DNA of 43,767 bases from a virus. The position numbers and the translations under genes are program-made. The notes under the pieces were generated by a model. It had not been told where the DNA came from. It did no database searches and worked only from the letters and a program-made list of their open reading frames with translations. Below are positions 1 through 43,767 of the stretch, piece by piece. How positions within the stretch are numbered: the first letter of the stretch is position 1; every line of letters begins with the position of its first letter. Location: positions 1 to 43,767 of IMG/VR virus record IMGVR_UViG_3300044635_000932; one strand, written 5' to 3'.

Positions 1-1424
1 GGTGTTGGTTTCAACCACTCAGCTGCCCACGCCTCGTCTGCAGTTTGGGTACGAGCCTTAGATGTCGTAGATGCGGCAGGCTTATCAGCAATACCTAAGA
101 CCTGCTTCCAGTACTTAGCTGCATCAGTGAACACCGTCTCGAACATCGATGTGAATGTGACCAGCAAGGGTTTCACTGCAGTGGTCATCTTACCTATCCA
201 GCTGATGACACCCTCTACCAAATCAGGGATCCACGAGTTGCCAATGACTCTGTCATACAGCCAGGCGAAGGCAGCTTCAATTCGTTGTACTGTGCTGATG
301 ACCTGTTTAGCAGACGCCTCGAAACCACCGAATGTGAACTTCATGTCGAAGCTCAGCATGTCCCCCAACATCTTAGCAATCTTCTGGAATGCGGCACCTG
401 CCGTATCAGGTAGATCAGAAAAGAACACCAATAATGGCATCAGCGCTACGATAGCCTTAACCTTCAGGTAGGCCATGTCTGTGATGAAGCGAGTAGCGAA
501 TCCTGTGATGGACACCGCTAGCTTATCAATGAATATGGCGATAGGATTCGATCCACCGAACAGCTGCAAGACAGCCTGCATAATCACTGTGAATGCATTA
601 CCAAGGTTCTTCAGAGAGCCACCTATGGTAACGAATCGACTCATGTTCTTGTTGATCTCGTCCGTTTGTGACAGAATACCTGCGAACACACGATTCGCTG
701 ATAGTGTACCTTCCTCACCCATCAGCCGTAGTTGGCCGATTGATACGTTCATACTCTTGGCAATCACTGTAGCCAATTCAGGTATGTTCTCGAGGATAGA
801 CCGAAGTTCGTCACCCTGCAGTCTGCCAGAGCTTAACGCTTGACCAAGCTGCAGAATACCAGCAGAGGCTTGCGCAGCTTCTACGCCGGAGGACTTTATG
901 ATGCGAGCAACGTTAGCTGTCACTTGCAGTGCGTCCTTGCTAGATGCGCCGAAGTTCTCAGAGGCACGCCGCAGTTTGACATACAAATCAGCCACATCAG
1001 TGATCGCTATGCTTGCATCCATAGCCACAGCGGTTATCTCTTTGAATCGTTCAGCCTGCGCGCCTGTGCTTTTCTCCACGAGACGGAGCTTAGCATTCAG
1101 TGTGGCTACCTTGTCGGACAATGCTGCTACACCAACAGTTGCTACTGCGATAGCCGCGAATTCGCCAATAGAGCGTGTAGCTCGCATCAAGCTATCTGAC
1201 ATGCTGTTGGCTGACTTACCGATATCCTTTACCGAATCAGACAACCTGCCAAGCTTGGCCGTATTAGCCCCTGAGCCTACCTTATCAGTGGCCTTGGTGA
1301 TAGCCTCAAGTTTCTCAGTTGTCTTGTCAGAGGCAGTACCGATTCCTGTAACAGCCGTGACTAATCTCTGTATGTCACTTTCGGCTTTGGCGGCATTAGT
1401 TTTTACTTCTAGTTCAATTGCCAT
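1..1424 (-). CDS. Tail tape-measure protein, N-terminal part (cut by window edge)
   Basis: The frame is open from an ATG at 1422-1424 to the left edge (474 codons visible), preceded by a strong GGAGGT ribosome site. Residues about 200-245 contain the pattern GDELRSILENIPELATVIAK followed by a NVSIGQLRLMGEEGTLS-like stretch, which is the conserved block of the phage tape-measure N-terminal domain family. The first 190 residues are Ala/Lys-rich and probably helical. Tape-measure proteins fill the tail tube lumen and set tail length. The gene lies downstream of tail tube and chaperone genes, the canonical place. A terminator-like hairpin sits immediately before its ribosome site. The C-terminus is not in the window. 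Confidence 0.93.
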   Translation of the reverse strand, partial: MAIELEVKTNAAKAESDIQRLVTAVTGIGTASDKTTEKLEAITKATDKVGSGANTAKLGRLSDSVKDIGKSANSMSDSLMRATRSIGEFAAIAVATVGVAALSDKVATLNAKLRLVEKSTGAQAERFKEITAVAMDASIAITDVADLYVKLRRASENFGASSKDALQVTANVARIIKSSGVEAAQASAGILQLGQALSSGRLQGDELRSILENIPELATVIAKSMNVSIGQLRLMGEEGTLSANRVFAGILSQTDEINKNMSRFVTIGGSLKNLGNAFTVIMQAVLQLFGGSNPIAIFIDKLAVSITGFATRFITDMAYLKVKAIVALMPLLVFFSDLPDTAGAAFQKIAKMLGDMLSFDMKFTFGGFEASAKQVISTVQRIEAAFAWLYDRVIGNSWIPDLVEGVISWIGKMTTAVKPLLVTFTSMFETVFTDAAKYWKQVLGIADKPAASTTSKARTQTADEAWAAEWLKPT

Positions 1425-1435
1425 ACTACCTCCGA

Positions 1436-1472
1436 AAAAAATCCCCTAGATAAGTTCTCCTTATCAGGGGGC
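1436..1472 (-). terminator. Terminator/attenuator upstream of tape-measure gene
   Basis: On the minus strand a stem of CCCCTGATAAG and CTTATCTAGGGG closes a short GAGAA loop and is followed by ATTTTTTT. This has the form of an intrinsic terminator. It lies between the gp10-like gene and the tape-measure start, so it would lower rather than abolish tape-measure transcription. Confidence 0.7.
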
Positions 1473-1475
1473 GTG

Positions 1476-1793
1476 TCATTTGACACTCACGGGACCAGTT
1501 AGTCTACCGTATTTTAGTGCAGTTCGTTCTACGAAGAATTGTGGTGCTTGCTTCGAGGAACCACTATTCAAGTCCTCAATATACGGTGCATCGTTACTGA
1601 CCACGACACTATTACCGTTAACAGAACTCTTCCAACGTGATCTTGCGTAGCCTGTGTCGACTGGCGTATTTATCGCCATGTCTATTGCCATCACCTCGGC
1701 TACGGTCTTGGATTGCTTAACGCGCTCCTTTAAGAGTTCATCTCTCATGCCCGCGAGAGCCTTGTCAATTCCCTTGGCTTTTACTGTCAGCAT
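1476..1793 (-). CDS. HK97 gp10-like tail completion/neck protein
   Basis: A 105-residue protein with INTPVDTGYARSRW in the middle and APYIEDLNSGSSKQAPQFF followed by VERTALK near the C-terminus. These are hallmarks of the HK97 gp10-like family of head-tail or tail completion proteins (the PVDTG.LR and APYA...G pattern). The ATG at 1791-1793 has AGGAG seven bases upstream and lies inside the end of the preceding chaperone gene (29-base overlap). The family usually sits upstream of the tail tube gene; here it lies between the chaperones and the tape measure, an unusual order. A minor tail or tail-tip role is the alternative. Confidence 0.75.
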   Translation of the reverse strand: MLTVKAKGIDKALAGMRDELLKERVKQSKTVAEVMAIDMAINTPVDTGYARSRWKSSVNGNSVVVSNDAPYIEDLNSGSSKQAPQFFVERTALKYGRLTGPVSVK

Positions 1794-2145
1794 TTGAGTC
1801 TCCTAGTAGCGGATTAATATTACCCTTCGCACCGAGCAATTTCTTGAACAATGCGCTGGCTTTGAAGTTTGCACCTGAGATCTTACCAAGCTTCTTGTCC
1901 TCATCACGCTTCTTAAAGATAGGCGCTAATGAAGGAAACAGCTCTTCAGGCTTTTGTTTCAGACCTTGTGCTTTCAGTAGAAGAAATGTCCTATAATCTT
2001 CTTGCCAACCTGCAGGCCGTCGTTTATAGTACTCTATCCACCCCGTAAACTCGTCATAGGGCATTTCGTCTAATAACCGATACAAGGGCAGACGAAGAGT
2101 TTCTGCTAATTGAAAGAACACAAGCTCTTCGTCTGATAGATCCAT
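1765..2145 (-). CDS. Tail assembly chaperone, lambda T-like part
   Basis: This 126-residue protein contains RLLDEMPYDEFTGWIEYYKR followed by RPAGWQEDYRTF, which resembles the second (T-like) tail-assembly chaperone segment of siphophages (EW..Y...P.G..ddR). It lies between the tail tube and tape-measure genes. Its ATG follows the TAA stop of the upstream chaperone gene directly and in the same frame, so it could be made by reinitiation or as a readthrough fusion. There is no strong ribosome site (GGGTAAG only). The C-terminal 40 residues are Lys/Ser/Asn-rich. Confidence 0.7.
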   Translation of the reverse strand: MDLSDEELVFFQLAETLRLPLYRLLDEMPYDEFTGWIEYYKRRPAGWQEDYRTFLLLKAQGLKQKPEELFPSLAPIFKKRDEDKKLGKISGANFKASALFKKLLGAKGNINPLLGDSNADSKSQGN

Positions 2146-2457
2146 TTACTTACCCAGGCCCGAGTTCTTCATGATTTCAGCAGACAGTTTCGTCAACTCA
2201 TCCATCGGAAGATCAGAGATGTCGGAGTCACTGTATTCAGCGAATTCCGGGCAACCTGTGCGAATAACGAACAGCAGAACCTTGAGGTTGTCCCCTTCAT
2301 CGTTCTCATTGCTCTTGACGAGCTTTTGAATTTCGATGACCTGGTTCACGGACAGCTTGAAGATCTCTACTTCTTCTCCCAGAAACTTGATTTTCTTCGG
2401 AGTCTTGTTGGCGGTAAATCGCATGCTCATTTTGTTATCTCTTTCGATGGATAGCAT
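2146..2457 (-). CDS. Tail assembly chaperone, lambda G-like part
   Basis: A 103-residue acidic protein. Residues after about 10 read as a small beta-rich start (TPKKIKFLGEEVEIFKLSV) followed by helices, typical of short tail-assembly chaperones that coat the tape measure during tail assembly. Position supports the role: upstream of a T-like protein and downstream of the tail tube. The start at 2457 overlaps the previous stop as TAATG with AGAGGA upstream; an internal ATG at 2430 with AGAGAT is possible. It ends with a single TAA in frame with the next gene. Confidence 0.65.
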   Translation of the reverse strand: MLSIERDNKMSMRFTANKTPKKIKFLGEEVEIFKLSVNQVIEIQKLVKSNENDEGDNLKVLLFVIRTGCPEFAEYSDSDISDLPMDELTKLSAEIMKNSGLGK

Positions 2458-2684
2458 TATTTGAAATCCTCTTGATGCTTCGCCTGGAACTCATCTAAAG
2501 CCTTGAGCATTCCATGCAATACACCGAGAGTCTTGAATAATTCAACAGACTTCGGGCCTTCCACAAATTCTGGCAGACGTTCGTAAGTCTTTCTGATACT
2601 GATATCTACGCAACGCCGCATGTGTTTCGCAGTGGTGCGCAGTACATAACCCTGACTGAAGGGTTTCTCTTTCTGATTTTCCAT
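2457..2684 (-). CDS. Small hypothetical protein upstream of chaperones
   Basis: A 75-residue basic protein starting MENQKEKPFSQGYVLRTTAK, with a following RRCVDISIRKTYERLPEF segment. The ATG at 2682-2684 is chosen because AAGGA lies six bases upstream; an in-frame ATG five codons earlier lacks a site. I do not recognise the family. Its position between the tail tube and the chaperone pair suggests a tail-assembly function. It overlaps the next gene by TAATG. Confidence 0.7.
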   Translation of the reverse strand: MENQKEKPFSQGYVLRTTAKHMRRCVDISIRKTYERLPEFVEGPKSVELFKTLGVLHGMLKALDEFQAKHQEDFK

Positions 2685-2732
2685 TATTATCCTTAACATT
2701 GAGGACGCCGAACGCGGTGGTCTTCGGTCGTT

Positions 2733-2760
2733 TAAGATAGGGCAACCAATCCCTATCTCC
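2733..2760 (-). terminator. Hairpin after the tail tube gene
   Basis: On the minus strand AGATAGGG and CCCTATCT form an 8 bp perfect stem with an 8-base loop just after the tail tube stop. Only TTAAACG follows, so it is a weak terminator or a transcript-processing/stability hairpin. It would separate the abundant tail tube message from the low-copy assembly genes. Confidence 0.45.
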
Positions 2761-2774
2761 TCAAACGTCAGCTA

Positions 2775-3386
2775 TTAGGCAACCGGCTCAGTGGTGTAAG
2801 CACCATAGAAGTCGGACTGGATCGACAGCGTCAGGGTCGCGGTATTCGCGTCCGTCAGCTGCGGATTCACCAGCAACGCCTCGATCTTGCCCAGCCAGAA
2901 GAACTGAGTGTTCTTCGTAGCAGTGCCGTCAGAGGTGTCACCACCCAGGGCGGTCGAAGCAGCAACCGAACTGTAGCCAGGAGGCTCAGCATTCAGAAGC
3001 GTGAAGCGGAAGGCGTGGGTAACGCCGTCAGCAACAGCTTGACCCAGAAGCGTAGTGCTCGCCCAATCGGACGGCACGTAGTTGACAGTGACTTCCAGAT
3101 TCGGAGCGTCAGACTGACCTTGTACCTGTTGCGACTGCGACTGTCCGAAGACAGGCACGTTCACAATGTTCGGAGGAGTACCGATAGCGGGAAACTCACG
3201 AACGTTCGCAATACGAGCGAACTTGGTAGCGCCAGCAGCGGCTTGGTCAACCGAGGTGAACATCGCCGCCCAATTGGTGATAAGACTGGGAGTAGCCGGA
3301 AGAGCCACGTCCGTATCAGCGCTAGCGCCGAAGTGAACGGACAGGTCCGAGTACATACCAGCGCCGATAGAAGAGATGTGTGCCAT
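2775..3386 (-). CDS. Major tail (tube) protein
   Basis: A 203-residue Ala/Ser/Thr-rich protein, the size of siphophage tail tube subunits. The middle holds VNVPVFGQSQSQQVQGQSDA and the C-terminal half reads as beta strands (LTDANTATLTLSIQSDFYG), consistent with a tube beta-sandwich fold. It lies directly downstream of the tail terminator gene and upstream of the chaperones, the conserved order. The start has AAGGAT upstream (TTAAGGATTAACAAATG). Assignment rests on size, composition and position. Confidence 0.85.
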   Translation of the reverse strand: MAHISSIGAGMYSDLSVHFGASADTDVALPATPSLITNWAAMFTSVDQAAAGATKFARIANVREFPAIGTPPNIVNVPVFGQSQSQQVQGQSDAPNLEVTVNYVPSDWASTTLLGQAVADGVTHAFRFTLLNAEPPGYSSVAASTALGGDTSDGTATKNTQFFWLGKIEALLVNPQLTDANTATLTLSIQSDFYGAYTTEPVA

Positions 3387-3389
3387 TTG

Positions 3390-3794
3390 TTAATCCTTAA
3401 GAAAGTAGTTGAACGGTACTGAATAGACGGCTTTGTACAACGCTGAGTTGTCCTTATCGTATCCACTAAGTACTAAATTGCTAGAACCAACCTGTGTGTG
3501 TCCACTTCCTGTTTCCAAAGACTTTCCAACGAGATGTTTATCAAGCTTGTCAGCTATCTCAACAACACGCTTTGGGCCTTGTCCAGCTTGGACGAATATG
3601 TCTATATTCAGGATTCCAGAAGTGGATTTCAGATTGACACCACTACCTCCCGAGATGATCGAAACTCTTATGTACTCATTGTTTGGTGCACTACCAACGT
3701 AGTTTGTCGGAAACGTTAAGACACCCTCGTTGGTCCATCGTGGCCTTTTGAATACAGAAAACACGTCCTGTTCCACAGCAGAGTATTTACCCAT
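3390..3794 (-). CDS. Tail terminator protein (lambda gpU-like)
   Basis: A 134-residue protein with EYIRVSIISGGSGVNLKS, then GILNIDIFVQAGQGPKRVVE and a following IADKLDKHLVGKSL helix, matching the alpha/beta pattern of tail terminator proteins (strand carrying the ..I.V..P.G.G.. turn, then A..I...L). These cap the tail tube and join it to the head. The gene lies between the head-closure and tail tube genes. It overlaps the upstream stop by a few bases. Confidence 0.75.
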   Translation of the reverse strand: MGKYSAVEQDVFSVFKRPRWTNEGVLTFPTNYVGSAPNNEYIRVSIISGGSGVNLKSTSGILNIDIFVQAGQGPKRVVEIADKLDKHLVGKSLETGSGHTQVGSSNLVLSGYDKDNSALYKAVYSVPFNYFLKD

Positions 3795-4165
3795 TATGTG
3801 GCCCTCGTGACTGTAACTGTTGTAGTGTATCCATTATCCTCTACCGGATGCGATATTCGCCATGTGTTGCCATTAAAGGTAGCTGTGTCGTAGACCGAAA
3901 GGTCGGACAAGTCCTCAGAGATCATCATCAGCTCGGCAGTCAGAGTGTTATTCTCTGGACTTTCGCCTTGCTGCTTCTTATCCCTACGCTTGGTGTTCAA
4001 CACAGCTCTAACAACGGTCGTGACAGGAGTGGTGGTAGCCACAGTACCAGTCGCGAAGTTAAAGCTGGATGAATCCTTTTGCGTCAACGTAACGTCAATA
4101 GCTAGATCGCCTACGGCTTTGAAAGCCTTCCTTACAGCCTTTCGGACTGTCGCAAGGTAGGACAT
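3794..4165 (-). CDS. Head closure / neck protein
   Basis: A 123-residue protein, mostly beta-strand: AIDVTLTQKDSSSFNFATGT, a middle LTAELMMISEDL, and VYDTATFNGNTWRISHPVED near the end. This is the signature layout of phage head-closure proteins (a basic helix, then a barrel ending with f.g..w.I..v.p). Its position between the adaptor and the tail terminator supports it. Both ends overlap neighbours by ATG/stop sharing, implying translational coupling. Confidence 0.7.
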   Translation of the reverse strand: MSYLATVRKAVRKAFKAVGDLAIDVTLTQKDSSSFNFATGTVATTTPVTTVVRAVLNTKRRDKKQQGESPENNTLTAELMMISEDLSDLSVYDTATFNGNTWRISHPVEDNGYTTTVTVTRAT

Positions 4166-4644
4166 TAGTTAGCCCTCCATACAGCATTGCGTCCTCCTGT
4201 CCGCAGCATAGGATTGATAATCCGACGCACACTTGCAGGGATCAAGCTTACAGGAATGATGTTCTTCAGTTTGATCGAACCCACCTCTATGTCGATTACA
4301 CCGCCCGTACTATCCATCAGACCATCGTTGTTCAGAACGTGGTAAGCTAGTTCGTACGTAGCATTCAACACTCGGGTGGGCGAATCAACATCATCAAACG
4401 ACTTTGTTATGCCCAAACGTGGATCCCAATAAGAGCCAACCCTAGGAAAGGCCAGTGGTTGATCCTCACTTACAGCGGTTCCAATCCAGTTTAACTCATC
4501 TAATATGCTGGTAGCAGTGACCAGAGATTGAGCTTTTAGAGTGTCGCTAGCTTCAGTCCATGCAGCAACATCCGGCTTGTTAGCAAAGTACAACTCAGCC
4601 TCTGCCACCTCAACATACGAGTTTGTTCCTTTGATCAGCGCCAT
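4165..4644 (-). CDS. Head-tail adaptor (DnaT-like connector family)
   Basis: A 159-residue protein beginning MALIKGTNSYVEVAEAELYF. The block TNSYV..AEA..YFA....AAW.....L...SL..AT..LD...W.G.......LAFPR matches the phage connector family often labelled putative DnaT-like ssDNA-binding protein, which acts as the head-tail adaptor below the portal. The ATG at 4644 has AGGAC about 10 bases upstream; an in-frame TTG three codons earlier has no proper spacing. It follows the major capsid gene and precedes head closure. Confidence 0.75.
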   Translation of the reverse strand: MALIKGTNSYVEVAEAELYFANKPDVAAWTEASDTLKAQSLVTATSILDELNWIGTAVSEDQPLAFPRVGSYWDPRLGITKSFDDVDSPTRVLNATYELAYHVLNNDGLMDSTGGVIDIEVGSIKLKNIIPVSLIPASVRRIINPMLRTGGRNAVWRAN

Positions 4645-4659
4645 AAGTGACAAGTCCTA

Positions 4660-5859
4660 TTAGGCGTGGAATACCGGGAGAATGCCCAGGCTCAGCGCGG
4701 AACTGTACTTGCGCTGCCACACGGACTGAACATAGGCAGGGGTGCCAGTGACCAGGCCATCAGTAGCGGCAGTAAGCGCCACTTGAACAGCGTTCTCGAT
4801 AACAGCCTTGTAAGCAGCGTCGTCAGCAAACACGTTCTCGCTACCAGCCCACTTGTAACCGACCGGATGAGCGATGTAACCCCAACGATGCCAAATCGCA
4901 GTAGAACCACCACCCTTATAGGCAGCAGCATTGCGCTGGATTTCGACGGGATCAGGCACGTTCAGTGCATTGAAGTTGATCGCGCCAGGAAGAACGATGA
5001 AGCTCGTCTTGGTACCGACCACATCAACGCCAGGACCAGTGTTCATCTTGGTGAACTCGGCAGATGCCATGCTCTGAGTAGCACGAGTCAAGATAAGACG
5101 GAACTTACCCTGGAAGATCGTGTTGAACTCGATGCCAGCTTCGCTGACCTTATCCTGATCCACCAGATTGGCAGAACGGAGCGAGGCCATGACAGCGGGG
5201 CTGACGACCAGATAAGCATACGACGGCTCGTAATCCTTCCAAGCCATACCCATGGCAGTCAGGAAGCCCTCAGCGCGGGCAGCACCTTGAGCAGTAGCCG
5301 AAGCAGCAATGACCGGCAGCACGTTGCCCAGATCGACGTAGAAACCATACTTCTTGTCGGTCGGGTCGTTGTCAAACGTCTGTCCACCCAGACCGTTAGA
5401 GCCTTGGGCCTTGCCAGCACCGTTCAGCAACTCAGCAATAGCGACACCCTTGCAGACTGCAAGAATGGCGTTATGCTCGTCTTGAGCACGCGTCTCAGCG
5501 AAGTCACGACCGAACTTGGCCAGACCATCTTTCTGAGTAACAACTTGCTTCATGTTGACCTTCTCAGCACCTGCAGTCCGGACAGACTTGATGTATGTCA
5601 GGAATTCAGTGTCGGAGGTCGTCGCTGTACCAGCAGTACTGTCAGTAAGCGAGGCCAGGTTAATGGTCGGGGTAAGCGGCTTTTCCCAACGCAGTTGACC
5701 GATGAAGGTCTCAGTTTCAGTATCGATTTGCGAATTCGCCACGGTGATGCCGGTGTTGACCAGCTTCTTCGCGTTCGTATAAGCTTCATCGTAGTACGCA
5801 CCAATAGCCGATTGCAGAACGGTATCAGTTGCGCCAGTTACACTCTTAGTTGCACTCAT
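4660..5859 (-). CDS. Major capsid protein
   Basis: A 399-residue Ala-rich protein, moderately acidic, directly downstream of a scaffold-like gene, as capsid genes are. Size fits an HK97-fold shell protein. Residues 170-240 read FYVDLGNVLPVIAASATAQG then WKDYEPSYAYLVVSPAVMAS, typical of capsid A-domain segments, and the C-terminal third holds FIVLPGAINFNALNVPDPVE. The start has AAGGAAATATTTATG. The sequence family was not identified; the call rests on gene order, size and composition. A 421-codon antisense frame across it is a shadow. Confidence 0.85.
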   Translation of the reverse strand: MSATKSVTGATDTVLQSAIGAYYDEAYTNAKKLVNTGITVANSQIDTETETFIGQLRWEKPLTPTINLASLTDSTAGTATTSDTEFLTYIKSVRTAGAEKVNMKQVVTQKDGLAKFGRDFAETRAQDEHNAILAVCKGVAIAELLNGAGKAQGSNGLGGQTFDNDPTDKKYGFYVDLGNVLPVIAASATAQGAARAEGFLTAMGMAWKDYEPSYAYLVVSPAVMASLRSANLVDQDKVSEAGIEFNTIFQGKFRLILTRATQSMASAEFTKMNTGPGVDVVGTKTSFIVLPGAINFNALNVPDPVEIQRNAAAYKGGGSTAIWHRWGYIAHPVGYKWAGSENVFADDAAYKAVIENAVQVALTAATDGLVTGTPAYVQSVWQRKYSSALSLGILPVFHA

Positions 5860-5877
5860 AAATATTTCCTTGTTGTA

Positions 5878-6597
5878 TTATCGTTGCGGCAGTCTGCCTT
5901 CAGCAGCCATTCGGATCACTTCGTCTTGTGATTTGGCGAATAGCGATGTGTCGCCAGAGCCACCATCATTCCCACCCTTGCCTTGTCCCGAACCGGAACC
6001 TCCGCCAGAGCTAGCTTTTGTTTTGAACAAGAAAGATTGATTGTCATCAGCAACATATGCAGCAATGAAGTCTTTGATAGTGACACCGCTCTTGTGTACC
6101 CATTCGCCCTTATCGTTGCGAACAAGACCTTCAGCGATTTCCTTAAAAGCCATCTCAGCTGCGCGATCGTTCTTGAAATCCAGTCCTTGTAGTGCTGCAC
6201 GCACATTCGCATCCCGAGTAAGCTCAGTATTGCGACGTTCCAATTCTGCATTCTTTGCATCCAGTTCCTTGCGCTTCACTTCAGCATCGGCAAGACGAGC
6301 CTCGTAGACCTCACGGTGTTTACCTTCGGCCTCAAGTCGCTTGATTTCAGCTTCACGTTCAGCGGCTTCTTTCTCCTTGAGCTTCTTCTCAGCAGCGTCT
6401 CGGATTTCGTAAGCCTTGTTGAGGTTATCTTTGAGGCCCTTGATCTGAGCTTCGATTCCCTCTTGAACTAGACGAGCGATCTTCTGTTCTTCTGTCTCAC
6501 CCTTAAGAGCTTCCAGCCGATCCAATTCCGCTTGTTCCAGCGCAATCTCTTCGGTAGTCTTAGGAGTGCCATCTTCTTTATTCGGATTTATTGCCAT
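5878..6597 (-). CDS. Capsid scaffold-like protein
   Basis: A 239-residue highly charged protein. Residues 10-130 are an Ala/Glu/Lys heptad-like coiled coil; the C-terminal 60 residues include a Gly/Ser linker (SSGGGSGSGQGKGGNDGGSG) and end LFAKSQDEVIRMAAEGRLPQ-R. This layout, acidic coiled coil followed by a flexible linker and a short basic C-terminal capsid-binding tip, and the position before the capsid gene, are typical of phage scaffolding proteins. The ATG at 6597 has AGGAG ten bases upstream; an in-frame GTG at 6618 is less likely. Confidence 0.8.
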   Translation of the reverse strand: MAINPNKEDGTPKTTEEIALEQAELDRLEALKGETEEQKIARLVQEGIEAQIKGLKDNLNKAYEIRDAAEKKLKEKEAAEREAEIKRLEAEGKHREVYEARLADAEVKRKELDAKNAELERRNTELTRDANVRAALQGLDFKNDRAAEMAFKEIAEGLVRNDKGEWVHKSGVTIKDFIAAYVADDNQSFLFKTKASSGGGSGSGQGKGGNDGGSGDTSLFAKSQDEVIRMAAEGRLPQR

Positions 6598-6634
6598 GAT
6601 TTCAAAGCTCCTGGGCACAGCCCATTTAAAATGT

Positions 6635-6653
6635 TAATGAGTACAACTCATTA
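6635..6653 (-). promoter_or_regulatory. Perfect hairpin with TGT loop (promoter-like, tentative)
   Basis: TAATGAGT-TGT-ACTCATTA on the minus strand is an 8 bp perfect stem with a 3-nt loop, overlapping the stop codon of the giant gene and preceding the scaffold gene. It is AT-rich and lacks a U-run, so it is a poor intrinsic terminator. N4 virion RNA polymerase recognises hairpins with 3-nt loops and a central purine, so a promoter role is conceivable; RNase III processing is an alternative. Confidence 0.35.
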
Positions 6654-9600
6654 TCCAATTCCGTACCAGTAATGATTACCCTTGAAGTCGTGCGTTATCT
6701 TTACTAAGACATCGCTCTTCTTCAGAATATCACTCTCTTGTAACTTCTTACCACCGACAACAGATCGACCAGCGATAGGTATCAATCCAATGTCAATAGC
6801 TTCGTTCAGATACTTGTCATAGAGTTCCTTAGACAAGCCTCTATCACGCATTTCGTTAAGTGTGTCTAGGATAACGTTCTTATCCAGAACATTCGCATAG
6901 ATTTCCCTAAGTGCATCCCTTGACTTCAATAGATCGGCAGCGTTGGCCATGAACGCGTCATGCACCGTAGCAGTAGGTATGTTGTTCTTACGTCCCCATA
7001 GATGATACTGCTTCACAAGTGTGGCGTCATTAGCATGGTTTCCGTTAACGGCAAAGGCTGTTCTAGCTTTGTTTACATCAGCAATGTCCCTCATGGTGTC
7101 TGTTTTGTTTCTGAACTCTTCCCACCACGTAGGGTCAGTCTTCTGTTTGATCATGAGGATGTTGGTCACCCAATCACCATTTGCATCACGATACACTAAT
7201 CGCTCTTCGAACGCCTGTGTGAAATTCTGTTCAATAACCTTGCCATCAAAATTAACCCAAGGGATGTTCGTCCATTGTTTCGGCATCTTGTTCGGATACA
7301 GTACATCGAAGCCTCCGTAGAGTGTCTCTTCGATCGCACCTAACTTGAACTTTACCTTTCCAAGTGTAGTGCCAGTACGTCTGTCCAATGGAGCTTTAAC
7401 ACCGTAAATGACTTCAGATAGTAAGTCTCCTGGTTTATACCAAGGGACACGCTTAAGGAATTTCTCGCTGATTGATTCACTGGCTTTTGTACCCAACAAC
7501 TCTGCCACACGCGGTGGTAGTTTGTCGCCAGCCTTGTAAGCACCGAAAAGCATCTGCCGCAGGATCTTAGCTTCGTCGAAGGACGCTTCATTCGGCTTGG
7601 CACTAGTGAGGAAGTCCTCAGCTAGTCTACCAAAGTAACGTGTGAAGTCCTTAAGAATAGGAACCTGTACAGCAAGATTTTCGCTCATGATCTCAGCAAT
7701 AAGCTTGAAATCATTAGGTGTTACAACTTTATCGTATGATCGAGATAGCTTCTCGACGAACTCGTAGGTCTTCGGTTCTAGGAACCATAAGTCCTCTAAG
7801 AGGTCATCACCAGGATCTACACCTCGGTTGAAGATATCCTTGACATCTTGTCTCAAAGCCTTTAGCTCAGATGCAGTGTCAGGATCGAATCTCTCAAAGC
7901 GCGCCGCTCTAGCAGCGATCTCATCGAGTACTTTGTCACGCTCAGATGCTTTCACAACGAGCAGACCTTCATTCTTTCCCAATGCCTTGGCCAGCTTTGT
8001 TTCCACATTCATAGCACCAGTGCGTTGACCTGCACCATAGAATGTGACCATGTTTTGTGCCTTACTTGCCTTCCGAAGATCCTTCTCAGTCAAACCAAGC
8101 TTCTGGTTCAACTTAATGAATCGAGGATCGTTGAAAGTAAGTGCAGCGATTTCGTCATACAACCGCTTCTTCTGATTCGTTGCGAGTACATTAGACAATT
8201 CAGCAAGCTGCTTATTCTTCGTAGTTAACGCGATGATCTGCGCACCAGAAGAACTGGCATCTTGCTCTAATGCGACTGCAATATCGTAACCCTTGAGCTT
8301 TGACAGATCAGAGTAGTCACCATCTAGGAAGCGATCTATCTTAGCCATTTCGAGCGACAGACGCAGTGCCTTACCTAAATCCTCGCCATCTATCTCTTGG
8401 ACGAACTTCGAATCCAGGACAGCGCGGATGTCAGCAGGCTTACCACGTAGCATGTGATAACCTATCTTGACCATTTCTGGTCTATGTTTCTTAGCTATCT
8501 CTTGCCTACCTAGTACAGACAGTGCGTTGTACTTTCCTTCTAGATTATCAGAGAGGCCACCAATAAAGCCACCAATCTGGTCCTGAAGGTTCAGGTATCC
8601 TTGCTCATTAAACTTTTTCGATACAGCACTATTAAGGAACGGCCTAAAGCTTTCACCCGCCTGTGGGCCGATGAAGCCTCTCTCATAGATACGTGCACGA
8701 TGGTCGAGAAAAGGATGATTGCTAAAAGAACTATCCTTAGCCCTAAGCCATGACATTGCTTTGAATCTCTCATACGCGTCTCCACGGCCACTCATATACT
8801 CGCGATAGTGATTCACCTCGCTGTAGTACTTAGCCCGTCCCTTGTCGTCAGTAAAGTGAAGTAACTTGTCAATGAAGTCGTGAAAGTCAGGATCAACCTT
8901 GTATTTCGTTTGAGCTGCCCAATTTAGTGCAGACGTCATGTCCTTGTCGATTAGCTTCTCAGGGAAGTCCTTGAATGACGACTCAGAGATTATAGGGATG
9001 CGAGTATCGTAGTACCCGAATAGTCCTTCATCTGTGAAGTACGTCTTGTAACCCTCTCTGATTCGCAACCTGTTGTGCTCTGTAGTTGCGCTCACACGCA
9101 GACCTACATCAACCTTACGAGTTAGCTTTGCGTATTCAAGAATACGAGGATCATGAACGACGACCACAACAGAATTAGTATCGTAAGCAGGACCGAAATA
9201 CTTCCCAAAATTGCGGCTTCGCATTCGTCTCTTTTGGACACCACGCGTTTCAAGCTCGTAGAAACCCTTAGCCTTAGCGTTGTCCAGTAATTTGTTACCA
9301 AGGAGCCACCATTCTTTCCTATTGCCTCGATAGTTTGCTGCATTGTATAAATCACGACCTAGCGCAACAGCGAGTTGGTCTCTATCAGGGCTATCTGCCA
9401 TTGCTAATCTATTGGCAAATCGTAGGTAGAACTGGTCTAACTGATGGTCTCCATCTTCTTTCAATCGTGTTCTGATCTTGTAAGGAATCTTGTAGTCGAA
9501 GATGTTGCGCAGTTCTCTTGCGATCTTCGGTGCTACACTATCCTCCCACTTGTTCTTTGCCCTGATGTTAGCTATGAAGTTATCATGCAGGTCTTGTAGC

Positions 9601-11285
9601 TGCACCGGCCCTAGGACAGGATCGATGTACATGTCTTGTTTCAGCTTGAGAAGGAAATTCTGGTCACGACGTAGCTGTGTCTCGATGTAATCAGAAACGT
9701 TCATTATGTCGAACTTGATCTGACCATTGAGAACGGCCTTAAGATTCGTCCATGGCTCCTTATTATCACGGAAGCGTGTGAACACGATACGTAGGTTGTC
9801 AGTTATAACAGCTCGTTCGTTAGCACCTAGATGTCCATCTAGATCATCCACAAACTTCTTGATAAAATCCTTGTCAGCTCTCTTTAAGCTAACAGAGTCT
9901 TCGACTAACCTGAGGTTATTCTTTAAGACAGCCTGATTCGGTTGAAATATCCTGCTGTCATCATAACGTCCTGTTAATGGATTGAACAATAACTGTTCCT
10001 CTGTAGGAGGGCTGTTCAATACACGCGCCTTAGTAGCCTTCTTTGTGTGCAGCAGATTGCCTCGGTAGTTTGTCAATGACAGATTACCATCAAGGTCTTT
10101 GGCTTGCAGCATATAGTAGTTGCGTAATGCAGCCACCATATCAGGAGAGTCTATTAGCTCTTCAGGCCTAGCTGCGCCTAGCTTAAGACGGTCTAGCTGC
10201 TCTTTAGCAATGGCGAATTTCTTCGTATTACCAATACCGTAGCCATCATCTGTCATTCTACGTAGCTCATTGATGCCGACAGAATTACCAGCAGGTGTTG
10301 TAAACTTGTCTACGGTTAGTTGACCACTACGAAATAACTCTAGTCGAGTATTATCACCAAGATGCCTTAGCTGAACATCAGTAGGCTGCCTCTGTAACCA
10401 TTCGCTGTAACTCTCCTTTAACGGAGTTTGTCCATCATAGAAGGCGATCTGTTTCTGCGTCAACCCTTCCAAGTTACGTTTACGTATCTGTGCTACACCC
10501 TCGAGTTCACCAAGCTGGTCATACGACTTGGTTATTGGGATGGTAGTACTTCGGCAGTACCAGTGAGCAGGAGGAAGATGTGCAGTATCACTGATAGGAT
10601 ACACAGTACCGTCACGATGCTGACAGAGTGGCGTCGTACGAGAGTCCAGAACAGCGACATACTGCCAGCCAGTGAGAATCTTTTCATTTGCCTTGTACAC
10701 CTCATGATCTGTTTGTGAACGAACAGACGTAATAGCAGTACGGACGAGGCCAATAGATTGCTGCTTAGATATGGTGAACACATTACCATCCCTAACAGAC
10801 AATGCGATTGCTTTTTCATCTAGCCCCTCTGCGATACCACGTCGTATAAGTGATTCGAGACGTTTGCGCTCTGCAATGCTAACACTCGTCCAGCCACCCA
10901 TCAGTGTCACATCATTATACAATGGGCGTTTAAGCACAATGTCTTCTGAGATGCGATAATTAGGCTTGGCTGTACGCCAGATCTTACCCACCACATTATC
11001 CATCTTCTGGTATGTGTAGGATAACTGATCGTTAACCAAATCCATTAGCGACTTAGAGCTTGTATTGAAAGCGTTACCATACGTCTTGCGCAACTGTATG
11101 TCTATCTCTTCCCGCATCTTAGGCGTCATCTTCGCCTTGTTAGCGAGTATGATGTCAATAATGCGAACCTTGTGCCCGTCTATTATCGTGGTAACCTTAC
11201 CGGCAACACGCTCCTCATATAGACGTAACATAGCAGCGCGATCTACAAGCTTATCGTAGATGGCTGTGTTGGCATTAGTGCTCAT
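6651..11285 (-). CDS. Minor head protein (Mu gpF-like) fused to single-subunit RNA polymerase
   Basis: A 1544-residue two-part protein. Residues 140-250 are a Mu gpF/SPP1 gp7 minor head domain: GWQYVAVLDSRTTPLCQHRD, then LPPAHWYCRSTTIP, with paired Cys221/Cys244. From about 640 onward it resembles a T7/N4-type RNA polymerase: ALNWAAQTKYKVDP (786-799, like T7 QNTAW..N), DHRAR (861-865, T7 DWRGR), motif A EQDASSSGAQ with Asp1009, motif B R1071-K1075-M1079-Y1083-G1084 in exact RxxxKxxxMxxxYG spacing, and motif C VHDAF with Asp1443 preceded by HANDATLV. Motif B to C distance (360) exceeds T7 (173), implying an insertion. The ATG at 11285 follows AGAGGAGTTTC. It lies between portal and scaffold, so the product should enter the capsid near the portal and could transcribe ejected DNA. 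Family matches are seen by eye; virion packaging is inference. Confidence 0.88.
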   Translation of the reverse strand: MSTNANTAIYDKLVDRAAMLRLYEERVAGKVTTIIDGHKVRIIDIILANKAKMTPKMREEIDIQLRKTYGNAFNTSSKSLMDLVNDQLSYTYQKMDNVVGKIWRTAKPNYRISEDIVLKRPLYNDVTLMGGWTSVSIAERKRLESLIRRGIAEGLDEKAIALSVRDGNVFTISKQQSIGLVRTAITSVRSQTDHEVYKANEKILTGWQYVAVLDSRTTPLCQHRDGTVYPISDTAHLPPAHWYCRSTTIPITKSYDQLGELEGVAQIRKRNLEGLTQKQIAFYDGQTPLKESYSEWLQRQPTDVQLRHLGDNTRLELFRSGQLTVDKFTTPAGNSVGINELRRMTDDGYGIGNTKKFAIAKEQLDRLKLGAARPEELIDSPDMVAALRNYYMLQAKDLDGNLSLTNYRGNLLHTKKATKARVLNSPPTEEQLLFNPLTGRYDDSRIFQPNQAVLKNNLRLVEDSVSLKRADKDFIKKFVDDLDGHLGANERAVITDNLRIVFTRFRDNKEPWTNLKAVLNGQIKFDIMNVSDYIETQLRRDQNFLLKLKQDMYIDPVLGPVQLQDLHDNFIANIRAKNKWEDSVAPKIARELRNIFDYKIPYKIRTRLKEDGDHQLDQFYLRFANRLAMADSPDRDQLAVALGRDLYNAANYRGNRKEWWLLGNKLLDNAKAKGFYELETRGVQKRRMRSRNFGKYFGPAYDTNSVVVVVHDPRILEYAKLTRKVDVGLRVSATTEHNRLRIREGYKTYFTDEGLFGYYDTRIPIISESSFKDFPEKLIDKDMTSALNWAAQTKYKVDPDFHDFIDKLLHFTDDKGRAKYYSEVNHYREYMSGRGDAYERFKAMSWLRAKDSSFSNHPFLDHRARIYERGFIGPQAGESFRPFLNSAVSKKFNEQGYLNLQDQIGGFIGGLSDNLEGKYNALSVLGRQEIAKKHRPEMVKIGYHMLRGKPADIRAVLDSKFVQEIDGEDLGKALRLSLEMAKIDRFLDGDYSDLSKLKGYDIAVALEQDASSSGAQIIALTTKNKQLAELSNVLATNQKKRLYDEIAALTFNDPRFIKLNQKLGLTEKDLRKASKAQNMVTFYGAGQRTGAMNVETKLAKALGKNEGLLVVKASERDKVLDEIAARAARFERFDPDTASELKALRQDVKDIFNRGVDPGDDLLEDLWFLEPKTYEFVEKLSRSYDKVVTPNDFKLIAEIMSENLAVQVPILKDFTRYFGRLAEDFLTSAKPNEASFDEAKILRQMLFGAYKAGDKLPPRVAELLGTKASESISEKFLKRVPWYKPGDLLSEVIYGVKAPLDRRTGTTLGKVKFKLGAIEETLYGGFDVLYPNKMPKQWTNIPWVNFDGKVIEQNFTQAFEERLVYRDANGDWVTNILMIKQKTDPTWWEEFRNKTDTMRDIADVNKARTAFAVNGNHANDATLVKQYHLWGRKNNIPTATVHDAFMANAADLLKSRDALREIYANVLDKNVILDTLNEMRDRGLSKELYDKYLNEAIDIGLIPIAGRSVVGGKKLQESDILKKSDVLVKITHDFKGNHYWYGIG

Positions 11286-11318
11286 GAAACTCCTCTTGTT
11301 GTTATTGAATAAGAACTC

Positions 11319-11346
11319 CAGAGTGCCCACTGTAGTAGACACCCTG
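11319..11346 (-). other. Hairpin between portal and giant gene
   Basis: CAGGGTG and CACTCTG form a 7 bp stem (one G-U pair) with a 14-base loop in the short gap after the portal stop. There is no U-run. It may be a transcript-processing or stability hairpin. Confidence 0.3.
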
Positions 11347-11351
11347 AAATG

Positions 11352-12926
11352 TTACTCTGCTTTACCGATTACGCCGTCTTCCAAGGGTTTAGTCGTGCCT
11401 TGTTTCGGCTCCTTTGGCATCAGGAAGTCATCAGCTGTAATCTCAACCTTAGCGTCTTCATCGTTGTAGTCAGGCGGAATAATGTCATTGTGCTTAAGGA
11501 TTTCCAACCACGTTGTACGCGGAATGAGGCCTTCCTTATACCATTCAGTAATGAGGCGTAGCCATGCATCACCAAGCGGTGCAGGATTGAAGTCAGCGCT
11601 AAGCGAGAAGTCGAATTCATTGGACTTAAACGCTGTACCATAACGCCAGTTCACCATAAAGCAAATAACATCAGCCATCACATTAGAGACCTTCGTGTTG
11701 AGCGTCCCTAATTGAGCAGCCTGAGCAGCATTGCGAATCTCTAATGCTACACCTGATTGAACATTCTCAGGTGACAACATACGTATTCCCATACGTGCCA
11801 TCTCTTCGATTCCGGATGCGATGGCGGCTTCCATGTCCTTAAGAGCATCAGTAGGTGTGTCAAGGATCGAGGCTGTATCACCTTGCATAAGGCGAATCCA
11901 GGAGCCTAGTCCACCGTCAACAATTGCTTGGAACGTCTCGTCGCTAACGTTAGTAGACAACACAGGTGTATACGTAGCAGCACCATACAGCAGATGGTTA
12001 CGACGACTAAGCTTGTTGTACAGATTGACTTCCTTATCAACCAGCGCCATGATGACAGGCTCGGTGACATCGATAGAGCCATTCAAAGGCCATGCTGGAA
12101 TGAAGTCCAGAGGCTTACCTGCCACAAGGAAATTAGCGATAGTCTCGACAAGCTCATACTTCTTGCCCTGACCTGTGCCTACCTTCGTCTGTCCTTGTGT
12201 AGTCTCAGTCTGTGTCGGAACACGATGCTGGAACTTACGTATCTGGTACTTTCCTTCTACGATCTCATGTACCCACAGAGTGTCAAGTATTTCAGCATGG
12301 AATTCGTTCTTCGAGAAGTCCTCTTCGTAGCCCTTCACAATCACCATAGAGAGCGATTGTGTGCCTTTGACGACGTCAGTTGATACCTTCCAATTGATGA
12401 CAGACTCAGCCTTCCACAAGATAGGGTAAGGCTTGTATGCGAGTTGTTCTTCCTTCGTGAGGTTATCAGCGTTAGGAACATTAGGGTAATCGACATATAC
12501 CCAAGCACGACTCGTCTGAATCTCTTCCCAAAGTGCCACATCAAGGAACGCAGAGAGTGGCGAAGAGTCTTGACCGAAGTCATCGAGTATCCATTGCTTA
12601 GCCTCTTCTGGAGCACCCTTAGGCATCTCCAGGTGTGGCTGCTTACGTAGCAATCCACCTACAACGAACTTCGAGAACTGAGAAACAATACCAGGTAACT
12701 CTGCTTCTGCCTTATAGAAGGCATACTGCTCAGGTGTCATGTTCGGTGAGAACGGGATGAGCATGTTCGAGTAAGTCAAAACGTCCAGGTAATTATCAGC
12801 AGCTTTAACGTACCTCTCGCCGCCACAAACAGCCCTGCTACGTTCCCATAACTCTTCAACACTCTCATATGCAGCGCAAGGCTCACCTACACCTTTCAGT
12901 GGTTGGGCGGTAGGTACGGTCGACAT
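11352..12926 (-). CDS. Portal protein
   Basis: A 524-residue protein of portal size and position (terminase, portal, minor head protein, scaffold, capsid). It has YLDVLTYSNMLIPFSPNMTP, LPGIVSQFSKFVVGGLLRKQ and GIEEMARMGIRMLSPENVQS followed by SGVALEIRNAAQAAQLGTLN, features of the DUF4055-type portal family. Portals form the dodecameric vertex through which DNA is packaged and ejected. The C-terminal 40 residues are polar and probably disordered. The start overlaps the previous gene's stop (TAATG). Confidence 0.88.
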   Translation of the reverse strand: MSTVPTAQPLKGVGEPCAAYESVEELWERSRAVCGGERYVKAADNYLDVLTYSNMLIPFSPNMTPEQYAFYKAEAELPGIVSQFSKFVVGGLLRKQPHLEMPKGAPEEAKQWILDDFGQDSSPLSAFLDVALWEEIQTSRAWVYVDYPNVPNADNLTKEEQLAYKPYPILWKAESVINWKVSTDVVKGTQSLSMVIVKGYEEDFSKNEFHAEILDTLWVHEIVEGKYQIRKFQHRVPTQTETTQGQTKVGTGQGKKYELVETIANFLVAGKPLDFIPAWPLNGSIDVTEPVIMALVDKEVNLYNKLSRRNHLLYGAATYTPVLSTNVSDETFQAIVDGGLGSWIRLMQGDTASILDTPTDALKDMEAAIASGIEEMARMGIRMLSPENVQSGVALEIRNAAQAAQLGTLNTKVSNVMADVICFMVNWRYGTAFKSNEFDFSLSADFNPAPLGDAWLRLITEWYKEGLIPRTTWLEILKHNDIIPPDYNDEDAKVEITADDFLMPKEPKQGTTKPLEDGVIGKAE

Positions 12927-13324
12927 TATTTACCTCGAAGAATCTGTTTGAAGTCCACGTGCGTGCCAACGAAACGACGTCCTGTGGCATTGTTGTATGC
13001 CTCGATGTTGTCGCCATCAGCTGGAAGGATTGTCCAATTGCTTGGAATCATCTCGAGGCTGTTCATGCTGACACCAACAAGAGGAACGATCACACGTTGC
13101 GGTGCACCAGCGAGTAGAGCCATGGTATGAGCAGCTTCTTCGGCCTGTCGCTGTACTTCAGCTTGTTGGGCAGCCTTGATCTCTTCGGTAGCGATCTCAG
13201 GTGTGCCTGCTGCAGCATCAGGAGAGGTGACAGTAACTTCGCCCTCAGTGGTTTGCAGTGTCATAGTAATCTTGACATCATCAGCTACAGCTGCTACATC
13301 GTGCTTGTCTACTTGAATTTTCAT
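12926..13324 (-). CDS. Hypothetical protein upstream of portal
   Basis: A 132-residue acidic protein. The N-terminus is strand-rich (MKIQVDKHDVAAVADDVKIT), a Glu/Gln/Ala-rich helix spans about 45-75, and the C-terminal part holds PSNWTILPADGDNIEAYNNA then RRFVGTHVDFKQIL. No family recognised. It sits between packaging and portal genes and is coupled to the portal by overlap, so a minor structural role is plausible. Confidence 0.75.
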   Translation of the reverse strand: MKIQVDKHDVAAVADDVKITMTLQTTEGEVTVTSPDAAAGTPEIATEEIKAAQQAEVQRQAEEAAHTMALLAGAPQRVIVPLVGVSMNSLEMIPSNWTILPADGDNIEAYNNATGRRFVGTHVDFKQILRGK

Positions 13325-13333
13325 TTGTTTCTT

Positions 13334-13582
13334 TCAGTGTGAGTAACGGGAAGGTTTACCATCTTTACGAATGATCATGATATGACCATTGAGTTGTTTA
13401 GTACGGGGTCTGCCGAATGCTACAATCACATTACCATCTTCGTTCGTATCATAGACAATAGCAATGCCCTTATCTGTGTCTGCTGTTATGCAGTGTGATA
13501 TTGGCACGCCATTGAAACGTACGATGTACTCGAAATAGTCAGGTGTATAGTACGGATTACTAGGGTCTGCAGAGAGAATCAT
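13334..13582 (-). CDS. Small hypothetical protein
   Basis: An 82-residue protein, MILSADPSNPYYTPDYFEYI at the start, with alternating strand segments (GIAIVYDTNEDGNVIVAFGR) consistent with a small beta-rich fold. No family recognised. It overlaps the upstream gene by four bases, as do its neighbours, so it belongs to the terminase-portal operon. Confidence 0.72.
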   Translation of the reverse strand: MILSADPSNPYYTPDYFEYIVRFNGVPISHCITADTDKGIAIVYDTNEDGNVIVAFGRPRTKQLNGHIMIIRKDGKPSRYSH

Positions 13583-13806
13583 TCAGCCCACCTGCGTAAT
13601 GCACCTGTTACAGTAAGCTTGTCAGCAGGCGTCTTGCTGTAATCACCTGTTGTGCCATGAGCGAACACACGCACTGCACAGAAGTATACAAGACCTCGTG
13701 GCAACTTCCATGCTAACCACGAATAGAACGAGTTAGGAAACTCAGCGAGGTCACGCTTGAAGTAATACCAAGTACGCCATATCTTGTCGCGAAGGCTCTC
13801 GTTCAT
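13579..13806 (-). CDS. Conserved small phage protein
   Basis: A 75-residue protein with SWLAWKLPRGLVYFCAVRVF followed by AHGTTGDYSKTPADKLTVTGALRRW-like sequence. The pattern W.LPR.LVYW.A.RV.A..TTG.Y is one I recall from small uncharacterised proteins of many tailed phages. The hydrophobic stretch about 30-48 could be a membrane-associated helix. Function unknown. Confidence 0.72.
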   Translation of the reverse strand: MNESLRDKIWRTWYYFKRDLAEFPNSFYSWLAWKLPRGLVYFCAVRVFAHGTTGDYSKTPADKLTVTGALRRWAE

Positions 13807-14078
13807 TTCTTTGCCTTCTTTTTCGGGAACAACTTAGTACGCAGCCTCTTGATCGGGAAGGGTTCACCTGCCTTCTGACACGCCTTGATAAAAGGACGGG
13901 CTAAGTAGTTAGGCTGTCCCATTGACACAAGGATGTCCTCATGATAAAGCTCCTTGCCACGCAGCTTCACACGCTTGAAACGACGTGTACAACGAATGAC
14001 ATAATCAGGCGAGACAATGTATTCCACTGTCTTGTATTCCGGATGTGCCAATAGCACTTCCATAGGTTTGTTAATCAA
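13803..14078 (-). CDS. Small basic hypothetical protein
   Basis: A 91-residue protein rich in Lys and Arg, ending in a poly-basic tail (RLRTKLFPKKKAKK). The middle holds YHEDILVSMGQPNYLARPFI. No family recognised. The basic tail suggests nucleic acid contact. It overlaps both neighbours by four bases and sits directly downstream of the large terminase. Confidence 0.7.
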   Translation of the reverse strand: MINKPMEVLLAHPEYKTVEYIVSPDYVIRCTRRFKRVKLRGKELYHEDILVSMGQPNYLARPFIKACQKAGEPFPIKRLRTKLFPKKKAKK

Positions 14079-15409
14079 AATGCAAATCCTCTCGCAGATA
14101 CAATATTACCAGGGCGGACAGGGAATCGGAACTCAAAGAAGTAACGTATACCGTCCGAGAAATGTTCAACACCTTCTGACTTATCAATTGTTGCAGTATC
14201 AGGATTGTTATCTACCCAGACTGTCTTCTCTAGAGAGTCAATAACACCCTTACACGAAGGATGTACATATGCATTGATCTCGCCAGCGGCAGTCTTGAAG
14301 TGCTTATTAACAGCATTGACACTATCAACAATCTTAGGTGCAGCTTGATGTGCTAGTACAGTGAAACCGCAGCTACGCAGAATAGAGAAATCAGTAACTC
14401 CGACAGGGGCAGAAGTCTTGCGACTGTTACCTGAAGGGTCGGGATATATGATGACACGATGCCCTTTCTTTTTGTAGAGTTCTAGTAGTACGTCGCAGAA
14501 CGTTTGCGTATCAGGATGTCCCTTAAACTCACGCAAACAAAACGCCTTGTTGCCTCGTACAACCCATATGCTAGCAGCCATAATGCCAACGTTAAAGTCC
14601 AACGCGACATGTACATCTTCGTTCTCCTTCAAAGGCTCCATCTGGTCAGTCACGTGCTCTTTGCGCTTGAAGCAATAGAATATCCTATTACCTGAATCCT
14701 CGAATGATGCAAGGTATTCGCGATTAAAGAACAATGGATCGACGCGATGTCTAATACGCTCGACCTCCTCTGGGTCTAGTAGTGGTGACTGTGTGTAGTC
14801 AAAGTGATAGGACTTCCATAGCTTGTCACCCTCTTGGAAATTGTACATGTCATAGAGATAGTTATATCCCTTAGGTGTACCAATCGTCAGTGATCGTCCT
14901 GGGCTAGGGGCATTATAAATAGCAGCACGTTTAGGTGACCAGCGTGTAGAGATACAAGGCTCGATAACACTCTCCCATGCATCTTTAAAGCCAATACCTT
15001 TTGTCCATGAAGAAGGCTCATCATTCACAGCAAAGTAAAGCCCAGTACCCCGTAAGCGTTCTACTGCTTCAAAGGATATGAGCTTCAATTCGACATTACC
15101 TGGAAACCACAATCGGCCATCAGGCTTGCTGTGCTTAACAACATACTTCTCCATACCGAGTTGATACATCAGCAATGGGAAGTAAATGTCAGTTACCTGT
15201 GAATATGTAGGCGCAATGATTGCAACATTCTTATTGGGCACCCACTTAGGCAATGACATCAACTCCCATACAGCAGAGATAGATGCCACAGCTGCCTTAT
15301 GGGATTTACCCCATCCTCGACAAGCGACTGCTACAGCATGCCTGCACACCTTCCTGACGAATAAGTCCTCGTACACTAATGATTGTGTGGCATGCAGCTT
15401 AATCGCCAT
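14075..15409 (-). CDS. Terminase large subunit
   Basis: A 444-residue packaging motor. The ATPase half has a Walker A variant CRGWGKSHKAA (Lys35), IAPTYSQVTDIYFPLL, and a Walker B-like YFAVNDE near 125-131. A coupling-type GTPKGYNYLYDMY follows. The C-terminal RNase H-like nuclease shows VALDFNVGIMAASIWVV (first catalytic Asp) and HFSDGIRYFFE (last Asp). It cuts concatemers and pumps DNA through the portal. The start at 15409 is chosen for AGGAGGAGGACTT upstream; it overlaps the small subunit gene by 11 bases. Confidence 0.93.
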   Translation of the reverse strand: MAIKLHATQSLVYEDLFVRKVCRHAVAVACRGWGKSHKAAVASISAVWELMSLPKWVPNKNVAIIAPTYSQVTDIYFPLLMYQLGMEKYVVKHSKPDGRLWFPGNVELKLISFEAVERLRGTGLYFAVNDEPSSWTKGIGFKDAWESVIEPCISTRWSPKRAAIYNAPSPGRSLTIGTPKGYNYLYDMYNFQEGDKLWKSYHFDYTQSPLLDPEEVERIRHRVDPLFFNREYLASFEDSGNRIFYCFKRKEHVTDQMEPLKENEDVHVALDFNVGIMAASIWVVRGNKAFCLREFKGHPDTQTFCDVLLELYKKKGHRVIIYPDPSGNSRKTSAPVGVTDFSILRSCGFTVLAHQAAPKIVDSVNAVNKHFKTAAGEINAYVHPSCKGVIDSLEKTVWVDNNPDTATIDKSEGVEHFSDGIRYFFEFRFPVRPGNIVSARGFAF

Positions 15410-15908
15410 TTCGGAAGTCCTCCTCCTGTGCATACGTAGACTCGTTCAATGGGTCTATGATGAACATCTCACCTTCTTTAGTTGTCTCAATGATGAGCGG
15501 TGGCGGTGCTCCATCTTTCTCGGCCTCTTCCACTGGCACTTTAGCGTAACGGTAAGGTATCATGTCGGAGAGCACTTTGCTTGCGGTATTCATAAAGCCT
15601 TCAAGCGCCATAGAAGAATAACCGTTCTTCACCTGGCCCTCTAATTTATTCTCACGTGCGATGTCTTGTGCTTCTTGCAGTAACTCCTGCCTGTCAATCT
15701 GGCTACGCACTCGCCTGTACAGTGACACCATCTCTAGAAGGGGATCAAACCCGATCTTCTCCAGCTTACGAATACTCTCCTTACTATAGGCAAGCTTTGT
15801 GTGTCTACTGCCACTCTTGCTGCCACCCTTCCAAGCTGGTTGTTGTGGCTCTTCCATTGACACAGACAGAGCCAGACCAGCTGGTACTTTCTCCGGAATA
15901 TCGGACAT
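15399..15908 (-). CDS. Terminase small subunit (probable)
   Basis: A 169-residue protein upstream of and overlapping the large terminase. It has a basic N-terminal segment (WKGGSKSGSRHTKLAYSKES), a central helix LLEMVSLYRRVRSQIDRQEL, and an acidic C-terminus, the usual small-terminase layout of DNA-binding region, oligomerisation core and motor-contacting tail. The ATG at 15908 has GAAAGG eight bases upstream. The repeat array just upstream (16144-16236) is a possible recognition site. Identity rests mainly on position. Confidence 0.7.
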   Translation of the reverse strand: MSDIPEKVPAGLALSVSMEEPQQPAWKGGSKSGSRHTKLAYSKESIRKLEKIGFDPLLEMVSLYRRVRSQIDRQELLQEAQDIARENKLEGQVKNGYSSMALEGFMNTASKVLSDMIPYRYAKVPVEEAEKDGAPPPLIIETTKEGEMFIIDPLNESTYAQEEDFRNGD

Positions 15909-16119
15909 GCTGCATACCTTTCGCGTTTTGTTAGCCCATCTGTATCAGGCACTTTCATGTGCTTCCTATAACTGCACTCCCTCGTTCTACCTACAACTTC
16001 CCCTGAGAGAATTGAGATGCCCACGCTCAATGCCACATCCTTTGAGCATTTCAATTGTTTCAGATCATTCGCCACCTTAATGTACCTCTCTATGTTACTT
16101 CCTTATATCTCTATCTATA

Positions 16120-16132
16120 ATGATACAATCAT
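16120..16132 (-). promoter_or_regulatory. Hairpin ATGAT-TGT-ATCAT (promoter-like, tentative)
   Basis: A 5 bp perfect stem with a TGT loop, followed on the minus strand by TATAGATAGAGA. Its core matches the hairpin at 6635-6653 apart from one extra G-C pair there. It lies between the 11-12 bp repeats and the small terminase start, in a non-coding region. Confidence 0.35.
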
Positions 16133-16143
16133 AATTAGTCTCA

Positions 16144-16236
16144 CCCCTATGTCACCTTAGCGACATCCTATTGTACACCCTTATGTTCACCTCTGTGTAC
16201 ATCTCTATGTTCACCCCTATGTACAGGCTAGGGACA
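16144..16236 (-). repeat. Eight tandem 11-12 bp degenerate repeats
   Basis: On the minus strand the units read TGTCCCTAGCC, TGTACATAGGGG, TGAACATAGAGA, TGTACACAGAGG, TGAACATAAGGG, TGTACAATAGGA, TGTCGCTAAGG and TGACATAGGGG, head to tail without spacers. The consensus is TGWACATAGRGG. They lie in the non-coding region upstream of the small terminase. Iterons of a replication origin, a terminase (pac) site, or an operator array are all possible. No protein reading frame explains them. Confidence 0.85.
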
Positions 16237-16280
16237 TCTCCCTTAGCAGCTGTAAGGTAATAAAGGGGGGAGGCGAATGG

Positions 16281-16296
16281 GGGATAAGTTAACAGT
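16281..16296 (-). promoter_or_regulatory. Promoter-like 16-mer, copy 1
   Basis: ACTGTTAACTTATCCC on the minus strand differs at one base from the 16-mer at 24151-24166. Both copies are intergenic and in the same orientation. This copy lies after the strong terminator at 16482-16521 and before the terminase/structural operon, where a late promoter for the phage RNA polymerase would be expected. Confidence 0.5.
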
Positions 16297-16378
16297 TCCC
16301 CGCTTGATTTGCGGTACCCTCGTTACAGAAAAAGGTTCATAGACTTTGTTCGATGCAAGTGTCTTGTAACCTGAGCAC

Positions 16379-16404
16379 AAAAAAAAAAAAAAAAAAAAAA
16401 AAAA
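16379..16404 (-). repeat. Homopolymer tract (26 A on + strand) with adjacent GTAACCT motif
   Basis: Twenty-six A residues preceded on the plus strand by TTGTAACCTGAGCAC. The same arrangement recurs at 16435-16476 (TTGTAACCTCAC then 29 A), so the motif-plus-tract unit is duplicated. On the transcribed strand these are U-tracts downstream of a strong hairpin. Confidence 0.75.
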
Positions 16405-16447
16405 CTTTTAATATATTTGTTTCTTTGAAATTTTTTTGTAACCTCAC

Positions 16448-16479
<32 letters not shown>

Positions 16480-16481
16480 GA

Positions 16482-16521
16482 GAGACCCTATCCAGCACCC
16501 GAAGGCACCGAATAGGGTCTC
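16482..16521 (-). terminator. Strong intrinsic terminator
   Basis: On the minus strand GAGACCCTAT pairs with ATAGGGTCTC, and the inner TCGGTGCC pairs with GGTGCTGG through several G-U pairs around a TTCG tetraloop, giving an 18 bp stem. TCCCC and 29 T follow. It lies eight bases after the stop of the transglutaminase-like gene and ends the middle transcription unit. Confidence 0.88.
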
Positions 16522-16528
16522 ATAGAGA

Positions 16529-16888
16529 TCACTTTGCCATTTCCCACTTACCTGTATCGATATGGCCAAAGCCAATCCAGGTGTAAGATAACAACTGATA
16601 CTCCATTGGTAGTGCGAAGCGGTTGTCCAGTACGTATGTCTGACCTTCGAAGTCAACCAGGAGTACTAGATGGCCACCACCTGTTTCGGTACGACAGAAG
16701 CCGATACGGAGAGCAGACTTAGACCAACCCATCTTGATGAGACGTTCAGCCTTGGCTGTTGCATAACTATCACAATCATCTTCCTTGTCGAGAGTCAGGT
16801 CAATTGGCGTCCAGTCATCACCTATTTCTGTTTCATAAGTGTATTGATTGAATTCACTGTTGACTGCCTTTAGTTCGCTGAACTTCAT
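16529..16888 (-). CDS. Transglutaminase-like cysteine proteinase (BTLCP family)
   Basis: A 119-residue protein with KEDDCDSYATAKAERLIKMG (Cys39), GGGHLVLLVDFEGQTYVLDN (His73 and Asp88). This is the C-H-D triad and pattern of the bacterial transglutaminase-like cysteine proteinase family (DUF920), in which DCEDYA..K...L and HAVL....yvLDN are conserved. The protein is short, about the core domain only, with no signal peptide. It overlaps the upstream lipoprotein gene by ATGA. The target is unknown; a peptidase or amidase role linked to cell envelope or virion maturation is possible. Confidence 0.75.
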   Translation of the reverse strand: MKFSELKAVNSEFNQYTYETEIGDDWTPIDLTLDKEDDCDSYATAKAERLIKMGWSKSALRIGFCRTETGGGHLVLLVDFEGQTYVLDNRFALPMEYQLLSYTWIGFGHIDTGKWEMAK

Positions 16889-17046
16889 TTGGCGACCTCA
16901 GGTTTACATATCTCGAGTTCAGGCCGGTCGTTGCAAAGCTTCTGCCATTGAGCTGGTGCAGGCATTTCTACACCTGAGCCTGTAAGAATTGACGGTTGTG
17001 ATGCACATCCTGATAGTAGAAACACTACCACCAGCAAGTATTTCAC
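16885..17046 (-). CDS. Small lipoprotein 2 (spanin-like)
   Basis: A 53-residue protein beginning MKYLLVVVFLLSGCASQPSI with a GTG start at 17044-17046. The lipobox LSGC places the lipidated Cys at 14, leaving a mature part of 40 residues with CNDRPELEICK. It resembles the adjacent lipoprotein 1 (same signal peptide type and a C-terminal C...C-K ending). The GTG overlaps the upstream stop as GTGA, and its own stop overlaps the next ATG. Size and lipobox fit an outer-membrane spanin subunit (Rz1-like), but no Rz-like partner is seen. Confidence 0.8.
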   Translation of the reverse strand: MKYLLVVVFLLSGCASQPSILTGSGVEMPAPAQWQKLCNDRPELEICKPEVAK

Positions 17047-17174
17047 TTACATGTCCGATCATCTGGCCACTTCTTGCAGTAAGCTTCACGGCCTTCAACA
17101 GGTGGCCCGAAGATTGAATCGATTGTTGCGCAGCCTGATAATAGCACTGCAAGGATGATGAAGTACTTCTTCAT
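17043..17174 (-). CDS. Small lipoprotein 1 (spanin-like)
   Basis: A 43-residue protein, MKKYFIILAVLLSGCATIDS at the start, with lipobox LSGC (Cys15) and mature end CKKWPDDRTCK. The ATG at 17172-17174 has TTAGGAG upstream. It is probably lipidated and anchored in the outer membrane. It forms a tandem pair with lipoprotein 2, likely by duplication. A role in lysis (o-spanin) or as a surface-exclusion lipoprotein are the main options. Confidence 0.8.
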   Translation of the reverse strand: MKKYFIILAVLLSGCATIDSIFGPPVEGREAYCKKWPDDRTCK

Positions 17175-17191
17175 ACACTTACTCCTAAGGG

Positions 17192-17389
17192 TTAATTCCA
17201 GCCTACTCGTTTTGATACAACATGTGGCTCAGGATGTTTATCCCTGAGTTCAATCATGCGTTGCTTGAAGTACTCTCCCGATGCTCCCTGGAAGAGTTCA
17301 GCTCCACAGACAGCGAATCGCCACTTTCGGAGTAACGACTCGTAGTCCAATTCGTCGATCTTAGCTTTTAGTTCTGGAGTGAGATTCAT
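17192..17389 (-). CDS. Conserved small phage protein
   Basis: A 65-residue protein with LDYESLLRKWRFAVCGAELF, QGASGEYFKQRM and SKRVGW near the end. The pattern YE.LL..WR......FQG..G.YF...M...R and SKR.GW is one I recall from small proteins of unknown function in many tailed phages. It starts at an ATG sharing bases with the upstream stop. Function unknown. Confidence 0.78.
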   Translation of the reverse strand: MNLTPELKAKIDELDYESLLRKWRFAVCGAELFQGASGEYFKQRMIELRDKHPEPHVVSKRVGWN

Positions 17390-17625
17390 TAATAATGAAA
17401 TACCTTACCGTCTTTGTCCATGAACCATGCAGCTGACATCCTTCGCATGGAACCATCGAGTGTCATAACCTCGAGTAGCACTCCCGTGTCGCATACAGCG
17501 TGTCGATCTACATCCCACACACGAACCTTCTCTGCGAAGTGCTGCCCCTTGTTACCTGTAGTAGCGTTCCATAGTGGCCGTGGGGTTATCCAATCGTCAG
17601 GCCTGATTGTCTTTGCGCTTGTCAT
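17389..17625 (-). CDS. Small hypothetical protein
   Basis: A 78-residue protein with two aromatic-rich halves: RPDDWITPRPLWNATTGNKG, then VRVWDVDRHAVCDTGVLLEV and WFMDKDGKVFHY at the end. It reads as a small beta-rich domain. No family recognised. Overlaps neighbours on both sides within the same operon. Confidence 0.7.
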   Translation of the reverse strand: MTSAKTIRPDDWITPRPLWNATTGNKGQHFAEKVRVWDVDRHAVCDTGVLLEVMTLDGSMRRMSAAWFMDKDGKVFHY

Positions 17626-17828
17626 CCAATTATCCTCCCCTTCAGTTGTTTTACTTCATCACGCAATGCTGTAGCCTCGATGGTGAGCTGCTTAAGCTGT
17701 GCATCTATTAGCTCAGCGCCTGTCCTCCAGAGGTTACACTGCGTTTCAGCAAGAATGAGTTTCTGCCTCAAGGTCTCCAGCGCTTGTTCTGCTTTTAACC
17801 TTGAGGCTCTCTTTCGAGGACTACTCAC
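17622..17828 (-). CDS. Small coiled-coil protein
   Basis: A 68-residue protein that is almost entirely a predicted helix with heptad-like Leu spacing (LETLRQKLILAETQCNLW and LIDAQLKQLTIEATALRDEV). The N-terminus is basic. Probably oligomeric. No family recognised. Four-base overlaps with both neighbours. Confidence 0.7.
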   Translation of the reverse strand: MSSPRKRASRLKAEQALETLRQKLILAETQCNLWRTGAELIDAQLKQLTIEATALRDEVKQLKGRIIG

Positions 17829-18154
17829 GCTACGCGACCCAATCCAACCTGATGCAGATTGATGTTGTTACGCTGGATCCTGGTATGTTCACGCGGCCTG
17901 GACGGTTGGTATGCAACAACCTGCTGGTCAATCGGGATTTGCGGCTTTATGCCAACACGACGATAATGGCGTGCATCACCACGTTGCGGCTTCTGCTCAT
18001 TGAAACGCTTCGTCAGATGACTGGCGCGGCGCTCCATCTTGAGCTTGTGACGCTTCATCTTCTTCGTCTTATTGACGTCGGCACGATTGCCATTACGGTA
18101 GGTCGCCATTGCGGGCGAACGCTTGTGACGACCTGCTGCTTTACATTCAGCCAT
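17825..18154 (-). CDS. Basic hypothetical protein
   Basis: A 109-residue very basic protein (NKTKKMKRHKLKMERRASHL). It looks partly disordered and could bind nucleic acid. No family recognised. The base composition at third positions matches its neighbours, so it is not obviously imported. Confidence 0.62.
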   Translation of the reverse strand: MAECKAAGRHKRSPAMATYRNGNRADVNKTKKMKRHKLKMERRASHLTKRFNEQKPQRGDARHYRRVGIKPQIPIDQQVVAYQPSRPREHTRIQRNNINLHQVGLGRVA

Positions 18155-18156
18155 GC

Positions 18157-18537
18157 TTACTTCTCCTTTGTATTGGTCTTACGCTTAGTGATAACTTTTC
18201 TTGAGGCATTCGTGACAGGTTTTGTCATCTTAGTCTCCAATTCGACTTTCAGTAGCTTACGTGCCAATGCCTTCGCCTTTCGGGTCTCAACCTCTTGTTC
18301 GACGACCTCTTGCACAGCTTGTGCGGCTGTCTGCTCTGTGATGTTTGTATCGAAGAACTTAACTCTCGGTACCTTCTTCTGATAACGTTGGTGCTTCGAC
18401 TCCTCTGCAGATGCGCGAACCATCGTGTCTACCATAGCAGCAGCTGCGAGAGCGTGCACCGGATTAATACGACCTTTAAGAACACCCATTGTATGGGCGA
18501 ACAGACCGTCTACTACCAACGTCACTTGCTTAGCCAT
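18157..18537 (-). CDS. Hypothetical protein with basic C-terminus
   Basis: A 126-residue protein. The N-terminal half is helical and hydrophobic-moderate (NPVHALAAAAMVDTMVRASA), and the C-terminal half is Lys/Glu-rich with a KRKTNTKEK tail. AGGAG lies seven bases before the second of two adjacent ATG codons (18537), which is chosen. No family recognised. Confidence 0.68.
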   Translation of the reverse strand: MAKQVTLVVDGLFAHTMGVLKGRINPVHALAAAAMVDTMVRASAEESKHQRYQKKVPRVKFFDTNITEQTAAQAVQEVVEQEVETRKAKALARKLLKVELETKMTKPVTNASRKVITKRKTNTKEK

Positions 18538-19163
18538 CATTCGACTCCTATCATTTTGAACAGGTTATCCTCAAGATTTTTGAGGGAATTAAATGATACC
18601 TTATGCTTGATATCATATTTTGGTGTTCTACCTCGTCTGAGCAGAGAGGACCACACACCAATGGTTGCAGGCTTGACACACATCTTTACTGCGATAGCTC
18701 TTTGCAGTCTCAAGATCTCACGTTGTGCGGCTATTAATTCTGGCGACATGTCTCTGAATGGTATTTTAAACTTGTTCGATAGAAATATCTTGATATAGGT
18801 GTCATGAAGGGTTTCGTTATACCTCTTCATTAATCTACGTTGTTCATCACGAGATGCTACTGGCTTTTTCACTCTTCGCATCTTAGTGTACGCTACCTTT
18901 CTGGCAAGAGCACCGCTACTTTTCCTGCAATCATAACAGTGCGACTGACTAACAAACTTATCAATTGGTAATATGCGATTGCAGCCTTTACATAGCCACA
19001 ACCCATCTATTGGTCGTTTCCATTGTGATAGTCTGATAGTGCACTTATTGCAGAAGACGGTATAGTAGCGCGCCTCGTCTTTGCTGGTGCCAGTCTCTCC
19101 TGCTCTTCTGAATTCACTAAAACTCTTGTCCTTCTTACACAGTTTGCAGCGCTTGGTTGGCAT
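18537..19163 (-). CDS. Zinc-finger protein (multiple CxxC)
   Basis: A 208-residue protein with paired Cys motifs: CKLCKKDKSFSEF (7-19), CNKC (38-41), CKGCNRILPIDKF (58-70) and CYDC (76-79). They form at least two zinc ribbons of the K.C..C......F type found in phage HNH/endonuclease VII-like and other DNA-binding proteins. The remaining half is basic and helical and lacks an evident HNH core. Probably a DNA- or RNA-binding accessory protein. Confidence 0.7.
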   Translation of the reverse strand: MPTKRCKLCKKDKSFSEFRRAGETGTSKDEARYYTVFCNKCTIRLSQWKRPIDGLWLCKGCNRILPIDKFVSQSHCYDCRKSSGALARKVAYTKMRRVKKPVASRDEQRRLMKRYNETLHDTYIKIFLSNKFKIPFRDMSPELIAAQREILRLQRAIAVKMCVKPATIGVWSSLLRRGRTPKYDIKHKVSFNSLKNLEDNLFKMIGVE

Positions 19164-19192
19164 CGTTGTCTCCCTTCATTAAGAACATCAAA

Positions 19193-19267
19193 TGGTTCCC
19201 CGTGTCTGGATCAAACAGACGACCTATCGCTTACAAGGCGATTGCTCTATCACTGAGCTAACGGGGA
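19193..19267 (-). tRNA. tRNA-Thr (anticodon UGU)
   Basis: A 75-nt cloverleaf on the minus strand: acceptor TCCCCGT/ACGGGGA, D stem GCTC/GAGC, anticodon stem ATCGC/GCGAT with loop CTTGTAA (anticodon TGT), T stem GTCTG/CAGAC with loop TTTGATC, discriminator A and an encoded CCA end. Confidence 0.93.
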
Positions 19268-19275
19268 ATGGTGCC

Positions 19276-19360
19276 TGGTTCGAGGGACGGGGTTCCAACC
19301 CGCATGCCTTGCGGCGGCGCTGTTTAAGAACGCTGAGTCTAGCAATTTCTCCACCCTCGA
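19276..19360 (-). tRNA. tRNA-Leu (anticodon UAA)
   Basis: An 85-nt class II tRNA on the minus strand: acceptor TCGAGGG/CCCTCGA, D stem GAG/CTC, anticodon stem GCGTT/AGCGC with loop CTTAAAC (anticodon TAA), a long variable arm CGCCGCAAGGCAT, T stem GCGGG/CCCGT with loop TTGGAAC, and an encoded CCA. Confidence 0.92.
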
Positions 19361-19367
19361 TCACATG

Positions 19368-19931
19368 TTAAGAACCGTGTTTTCTGGTTGATCTCGAAAT
19401 ACGATACGGTATCTCCGTGTATGTTTTGGCGTTGAGCATTTGCACAACTGCCTTCCTTGACAGGCCAGAGTCCGCTATTATATCTGCGATAGTCACCTCA
19501 GAGTTGTCGAAATGTACTCTGTAAGCCCTGACCTGCGCAGTATTGAGCGCTGCCATACCATTTCTATGACCTCCAGAAATAGTACTAAGGTGCTCCAGAT
19601 TTATTTCGCGCAGGTCTGCGCTATACGCATGGGAGTTGTTTTCGCTCTCTGTCTTAAGGTTGAGATTATTAGGGTGGTTGTGCAGCTTGTTACCATCCTT
19701 ATGATTCACTAAGTAGCCGGCAGGGATACTTTCATTAACATAGACCATGTAAACCAACCGGTTAACTGCACATGTTCTCCCAAACATACTAATGCGCTTG
19801 TAACCGCCTGTTATAAAACCTATCGCCTTGCCTGTACGATTATTAACTACGTTTCCATCCTCATCGACTGCTATTATTCCGTCGATGACTAGATCCAGGA
19901 AGAAACTATCATTCTCAAGATTGGCTTTCAT
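19368..19931 (-). CDS. HNH homing endonuclease
   Basis: A 187-residue protein with RLVYMVYVNESIPAGYLVNH then KDGNKLHNHPNNLNLKTESE, the HNH core (VNHKDGNK..N...NLE/K). An N-terminal strand region resembles the NUMOD-type lead-in. The C-terminus DIIADSGLSRKAVVQMLNAK looks like a helix-turn-helix DNA-binding segment. It is free-standing and inserted between tRNA-Leu and tRNA-Ile, so it is a likely mobile gene in the tRNA cluster. Related to the HNH protein at 29268-29774. Confidence 0.88.
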   Translation of the reverse strand: MKANLENDSFFLDLVIDGIIAVDEDGNVVNNRTGKAIGFITGGYKRISMFGRTCAVNRLVYMVYVNESIPAGYLVNHKDGNKLHNHPNNLNLKTESENNSHAYSADLREINLEHLSTISGGHRNGMAALNTAQVRAYRVHFDNSEVTIADIIADSGLSRKAVVQMLNAKTYTEIPYRISRSTRKHGS

Positions 19932-19948
19932 TTCTACTCCTAGTTAAA

Positions 19949-20024
19949 TGGTGGCCCCTGTTGGACTCGAACCGACAACCAAAGGATTATGAGTCCTCTG
20001 CTCTAACCATTGAGCTAAAGGGCC
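19949..20024 (-). tRNA. tRNA with CAU anticodon, probably tRNA-Ile2
   Basis: A 76-nt cloverleaf: acceptor GGCCCTT/AGGGGCC, anticodon stem GAGGA/TCCTT with loop CTCATAA (anticodon CAT), T-loop TTCGAGT, encoded CCA. The acceptor and the GACTCATAATC anticodon arm closely resemble bacterial tRNA-Ile2, whose C34 becomes lysidine so that it reads AUA. Elongator Met is the alternative. Confidence 0.9.
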
Positions 20025-20181
20025 TTTACAACCCATATTACACTCAGGGGTGCACAGCCATAGCTCATGCTCCAATCCTCCTGTTTCACTAAGTTAGCAG
20101 GACTCTGTATGCTCAGCAATAGGCCTCCCGAATGTAATACAGGTTGCTGACTTTCACAGTGGCACCGTATCCAGCACCCTG
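20025..20181. other. Non-coding interval after tRNA-Ile
   Basis: No gene of normal length is visible. A 17-codon frame at 20015-20068 has a good AGGAGG site but ends inside the tRNA. Short inverted repeats such as TCCTG/CAGGA occur. Likely the leader of the tRNA transcript. Confidence 0.4.
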
Positions 20182-20313
20182 CTAAAAATCAACAGCTTGC
20201 ACTATCATACCCTTATCATCAGGTAAGTAGTACCGTACGAATTGATGGTTTGATCTCCCATCGCCACCTCTCAGACCCTCGTATGGGGCTGAGCCGTAAA
20301 ACCTTACCTTACA
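20182..20313 (-). CDS. Possible small protein without a normal start codon
   Basis: A minus-strand frame ending in TAG at 20182-20184 reads KVRFYGSAPYEGLRGGDGRS then NHQFVRYYLPDDKGMIVQAV-DF, which looks protein-like. AAGGTAAGG lies at its beginning but no ATG, GTG or TTG follows at a suitable distance, and the frame runs back into the HAD gene. It may be a decayed gene, use an unusual start, or reflect a sequence error. Confidence 0.3.
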   Translation of the reverse strand, partial: CKVRFYGSAPYEGLRGGDGRSNHQFVRYYLPDDKGMIVQAVDF

Positions 20314-20636
20314 GCGTTTCGTGAATCGGTATGACCCTCTGGAAGAGACACACCCCAGATCTGTTCCGCGTCCATAAATACTGACTGCGGATGATCATCA
20401 ATCCAGACATGCGGATGAATACCTAACGCCGTCATGAATTGCTTCTTAGCTGTACGACCCGTATAGAACACATGCTCGTGCCCTACAATGTGCTCGTTGC
20501 TGCCGATACCCTCAGAAGCAAAACGCATCGTAACCATTATTACACGATGGCCTTTACTGATGCAATTGTCCACAAATGTGGTCCACAAGGCGGGGTCTTC
20601 TGTAAATGTTCCGTCGTAATCTAATGCAATGATCAT
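20304..20636 (-). CDS. HAD-like hydrolase
   Basis: A 110-residue protein starting MIIALDYDGTFTEDPALWTT. The DxDGT motif (Asp6, Asp8) is HAD motif I, VIMVTMR carries motif II Thr, and WIDDHPQS resembles the motif IV acidic pair. Minimal capless HAD domain, probably a phosphatase acting on a nucleotide or RNA/DNA end. The ATG at 20636 is chosen over an upstream in-frame ATG because the motif I strand begins here and TAGGG lies upstream. Confidence 0.82.
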   Translation of the reverse strand: MIIALDYDGTFTEDPALWTTFVDNCISKGHRVIMVTMRFASEGIGSNEHIVGHEHVFYTGRTAKKQFMTALGIHPHVWIDDHPQSVFMDAEQIWGVSLPEGHTDSRNAVR

Positions 20637-20641
20637 TTGAT

Positions 20642-20830
20642 TTACCCTAAGTAGTCTGAACTGAGAGCGGCCATAGCATGGCATAACTCTCTGCGTGGAT
20701 TAACTGCCTTTTGATCGATGCTCGTGAGCAAATCACAGAGTGTGATAGCGCCTAGCTCATTTGTGTAGTCCTCTTCCTCGCGTACAAATGCAAGGTAATC
20801 AAGTTCATCCTTACTACATTTCTTACTCAT
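20642..20830 (-). CDS. Small acidic hypothetical protein
   Basis: A 62-residue protein (MSKKCSKDELDYLAFVREEE), helical throughout. GAGGGG lies upstream of the ATG at 20830. Five bases separate it from the HAD gene. It overlaps the end of the upstream Cys-rich gene. No family recognised. Confidence 0.72.
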   Translation of the reverse strand: MSKKCSKDELDYLAFVREEEDYTNELGAITLCDLLTSIDQKAVNPRRELCHAMAALSSDYLG

Positions 20831-20978
20831 TCATGTCCCCTCTGGTGAAAAAGCAAAAATACCCCCTTAAAGCAAATAGATTGGTATCCGCACCCGCGCA
20901 TTGCAGACAACAATCTATTTGTTTCGTATTACACGTATCCCCCTTAGAAGTTTGCGTCGACATATTGTTTGTACTCAT
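20823..20978 (-). CDS. Small Cys-rich protein
   Basis: A 51-residue protein starting MSTNNMSTQTSKGDTCNTKQ, then CCLQCAGADTNLFALRGYFC. Four or five Cys residues suggest a zinc ribbon. The ATG at 20978 has AGGAG eight bases upstream; a longer in-frame start at 21026 has no ribosome site. Its end overlaps the start of the next gene. Confidence 0.6.
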   Translation of the reverse strand: MSTNNMSTQTSKGDTCNTKQIDCCLQCAGADTNLFALRGYFCFFTRGDMNE

Positions 20979-20999
20979 TGGTGTCACTCCTATACGTTT

Positions 21000-21024
21000 A
21001 AAAATAGCCGAATAACGCATCGGC
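21000..21024 (-). terminator. Short intrinsic terminator
   Basis: GCCGA-TGCGTTAT-TCGGC on the minus strand followed by TATTTTT. It lies in the 117-base gap between the 68-residue gene and the Cys-rich gene. The stem is only 5 bp, so termination would be partial. Confidence 0.45.
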
Positions 21025-21095
21025 AAACCGCGTGTGCCTTACACTTGACAACGTATGTCACAAGTAACGTTGCTGCTCCTCAGCTTCCGCTGAGA

Positions 21096-21302
21096 TTACT
21101 TCACAACCTTGTACCGCGCACCTGCGAAGAAATAAGGGAATGCACTCAAGCTACAGAAAGCCTCTCCAATCTCATGCCAACCGTCATATGATACAGACGG
21201 CTTGATATTCTCCTTTTCCACCTCAAAGATAACATCCTTCAAGGTAGGTTTCAGATTGACGAAAGCATCGTCAGCGTGGACATCTGTTATCTTGATTTTC
21301 AT
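21096..21302 (-). CDS. Small hypothetical protein
   Basis: A 68-residue protein, MKIKITDVHADDAFVNLKPT at the start and SAFPYFFAGARYKVVK at the end; strand-rich N-terminal half. AAGG lies upstream. A perfect CTCAGC-GGAA-GCTGAG hairpin (21078-21093) follows the stop. No family recognised. Confidence 0.72.
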   Translation of the reverse strand: MKIKITDVHADDAFVNLKPTLKDVIFEVEKENIKPSVSYDGWHEIGEAFCSLSAFPYFFAGARYKVVK

Positions 21303-21382
21303 CGCTGTTTACCTTGTAGTGCGCATATAGCTGCGCGAGACTGCCGCTCTTTCTCACGCAACTTACGATTACGATAACTCAT
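21299..21382 (-). CDS. Very small basic protein
   Basis: A 27-residue peptide, MSYRNRKLREKERQSRAAIC-ALQGKQR, with an excellent AAAGGGGAG ribosome site and an ATGA overlap with the next gene. The site and the coupling argue that it is translated. It may mainly serve to couple translation. No family recognised. Confidence 0.6.
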   Translation of the reverse strand: MSYRNRKLREKERQSRAAICALQGKQR

Positions 21383-21394
21383 GCGTCTCCCCTT

Positions 21395-21757
21395 TTAAGG
21401 CCTATGATCGGTGTCGCCACCATGCGGTTGATACAAATCGAAACCTCTTGCGAGTGCTACCAGTACGTCGTTCTCCGTGTCGACATCAGTCTCTATTACG
21501 CGCTTGACAACATGCCATGAGTGCCAGCGTCCTTGCGGGAAATGGCTAAAGGGTCGCGCTCGTGTGCCCTTTAGTAAAGTAACCTCACCATTTACTATCC
21601 TGAAGATACGCGTGCTATAGATACGCAATTCACCTGGAGCTACACCACGTGTTATCTTGTGGACAACATTGATGAAGTTAGGTGTGGCATCAGTATGTCG
21701 GATAAGGCATCCAACATTGATCTCCTTATCCACGTGAACAAAACGGTTACTGTTCAT
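21395..21757 (-). CDS. Hypothetical protein, paralogue of 27888-28304
   Basis: A 120-residue protein. GCLIRHTDATPNFINVVHKI and GTRARPFSHFPQGRWHSWHV align with GDLIRATRNSPDFINIVLAV and GQRSRAFRYILGDRGYNDWD of the protein at 27888-28304, in the same order and spacing. The two genes are therefore paralogues. Strand-rich fold, function unknown. The ATG at 21757 has AGGA upstream and overlaps the preceding gene by 11 bases. Confidence 0.75.
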   Translation of the reverse strand: MNSNRFVHVDKEINVGCLIRHTDATPNFINVVHKITRGVAPGELRIYSTRIFRIVNGEVTLLKGTRARPFSHFPQGRWHSWHVVKRVIETDVDTENDVLVALARGFDLYQPHGGDTDHRP

Positions 21758-21953
21758 TGTCATTCCTATGCCTTTCAAGGTATTCGTTGAGATGTGCTAC
21801 GCCCTGATATATTGCAGCCTGTGTTGCTCTGAACTGTGGGTTCAATACAACGAACCCAGCTTTGTAAGCTTCCAATGACAATCCACCGACGATGAAGATA
21901 GGACGCTCTGGAGTGTATTTTGTTACAGTAACACAATCAATGAGCTTCGGCAT
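21747..21953 (-). CDS. Small hypothetical protein
   Basis: A 68-residue protein with RPIFIVGGLSLEAYKAGFVV at residues 14-33 and a helical C-terminus. The ATG at 21953 has AGGAGG six bases upstream; the longer in-frame start has none. No family recognised. Confidence 0.72.
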   Translation of the reverse strand: MPKLIDCVTVTKYTPERPIFIVGGLSLEAYKAGFVVLNPQFRATQAAIYQGVAHLNEYLERHRNDNEQ

Positions 21954-22233
21954 GGTAACCTCCTGACGGCTGATACCTCCATTTGAAGTGACGTATCGTT
22001 TTCCTCGCCTGATCAAATACCGTTTCTTCAAATCGCTCGACCATTTTGTCTCTGTTCTCGCTGGCATGTAGAATGTTCATCAGATGAGTAAACCCTTTTA
22101 CGTGGCGAAAGACATCCTTCTCCCAGATGATGACGTAGTCACCTTCTTTTGTACGACCTAGAATAAGTGACTCCTTGCCAATCTGTTCTTTGCGCTGTGT
22201 CGTGAAACGATTCGTCTTCAAAATCTCCACCAT
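21937..22233 (-). CDS. Hypothetical protein
   Basis: A 98-residue protein with RTKEGDYVIIWEKDVFRHVK and a helical KGFTHLMNILHASENRDKMV. AAGGGAG lies upstream of the ATG. It ends within the next gene's start. No family recognised. Confidence 0.72.
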   Translation of the reverse strand: MVEILKTNRFTTQRKEQIGKESLILGRTKEGDYVIIWEKDVFRHVKGFTHLMNILHASENRDKMVERFEETVFDQARKTIRHFKWRYQPSGGYHAEAH

Positions 22234-22308
22234 ATTATCTCCCTTAGTCGTCGGATGAAACGATTATAGTGCCAGTGCCACAGTTTTGGAAATGCCAGTC
22301 GAAGCAGT

Positions 22309-22533
22309 TCAGCCCTTGCCTTCTGAATCGGATTCTTGAATGTCATCCTCTCGGCTCCCAAGCTGCGCCTCTATCGTGTTAGTAATACGTGTAACTACAT
22401 CCTCGAATGTTTCGTTACCTTGTTGATAGGTACGACGAAAGATACGATCATAGTTGTCGCGATAATTCTGATTCGAAGGTGGCGTTATCAGGGCAGCACC
22501 TGTAATCGGATTACGGTCAGCCAAATGCTTCAT
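22309..22533 (-). CDS. Small acidic-tail hypothetical protein
   Basis: A 74-residue protein; N-terminal half NPITGAALITPPSNQNYRDN, C-terminus acidic and Ser-rich (REDDIQESDSEGKG). AGGAGAGG upstream of the ATG. Overlaps the upstream gene by four bases. No family recognised. Confidence 0.7.
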   Translation of the reverse strand: MKHLADRNPITGAALITPPSNQNYRDNYDRIFRRTYQQGNETFEDVVTRITNTIEAQLGSREDDIQESDSEGKG

Positions 22534-22727
22534 ATGTCCTCTCCTAGACTGGTTGGTAAACGGGTAAACTTCTCCTTGAATTCAAAGTACTCACGAACGA
22601 ATTGTGCACCATTGTATTCATTCTTGTAGAGCACCATTCTCATGCTCATTGCACTGTTCGTTGCGTTTGTTACAATACCCTCGACTCGGTAAACGTCACC
22701 TGTCTTGTTATTTCTGTAGTATAGCAT
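22530..22727 (-). CDS. DUF1653-like small protein
   Basis: A 65-residue protein, YRNNKTGDVYRVEGIVTNAT then MRMVLYKNEYNGAQFVREYF. The pattern of a short barrel (y.n..tg..Y.v.......t....mvlYk......fvR....F) resembles DUF1653-type small proteins. AAGGAG precedes the ATG and lies directly after the structured element at 22745-22886, so translation may be controlled by it. Confidence 0.68.
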   Translation of the reverse strand: MLYYRNNKTGDVYRVEGIVTNATNSAMSMRMVLYKNEYNGAQFVREYFEFKEKFTRLPTSLGEDI

Positions 22728-22744
22728 TGCTTCTCCTTGTTGAA

Positions 22745-22886
22745 CTTTTTAGTCAGCACTCTAGCCTCAACCCGCGTAATAATCTTCTCGGGTTCTCAAG
22801 TGTAAGTGGATACCAGGGGATAGTACCACTGTGTTCCGGCAGAACTGCTATTAGCAGTTGTTTACGCCAGAGTGCTGACTAAAAAG
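22745..22886 (-). ncRNA. Structured RNA element (18 bp closing stem, three inner hairpins)
   Basis: CTTTTTAGTCAGCACTCT (22745-22762 on plus) is perfectly complementary to 22869-22886. Inside lie three hairpins: AACTGC/GCAGTT (22843-22859), GTGG-TAC/GTA-CCAC (22806-22829) and AACCCG/CGGGTT (22769-22794). The whole forms a four-way junction of 142 nt. It contains no gene, sits in the leader of the gene at 22530-22727, and its first strand includes the U-tract of an upstream terminator hairpin. Confidence 0.65.
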
Positions 22887-22904
22887 GCATCCTCGTGAGA
22901 TGCC
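22881..22904 (-). terminator. Intrinsic terminator
   Basis: GGCATC/GATGCC on the minus strand followed by TTTTTAG. The U-tract is also part of the 18 bp stem of the structured element, so the two structures could compete. A second imperfect hairpin (AAGACACT/AGTGTTCTT) lies just upstream after the Cys-rich gene's stop. Confidence 0.6.
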
Positions 22905-22929
22905 TCTTACTAAGACACTTTTAGTGTTC

Positions 22930-23145
22930 TTATTTATGTTTGTCGCAGATGTTGTAATCCTTGACTAATTTTCCCTTGCAGGTGCACGATCGTACTGGTC
23001 CACCACATTTAGAGCTTATGCTGAAGATACAAGTCTTGCAACTTTGGTGTTTGGATTTGAGATCGCTCAATCGGACGTTATCTGCTGCCGGCCGAAAATG
23101 TTGAACGTGTCTACCGAAATGTGGCACTGCCAATCCTACATCCAT
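22930..23145 (-). CDS. Small Cys-rich protein
   Basis: A 71-residue protein whose C-terminal half holds CKTC, C, CTC and C (SCKTCIFSISSKCGGPVRSC then ..NICDKHK), suggesting a zinc- or iron-sulfur-binding knuckle. AAGGGG lies upstream of the ATG. No family recognised. Confidence 0.7.
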   Translation of the reverse strand: MDVGLAVPHFGRHVQHFRPAADNVRLSDLKSKHQSCKTCIFSISSKCGGPVRSCTCKGKLVKDYNICDKHK

Positions 23146-23206
23146 AACATCCCCTTGCCTTACAAGTTAGCGCTAGCAGAAACACCGAGATCGCGCAAGT
23201 CTCAGT

Positions 23207-23374
23207 TCAATTTAAAGCCCCAAGACGTGTAGTCTTAGGGCTGAAAATCCATACTCTTTGAAGGAGGAAAACAGGAAGGCCATCCTTGTTTACATCCGCA
23301 GGTCGCATGATAACCCTAGAATTTGAACGGTTTAATTTTGAAGAGTTCACACCGAAAAAGAACTCAAGAACCAT
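23207..23374 (-). CDS. Possible small protein
   Basis: A 55-codon minus-strand frame (MVLEFFFGVNSSKLNRSNSR then VIMRPADVNKDGLPVFLLQR) with AGAGG six bases before the ATG. Its end runs through the terminator hairpin at 23217-23241, which argues against it. The opposite strand also has an open frame here. The interval 23146-23454 is otherwise without a clear gene. Confidence 0.3.
   Translation of the reverse strand: MVLEFFFGVNSSKLNRSNSRVIMRPADVNKDGLPVFLLQRVWIFSPKTTRLGALN
23217..23241 (-). terminator. Intrinsic terminator
   Basis: GCCCTAAGAC-TACAC-GTCTTGGGGC on the minus strand, a 10 bp stem with one G-U pair, followed by TTTAAATT. It ends the unit containing the 195-residue gene at 23455-24042. 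Confidence 0.65.
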
Positions 23375-23454
23375 ACATGCCTCTGAAGGAGAGGAGAAGG
23401 AGATAACCCCTCAGTCAGACTGGCACGGCGCGTACGCTCATATGGGTCTGATTC

Positions 23455-24042
23455 TTAGGCAGCTTTCTTCTCGCCAGCAGCAGCTTCCTTGGCAAGACGC
23501 TCAGCCTTGGCAGCAGCCAGCTTTTCACGGGCAGCGGCCAGCGCATTCATAGTCTTCTCAGACACAACGCGCTTCTCAACACCAGCTTCGAAGCCTTCAA
23601 GGATAGCATCCTTGTTAGCAATGACCCAGGTGGCCACTTCTTGATTACCATCGACAATAGCCAGGATACTGGTATTGACAGTAGCAGCTTGCTCCGCCTC
23701 TTCCATCTTCTTCACTGCAGGCCACTTGAACGAAGCAGCGATCTGCTCGACGTTGTCCAGGACCATTGCGGCACGATGATCATCCTTCAGCGTGTCGGCG
23801 ATATACTTCAGGGCGCGCGACAGCTTGTTACGTTCGGTCTTGAGAACACGACGGCTCTTGCCAGACTCGAAAGCACCTTCCAGGTCATCTTGATGATCGA
23901 TGAGAAAGCCAACCAGTTCGGTATTGCTTCCCTTGATCTTGTTCAGTGCAGCCACCTTCTTCGGGCGGGCAACGAAATCGTTTGCCTCAGCCTTGGTTGC
24001 AAAGAACTTGCCATCGACCATAAAACCGGATTGTACGCTCAT
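23455..24042 (-). CDS. Hypothetical protein with internal repeat
   Basis: A 195-residue protein. VGFLIDHQDDLEGAFESGKS followed by RRVLKTERNKLSRAL (about residues 45-80) and ATWVIANKDAILEGFEAGVE followed by KRVVSEKTMNALAAA (about 138-173) are two copies of one motif, so the protein arose by internal duplication. The C-terminus is an Ala/Lys helix. It stands alone with a promoter-like 16-mer and a structured leader upstream and terminators downstream, suggesting strong separate expression. AAGGAAATAGAA precedes the ATG. Function unknown. Confidence 0.8.
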   Translation of the reverse strand: MSVQSGFMVDGKFFATKAEANDFVARPKKVAALNKIKGSNTELVGFLIDHQDDLEGAFESGKSRRVLKTERNKLSRALKYIADTLKDDHRAAMVLDNVEQIAASFKWPAVKKMEEAEQAATVNTSILAIVDGNQEVATWVIANKDAILEGFEAGVEKRVVSEKTMNALAAAREKLAAAKAERLAKEAAAGEKKAA

Positions 24043-24150
24043 TTCTATTTCCTTTTCATTGTGTAAATACAGTACGATGTTGTACCATATAAGATACCAC
24101 TGACTCCGCAGTAGCAACGGTATTGCGTTCCACCAACTCCATACGTCTCT

Positions 24151-24166
24151 GGGTTAAGTTAACAGT
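24151..24166 (-). promoter_or_regulatory. Promoter-like 16-mer, copy 2
   Basis: ACTGTTAACTTAACCC on the minus strand, 15 of 16 bases identical to the copy at 16281-16296. It lies about 110 bases upstream of the ATG of the 195-residue gene, in non-coding sequence. Confidence 0.5.
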
Positions 24167-24201
24167 GTCACCCGCCCATGCGCATTTCCATCTACCTGCG
24201 G

Positions 24202-24359
24202 CAACTCGTGGCTTTCGCCGTCAATCAAGACTCCGGTGCAGAAATGCCCAGAAGTGGCACAGGTTTGGCACACGCGAGGCAACCACGTTCGCCCCTACAC
24301 GCACCTATACCGCGCCATTTTTGGAGGCATAGCGGCCCACTTTTGATAGCCACGAGTTG
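24202..24359 (-). ncRNA. Possible structured leader bounded by a 12 bp inverted repeat
   Basis: CAACTCGTGGCT at 24202-24213 and AGCCACGAGTTG at 24348-24359 are perfectly complementary. Inside, CTATGCC/GGTATAG pairs over 7 bp only in the minus-strand RNA (through a G-U pair), which argues for a function as RNA. The stretch is GC-richer than its surroundings and has no gene on the minus strand. It lies upstream of the promoter-like 16-mer. Confidence 0.45.
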
Positions 24360-24368
24360 TCCTACTTC

Positions 24369-24581
24369 TTAAAGTTCGTCGAGTGAGCTTACGTGAGCCG
24401 CAGCCTTCAATGTGGCCACTTCCTTGTTCAGCACGACGATTGACTTGATCCTGCGTTCGTCAGCCAGACGCAACCGCTTCTGGGCATTCAAGAACACTGT
24501 TTGTGCTGCTTTCAGTTCGGCAGTCGCCAGCTGTACTTCCTTTTGCACATCACCAAGCGACATCACTTCTTTCTTCTTCAT
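24369..24581 (-). CDS. Small coiled-coil protein
   Basis: A 70-residue helical protein (LGDVQKEVQLATAELKAAQT and VLNKEVATLKAAAHVSSLDE) with alternating charge, likely a coiled coil. It overlaps the upstream gene by four bases. No family recognised. Confidence 0.72.
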   Translation of the reverse strand: MKKKEVMSLGDVQKEVQLATAELKAAQTVFLNAQKRLRLADERRIKSIVVLNKEVATLKAAAHVSSLDEL

Positions 24582-24835
24582 GCAGTCTCCAATTCAATTG
24601 TAGGCGGCTGTCCGCGTATCGGAAAGCCTACGAGTAACGATTCAACGCCTTTCTTTTCAGAGCGAACTACTCTTGCAATCTCACCATAGGTAAGCGCCTC
24701 TGTATGATTCACGTGATATGTCTCGCGCTTGCCACCCTTCAGCCTTACACGCACGATATACACTAGCATCGTAGGAGGTGCTACTTTCAGAACATCACTG
24801 ACGTTCAACTCTGTGACGTTTCTTTCTTCGGCCAT
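24578..24835 (-). CDS. Hypothetical protein
   Basis: An 85-residue protein with a strand segment TMLVYIVRVRLKGGKRETYH and a helix EALTYGEIARVVRSEKKGVE. Resembles a small alpha/beta domain. No family recognised. It overlaps the upstream gene by 31 bases. Confidence 0.72.
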   Translation of the reverse strand: MAEERNVTELNVSDVLKVAPPTMLVYIVRVRLKGGKRETYHVNHTEALTYGEIARVVRSEKKGVESLLVGFPIRGQPPTIELETA

Positions 24836-24993
24836 CGAGCCTCCCTTGGTAGTACTGTGAAGATACCTGTGTGTAGGTTCACAGCGAAGATATCGCCACG
24901 AGTAACTACTTCATGTATCGTCGTAGATCTGAAGAGAGTCTTGCTCGGAATGATATGCATATACGACACATCCTTCCAGATAAAGATCTTCAT
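24805..24993 (-). CDS. Small hypothetical protein
   Basis: A 62-residue protein, MKIFIWKDVSYMHIIPSKTL at the start and GDIFAVNLHTGIFTVLPREA near the end, all strand-like. GGAGGCC precedes the ATG. No family recognised. Confidence 0.7.
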   Translation of the reverse strand: MKIFIWKDVSYMHIIPSKTLFRSTTIHEVVTRGDIFAVNLHTGIFTVLPREARWPKKETSQS

Positions 24994-25334
24994 CAGGCCT
25001 CCTTTATCATTGCCTGGTATTTCGGCAACAGCTCGAAGACTTCAGCGAACACGTGACCTGTACGAATCTTCCAGTTAGCAGGTCGCCCAATTTCGTTCTT
25101 AACGAGCCAATCTGATACGCCCTCATTCTCACTCCAGTCCTTGACAGCGAATTCGAACTCTCCCAGCTCAGTATCAAGATTGCATGTGAGTGTCAGATAA
25201 TTCTCGCCAGTCCGTTGTGCTGCAACCGTCAGTGCAATATGATTTGTGCTGACGTATCTGTCGAACTGTAACACGACCAACGCGTTCTCGCCGTACTCAG
25301 TGTCGAGCACCAGATTCTCAGCTAGGATTTTCAT
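24993..25334 (-). CDS. Hypothetical protein
   Basis: A 113-residue protein: beta-rich first part (ALVVLQFDRYVSTNHIALTV) and helical end (HVFAEVFELLPKYQAMIKEA). AGGAGACAT precedes the ATG, which lies within the end of the DHH gene. No family recognised. Confidence 0.72.
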   Translation of the reverse strand: MKILAENLVLDTEYGENALVVLQFDRYVSTNHIALTVAAQRTGENYLTLTCNLDTELGEFEFAVKDWSENEGVSDWLVKNEIGRPANWKIRTGHVFAEVFELLPKYQAMIKEA

Positions 25335-26241
25335 ATGTCTCCTTCAGAAAAGTATTAAGCATCTCGAGAGTTACTTCAAAACCAGCCGCATTGAGGTGAC
25401 CACCACCGCCATAATGCCTTGCGATAGCTGACACATCGTATGTACCTCTGCTTCGGATGCTGCAACGTACCATACCACGATCTTGCATGTACCACACGAG
25501 ACCGTAGTTAGTCGTCCTGTTCAGCGTATCACCTACCTCGCTTTGCAGTATCGAGGAGTTGACAGCTAAGCCTTTAGCAGGACCATGTGGCATCACTATG
25601 TTACAAGAGATCGGCTTCCTGGCGATACGTCTGACAGATGCATCCATATACTCCACGAGAGCTTTGCCCACCAGTATTGCATCTTCAAATGCCACTGCGT
25701 CGTCAACAATCGCTTTCCAACCTTCGAATGTCCAAGGCTGTTTCGACTGCATGAATGCATGAAAGGCACGTGACTCGAGGTACTCGAACTTCCAACGATC
25801 CCTGTCATCAACAAGACGGACATAGTACGGAACGTTGGGAGTATCATTGATGTACTGCCAGGTCAGCATAGCACCCGAACGGTTACTGTCGAGGATCATC
25901 GTACTACCAGTGCCCTCCTCGAGCTTGACAACAGCTGAGCCAGCGGCGTAATAATCCTCGAAGCCGAGCTCTTCGAATGCAGACTTGTGATGGTCGAGAT
26001 GTATGAACTTACCTGCTACACTCCGAATGCTGCGCATGTTCTGCAGCGGAAGACTGAAGTCCACCATGTACACAAGCTCCCTGCCAACGCAACTGGTCAC
26101 GATACCATCACGGTATTCGGGCGACTTCACATAGTCAACAGGTTTGTAGTCAGCAGCATCACCATAACGACGCCACAATTCGAAGGCTGCGCAGAAGCCA
26201 TCCGTGCAGAACGCGTGATACAATACAAGTGGTCTCTTCAT
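25318..26241 (-). CDS. DHH-family phosphoesterase
   Basis: A 307-residue protein with the DHH core: HAFCTDGF (Asp14), VDFSLP (Asp61), HLDHH (83-85), and a C-terminal DHHA1 module ending GGGGHLNAAGF (278-288). This is the metal site and substrate-binding layout of nanoRNase/oligoribonuclease- and RecJ-related phosphoesterases. It probably degrades short oligonucleotides or cyclic dinucleotides; the substrate cannot be told from sequence. A role in nucleotide recycling fits the neighbouring DNA metabolism genes, and a role against nucleotide-signal immunity is possible. Confidence 0.88.
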   Translation of the reverse strand: MKRPLVLYHAFCTDGFCAAFELWRRYGDAADYKPVDYVKSPEYRDGIVTSCVGRELVYMVDFSLPLQNMRSIRSVAGKFIHLDHHKSAFEELGFEDYYAAGSAVVKLEEGTGSTMILDSNRSGAMLTWQYINDTPNVPYYVRLVDDRDRWKFEYLESRAFHAFMQSKQPWTFEGWKAIVDDAVAFEDAILVGKALVEYMDASVRRIARKPISCNIVMPHGPAKGLAVNSSILQSEVGDTLNRTTNYGLVWYMQDRGMVRCSIRSRGTYDVSAIARHYGGGGHLNAAGFEVTLEMLNTFLKETYENPS

Positions 26242-26498
26242 TAGTGTCTCCCGTCTATAAGTTGAATACGATTACCTTCCAGATCATTCCGATTCTCGAT
26301 GGTATGCAACACATCTCCTGCAATAGCAAACCAGGCCTTCTTAGAGATCAGACCTGTGCCGTCATCTTCTGGCTCCCCAAGGTCGAGGACACGCTGTGCG
26401 TAAGCTGCAAGCGCCTCTATAACGAATGCCTGTGCCAATACACCGTGTTGCGAATGATTCATCAGGCGCAGCACTAGTTCTTCATTTGTTATACTCAT
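26241..26498 (-). CDS. Hypothetical protein
   Basis: An 85-residue protein, MSITNEELVLRLMNHSQHGV at the start then LAQAFVIEALAAYAQRVLDL and SKKAWFAIAGDVLHTIENR. All helical. The pattern of N-H...G.L.Q.FV..AL..Y...V resembles a small family seen next to other phage genes. The ATG at 26498 overlaps the upstream stop as ATGA. Function unknown. Confidence 0.75.
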   Translation of the reverse strand: MSITNEELVLRLMNHSQHGVLAQAFVIEALAAYAQRVLDLGEPEDDGTGLISKKAWFAIAGDVLHTIENRNDLEGNRIQLIDGRH

Positions 26499-26743
26499 CG
26501 TAGCCCTTTGAAAGTTAGATGACAACCGTCCTGCAGCATCTTGAATGTAAATCCATCGAACTGTAACCGCTGAATGTATGTGTCTATCATCGTTGTTAGA
26601 TGATAATCAGCTCGATCCGCTTTGTAATGGTCTGAAACCTTGATAGGTGTACCGGGATACCGCATTGCCTTGGCGATGATCTCTAGCGCTAATACGGTAC
26701 TGCGTCCTGACCCCCTGTATTCCTCCAGAAAAAGCTGTCTCAA
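26495..26743 (-). CDS. Small protein with P-loop-like motif
   Basis: An 82-residue protein with YRGSGRSTVLALEIIAKAMR near the N-terminus, which resembles a Walker A loop with Arg in place of Lys. The rest (HLTTMIDTYIQRLQFDGFTF) is too short for an ATPase. No family recognised. Confidence 0.7.
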   Translation of the reverse strand: MRQLFLEEYRGSGRSTVLALEIIAKAMRYPGTPIKVSDHYKADRADYHLTTMIDTYIQRLQFDGFTFKMLQDGCHLTFKGLR

Positions 26744-27696
26744 TCGAAGATCCGATCGATAAGCTCAGCTACGTATGCGCCAGTGATCTTGTCAGGATCA
26801 GTGTCCTTCAGTGCATTGACCAGCTGCATCATGTAGTGCGCGTCGACGCCAGTGAGTTGCTCATGGAGTGTCTGAGGGTCGCTCAACTTGAGTTCGCTAA
26901 GCTGCCACATGATCTTCAACAACTGACCTGCGCTAATACGCCAACCGCGCTCGATAAACTTCTTTGCACGGAAGATAGATGCGACAGGATACAGGCTACC
27001 GCTGTACATGAGTGTACGGGACAACAGACACTCAAGCGACTTCTGATTGAGCTCCAAGTGATTGTTGTAGTAGTCGTACCAAGACAATGCGTGTACGTAA
27101 TCGAAATTACGATGGATACCAGCTGCATCGCCAAAGAAGCGAATGATCACCTGAACACCATCTGACAGCGTGATGGCATTCTGACTCATGAAGACAGGAC
27201 GATACGGACGCTTATCCTTCTTGGACTTGGCGAGTGTATCGATGAACTCCTCAGCCTTGTCTGGGTGAAGCTGTTCGAAGTAGCGGTACGGACTGGTGCT
27301 CTCAGCAGCTACACCTGCGGACTTGATGAAGATCATAATACGCTCTTCTTCCTCGCCCTTGCAGTTGACAACCTTCGTACGCCGAATCTCTGGCGTTACA
27401 GGTATGGCATCAGGTTTCGCACCATCAGCAATAGCCTGCTTCGTCGTCAAGTTAAACTCGTTGACATAGTAATTGGCAACCTTCTCAGCCAACTCGATTG
27501 TCTTGAAGTAGATGTCGTAGTCACGAACCTTCTCGCCGAGCAACATGGATGGGATAGCGCCACCTGTTACAATGATGCCCTTCGCCATCTCCTCTGCCAA
27601 CGTCTCGTCCGTGATCGACTTTAACCAATCAGAAATCTTGTTATGCAACGCACGACGGATGCTGCTCTTCTTAAAACCGTAGTTAATTTGTTCCAT
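26740..27696 (-). CDS. Nucleotidyltransferase-like protein
   Basis: A 318-residue protein with IIVTGGAIPSMLLGEKVRDY then DIYF at residues 41-63. The GG...S.LLG..v.DyDiyf pattern is the nucleotidyltransferase motif (metal-binding Asp59 and Asp61), as in poly(A) polymerase and CCA-adding superfamily members and in several phage proteins. A third acidic strand may be VQVIIRFFGD. The C-terminal half is helical. The ATG at 27696 has GGAG ten bases upstream. A tRNA or RNA end-modifying activity is possible, and tRNA genes are encoded nearby. Confidence 0.72.
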   Translation of the reverse strand: MEQINYGFKKSSIRRALHNKISDWLKSITDETLAEEMAKGIIVTGGAIPSMLLGEKVRDYDIYFKTIELAEKVANYYVNEFNLTTKQAIADGAKPDAIPVTPEIRRTKVVNCKGEEEERIMIFIKSAGVAAESTSPYRYFEQLHPDKAEEFIDTLAKSKKDKRPYRPVFMSQNAITLSDGVQVIIRFFGDAAGIHRNFDYVHALSWYDYYNNHLELNQKSLECLLSRTLMYSGSLYPVASIFRAKKFIERGWRISAGQLLKIMWQLSELKLSDPQTLHEQLTGVDAHYMMQLVNALKDTDPDKITGAYVAELIDRIFD

Positions 27697-27910
27697 TAAG
27701 CGGAAGCTCCATTTGTTGTTTGTCAAAGATGTGTTCTTCTAGCTGCGCAAGCACACGTTGTTTGTTACCCTTGAAGCCGAACTCTTTCTTCACCAGCGCA
27801 TATACTGAGCCTTGGCTATGCTTGAGACCTTTGATTTCAAGCTTCAGTGCTCCCTTAAGTGCTAGCAGACGATACATTGCGATCTGGTTAGGTTCCTTCA
27901 ATATCACCAT
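27683..27910 (-). CDS. Small basic hypothetical protein
   Basis: A 75-residue protein starting MVILKEPNQIAMYRLLALKG with ALKLEIKGLKHSQGSVYALV and KKEFGFKGNKQRVLAQLEEH. Similar small proteins (AL.LE..G....g.S....K..fg..G......) occur in many phages. The ATG at 27910 has AGGAG seven bases upstream. Function unknown. Confidence 0.75.
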   Translation of the reverse strand: MVILKEPNQIAMYRLLALKGALKLEIKGLKHSQGSVYALVKKEFGFKGNKQRVLAQLEEHIFDKQQMELPLNGTN

Positions 27911-28304
27911 CGTCATGCTCCTGATCGAGGCCTTCCACGTCTTCATTAGGATCGCGCCACGCTGTGTCCACATCTTTGAGCCTGTTCACGATTGTCATCC
28001 TTGCAAGCTCATTACCAGCAAGGACGTACTCCTCTACGATATCCCAATCGTTATAACCACGATCACCTAGTATGTATCTGAACGCACGTGATCGTTGTCC
28101 GTTCAACAACCTGAAATCGCAGTTATTAGTAGTGCCGTACCTGACACTACGTATCCACACAAAGTTACCACGTGCTGAACGTTGTATGGGACTTACAGCC
28201 AGCACGATGTTGATGAAGTCTGGCGAGTTCCTTGTGGCGCGTATCAGATCACCTACTATCGGCATACGACGCTCTTCGATCTTTGCAAATATGTGTCTGC
28301 TCAT
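27888..28304 (-). CDS. Hypothetical protein, paralogue of 21395-21757
   Basis: A 138-residue protein sharing the GDLIRATRNSPDFINIVLAV and LLNGQRSRAFRYI blocks with the protein at 21395-21757. It has an additional acidic C-terminus (DPNEDVEGLDQEHDDGDIEG). Function unknown. AGAGAG precedes the ATG, which overlaps the ligase stop by four bases. Confidence 0.75.
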   Translation of the reverse strand: MSRHIFAKIEERRMPIVGDLIRATRNSPDFINIVLAVSPIQRSARGNFVWIRSVRYGTTNNCDFRLLNGQRSRAFRYILGDRGYNDWDIVEEYVLAGNELARMTIVNRLKDVDTAWRDPNEDVEGLDQEHDDGDIEGT

Positions 28305-29275
28305 ATGTCTCTCTTATCTCTCCAAGTAAAGAAGCCAGCGAATCGTGGCGCATCCTTCGCGCCATGTGTCATGTGATGAAATGTGAGTATCCTTCCGATA
28401 TACTCTTCCTTGTGCGCCAACAGATGCTCACGCTCAGGGTGTGTCAGTGTGCCAGGCGCTATGTCAATCAAAGCACCATTGAACTCGACAATAAGCGTTC
28501 CAGCACGAGTCGACTCCACCATGTTCTCTTTGAGTGTCTGCCGTTTTGCCGTACCTAGGTTACTTCGGATGTCGACGTTATGATTGTCAAACCCTGGCAG
28601 TACATCGACCAGAATTGCCTCATCATCTTGAAAGCGCTTCAGCTTGTAGATCAGACCTTCCTTGAAAGTGCCTCTACCATGCTTATAGCGCCCAAGGGGA
28701 TCACGCGCCATGACGCCCTCGTACCCCATACCAAGGAACTTAGCCTCGACTTCAAGCAGCTCATCCAGGTTCTTGACACGCTCATGCTCCACCAAACTCA
28801 CCTTCGAGTTGGGGAACAATGAACTGTATCGTGAGATCAAATCCCTGGCATACTCAAGCCTGACTTCAAAAGGCTCATCTGCAAGGTCAACGTCGCAACA
28901 GTCAAATACCCTGAACTTTAGGTCGTCGGAGTACTTGTCATCAGAGGTTACGTACGACATTGTACGCCTGCACAGTGCCTTGTCAGTCTCATCACCTTCC
29001 GCGAGTTCGCCGTCTAACTCCAGAAAGCCAGAAAATTCTTCCTGCACTTGTTTACTTGGCAGGTCTATTAGTGTACGGCTCTTTGCTACCGAGTACATCT
29101 GCGTATCAATGATTCTGAACGCCGAGTCGTACTCATGTTTTTCTGCACCTTTCACCAGACAGCGAATCCCATCAAGCTTAGCACTTACCAGCAATGGGTA
29201 ACGCAGCTTCTTGAAGTAATTTGGATACTTGAGAGGACTCTCTCGGGGAGCAAACATGGGCCGGAAATTAGACAT
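28301..29275 (-). CDS. ATP-dependent DNA ligase
   Basis: A 324-residue protein with adenylation motif I SAKLDGIRC (Lys33 receives AMP), LELDGELAEGD (motif III), MGYEGVMARDPLGRYKHGRG (motif IV region) and IYKLKR (motif V), followed by an OB-fold part with ILVDVLPGFDN. Size is close to T7 ligase (359). It seals nicks during replication. AAGGAG seven bases before the ATG at 29275, inside the end of the HNH gene. Confidence 0.93.
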   Translation of the reverse strand: MSNFRPMFAPRESPLKYPNYFKKLRYPLLVSAKLDGIRCLVKGAEKHEYDSAFRIIDTQMYSVAKSRTLIDLPSKQVQEEFSGFLELDGELAEGDETDKALCRRTMSYVTSDDKYSDDLKFRVFDCCDVDLADEPFEVRLEYARDLISRYSSLFPNSKVSLVEHERVKNLDELLEVEAKFLGMGYEGVMARDPLGRYKHGRGTFKEGLIYKLKRFQDDEAILVDVLPGFDNHNVDIRSNLGTAKRQTLKENMVESTRAGTLIVEFNGALIDIAPGTLTHPEREHLLAHKEEYIGRILTFHHMTHGAKDAPRFAGFFTWRDKRDI

Positions 29276-29774
29276 TGTGTAGCTCCTTCCAGGTCGTACC
29301 ACATACTATCTTTGAGACGATACTCTTAGTTAGCTGCAGCTCCTCTACGATAACACTATTGCTAACCCCTGCGCGATGCAACTCCAGTATCCGTAAGGCC
29401 ATCGCTCTGTCTATCTTAGCTAAATGCGATTTTTCACCAAGGTTGGTTATTCTATCATTTGCGTACGCATGTGCTATATTCTCGGCGGGTGTTGTCCATT
29501 CTAGATTAGTATATAGATTGTTCGTCTTTATACAATCTTTGTGGTTCACATGAGGCTTCTTATCTGGGTTTAAAACAAAAGCCTCCGCAACCAGACGGTG
29601 TACGCGTTGTGTACTCCTACATCCATCATCACAAAGGACCACGGTCAGATAACCAGAAGGTCCTCTTGTTTGTGTTAGCTCCAATCCTGTATGAAGACTA
29701 AGTATCCTGCCGAAATTACTTACAAGATACTTACTGCTGAGGCTTACCTCTTTGAATTCCTCAATAGTATGCAT
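29268..29774 (-). CDS. HNH homing endonuclease (NUMOD4-HNH)
   Basis: A 168-residue protein: a NUMOD4-like N-terminus (SSKYLVSNFGRILSLHTG), an HNH core HRLVAEAFVLNPDKKPHVNH then KDCIKTNNLYTNLEWTT, and a C-terminal helix-turn-helix (GVSNSVIVEELQLTKSIVSK). It abuts and overlaps the ligase start by eight bases without disrupting it, as expected of a free-standing homing endonuclease inserted between genes. Confidence 0.9.
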   Translation of the reverse strand: MHTIEEFKEVSLSSKYLVSNFGRILSLHTGLELTQTRGPSGYLTVVLCDDGCRSTQRVHRLVAEAFVLNPDKKPHVNHKDCIKTNNLYTNLEWTTPAENIAHAYANDRITNLGEKSHLAKIDRAMALRILELHRAGVSNSVIVEELQLTKSIVSKIVCGTTWKELHNV

Positions 29775-29776
29775 GT

Positions 29777-29998
29777 TCAGTACTTCGAATTCAAAGCTGT
29801 AACCACCTTCTTGAGGTCTATCTCATCGAAGCTTTGCTTATAGACCTCCGTCTTGGTGACACGCGTATTGCCGCTAGCTGGCGCATAACCGTGAGTATCA
29901 CCACCAGGCTCATCAGGTTGATCACGCAGTCTTTGCCATACCCGCTGTGTATCAGGCCCTTCGATATGCTCCTCGATTGTTACGATATACTTAAGCAT
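29777..29998 (-). CDS. Small hypothetical protein
   Basis: A 73-residue protein starting MLKYIVTIEEHIEGPDTQRV, with a Gly-rich middle. VYKQSFDEIDLKKVVTALNS near the end is helical. The start overlaps the upstream stop. No family recognised. Confidence 0.72.
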   Translation of the reverse strand: MLKYIVTIEEHIEGPDTQRVWQRLRDQPDEPGGDTHGYAPASGNTRVTKTEVYKQSFDEIDLKKVVTALNSKY

Positions 29999-30459
29999 TA
30001 ATCACACTCCATTTTGAAGTCATATTCGGTATGTCCAGCCACGTAGCGCTCTCCTGTAACAACCTTACGGCATGTCGGAGAGTCTTCCTTAATGTAGGCG
30101 AACACGCTGATTGAAACATTGTCGAACTCGAAGTGATAATCGATTTCGTTGTAATTGGCATACTCACTAGAACGCATCTTAGCAGGATCCAATGCGACAA
30201 TACGCTCAAGCATTTCCACCAAGCGATTATCTTTGAAGCCGTCCAGATCACGCATGGAGATACCTGTGCTGTAACCCCTACCGGTTGTTGTGACACTCCA
30301 CCACTCCTCACCGAGCTTTTGCAGCTTGGGCAATAACCTGTCCATGATCTTTCTGGCGGACAGGTGGTTCTTCACGTAGCGTTCAAGTTCGACGTCCACA
30401 GATGCCAACTTCTTAAGCTTTCTCTTGTTCAACTTTGCGTCTCCAATGATAACATACAT
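29998..30459 (-). CDS. Hypothetical protein
   Basis: A 153-residue protein, basic helical N-terminus (LNKRKLKKLASVDVELERYV) and a strand-rich C-terminus (FEFDNVSISVFAYIKEDSPT). The ATG at 30459 has GGAG four bases upstream; an in-frame TTG farther down with GGAG at eight bases is also possible. It overlaps the Cys-rich gene by 47 bases. No family recognised. Confidence 0.68.
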   Translation of the reverse strand: MYVIIGDAKLNKRKLKKLASVDVELERYVKNHLSARKIMDRLLPKLQKLGEEWWSVTTTGRGYSTGISMRDLDGFKDNRLVEMLERIVALDPAKMRSSEYANYNEIDYHFEFDNVSISVFAYIKEDSPTCRKVVTGERYVAGHTEYDFKMECD

Positions 30460-30616
30460 TAAGCTCCGGTCGCACTTGAAACATGTAGCAGTGCTCATAG
30501 TGTGGCTGCTGCCCTAGCTCCGAGCAGTTGTTACAGCTAGCACATTCCTCTCGCAAGAAGTCACGTCTAGCTTCAGCTGTCTCAACAGCCTTCTCGTAGT
30601 CGAATGGTTCGCTCAT
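30413..30616 (-). CDS. Small Cys-rich protein
   Basis: A 67-residue protein with CASCNNC, C and C (EECASCNNCSELGQQPHYEH then CYMFQVRPELNVCYHW), likely metal-binding. Overlaps both neighbours. No family recognised. Confidence 0.7.
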   Translation of the reverse strand: MSEPFDYEKAVETAEARRDFLREECASCNNCSELGQQPHYEHCYMFQVRPELNVCYHWRRKVEQEKA

Positions 30617-30819
30617 ATGTCTGACGTCGTGTTAAGTAAGAAGTCGATGTCATCTCTGGTAGCGTGCGGCATTGACTGCTCAGGAGGGACACCCGCAAAG
30701 AACTCCTTCTGCTGATCGTAGCTACACCTTATGAATCGTGTTTCAATGTTACCCGTACCGTACCAGCGGCGAACGAACGACAGGTTCTGTATTCTGCTGT
30801 TAGAAGTGTTCGTTGCCAT
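30613..30819 (-). CDS. Small hypothetical protein
   Basis: A 68-residue protein starting MATNTSNSRIQNLSFVRRWY, within the Gly-rich end of the upstream gene, whose GGCGGTGGCG may act as ribosome site. No family recognised. A longer in-frame start at 30933 reads through the upstream gene and is unlikely. Confidence 0.65.
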   Translation of the reverse strand: MATNTSNSRIQNLSFVRRWYGTGNIETRFIRCSYDQQKEFFAGVPPEQSMPHATRDDIDFLLNTTSDI

Positions 30820-31138
30820 CGCCACCGCCGTAGTCCTCGTCTGTACCCCATCCTGCAGATGCGAGAGCACTTGCATGATCACCGTCCATGCTGTCATCAA
30901 ATTCGGCTGGTGTGAACAGCTCGGGAAATGCATCTTCTATCTGCGTCAGTGCAGTCTCAATCCGCCCAGGATCAATTGTCCCGTTCAGTAGCCATCCATC
31001 GGGTGACAGGTTGCCATGTATGTCTTGTAGCACACCGTATGCCTCCGACACTGCCAGCTCTTTCGTCATCTGTTCTGGTGGTGCATCCAGGTTGACCATC
31101 GCTACAGGTGCGGGGTGCATATAGATATCATCCGCCAT
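30800..31138 (-). CDS. Acidic hypothetical protein
   Basis: A 112-residue acidic protein (ALTQIEDAFPELFTPAEFDD) with a Gly/Asp-rich tail (GTDEDYGGGDGNEHF). No family recognised. The start overlaps the upstream gene's end by 11 bases. Confidence 0.7.
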   Translation of the reverse strand: MADDIYMHPAPVAMVNLDAPPEQMTKELAVSEAYGVLQDIHGNLSPDGWLLNGTIDPGRIETALTQIEDAFPELFTPAEFDDSMDGDHASALASAGWGTDEDYGGGDGNEHF

Positions 31139-31340
31139 CTTTCTTCTCCTTTGAAAACGAATAGGGGAGACCGTAAGGCGTCTCTCCGTCTATGAATGAT
31201 TGATACAGACCTAGTGCATCCAGCTGCCTGAAGATGTGAGCGCCAACAAGGTCAGGGTGCAGTGCAGCTATCGCGGCTCCGATGTCGTCGAAGAACACAT
31301 CACGATAGCCATCATCGAACTTGCCACGGAAGTAGCTCAT
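31128..31340 (-). CDS. Small hypothetical protein
   Basis: A 70-residue protein, MSYFRGKFDDGYRDVFFDDI at the start. Mixed helix and aromatic residues; no family recognised. Overlaps neighbours by four and 11 bases. Confidence 0.7.
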   Translation of the reverse strand: MSYFRGKFDDGYRDVFFDDIGAAIAALHPDLVGAHIFRQLDALGLYQSFIDGETPYGLPYSFSKEKKDGG

Positions 31341-31543
31341 TCGAACAGCTCTTTCAACTCTGCTTCCATGCTCGTCAGCTCATCGACATATTCGTGCAGA
31401 ACATTTCGGAATATCTCTACACGCATCAATTCAGTTGTGGAGACATTACTTGACAGTTCTAATACACTTAGATTCGCGGTCATGACTGCCCTTGCTCTTA
31501 CGATTACTTCAATTAACTCTTTAACTGCCAAATCTATTGCCAT
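31337..31543 (-). CDS. Small helical protein
   Basis: A 68-residue all-helical acidic protein (KELIEVIVRARAVMTANLSV and EYVDELTSMEAELKELFE). Probably a coiled coil. No family recognised. Confidence 0.7.
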   Translation of the reverse strand: MAIDLAVKELIEVIVRARAVMTANLSVLELSSNVSTTELMRVEIFRNVLHEYVDELTSMEAELKELFE

Positions 31544-31572
31544 TGTGCAACTCCTCGTAGGTTACTACGTAC

Positions 31573-31743
31573 TTAGCGACAACTTGGCAGAATATGTGTA
31601 TACTTCGCCGTCTCCAACGCCTTTGCCACTTCCATCTGATTCGCCAGACAGTCTAGGTAATTCTGTCTGGACACACCTGTGATCAGTAAGAGGGTAATAC
31701 AGAGTGCTCCTACGATGATCAATGCCACTATCTCTGCCTTCAT
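31573..31743 (-). CDS. Small single-pass membrane protein
   Basis: A 56-residue protein, MKAEIVALIIVGALCITLLL at the start, giving one transmembrane helix at about 5-24 and a short helical tail with YLDCLANQMEVAKAL. TTGGAGAACGT places a good ribosome site before the ATG at 31741-31743. Function unknown; a small inner-membrane effector or lysis-related protein are possibilities. Confidence 0.75.
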   Translation of the reverse strand: MKAEIVALIIVGALCITLLLITGVSRQNYLDCLANQMEVAKALETAKYTHILPSCR

Positions 31744-31761
31744 ACGTTCTCCAATTTTTAA

Positions 31762-31779
31762 GGTGCCCCGAAGGACACC
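31762..31779 (-). other. Stable hairpin after ribonucleotide reductase
   Basis: GGTGTCC-TTCG-GGGCACC on the minus strand, a 7 bp stem with the extra-stable C(UUCG)G tetraloop. There is no U-run, so it is more likely a 3'-end stabiliser or processing hairpin than a terminator. Confidence 0.5.
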
Positions 31780-31787
31780 CTAGTTGT

Positions 31788-33704
31788 TTACCTTACAGGA
31801 CAAGCACCCGTTGCACACTCATCGCCACCTTCGAATTGAGCACTCGAAATGGAAGTGATGATTGTGGTACTTGCAACGAGTTCGTCGTACTGCTCCTTTG
31901 TGATAGCCTCGTATGGCGCTTGTGTGAAGCCATGCTCGTTATGTAGCAAGAACGATAACGACTTATGATTGTTACGATAGTGCTTCAGCAGATAGTCCTT
32001 GATCTCAGGCAGCTCTTCCTTCTTGTAGTAGATCGTGCAACTGACACTATTATCTGACCACTCAGTCTGTAAACGCTTGATCCACTTCAACTGCTCCATT
32101 GCTGTCATCTGATCTGCAAGGATAGTGCCCTCTGGGTACGCGAACGGGAACGTCACAACGACAGTGTTGTAGTCGTCCTTGCCGTCATAGTCCTTCTGGT
32201 ACTCCACAGGATAGCCATGCTTACGACAGACTTCCACCAACTCATGACCAGCTGCAATCCGAATACGGCGTACCATGTACTGTGAGTAGCCGGGATGAAC
32301 ACCTGGAGTAACACCAGGAAGCAACGACAATGTGCCGCTAGGCTTCACCGTAGTAAGCTTGATCGAGGTGTTCAAGTCTTTCAACTCTGAGTAGCGCTCA
32401 TCGTAGTTACGCAAGTGAATGTAGCCATCGCTCATCCAGCTAAGTTGCTCCTTGCTTGCCTGAAGGATACCTGTGAGGCCGATACCCATGCGCATGTTCT
32501 GGTGAACAATCTGATCTGTCTCCGGGTGGTGACACGGGATCAGCAATGAATGCTTGTTCACACGATACAACAACTCGATCAGATCGAAGAACTCTTCACG
32601 CGATGTGATGTTCGGCAGGAATATCTCCGCCAGACAACACGTCTCGTATGGAGCAAGAGACTGCTCCGCACAGGGATTGTATCCTTGAACCTCAGGATCA
32701 GGGTACTCATCCTCACCTAGACGTCCAACCTTGCGAGACAAACGCAGATTGACAAGTCCGTATGGCTCACGCGGATTGCCCTTATTATCAGGCGAGTAGG
32801 TATCCCAGAAGTACTCGTGCAGATCACGAATATCATCGCATGCAACCGAGTTGTTACTCATAGCACGCCATGCTGGAACGTTACCGATATCGAACCTCTT
32901 AGCAAGCAGGAACTCGATATCGTCAGGATCGCCAATTGCTATCTGTGCACTGCGTCGGACATTCCCTGCCACAATTACATGTCCGATGATGTTCATGATA
33001 TCGAGGCAGTCGATCGGCCTTACTTTCTTCCCAGAGCGTCGGAGTAGTACTTCCGATATTTTTCCAACTCCCCAAACGAGATCTTCTGGACCTGAAGCAA
33101 CACCTCCAAAGCCCTTAATCGGCGTTCCCTTACCACGCACAACTTGTGTGGAATACGTGAACGTCCCTTTCTCTTTCCTTTCCGAAAGGAAGGCGGCTTT
33201 GAGAGTTTTAGCAAGGAACCTAACCCAGCCTTCCCTACTATCAGGTATAATGAAGTCTGCTCCCCCGTGATCAATGCGTGTAGGCGCTCGAAACCACTCT
33301 CGGACTGCCGGTAGTTTGTCAACATGTTTGGCCTGTATATTGTAGCCCACACCTGAGCCAAGTGCGAGCATGTCCATCGTCCACGTGAAAGGAACGATCG
33401 GGTGATCCACGACCACGAATGCACAGTTCTGCAGACTGGCCAACCCAAAACGTTCAACTGTATGCGTTCCTAATTGCCATAGGAACCGTCCTGCAACGCT
33501 ACCCTTCAATTCCAACAGATACTGTCTAAGGCGCAATGATTCTGCTTCCGAGAAGTCACAGGTCAACTGATTGTTACAAGCATCGACGACACGATTGATT
33601 GTGTCTTCGAACTCCTCTGTTGGACCGCTGTTACCTTCCAGATGCCGACTGTACGTCCTCTTATATGTGAGATAGCCTACGCTACTCCAGGGAGTTTTAG
33701 ACAT
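31788..33704 (-). CDS. Adenosylcobalamin-dependent ribonucleotide reductase (class II, monomeric)
   Basis: A 638-residue protein with GRFLWQLGTHTVERFGLASL near the N-terminus, the active-site motif NPCAEQSLAPYETCCLAEI (about residues 340-360), TTVKPSGTLSLLPGVTPGVH and a C-terminal CATGACPVR with the CxxxC pair that is re-reduced by thioredoxin-type partners. This matches the monomeric Lactobacillus-type RTPR family. It makes deoxyribonucleotides from ribonucleoside triphosphates using B12 and no oxygen, so the host or medium must supply cobalamin. AAAGGAG precedes the ATG at 33704. Confidence 0.93.
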   Translation of the reverse strand: MSKTPWSSVGYLTYKRTYSRHLEGNSGPTEEFEDTINRVVDACNNQLTCDFSEAESLRLRQYLLELKGSVAGRFLWQLGTHTVERFGLASLQNCAFVVVDHPIVPFTWTMDMLALGSGVGYNIQAKHVDKLPAVREWFRAPTRIDHGGADFIIPDSREGWVRFLAKTLKAAFLSERKEKGTFTYSTQVVRGKGTPIKGFGGVASGPEDLVWGVGKISEVLLRRSGKKVRPIDCLDIMNIIGHVIVAGNVRRSAQIAIGDPDDIEFLLAKRFDIGNVPAWRAMSNNSVACDDIRDLHEYFWDTYSPDNKGNPREPYGLVNLRLSRKVGRLGEDEYPDPEVQGYNPCAEQSLAPYETCCLAEIFLPNITSREEFFDLIELLYRVNKHSLLIPCHHPETDQIVHQNMRMGIGLTGILQASKEQLSWMSDGYIHLRNYDERYSELKDLNTSIKLTTVKPSGTLSLLPGVTPGVHPGYSQYMVRRIRIAAGHELVEVCRKHGYPVEYQKDYDGKDDYNTVVVTFPFAYPEGTILADQMTAMEQLKWIKRLQTEWSDNSVSCTIYYKKEELPEIKDYLLKHYRNNHKSLSFLLHNEHGFTQAPYEAITKEQYDELVASTTIITSISSAQFEGGDECATGACPVR

Positions 33705-33714
33705 GTTGCTCCTT

Positions 33715-35355
33715 TTACATTGGTTGGAAGTCTTCTTCAGGTGAAGAACTTGCCGCAACCAGTCTACCGGTTTTATAGTTATAGTAAGCGCCTCTTACGG
33801 TACCAGTCAAACCCGTATGCCTACATTTGAGAACACGCATCTTGATCGTGTTACGCGTCATGTCATCGTCAGCCGTCATGTCTCTGGCAAAGCTAACAAT
33901 ATCGAAGGATATCTGCTTGATACTACCACTGCCCTTGATGTCATCAACACTTGGCAATTTGCCTTCCTCAAACGACTTTCCGCCTACTGGTGCTTTACGT
34001 AAGTGCGATATCAGTCCGATCCATGTTGGATGTCGCTTGACTATCCGTTGCATGGTATTCATGATCTTGTCTATCGCCTCGTTTCCAGACAGGCCCTCAG
34101 TTCCCTCAGACACAAGGATTGTTATATGGTCGATGAACAGGTACTTACAGCCCATCAGACACATATACTCTAGCTTCTCGGTGATGCTGTCATCATTCAT
34201 ACTGCCCTGGTGGTCTAGCAGCAGTACACGATCACTACCGAACACTGCATCGAAACCAACCTTCAGCTCAGGTAACGGTATCTCCTCATCTGCAGGGTTA
34301 CGTAGCAATTGCATGCCAGATAACTTCCTAGCTGTCTCAGCAGGTGCTTCTTCAAGGGATACAATCCCGATCTTAGCATCGGTGGTCTGCAGTATGTGCA
34401 GCATGATCTCTCGCTGCATGGTGCTCTTGCCTGCACCTGTGCCTGATATGAACAGAGAGATTTCACCCTCTCTCATACCCTTCAGTTTCTCATTGAGGCC
34501 GCCCAGACAATCTGGATACGGTACAGATGGCAATGAGTTGTACTCTTCAAGTGCAGCCCACAGCTTATCCTTGTCGATCACTCCAGATGGAATGAATCGT
34601 TCGGCATCCCATATCTTAGTGAGCAACTCATCAGGGCCATGCACCGTTAGCATCTTGTTGGCGTCTTTGACAGGCAACTTACAGACTTTTACCTTGTCGA
34701 CACCAATGATCTTGATGGCCTTAGCGAGTATCTCATTACCTGCCTCATCATTGTCCAGACACAGAACAACCTCGCCGAAACTGCGAAGCCACTCTCTATT
34801 TGCTAGGATTGCAACATCAGCGAATGCCTTAGCTGAGGGTAACGATACAACAGGATAAATCTTGCCGTACTTCTTCATGTATGCCTGTGCCACACTAAGT
34901 GTATCAACTTCACCCTCAGTGATTACGACACGCTTGCCACCACCCTGGAAACGCTCCTTACCGAACAGTGTCTTGCACTTACCGATCGAATAGAATGCCT
35001 TCGGTATCTTTCTAACCTTGTAGGCATCGCCCTCGTAAGGGTAGTAGTGTTCATTGATCTTGCCATCTGATCCGAAGCCCACGCGGACATCGTAGAACTC
35101 ACAGACAGCCTTATCAATACCTCGACCAATTGCCTGCACAGGAAACTGTTTCACCTCCTCGGCAGTAGTTGGCCCCTTGACGTAATTATTCTTGACAGGT
35201 TCTGGTGTCTCCTTTTCCACAACCGTAGTGCCTTTCTTGAAGTACTTCTGGCATACAAAACAGAATGAACTTCCATCCTCGTACACCTGGCGTCCGTCAC
35301 TGCTACTGCAATCATCATTGATACAAGGCTGATTAGCCTTGACGATTTTCCCCAT
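33715..35355 (-). CDS. T7 gp4-like primase-helicase
   Basis: A 546-residue protein. Residues 10-36 are a zinc ribbon (C..DDC ... CFVC), about 150-240 a TOPRIM primase core (VVITEGEVDTLSV and VVLCLDNDEAGNE), and 290 onward a RecA-like DnaB-family helicase with Walker A ISGTGAGKSTMQ (about 303-314), SLEEAPAETARKL and CKYLFIDHITILV (Walker B). It primes and unwinds at the replication fork with the adjacent polymerase. Size matches T7 gp4 (566). GGAG precedes the ATG at 35355. Confidence 0.94.
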   Translation of the reverse strand: MGKIVKANQPCINDDCSSSDGRQVYEDGSSFCFVCQKYFKKGTTVVEKETPEPVKNNYVKGPTTAEEVKQFPVQAIGRGIDKAVCEFYDVRVGFGSDGKINEHYYPYEGDAYKVRKIPKAFYSIGKCKTLFGKERFQGGGKRVVITEGEVDTLSVAQAYMKKYGKIYPVVSLPSAKAFADVAILANREWLRSFGEVVLCLDNDEAGNEILAKAIKIIGVDKVKVCKLPVKDANKMLTVHGPDELLTKIWDAERFIPSGVIDKDKLWAALEEYNSLPSVPYPDCLGGLNEKLKGMREGEISLFISGTGAGKSTMQREIMLHILQTTDAKIGIVSLEEAPAETARKLSGMQLLRNPADEEIPLPELKVGFDAVFGSDRVLLLDHQGSMNDDSITEKLEYMCLMGCKYLFIDHITILVSEGTEGLSGNEAIDKIMNTMQRIVKRHPTWIGLISHLRKAPVGGKSFEEGKLPSVDDIKGSGSIKQISFDIVSFARDMTADDDMTRNTIKMRVLKCRHTGLTGTVRGAYYNYKTGRLVAASSSPEEDFQPM

Positions 35356-35545
35356 CTGTCGCTCCGTTAGTGGGTAATGCGTGTTTGTCAACACCCATGA
35401 GAGCACCGCCGAACAACAGCAGTGCCATCGCCATTACCATATAGTCGGCAGCTGTCCATGCTGCTTGTTGCGCAGATAATACTGCGCCCAACATTGTAAA
35501 GATCACTGCCAACATCACGCAAAGTTGCCCAATGAATTTAAGCAA
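35333..35545 (-). CDS. Small two-helix membrane protein
   Basis: A 70-residue protein with two hydrophobic helices (LCVMLAVIFTMLGAVLSA and YMVMAMALLLFGGALMGV) and a polar tail. The start is a TTG with AAGGAAG upstream. It overlaps the primase gene by 23 bases. A holin-like topology is possible, but the position in the replication operon does not favour it. Confidence 0.65.
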   Translation of the reverse strand: MLKFIGQLCVMLAVIFTMLGAVLSAQQAAWTAADYMVMAMALLLFGGALMGVDKHALPTNGATDGENRQG

Positions 35546-35765
35546 GTTTCTTCCTTTCTACTTTCAAATTACTGAAGTTGACATTCAGCAGCCACGTGTG
35601 TCCGTACGCAATCGCCAACTTATAGACAGCTACAACGTCTAAGGCGCGCTTGTCATAGATAGCTAGGTGTTGTTCAGCCTTACCTACAAAGTGCTGATTT
35701 ACCTTACTGTACACTGGAGCTGCCCAGAGTTCAAGGTGTTTGTTGTAAAGCTTGTGCTGATACAC
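35538..35765 (-). CDS. Small hypothetical protein
   Basis: A 75-residue protein starting at a GTG with GGAG six bases upstream. WAAPVYSKVNQHFVGKAEQH and VYKLAIAYGHTWLLNVNFSN stand out. No family recognised. It overlaps the GIY-YIG gene end by 35 bases. Confidence 0.62.
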   Translation of the reverse strand: MYQHKLYNKHLELWAAPVYSKVNQHFVGKAEQHLAIYDKRALDVVAVYKLAIAYGHTWLLNVNFSNLKVERKKLA

Positions 35766-36306
35766 GATTGCTCCAGTCGTCTAGCCGTTGTTTGTGCCTT
35801 TCTGTAATCCTCTCAGATACCTTCCAGGTTACAGCCTCCATGTAGCCATTGTACCAACGATCCTGATTAACGAAGCACTCGACATGCATCATCGTCCATG
35901 CTTCCGCGTAACCAAGAGTGCCACGCTTGTGATACTCTTCCAGGCAGACAAAGTCGAAGTTGTTCAGACCGTACTGCTTGACGTCAATCACGAGCTCCTT
36001 GCTAGAACTTGTGTATGAACGCCAGGTTGTTTCCTGCCCTTTGACTTTTCCTTTCGTCGATACGTATTGCTTGCTACCAATGTACGCTCGCCCATTCACC
36101 TTGTTGCGAATCAGATAGATAAAGCCAAAGCAATTCTTCTGATTCATAAGCTCTGGAAAGTCCCAGTGTCCATTGGGTTCTTCAGTGTAACGGGACTTAC
36201 GCGGTCGCGTGATGATGTTCTCTTTGCTAGACGCCTGTACTGGCGTGATTATGCCAGTGTCAGTGTCCATGAGAACTGGAGTTATTCTCAAGCTACCGAT
36301 TGACAT
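35731..36306 (-). CDS. GIY-YIG endonuclease (SegE-like)
   Basis: A 191-residue protein with CFGFIYLIRNKVNGRAYIGS then KQY, and W-RSYTSSSKELVIDVKQYG with NFDFVCLEEY and a Glu in GYAEAWTM. This is the phage SegE-type GIY-YIG nuclease layout (Y..R...N...YIG.K, then W..Y..S...L). It is probably a free-standing homing endonuclease between the exonuclease and primase genes. The ATG has GGAGG upstream. Confidence 0.86.
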   Translation of the reverse strand: MSIGSLRITPVLMDTDTGIITPVQASSKENIITRPRKSRYTEEPNGHWDFPELMNQKNCFGFIYLIRNKVNGRAYIGSKQYVSTKGKVKGQETTWRSYTSSSKELVIDVKQYGLNNFDFVCLEEYHKRGTLGYAEAWTMMHVECFVNQDRWYNGYMEAVTWKVSERITERHKQRLDDWSNRVSAQALQQTP

Positions 36307-36506
36307 TCGGCCTCCGAAACAAACAGCTTTGCAGCGGTTACCGAGGCAAACGAACGCTCTTCGGGCTCACCCTTTTTTCTTAAATAGATAGGGGCTTCGT
36401 TGATGTATTTGATAATAGTCCACGGCCCTTTTGTACGTAACACAGGGCAATACGGCCCTTCGTCATCTTCGTTGCGCCAACCGTCTTCTTCCATATACAT
36501 GGACAT
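36288..36506 (-). CDS. Small acidic hypothetical protein
   Basis: A 72-residue protein starting MSMYMEEDGWRNEDDEGPYC. The rest is mixed charge with VTAAKLFVSEAECQSVA at the end. GAGGAG precedes the ATG. No family recognised. Confidence 0.7.
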   Translation of the reverse strand: MSMYMEEDGWRNEDDEGPYCPVLRTKGPWTIIKYINEAPIYLRKKGEPEERSFASVTAAKLFVSEAECQSVA

Positions 36507-36549
36507 TACGTTACTCCTCTCTATGCTCGTTTTCGTGTCTGCGTTTCTG

Positions 36550-37554
36550 TCACCCTATCTTGAGTGACATGCCGGTCGCCTTGACCGCTGTGGCTTGCGG
36601 AGTGGCTGCAGGCGCGGCGATTGGGGGCGCGGCGATACTCGCCCCATGGGGTGCACCCGCGTCCGGCAGCGTGGCAGTTTTGGCCGGTGCTGCCAATTTT
36701 TCCGCCTCTCCTTGTGCCGCAAGGGACTCCGAAATAGACGAATCCATGCTCAGGACTGTCTGAACAATCTCCCAAGACCTACAGCTGAAGAAGTCATCCT
36801 CGTGCTTCTTGAGATAGAGCATCGCCCCGTTACTCTGGAGATAGTTATACCAGTCTGTCGGGTAGAAGCTCATGTATTGCTCGACAACAACTTCCTGCAT
36901 GTCGAACTCCGTACTACAATCCACTAGCAGCTTCTCAGCCTTAACAGGGCCAACACCTGGAATTCCAGGTATGTTGTCAACGCCGTCGCCCTTGAGCAGC
37001 TGCTCATAGAAGAACCGTAATGCGAATTCCTCTGTGATCTCTTCTATCACATTGGTTTTCATATTGTAGTACAGCCCAGGGATACACTTCAGATCCTTGT
37101 CAATAGTGCAGATAACATAAGGCATCTCTGCAAGACGAGCTTGCTCCGCCCATATCCGCATCAAATCGTCGGCCTCCATATTGACAGCCTCTACTGCCAG
37201 ACCTTCGTCCACAGCCATTCCTCTTAGTACTGGTACGAAGAAGTTGGACTGCCGAGGATCCTTGTGCCGGTTCATCTTGTATTCTGGATACAACAGATTC
37301 CTAAAGTTATGCTGACTCTTTACAGCCATCAGGTGGTCTGTTGCAAATACACAATCGAGCAAGTCTTTAGCCTGACGCTGGAAATTATCCCACGACTGAC
37401 CCAAGTACTCTGCATCCTCTGCCATAGTGTATTCTTTGTTTGCCTTTACAAGATTGCCCTTGTCGTTGAGGATTAAGTTAACAGCCTCATCTGGCTTGAA
37501 CCTTGTCTTGCACGCGTGATAAGCGAGCACATCACCGTCTATTATTGCCAGCAT
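36550..37554 (-). CDS. 5'-3' exonuclease / flap nuclease with Ala/Pro-rich tail
   Basis: A 334-residue FEN-family protein starting MLAIIDGDVLAYHACKTRFK (metal-binding Asp), with NMEADDLMRIWAEQARL, VICTIDKDLKCIPGLYYN and a helix-hairpin-helix GDGVDNIPGIPGVGPVKAEK. It removes RNA primers or degrades host DNA. The last 60 residues are an Ala/Pro linker (AAPPIAAPAATPQATAVKAT) ending MSLKIG, unusual for the family; the tip may bind a partner. GGAGAGG precedes the ATG at 37554. Confidence 0.9.
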   Translation of the reverse strand: MLAIIDGDVLAYHACKTRFKPDEAVNLILNDKGNLVKANKEYTMAEDAEYLGQSWDNFQRQAKDLLDCVFATDHLMAVKSQHNFRNLLYPEYKMNRHKDPRQSNFFVPVLRGMAVDEGLAVEAVNMEADDLMRIWAEQARLAEMPYVICTIDKDLKCIPGLYYNMKTNVIEEITEEFALRFFYEQLLKGDGVDNIPGIPGVGPVKAEKLLVDCSTEFDMQEVVVEQYMSFYPTDWYNYLQSNGAMLYLKKHEDDFFSCRSWEIVQTVLSMDSSISESLAAQGEAEKLAAPAKTATLPDAGAPHGASIAAPPIAAPAATPQATAVKATGMSLKIG

Positions 37555-37753
37555 CAGTATCCTCTCCGTTGTACTTCTCACTCAAGCCGCGCCAGCGAAT
37601 GGCAACCCAAGGAATCATCTTTCCCTGGGGATTCTTGTAGTACCAAGCAAGACCATCCCAATAGTGTCGCTTACCACAGATACACTCTGTTGGATACCAA
37701 CCTACTCTATGCGGGTTTACACTTGGCGGATACCAACGTGTGTACTTACTCAC
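37532..37753 (-). CDS. Small hypothetical protein
   Basis: A 73-residue Trp- and Tyr-rich protein (CICGKRHYWDGLAWYYKNPQ). The CxC and aromatic content suggest a compact domain. No family recognised. Overlaps neighbours by one and 23 bases. Confidence 0.68.
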   Translation of the reverse strand: MSKYTRWYPPSVNPHRVGWYPTECICGKRHYWDGLAWYYKNPQGKMIPWVAIRWRGLSEKYNGEDTDAGNNRR

Positions 37754-38043
37754 TAGCGCAGCTCCTTTATCAACTGTGGTATTACGAATAGTGCCGTCCA
37801 GTTCTCAACATTCGCAGGGCAAACATTGATTGTGGTCAGCCCGTGTGTAGTACCATCATATTCGATATCGTCTGTCAATACCCAGCATACAGGATCTAGC
37901 GGGTACAGCTCTTCTAAAAGGCTACGCGTATAAGCCTCCAGCCAGACATCAGAAGGACTGAGCGAGGGATCACCGAATTGCGTATCTGTGACAGTTGCAA
38001 TACGTTGCACTACAGCCTCGAACGTCTCTGAAATTTCACTCAT
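37753..38043 (-). CDS. Hypothetical protein
   Basis: A 96-residue acidic protein; SPSDVWLEAYTRSLLEELYP in the middle, and a strand-rich end. No family recognised. Overlaps neighbours at both ends. Confidence 0.68.
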   Translation of the reverse strand: MSEISETFEAVVQRIATVTDTQFGDPSLSPSDVWLEAYTRSLLEELYPLDPVCWVLTDDIEYDGTTHGLTTINVCPANVENWTALFVIPQLIKELR

Positions 38044-38357
38044 AGCGCACCCCTCACTCTTGAATCGAAGATGACAGCCTCCATTTTGTAACGCCTTACT
38101 TTGTAACCCTGCTCTGCCAGTGCCAGCACCAATGCGATCATGTTTCTGTTCAACAGCTCGTAGTCATGTGAATGCCCTGTCATGAACATATCATGGTCAG
38201 AGACTACGAAATACCCGTCTTTGCTCATTAAAAGATCAGCTACCTTGAACTTGAAAGCCTCAGCTAGCTCAATCAGTTGCCTCTTGTAAGCATCAATTAC
38301 AGGATCAATTGCGACGTGTGCCTCGTAGTACTTAGTCTTCAGCTTCTGTGTCGCCAC
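38040..38357 (-). CDS. Hypothetical protein
   Basis: A 105-residue protein starting at GTG with GGAGG six bases upstream, inside the end of the zinc-ribbon gene. DGYFVVSDHDMFMTGHSHDY is notable for its His/Asp content. No family recognised. Confidence 0.68.
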   Translation of the reverse strand: MATQKLKTKYYEAHVAIDPVIDAYKRQLIELAEAFKFKVADLLMSKDGYFVVSDHDMFMTGHSHDYELLNRNMIALVLALAEQGYKVRRYKMEAVIFDSRVRGAL

Positions 38358-38697
38358 TCTTAGCCTCCGTCACATCGATCACACCGATATCAGTAGTTAA
38401 CTCTTTAAGTTCCTCGATTGTTAATCCGAGAAGTGTGCCTTGAGCTACCCCTGTCAAAGCCTCACAAGCAAGCTGCCATGCTTCGATTTCATGCTCCAGA
38501 TCGAGCACCCTGACGTGTTGCAGGTTATCCTCATAGGACAACCAGTGTAGACAGTACGTTGTTATCACCTTCTTTTTACTCCATCTGAAATTTTCCAAAG
38601 GATCCCAACCGTTGCCGGCACAGTTCCAGCACCTAATCCGTCCGTAGCTAGTCTTGCTTGTGTAGCCAAGACCATTACATACAGGACAAGTACTCAT
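38332..38697 (-). CDS. Zinc-ribbon protein
   Basis: A 121-residue protein with CPVCNGLGYTSKTSYGRIRC then WNCAGNGWDP, a DnaJ-type CxxCxGxG double knuckle at residues 4-32, followed by a helical acidic region. It lies directly downstream of the DNA polymerase and overlaps it by one base. It may bind nucleic acid or a partner at the fork. Confidence 0.72.
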   Translation of the reverse strand: MSTCPVCNGLGYTSKTSYGRIRCWNCAGNGWDPLENFRWSKKKVITTYCLHWLSYEDNLQHVRVLDLEHEIEAWQLACEALTGVAQGTLLGLTIEELKELTTDIGVIDVTEAKSGDTEAED

Positions 38698-40598
38698 CAG
38701 TGCACCTCATACCAGTTCTCTCCTATCTTAGCGTCACCGTTCATTATCTGGACACCAAACAGCTTCGGGCCATCTTTAAAAGCCTGCTTCCCGATAGCTG
38801 CAGCCTCTACCGCGTGTTCGTCCGGCACAAGGAAGTCTTCCTCATCGTGCATAAACATTACGGGCCAATACTCGATACCCTTCTCTTCTAGCCGCTCCAT
38901 TGTTAGCATCACTGCAGCCGCACATGTTGCCTTCTCGCAAGCTTGCAGAAGATAGACCAACAACTTATGGAAGCTATCACAATAGATGCGGTTGCCACCA
39001 ATACCTGGGATATAGCCGTCACCCCATTGCTGCGTCTTGCCGAAGATGTTTTCAAGCTTCTCCAGCAGCTTCTTGAATCCAGGAACAGCCTTGGTGAACA
39101 GTGACTTTAGCTTCTTACCGCGTTTCTCATCTGGCTTATCAAAGATGTAACTCCAGAGTTTGCCTCCGGAAGCACCGAACAAGAACGCATATAGAATACG
39201 TTTAGCTCTTGGTCGTGGTACAGTGTGCTTGATACCCATCTCTGCCAAACATTGTGTCAACACATCGGCGTTGTACTGGTGAATGTCGCCATTCAATAGC
39301 GTCTGAGTGAACTCCTCGCTCTCTAAGTAGTGCGCCAATCCACGTGCCTGATTACCTGCAGAGTCACAGCCAATCAACTTCCATCCAGGTAGCGTAGTGA
39401 ACAGTGCGCGCATCTCTGGACCAAGCACCGACTCAGCAGCTGGAACATTGACGATGATACTATGCCGTGCACGCATACTAGGCGTACCGATTGTCATACA
39501 GTCGCCGTGTAAAATGCCAAGCCCAGGAGGACACAACGGATTGTTTCTATCCACCTTCTCAAGCCAGCCCTTCAGGATGCTATATCGTGATTTCGTTGTT
39601 AAGAAGTCACAATACAACTTACCATCCCCTTCCATACACTGCAGGCTGTCCTCCGTAATCTTACCAGAGGTGTTCACCTTACGGCCTGTATTAGGATCGA
39701 CTTTCGTGTTATACTCTGTCGGAATCCAATCGTGCCTGTAAAGGAAGATCTTTACATCATCAATGCTGTCGATATCGAGTGGTACAATCTCGACGCGACT
39801 GTATGGTCCTTCAACTAGACGATTCCAATCCTGACCAGTCATAGGGTCGATATTGAACCACGTAGCTAGATGGTGATAGTATGCTCCAATCTTTGTCCAC
39901 TTAGCTTCCTTCCATGGGACAACACCATTCGCCTTGTCTACTGCCACAGCTTTGAAACCTAGCTTCGGTAGAATCTTAGCTCGCACGACGTCCATCTCAA
40001 TTGTCAGTTTTCCGAACAGGCTCTCAGCAGCTGCAATGTTGAATGGCCAACCACGTAATGATGCTTGTGCGACGAACTTAGCTGCCGCATGCTCAGCCTT
40101 CAGGTAGGTACGAATTATCGGCTCTCTTGCTGCTTTCTCCTTCAACTCTTTGCCGAGTACATTGTAGACCTTACCACCAAGCTCCATGTCTCGCTTCCAG
40201 TACTCCAGCATCTCTTCAGAATACTTAGAGAAGAAGATGGCAGGATCACCAGTGTCTCCTTTAGGATAACCTAGGTTCTCACCCCACACTTCAAGGCTGT
40301 GTCCTCGGTTTCCGAAACGTTTGTAGTCCTGAACTTGTGACATCAGCAATGTATCTATGATCATCAACTTTTTAGGTGGCTTCCAGCCTGTCAGTTTCTC
40401 TAATGCCGGAATATCAAAGCCCAAGAAGTTATGTCCAACGATTTGATCGGCTTCGTCGAACACCTTCTGCCAACCAAGGTCTCCTTCAAGCCAATACTGC
40501 ACAACGCCTGTGTCAATGTTCTTGACTCCAACAATCCACAGGCGTGTGCATTCTTGTAGGAGTCCATTTGTTTCAATGTCACTTATGTAACGAGCCAT
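38697..40598 (-). CDS. Family A DNA polymerase with 3'-5' exonuclease
   Basis: A 633-residue T7-like polymerase. The exonuclease has DIETNGL (exo I), GHNFLGFDIPALEKL (exo II) and YWKRDMELGGKVY (exo III). The polymerase has motif A CDSAGNQARGLAHYL (Asp412), motif B R462-K466-Y470 in RPRAKRILYAFLFGASGGK, and motif C MHDEEDF (Asp585). Motif A has Gln417 where family A enzymes have the steric-gate Glu (T7 E480, Klenow E710). It replicates the genome with the gp4-like helicase and the SSB. Confidence 0.94.
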   Translation of the reverse strand: MARYISDIETNGLLQECTRLWIVGVKNIDTGVVQYWLEGDLGWQKVFDEADQIVGHNFLGFDIPALEKLTGWKPPKKLMIIDTLLMSQVQDYKRFGNRGHSLEVWGENLGYPKGDTGDPAIFFSKYSEEMLEYWKRDMELGGKVYNVLGKELKEKAAREPIIRTYLKAEHAAAKFVAQASLRGWPFNIAAAESLFGKLTIEMDVVRAKILPKLGFKAVAVDKANGVVPWKEAKWTKIGAYYHHLATWFNIDPMTGQDWNRLVEGPYSRVEIVPLDIDSIDDVKIFLYRHDWIPTEYNTKVDPNTGRKVNTSGKITEDSLQCMEGDGKLYCDFLTTKSRYSILKGWLEKVDRNNPLCPPGLGILHGDCMTIGTPSMRARHSIIVNVPAAESVLGPEMRALFTTLPGWKLIGCDSAGNQARGLAHYLESEEFTQTLLNGDIHQYNADVLTQCLAEMGIKHTVPRPRAKRILYAFLFGASGGKLWSYIFDKPDEKRGKKLKSLFTKAVPGFKKLLEKLENIFGKTQQWGDGYIPGIGGNRIYCDSFHKLLVYLLQACEKATCAAAVMLTMERLEEKGIEYWPVMFMHDEEDFLVPDEHAVEAAAIGKQAFKDGPKLFGVQIMNGDAKIGENWYEVH

Positions 40599-40613
40599 TT
40601 GGACTCCAGAAAT

Positions 40614-41354
40614 TTACCGCTTAACGAATGACAGGATTTCAGCGGTGATGTGCTCACCTTTAGGTCTGTTGTCGTTCAAACAACCATGAAGCTCAGCATC
40701 AAGCAGGATAGCTGCACCTGCCATCAGATGACCCAGATGGACTACATGACTATCTGCTGCGCAGTCCTCCCCGCTATACCACGCGAGTAGGTGACGCATC
40801 ATTGCATCATAGAACACTGTGGCAGATACTTGGCTGTCACGCCAGTTGGTCAGGCCATACTTGTTCACACCATCTTGCATCGCCGTACCAAGTGCTAACA
40901 GTGCAATCGGCGGGATACCAGACATCTGTGGTTTGCCGACTGCAGCTGCCGTCTTAGCATTGTTATCAATCAAGTGCTGTGGACCTTTAGCGATCTCACG
41001 TAGCACCTCATTGAACGACTCAGCTGCACCTGCAAAGTCATGCACGACGTTAGGAACCTGAGGCTCGACAGGATGTTCAGTGACATGAAAACCATCAGTC
41101 TCCTCTAGTGCGTTGTATGTCTTCTTAGGAAACACCCAAGAATTATCACGCTCTAGTTTTGTTTGCCAACCTAGGAAATCATCCTCTGTGAACAACGGGG
41201 CATGCTTCGATGCAGGCTCCAGGTTATCGGCGATATCGATGCGACCTGCCTTGTTCGGTACGAGCCTCACCATGTTGACAGCTCTGTCGAAGTTGGTTGT
41301 TATCTCGAGACGACGACGTGTTTCCCAATTCCAGACTTCATAGTTGTACCTCAT
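40614..41354 (-). CDS. dATP/dGTP diphosphohydrolase-like protein
   Basis: A 246-residue protein whose C-terminal 130 residues contain QDGVNKYGLTNWRDSQVSAT, FYDAMMRHLLAWYSGEDCAA and SHVVHLGHLMAGAAILLDAE. This matches the DUF5664-type dATP/dGTP diphosphohydrolase domain (kYG...WR...y..A..RHL......GED.d......HL.h...n...l). It probably hydrolyses purine dNTPs. It is related to enzymes found in 2-aminoadenine phages but is common in phages with normal bases; no PurZ is visible here. Confidence 0.78.
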   Translation of the reverse strand: MRYNYEVWNWETRRRLEITTNFDRAVNMVRLVPNKAGRIDIADNLEPASKHAPLFTEDDFLGWQTKLERDNSWVFPKKTYNALEETDGFHVTEHPVEPQVPNVVHDFAGAAESFNEVLREIAKGPQHLIDNNAKTAAAVGKPQMSGIPPIALLALGTAMQDGVNKYGLTNWRDSQVSATVFYDAMMRHLLAWYSGEDCAADSHVVHLGHLMAGAAILLDAELHGCLNDNRPKGEHITAEILSFVKR

Positions 41355-41602
41355 TCAATCTCCCCGTTGTCAAACTTCTGTTGAGCCTCGTAAGGCTTGA
41401 TGAACTCCTCATACAACATTTGCTTCGTCTTTTCGAGTGCACCTACCACCTCGTCGTAGCGTGACTTATCACGCATACCCTTAACGTAACCGCGAGCGAT
41501 CACATTAAAGGCATACGAGAGTTCACGAGAGTTAACCAACTGGCAATCACCGATAGGTGACACATCAATACTATGCCGTTGCTTCTTCGTGATGTGCGAC
41601 AT
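41351..41602 (-). CDS. Small hypothetical protein
   Basis: An 83-residue protein starting MSHITKKQRHSIDVSPIGDC just after the SSB stop. Helical C-terminal half (ALEKTKQMLYEEFIKPYEAQ). The start lacks a strong site, so it is probably coupled to the SSB gene. No family recognised. Confidence 0.68.
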   Translation of the reverse strand: MSHITKKQRHSIDVSPIGDCQLVNSRELSYAFNVIARGYVKGMRDKSRYDEVVGALEKTKQMLYEEFIKPYEAQQKFDNGEIE

Positions 41603-41603
41603 A

Positions 41604-42170
41604 TCAGAACGGAATGTCGTCGTCAGGAGGGGTATCGCTGTCCGCCATCTCTGGCGCAATCGTCTCGGTCTCGCCTTCATCGTCGAAGTCATCATCTCCG
41701 CCGCCCTTCTTAGGCACATAGACAATATGCTTGAGCAGCTGAATCTTCATCAGTACAGATGCGAGTTGCTTACCCTCGACGCCCTCCTTCTCGTACTCGT
41801 ACTGAAACACGCGTACGTTTCCAATGGAACCATTGCCAATAGATGTAGGATCAACTGGCTTCAGATTGGCTCCAACAACCTCAACAGGCTCAGACTGTGT
41901 TCCGTCTTTCTTGATCGACTTCTTCTTAAGGTGCGCAAGCCATTGCTTCTTTCCGGCTGCATTGAGGATCGGTTCTCCTTCGTTATCCTCACCGGCCTTG
42001 TAGACCATCAGCTTGGCTTTGACACCTTCAGCTTCCCAGCTCTTCTTCACCTCGATATCAGAGGTTCGGATCTGTACTTCCCACGACGGATTCGTCTTGT
42101 TGAACTTTTTGGAAGGACGCTTAGGATCAAGGTAGGCGTAGTGGAGTTCACAGTTCTTCAGAATAGGCAT
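41604..42170 (-). CDS. Single-stranded DNA-binding protein (T7 gp2.5-like)
   Basis: A 188-residue protein. The N-terminal 140 residues are strand-rich with WEVQIRTSDIEVKKSWEAEG and GNGSIGNVRVFQYEYEKEGV, and the C-terminus is a long acidic tail ending PPDDDIPF, the gp2.5/SSB-type partner-binding tip. It coats ssDNA and recruits the polymerase and helicase. Placement next to replication genes agrees. Confidence 0.85.
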   Translation of the reverse strand: MPILKNCELHYAYLDPKRPSKKFNKTNPSWEVQIRTSDIEVKKSWEAEGVKAKLMVYKAGEDNEGEPILNAAGKKQWLAHLKKKSIKKDGTQSEPVEVVGANLKPVDPTSIGNGSIGNVRVFQYEYEKEGVEGKQLASVLMKIQLLKHIVYVPKKGGGDDDFDDEGETETIAPEMADSDTPPDDDIPF

Positions 42171-42185
42171 TTTGTTTCTCTCAGT

Positions 42186-42611
42186 TTAGTTATTTTGGAG
42201 TTGCTCTTGGATCGTTTCCAAGAGTATTTGATTAATGCTGTCGTCATTAGGCACATAATATGCTACAGCCAGTTCGTTATTCATGACAATCAGAATCTCG
42301 AATAGGTTGCAGTCTGCGTGAAACTTTACAGATTCCCAACACCAGCCATACGTTGGCTTGCCATCGTTAAGGACACCCTCCTTGTCCTCACAAAGCAGCC
42401 CCTTCTCTTTTGGTTCTAATACGCACGTGGTGATATCATCAGTGGCGTTGTCGATCAGAACACTATATGACATATCGTCGGCATACTCAGGATGCGCGAT
42501 GAAATACGCTCCGTCAGCTTCTCTCAAACTCGTCGTTACATCCAAGAGATGTCGTTTGACTGCTTGATCGACGATAGCGTCACAATCACTTGGCCACTTG
42601 ATCGTTATCAT
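42186..42611 (-). CDS. Hypothetical protein
   Basis: A 141-residue acidic protein starting MITIKWPSDCDAIVDQAVKR. Mixed alpha/beta with HADCNLFEILIVMNNELAVA. No family recognised. Located between the RNA polymerase and SSB genes. Confidence 0.72.
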   Translation of the reverse strand: MITIKWPSDCDAIVDQAVKRHLLDVTTSLREADGAYFIAHPEYADDMSYSVLIDNATDDITTCVLEPKEKGLLCEDKEGVLNDGKPTYGWCWESVKFHADCNLFEILIVMNNELAVAYYVPNDDSINQILLETIQEQLQNN

Positions 42612-42805
42612 GTGTGTCTCACCATCTGCACAGCTTCACGCAGTTGATCACAGAGATCCACAAGTTCATGGTCAGATATCTTTCCCTCTATGACCTGCAG
42701 CTCGAACATCGCGATCTCAGGATTCGTAGTGTTGATCCATAGATTAGCCAGTGGGATTGCCTTATCATTGCGTTCAGCAAAGAACTCCAACTTACCGTTT
42801 ACCAC
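42608..42805 (-). CDS. Small hypothetical protein
   Basis: A 65-residue protein, MVNGKLEFFAERNDKAIPLA at the start and LVDLCDQLREAVQMVRH near the end. Ten bases after the RNA polymerase stop. No family recognised; overlaps the next gene by four bases. Confidence 0.7.
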   Translation of the reverse strand: MVNGKLEFFAERNDKAIPLANLWINTTNPEIAMFELQVIEGKISDHELVDLCDQLREAVQMVRHT

Positions 42806-42814
42806 TTCGTCTCC

Positions 42815-43767
42815 TTATGCAAAACAATACTCGCTATCGATAACAAGACTGATATCGAGGTTTCCACATGGAACTTCCTTCATGTCGATCTGGATGTCTT
42901 TCATTACAGAGAAGATCGGATTCTCTTTATACAACTCATGAAACGTTTCTCTCACAGCGACATACAGATCTGGCATATCAGCTGCTAGACAGCCGAAGCT
43001 GTCATGAATGGTTGTTATATCGAAAGGACACGCATCAATTGTCAGCATCAAGTGCGCAGCATCCAAGCTGTGAATGATGTTAGGCGCAGCTCCTTGTGCC
43101 TGTCTACGCTTACTATGCTTCGTCTCTTCGATGAAGCAGATGCTGACCTGATAGGTGTTGATGAAATGACCAGTGTTTAGTCGCTCACCTATCTGCGGAC
43201 CATACTGAATCCATTGCTTCTTGACAGTGCCCTCTACATAATGCTGTACAACTGGGAAGTCAGTTTTAGGTACAGTCCAGGCAAGAAACTCACCACGATC
43301 CTCTGCAGCCTTTCCTGCCTTCTCAAACAGCGATAACAGGCGCATCGGCTTAGCCATCGATGAACCACAGGAGTCAAACACAGTACGACCCATGTATGCT
43401 CCCCACTTATGCGTCATATGCATCAAAGCGGGGATACCATGTTTTCGTGCATCCTTGATCTGTTGCTCGCCAAGACCATATGATGTTCCACCATAAGGCA
43501 GAGTCATGACATTACGCTTCAGTATCTTCCTACGATGCTTCCTGTCGGTTATCTTACTCCAGAATATCGGAGAGGATATCTCGATGTACTCCTTGTTCTG
43601 TCGTTTGAAGCTCTGAAGCTTCTCGACTAGCTTCTTACGTAGCTCCACATCAGCAGCGTGTTCATGCACCGCACGCATCTGATCCACCAATTCCTCGATG
43701 ACCTCTTGACACTGCTGCTGCAGGTCTAAAGGAATCTCCATCAGGTTCTTATGTATTTCGTCCCATA
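42815..43767 (-). CDS. T7-like single-subunit RNA polymerase, C-terminal part (cut by window edge)
   Basis: The frame is open to the right edge (8 codons beyond an internal ATG at 43741). It carries motif B in RRKILKRNVMTLPYGGTSYG (RxxxKxxxMxxxYG), APNIIHSLDAAHLMLT (like T7 APNFVHSQDGSHL), motif C TTIHDSFG, and ends SEYCFA, like the FAFA foot of T7 RNA polymerase whose C-terminal carboxylate is functional. It probably transcribes middle and late genes. Motif A and the promoter-binding N-terminal part are outside the window. Confidence 0.95.
   Translation of the reverse strand, partial: WDEIHKNLMEIPLDLQQQCQEVIEELVDQMRAVHEHAADVELRKKLVEKLQSFKRQNKEYIEISSPIFWSKITDRKHRRKILKRNVMTLPYGGTSYGLGEQQIKDARKHGIPALMHMTHKWGAYMGRTVFDSCGSSMAKPMRLLSLFEKAGKAAEDRGEFLAWTVPKTDFPVVQHYVEGTVKKQWIQYGPQIGERLNTGHFINTYQVSICFIEETKHSKRRQAQGAAPNIIHSLDAAHLMLTIDACPFDITTIHDSFGCLAADMPDLYVAVRETFHELYKENPIFSVMKDIQIDMKEVPCGNLDISLVIDSEYCFA

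Follow-up and report, generated by a model that had tools for sequence, protein, structure and literature searches.

Can a gene for a phage head protein also encode an RNA polymerase (RNAP), and if so, where in the infection cycle would this enzyme work? The question is raised by a gene of a virus (IMG/VR record IMGVR_UViG_3300044635_000932), of which we analysed a stretch of 43,767 nucleotides that we call the window. The initial annotation, made from the letters alone, described a gpF-type minor head protein fused to a T7-type RNAP, but it did not give the strand. We find that the gene is located on the minus strand as one unbroken open frame of 1544 aa (11285..6651) and that the plus strand at 6651–11285 has stops throughout. 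The frame is open already from position 11342 (minus strand) down to 6651. Nevertheless, the ATG at 11285, which had also been the initial choice, is favoured as the start because in two relatives (L006 and L040) the homologous Met is closely preceded by an in-frame stop. Residue numbers are counted from this Met. A frame or assembly artefact is ruled out, since three separate contigs (L004, L005 and L012) carry the identical gene and 103 relatives have the fusion. The parts of the gene are listed below, where conservation counts refer to the relatives readable at each site (about 110).

6651..11285, minus strand: MuF-RNAP fusion gene, 1544 aa, start ATG at 11285, stop TAA at 6651
10251..11285, minus strand: minor-head module, residues 1–345, with conserved Cys244 (Pfam, phrog_241, TIGR01641; MuF-only relatives)
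10215..10250, minus strand: predicted flexible hinge, residues 346–357 (pLDDT <50 at 348–357)
9366..10250, minus strand: helical region between head module and polymerase core, residues 346–640 (AlphaFold2 model)
6654..9365, minus strand: single-subunit RNAP region, residues 641–1544 (PF00940, AlphaFold2, Foldseek)
8691..8705, minus strand: equivalent of DxxGR, D861-H-R-A-R865, in the column of T7 DWRGR (T7 D421xxGR425; D and R in 111/111)
8235..8267, minus strand: motif A, EQD1009ASSSGAQI, matching the T7 column (T7 D537; D in 112/112)
8034..8075, minus strand: motif B, R1071-KAS-K1075-AQN-M-VTF-Y1083-G (K in 110/110, Y in 115/115)
7014..7049, minus strand: NGNH1417ANDATLV, the T7 H784 region of ribose recognition, aligned to T7 NFVHSQDGS (H in 114/116)
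6951..6962, minus strand: motif C, H1442-D1443-A-F (T7 D812; D in 112/113)

The N-terminal part carries the gpF-type domain that had been placed at residues 140–250: Phage_Mu_F (PF04233) matches residues 143–249 (2.5e-13, 51 bits compared to a cut-off of 29.6) and TIGR01641 (phageSPP1_gp7, NCBIfam) matches residues 144–251 (1.3e-14, above the curated cut-off). In addition, residues 1–345 match head-morphogenesis families of PHROG (phrog_241 at 2e-61). No solved-structure match was found for the MuF half, and the assignment of this half thus rests on profiles. The protein has both marks of the MuF / SPP1 gp7 minor head proteins, that is, a domain match above the curated cut-off (PF04233 or TIGR01641) and a gene position directly after the portal gene. 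MuF proteins are virion components that are present in one or two copies at the portal (PMC5576092); SPP1 gp7 is targeted into the procapsid, also in one or two copies, by its strong binding to the portal (PMC6316719, PMC5576092). Some MuF proteins carry C-terminal payloads, and toxins fused to gp7-like proteins have been proposed to travel by the portal route of gp7 (PMC6316719, PMC5576092).

For the C-terminal part, PF00940 (RNA_pol) matches in two stretches (2e-9, 37.3 bits compared to a cut-off of 22), whereas a search of the same kind gave no match in any of 14 control genomes. MuF and RNA_pol are the only Pfam domains in the protein. An AlphaFold2 model of residues 346–1544, built from an alignment of 54 sequences, reached a mean pLDDT of 84.7 and a pTM of 0.80. 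When this model was compared to the PDB with Foldseek, 75 matches were found at E≤1e-3 and the best 50 are all single-subunit RNAPs, led by human POLRMT (4.9e-19), T7 RNAP (2.2e-18) and yeast mitochondrial RNAP (1.3e-17). The TM-scores to these structures are moderate (about 0.5 by target), thus the RNAP core is common whereas much of the protein is elaborated. Among predicted viral structures, the best match is A0A7S5FRK7 (1463 aa, TM 0.78), whose length equals that of the head protein of roseophage DSS3_VP1; stand-alone phage RNAPs and N4-type virion RNAPs follow.

The T7-type landmarks that had been read from the sequence were all found in order at their positions. In a free MAFFT alignment with T7, N4 RNAPI/II and the other RNAPs of these phages, DxxGR and motifs A, B and C fall into identical columns. 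The spacing R-xxx-K-xxx-M-xxx-YG of motif B holds from R1071 onward and corresponds to T7 R627/K631/M635/Y639/G640. The three catalytic residues Asp1009, Lys1075 and Asp1443 are kept among the relatives as given above; the single exception for Asp1443 sits at an insertion edge and the two for His1417 at an intron edge. Chance motif matches are ruled out by the fold, the column-exact alignment and the family-wide conservation. A DNA polymerase is ruled out as well, since the top fold matches are all RNAPs and the RNAP-type Tyr1083 and His1417 (T7 Y639 and H784) are kept. Between pairs of close relatives, dN/dS is 0.008–0.05 in the RNAP regions where it could be computed and about 0.03 in the core, which indicates strong purifying selection on the RNAP part. 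The sequence itself is very divergent from T7 (hhalign 2e-6), and a plain tblastn search with the RNAP domain of DSS3_VP1 retrieves T7-type RNAPs at 2e-5. The predicted right-hand RNAP fold together with the motifs places the domain in the T7-type superfamily. Profile, fold, conservation, selection and synteny thus support that the protein ends in an intact T7-family single-subunit RNAP, and they confirm that this RNAP and a gpF-type head module form one protein.

The gene contains large inserts in 16 relatives. All eight insert-bearing loci that were scanned (L013, L022, L033, L034, L037, L045, L047 and L050) contain Group I introns, with 21 matches to Rfam RF00028 in total, and the insert in EBPR siphovirus 1 (L053 23187–24036) is also listed with Group I introns. 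Most introns are only a few codons away from motif A, B or C: insertion sites are found after residue 1010 (motif A), at 1073–1085 (motif B) and 1416–1442 (on the side of motif C), as well as at 697 and 880. Motif B is sometimes flanked by two introns around a micro-exon, the gene of L047 has five introns, and several introns carry homing-endonuclease-like ORFs. Mobile introns favour catalytic motifs because the sequence there cannot change, and their siting supports the RNAP assignment. A different kind of insert is found in the head module of L034 (8715–9740), L047 (6716–7741) and L041, where an in-frame, stop-free insert of 342 aa, beginning with (C)YLEDTEILTENG, sits at Cys244 and looks like an intein. 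An HNH endonuclease gene in the window adjoins genes for tRNA-Thr, tRNA-Leu and tRNA-Met (19193–19360 and 19949–20024, minus strand).

The two modules are joined without interruption in 103/103 loci that span the junction. MuF-only relatives (L124/L125) align up to residue 346 only, adjoining the low-confidence hinge at 348–357. The neighbouring genes are those of a head module:

14075..15433, minus strand: terminase large subunit (phrog_2, 3.9e-29)
11352..12926, minus strand: portal gene, directly upstream of the fusion (phrog_145, 1.5e-52)
5878..6618, minus strand: head scaffolding gene, directly downstream of the fusion (phrog_206, 1.4e-14; found in 62/62 relatives)
4660..5859, minus strand: major head protein gene (phrog_247, 4.9e-19; found in 61/62 relatives)

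The order portal, MuF-RNAP, scaffold and capsid is kept among relatives, and the portal is present in 73 of the 76 relatives with enough upstream sequence. An overlapping contig of the same phage (67.9 kb) contains a separate tape measure gene of 2421 aa. This indicates a long tail, and the window phage is most likely a siphophage.

In IMG/VR, at least 533 contigs encode relatives of the fusion protein. Of 50,697 phage records, only those of EBPR siphovirus 1 and the roseophages DSS3_VP1 and DSS3_PM1 (Naomviridae) contain the RNAP half; these are homologous over the whole fusion, with identities of 56% (EBPR siphovirus 1, gp47+gp49) and 29% (roseophages). The genome collection yielded one full-length match, on a contig of 74,179 bases binned with a gammaproteobacterial MAG. 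The family consists mostly of uncultured long-tailed phages, with two cultured marine members. MuF-only relatives occur in Pelagibacter phage Kolga, a Pelagibacter MAG contig and a Campylobacteraceae MAG contig, where homologous scaffold and capsid genes follow an RNAP-free MuF protein. As had been suspected, the gene hides as an ordinary head gene: deposited homologues are named 'head protein', 'hypothetical protein' or, in DSS3_VP1, 'minor head protein-like protein', and the gene of EBPR siphovirus 1 is split in its annotation (gp47/gp49) by an HNH-bearing insert at motif B. The initial annotation knew of no described gpF-polymerase fusion, and we found no report of one in the open-licence literature searched. 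Virion-packaged RNAPs and MuF payload fusions are each known separately; the combination of MuF with a T7-type RNAP was not found in this literature, and its homologues are public but unrecognised.

The window contains another RNAP gene that had escaped the initial annotation:

42815..43765, minus strand: second, separate T7-type RNAP, truncated at the contig end to its C-terminal 316 aa (PF00940 1.7e-32, phrog_414 1.5e-48)

Full-length orthologues of this protein are found in relatives. A separate PF00940 protein is present in 16 of 20 examined relative records in addition to the window, where the remaining four are fragments, partial records or a contig of the same phage that ends just before the window's copy. 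Compared to T7 by hhalign, the second RNAP is canonical (1e-54) and the fused RNAP much more distant (2e-6). In a tree, the fused RNAPs form one deep clade whereas the other RNAPs of these phages group with T7; the fused clade is on a long branch, and its exact placement beside N4 RNAPI/II is not to be trusted. A recent duplication of the phage's own RNAP is thus unsupported, and by their sequences the two RNAPs look like they derive from different sources. In five records (G004, G005, G010, G011 and G015, the records of L040, L047, L080, L107 and L070), the separate RNAP gene is interrupted or has in-frame extra sequence, with PF00940 matches that are split or frames as long as 926 and 994 aa; these genes seem to have been invaded by introns or inteins.

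How does this pair of RNAPs compare to known systems? In N4 (Schitoviridae), the virion RNAP gp50 is also a single-subunit RNAP of the T7 superfamily within a larger virion protein, and the phage also encodes non-virion RNAP(s). However, N4 vRNAP is an ejection protein of 3500 aa from a podophage and has no MuF domain, and N4-like vRNAP modules are almost always fused to a metallopeptidase (Iyer 2017, PMC5512222), whereas MuF-RNAP has 1544 aa with MuF and RNA_pol only. Membership in the N4 vRNAP family by sequence was rejected (hhalign probability 0.4%, E 0.16). Thermus phage P23-45 is a siphophage in which gp96, an RNAP fused to a virion protein, is combined with an early-made non-virion RNAP, and both derive from an old duplication (PMC10770324). 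There, the tape measure protein carries a two-barrel (cellular-type) RNAP at its N-terminus; here, a portal-associated head protein carries a T7-type RNAP at its C-terminus, the tape measure is a separate gene, and the two RNAPs look differently sourced. MuF payload proteins share the MuF N-terminus, the gene position right after the portal and a C-terminal enzymatic payload (PMC5576092, PMC6316719), but their payloads are toxins or effectors, with no RNAP payload mentioned in the papers searched, whereas the RNAP payload looks like it belongs to the gene expression of the phage itself. In Pelagibacter phage Kolga EXVC016S and its relatives (L124, L125), homologous scaffold and capsid genes follow a homologous MuF gene, and Kolga also encodes a separate T7-type RNAP; the head protein lacks the RNAP module (Kolga gp59 has 633 aa) and is the unfused counterpart. 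T7 RNAP and the RNAPs of Autographiviridae share the fold, DxxGR, motifs A, B and C and the Y639/H784 equivalents with the fused RNAP, but they are stand-alone early proteins, and it is the phage's other RNAP that belongs to their clade. At the genome level, the window phage has the features of the virion-RNAP class, an RNAP fused to a virion protein and a second non-virion RNAP. Judged from the genes, the pair would correspond to the virion plus non-virion set of N4 and P23-45.

We further searched for promoters that might serve the two enzymes. Repeat and word scans gave no clear early promoter for the fused RNAP, and the exact-word scan picked up no more than a poly-T tract and, near 65,000 in the joined sequence, a spaced repeat. 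One late-promoter candidate is tentative:

16285..16295, minus strand: candidate core of a late promoter, CTGTTAACTTA, located upstream of the terminase/head cluster

This core also occurs exactly at 24155–24165 and 37474–37484 (both minus strand); five matches with at most one mismatch, compared to 0.64 expected, are weak evidence. The intergenic region before the terminase cluster contains two long poly-A/T tracts (about 16400–16455), which read as poly-T in the coding direction, and its length is not the same in the two assemblies of the window phage. DSS3_VP1 (MN602266.1) contains the T7-promoter-like AATAGGGTGCGTTAAAGARGGGG at about 12–14 sites, on the plus strand only (including 19203, 19238, 19327 and 29397), and three copies are located just upstream of the portal/MuF-RNAP operon; this element suits the T7-type second RNAP. 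GCATCTATAATGA occurs three times in DSS3_VP1, outside the head module in non-structural regions (35809, 36256 and 67793 in MN602266). It could serve the fused RNAP, or the host RNAP because its sites contain a perfect TATAAT.

In the DNA of DSS3_VP1, dU replaces dT (PMC12697855), which is a plausible reason for this phage to bring a polymerase. As a general cause, DNA modification was rejected: a dC-deaminase domain is found in only three records (DSS3_VP1, G008 and G006) and PurZ-like genes in two, and the window phage has neither, with PurZ searched for in both the window and the overlapping contig. The PurZ-like adenylosuccinate-synthetase genes, a mark of 2-aminoadenine genomes, are in G007 and G005 (the records of L086 and L047). 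Possibly, one phage group uses different routes of base substitution, PurZ-like and dC-deaminase. Among its nucleotide-related genes, the window encodes a dATP/dGTP diphosphohydrolase-type domain (PF18909; 40614–41354, minus strand) beside a family A DNA polymerase (38697–40598) and a B12-dependent (class II) ribonucleotide reductase (31788–33758, minus strand), where DSS3_VP1 is annotated with alpha and beta subunits.

Taken together, we propose that MuF-RNAP is a virion RNAP: the MuF part would dock at the portal, and the RNAP would accompany the DNA out of the head and transcribe early genes (estimated probability about 0.8). Packaging, ejection and enzyme activity are inferred; portal docking and delivery fit the way in which gp7/MuF proteins work, and they fit the two-RNAP gene set. 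During assembly, the MuF part would bind the portal and thereby hold one or two copies of the RNAP inside the head, where the DNA exits. When a cell is infected, the protein of about 175 kDa would exit with the first DNA and pass the long tail, by analogy with N4 and P23-45. It would then begin to transcribe early genes, including that of the second RNAP; the second RNAP in turn would transcribe middle and late genes including the portal/MuF-RNAP operon. Early transcription would thereby be independent of the host polymerase, which may be useful for DNA with substituted bases such as the dU-DNA of DSS3_VP1, and the pull exerted by transcription could also assist genome entry.

Other readings of the fusion have to be weighed against this proposal. 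The gene sits in the late head operon, so the RNAP might act in the producing cell only, where the fusion would tie late transcription or packaging to nascent procapsids with no delivery. Early needs could then be covered by the separate RNAP if it is made from a host promoter, such as the TATAAT-bearing GCATCTATAATGA in DSS3_VP1. We consider this unlikely, since one or two MuF copies at the portal (PMC5576092) are poorly placed for bulk late transcription and a canonical T7-type RNAP is already there for late genes. Unlikely, too, is the idea of a polyprotein that is cleaved, after which MuF would remain in the head while the released RNAP acts in the cytoplasm or is packaged separately. The hinge at the point where MuF-only relatives stop aligning would offer a place for such a cut; however, the modules are fused at every junction seen, a conserved cleavage site or head protease was not identified, and the tape measure RNAP of P23-45 is found at full length in virions (PMC10770324).

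The ejected RNAP might instead mainly prime replication or pull the genome in, with no defined role in early-gene expression. RNAP-driven genome entry is used by T7 and N4, which gives this option a precedent. It is also in line with the reduced infectivity of SPP1 virions without gp7 (PMC6316719). As a main function it appears improbable, as the strict two-RNAP set matches a cascade of transcription such as that of P23-45 and N4, yet such a role is not mutually exclusive with early transcription. Finally, the RNAP part might be a relic without catalysis that serves as a DNA-binding or structural plug; this would agree with its high divergence from known RNAPs but is very hard to reconcile with the conservation of all catalytic residues and the strong purifying selection on the RNAP regions.

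Beyond delivery as such, we lean towards the view that these siphophages have their own route to host-independent infection, in which an ancient, separate RNAP branch is held on the portal by a MuF tether, is ejected with the DNA and feeds a T7-type RNAP of different origin. If true, the MuF position would be a general dock for payloads, which may be toxins but also enzymes of the phage itself. The MuF fusion would add a packaging mode beside the ejection proteins of N4 type, the multisubunit RNAPs of jumbo phages, the RNAPs of crAss-like phages and the tape-measure fusions, and it would do so in siphophages known from hundreds of metagenomic contigs. The finding corrects annotations in which an RNAP is hidden behind 'minor head protein', and it predicts which phages can start an infection without the host RNAP. 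As the cultured dU-DNA phage DSS3_VP1 has a homologous protein, the proposal is directly testable, and the divergent enzyme may use unusual promoters or dU-containing templates.
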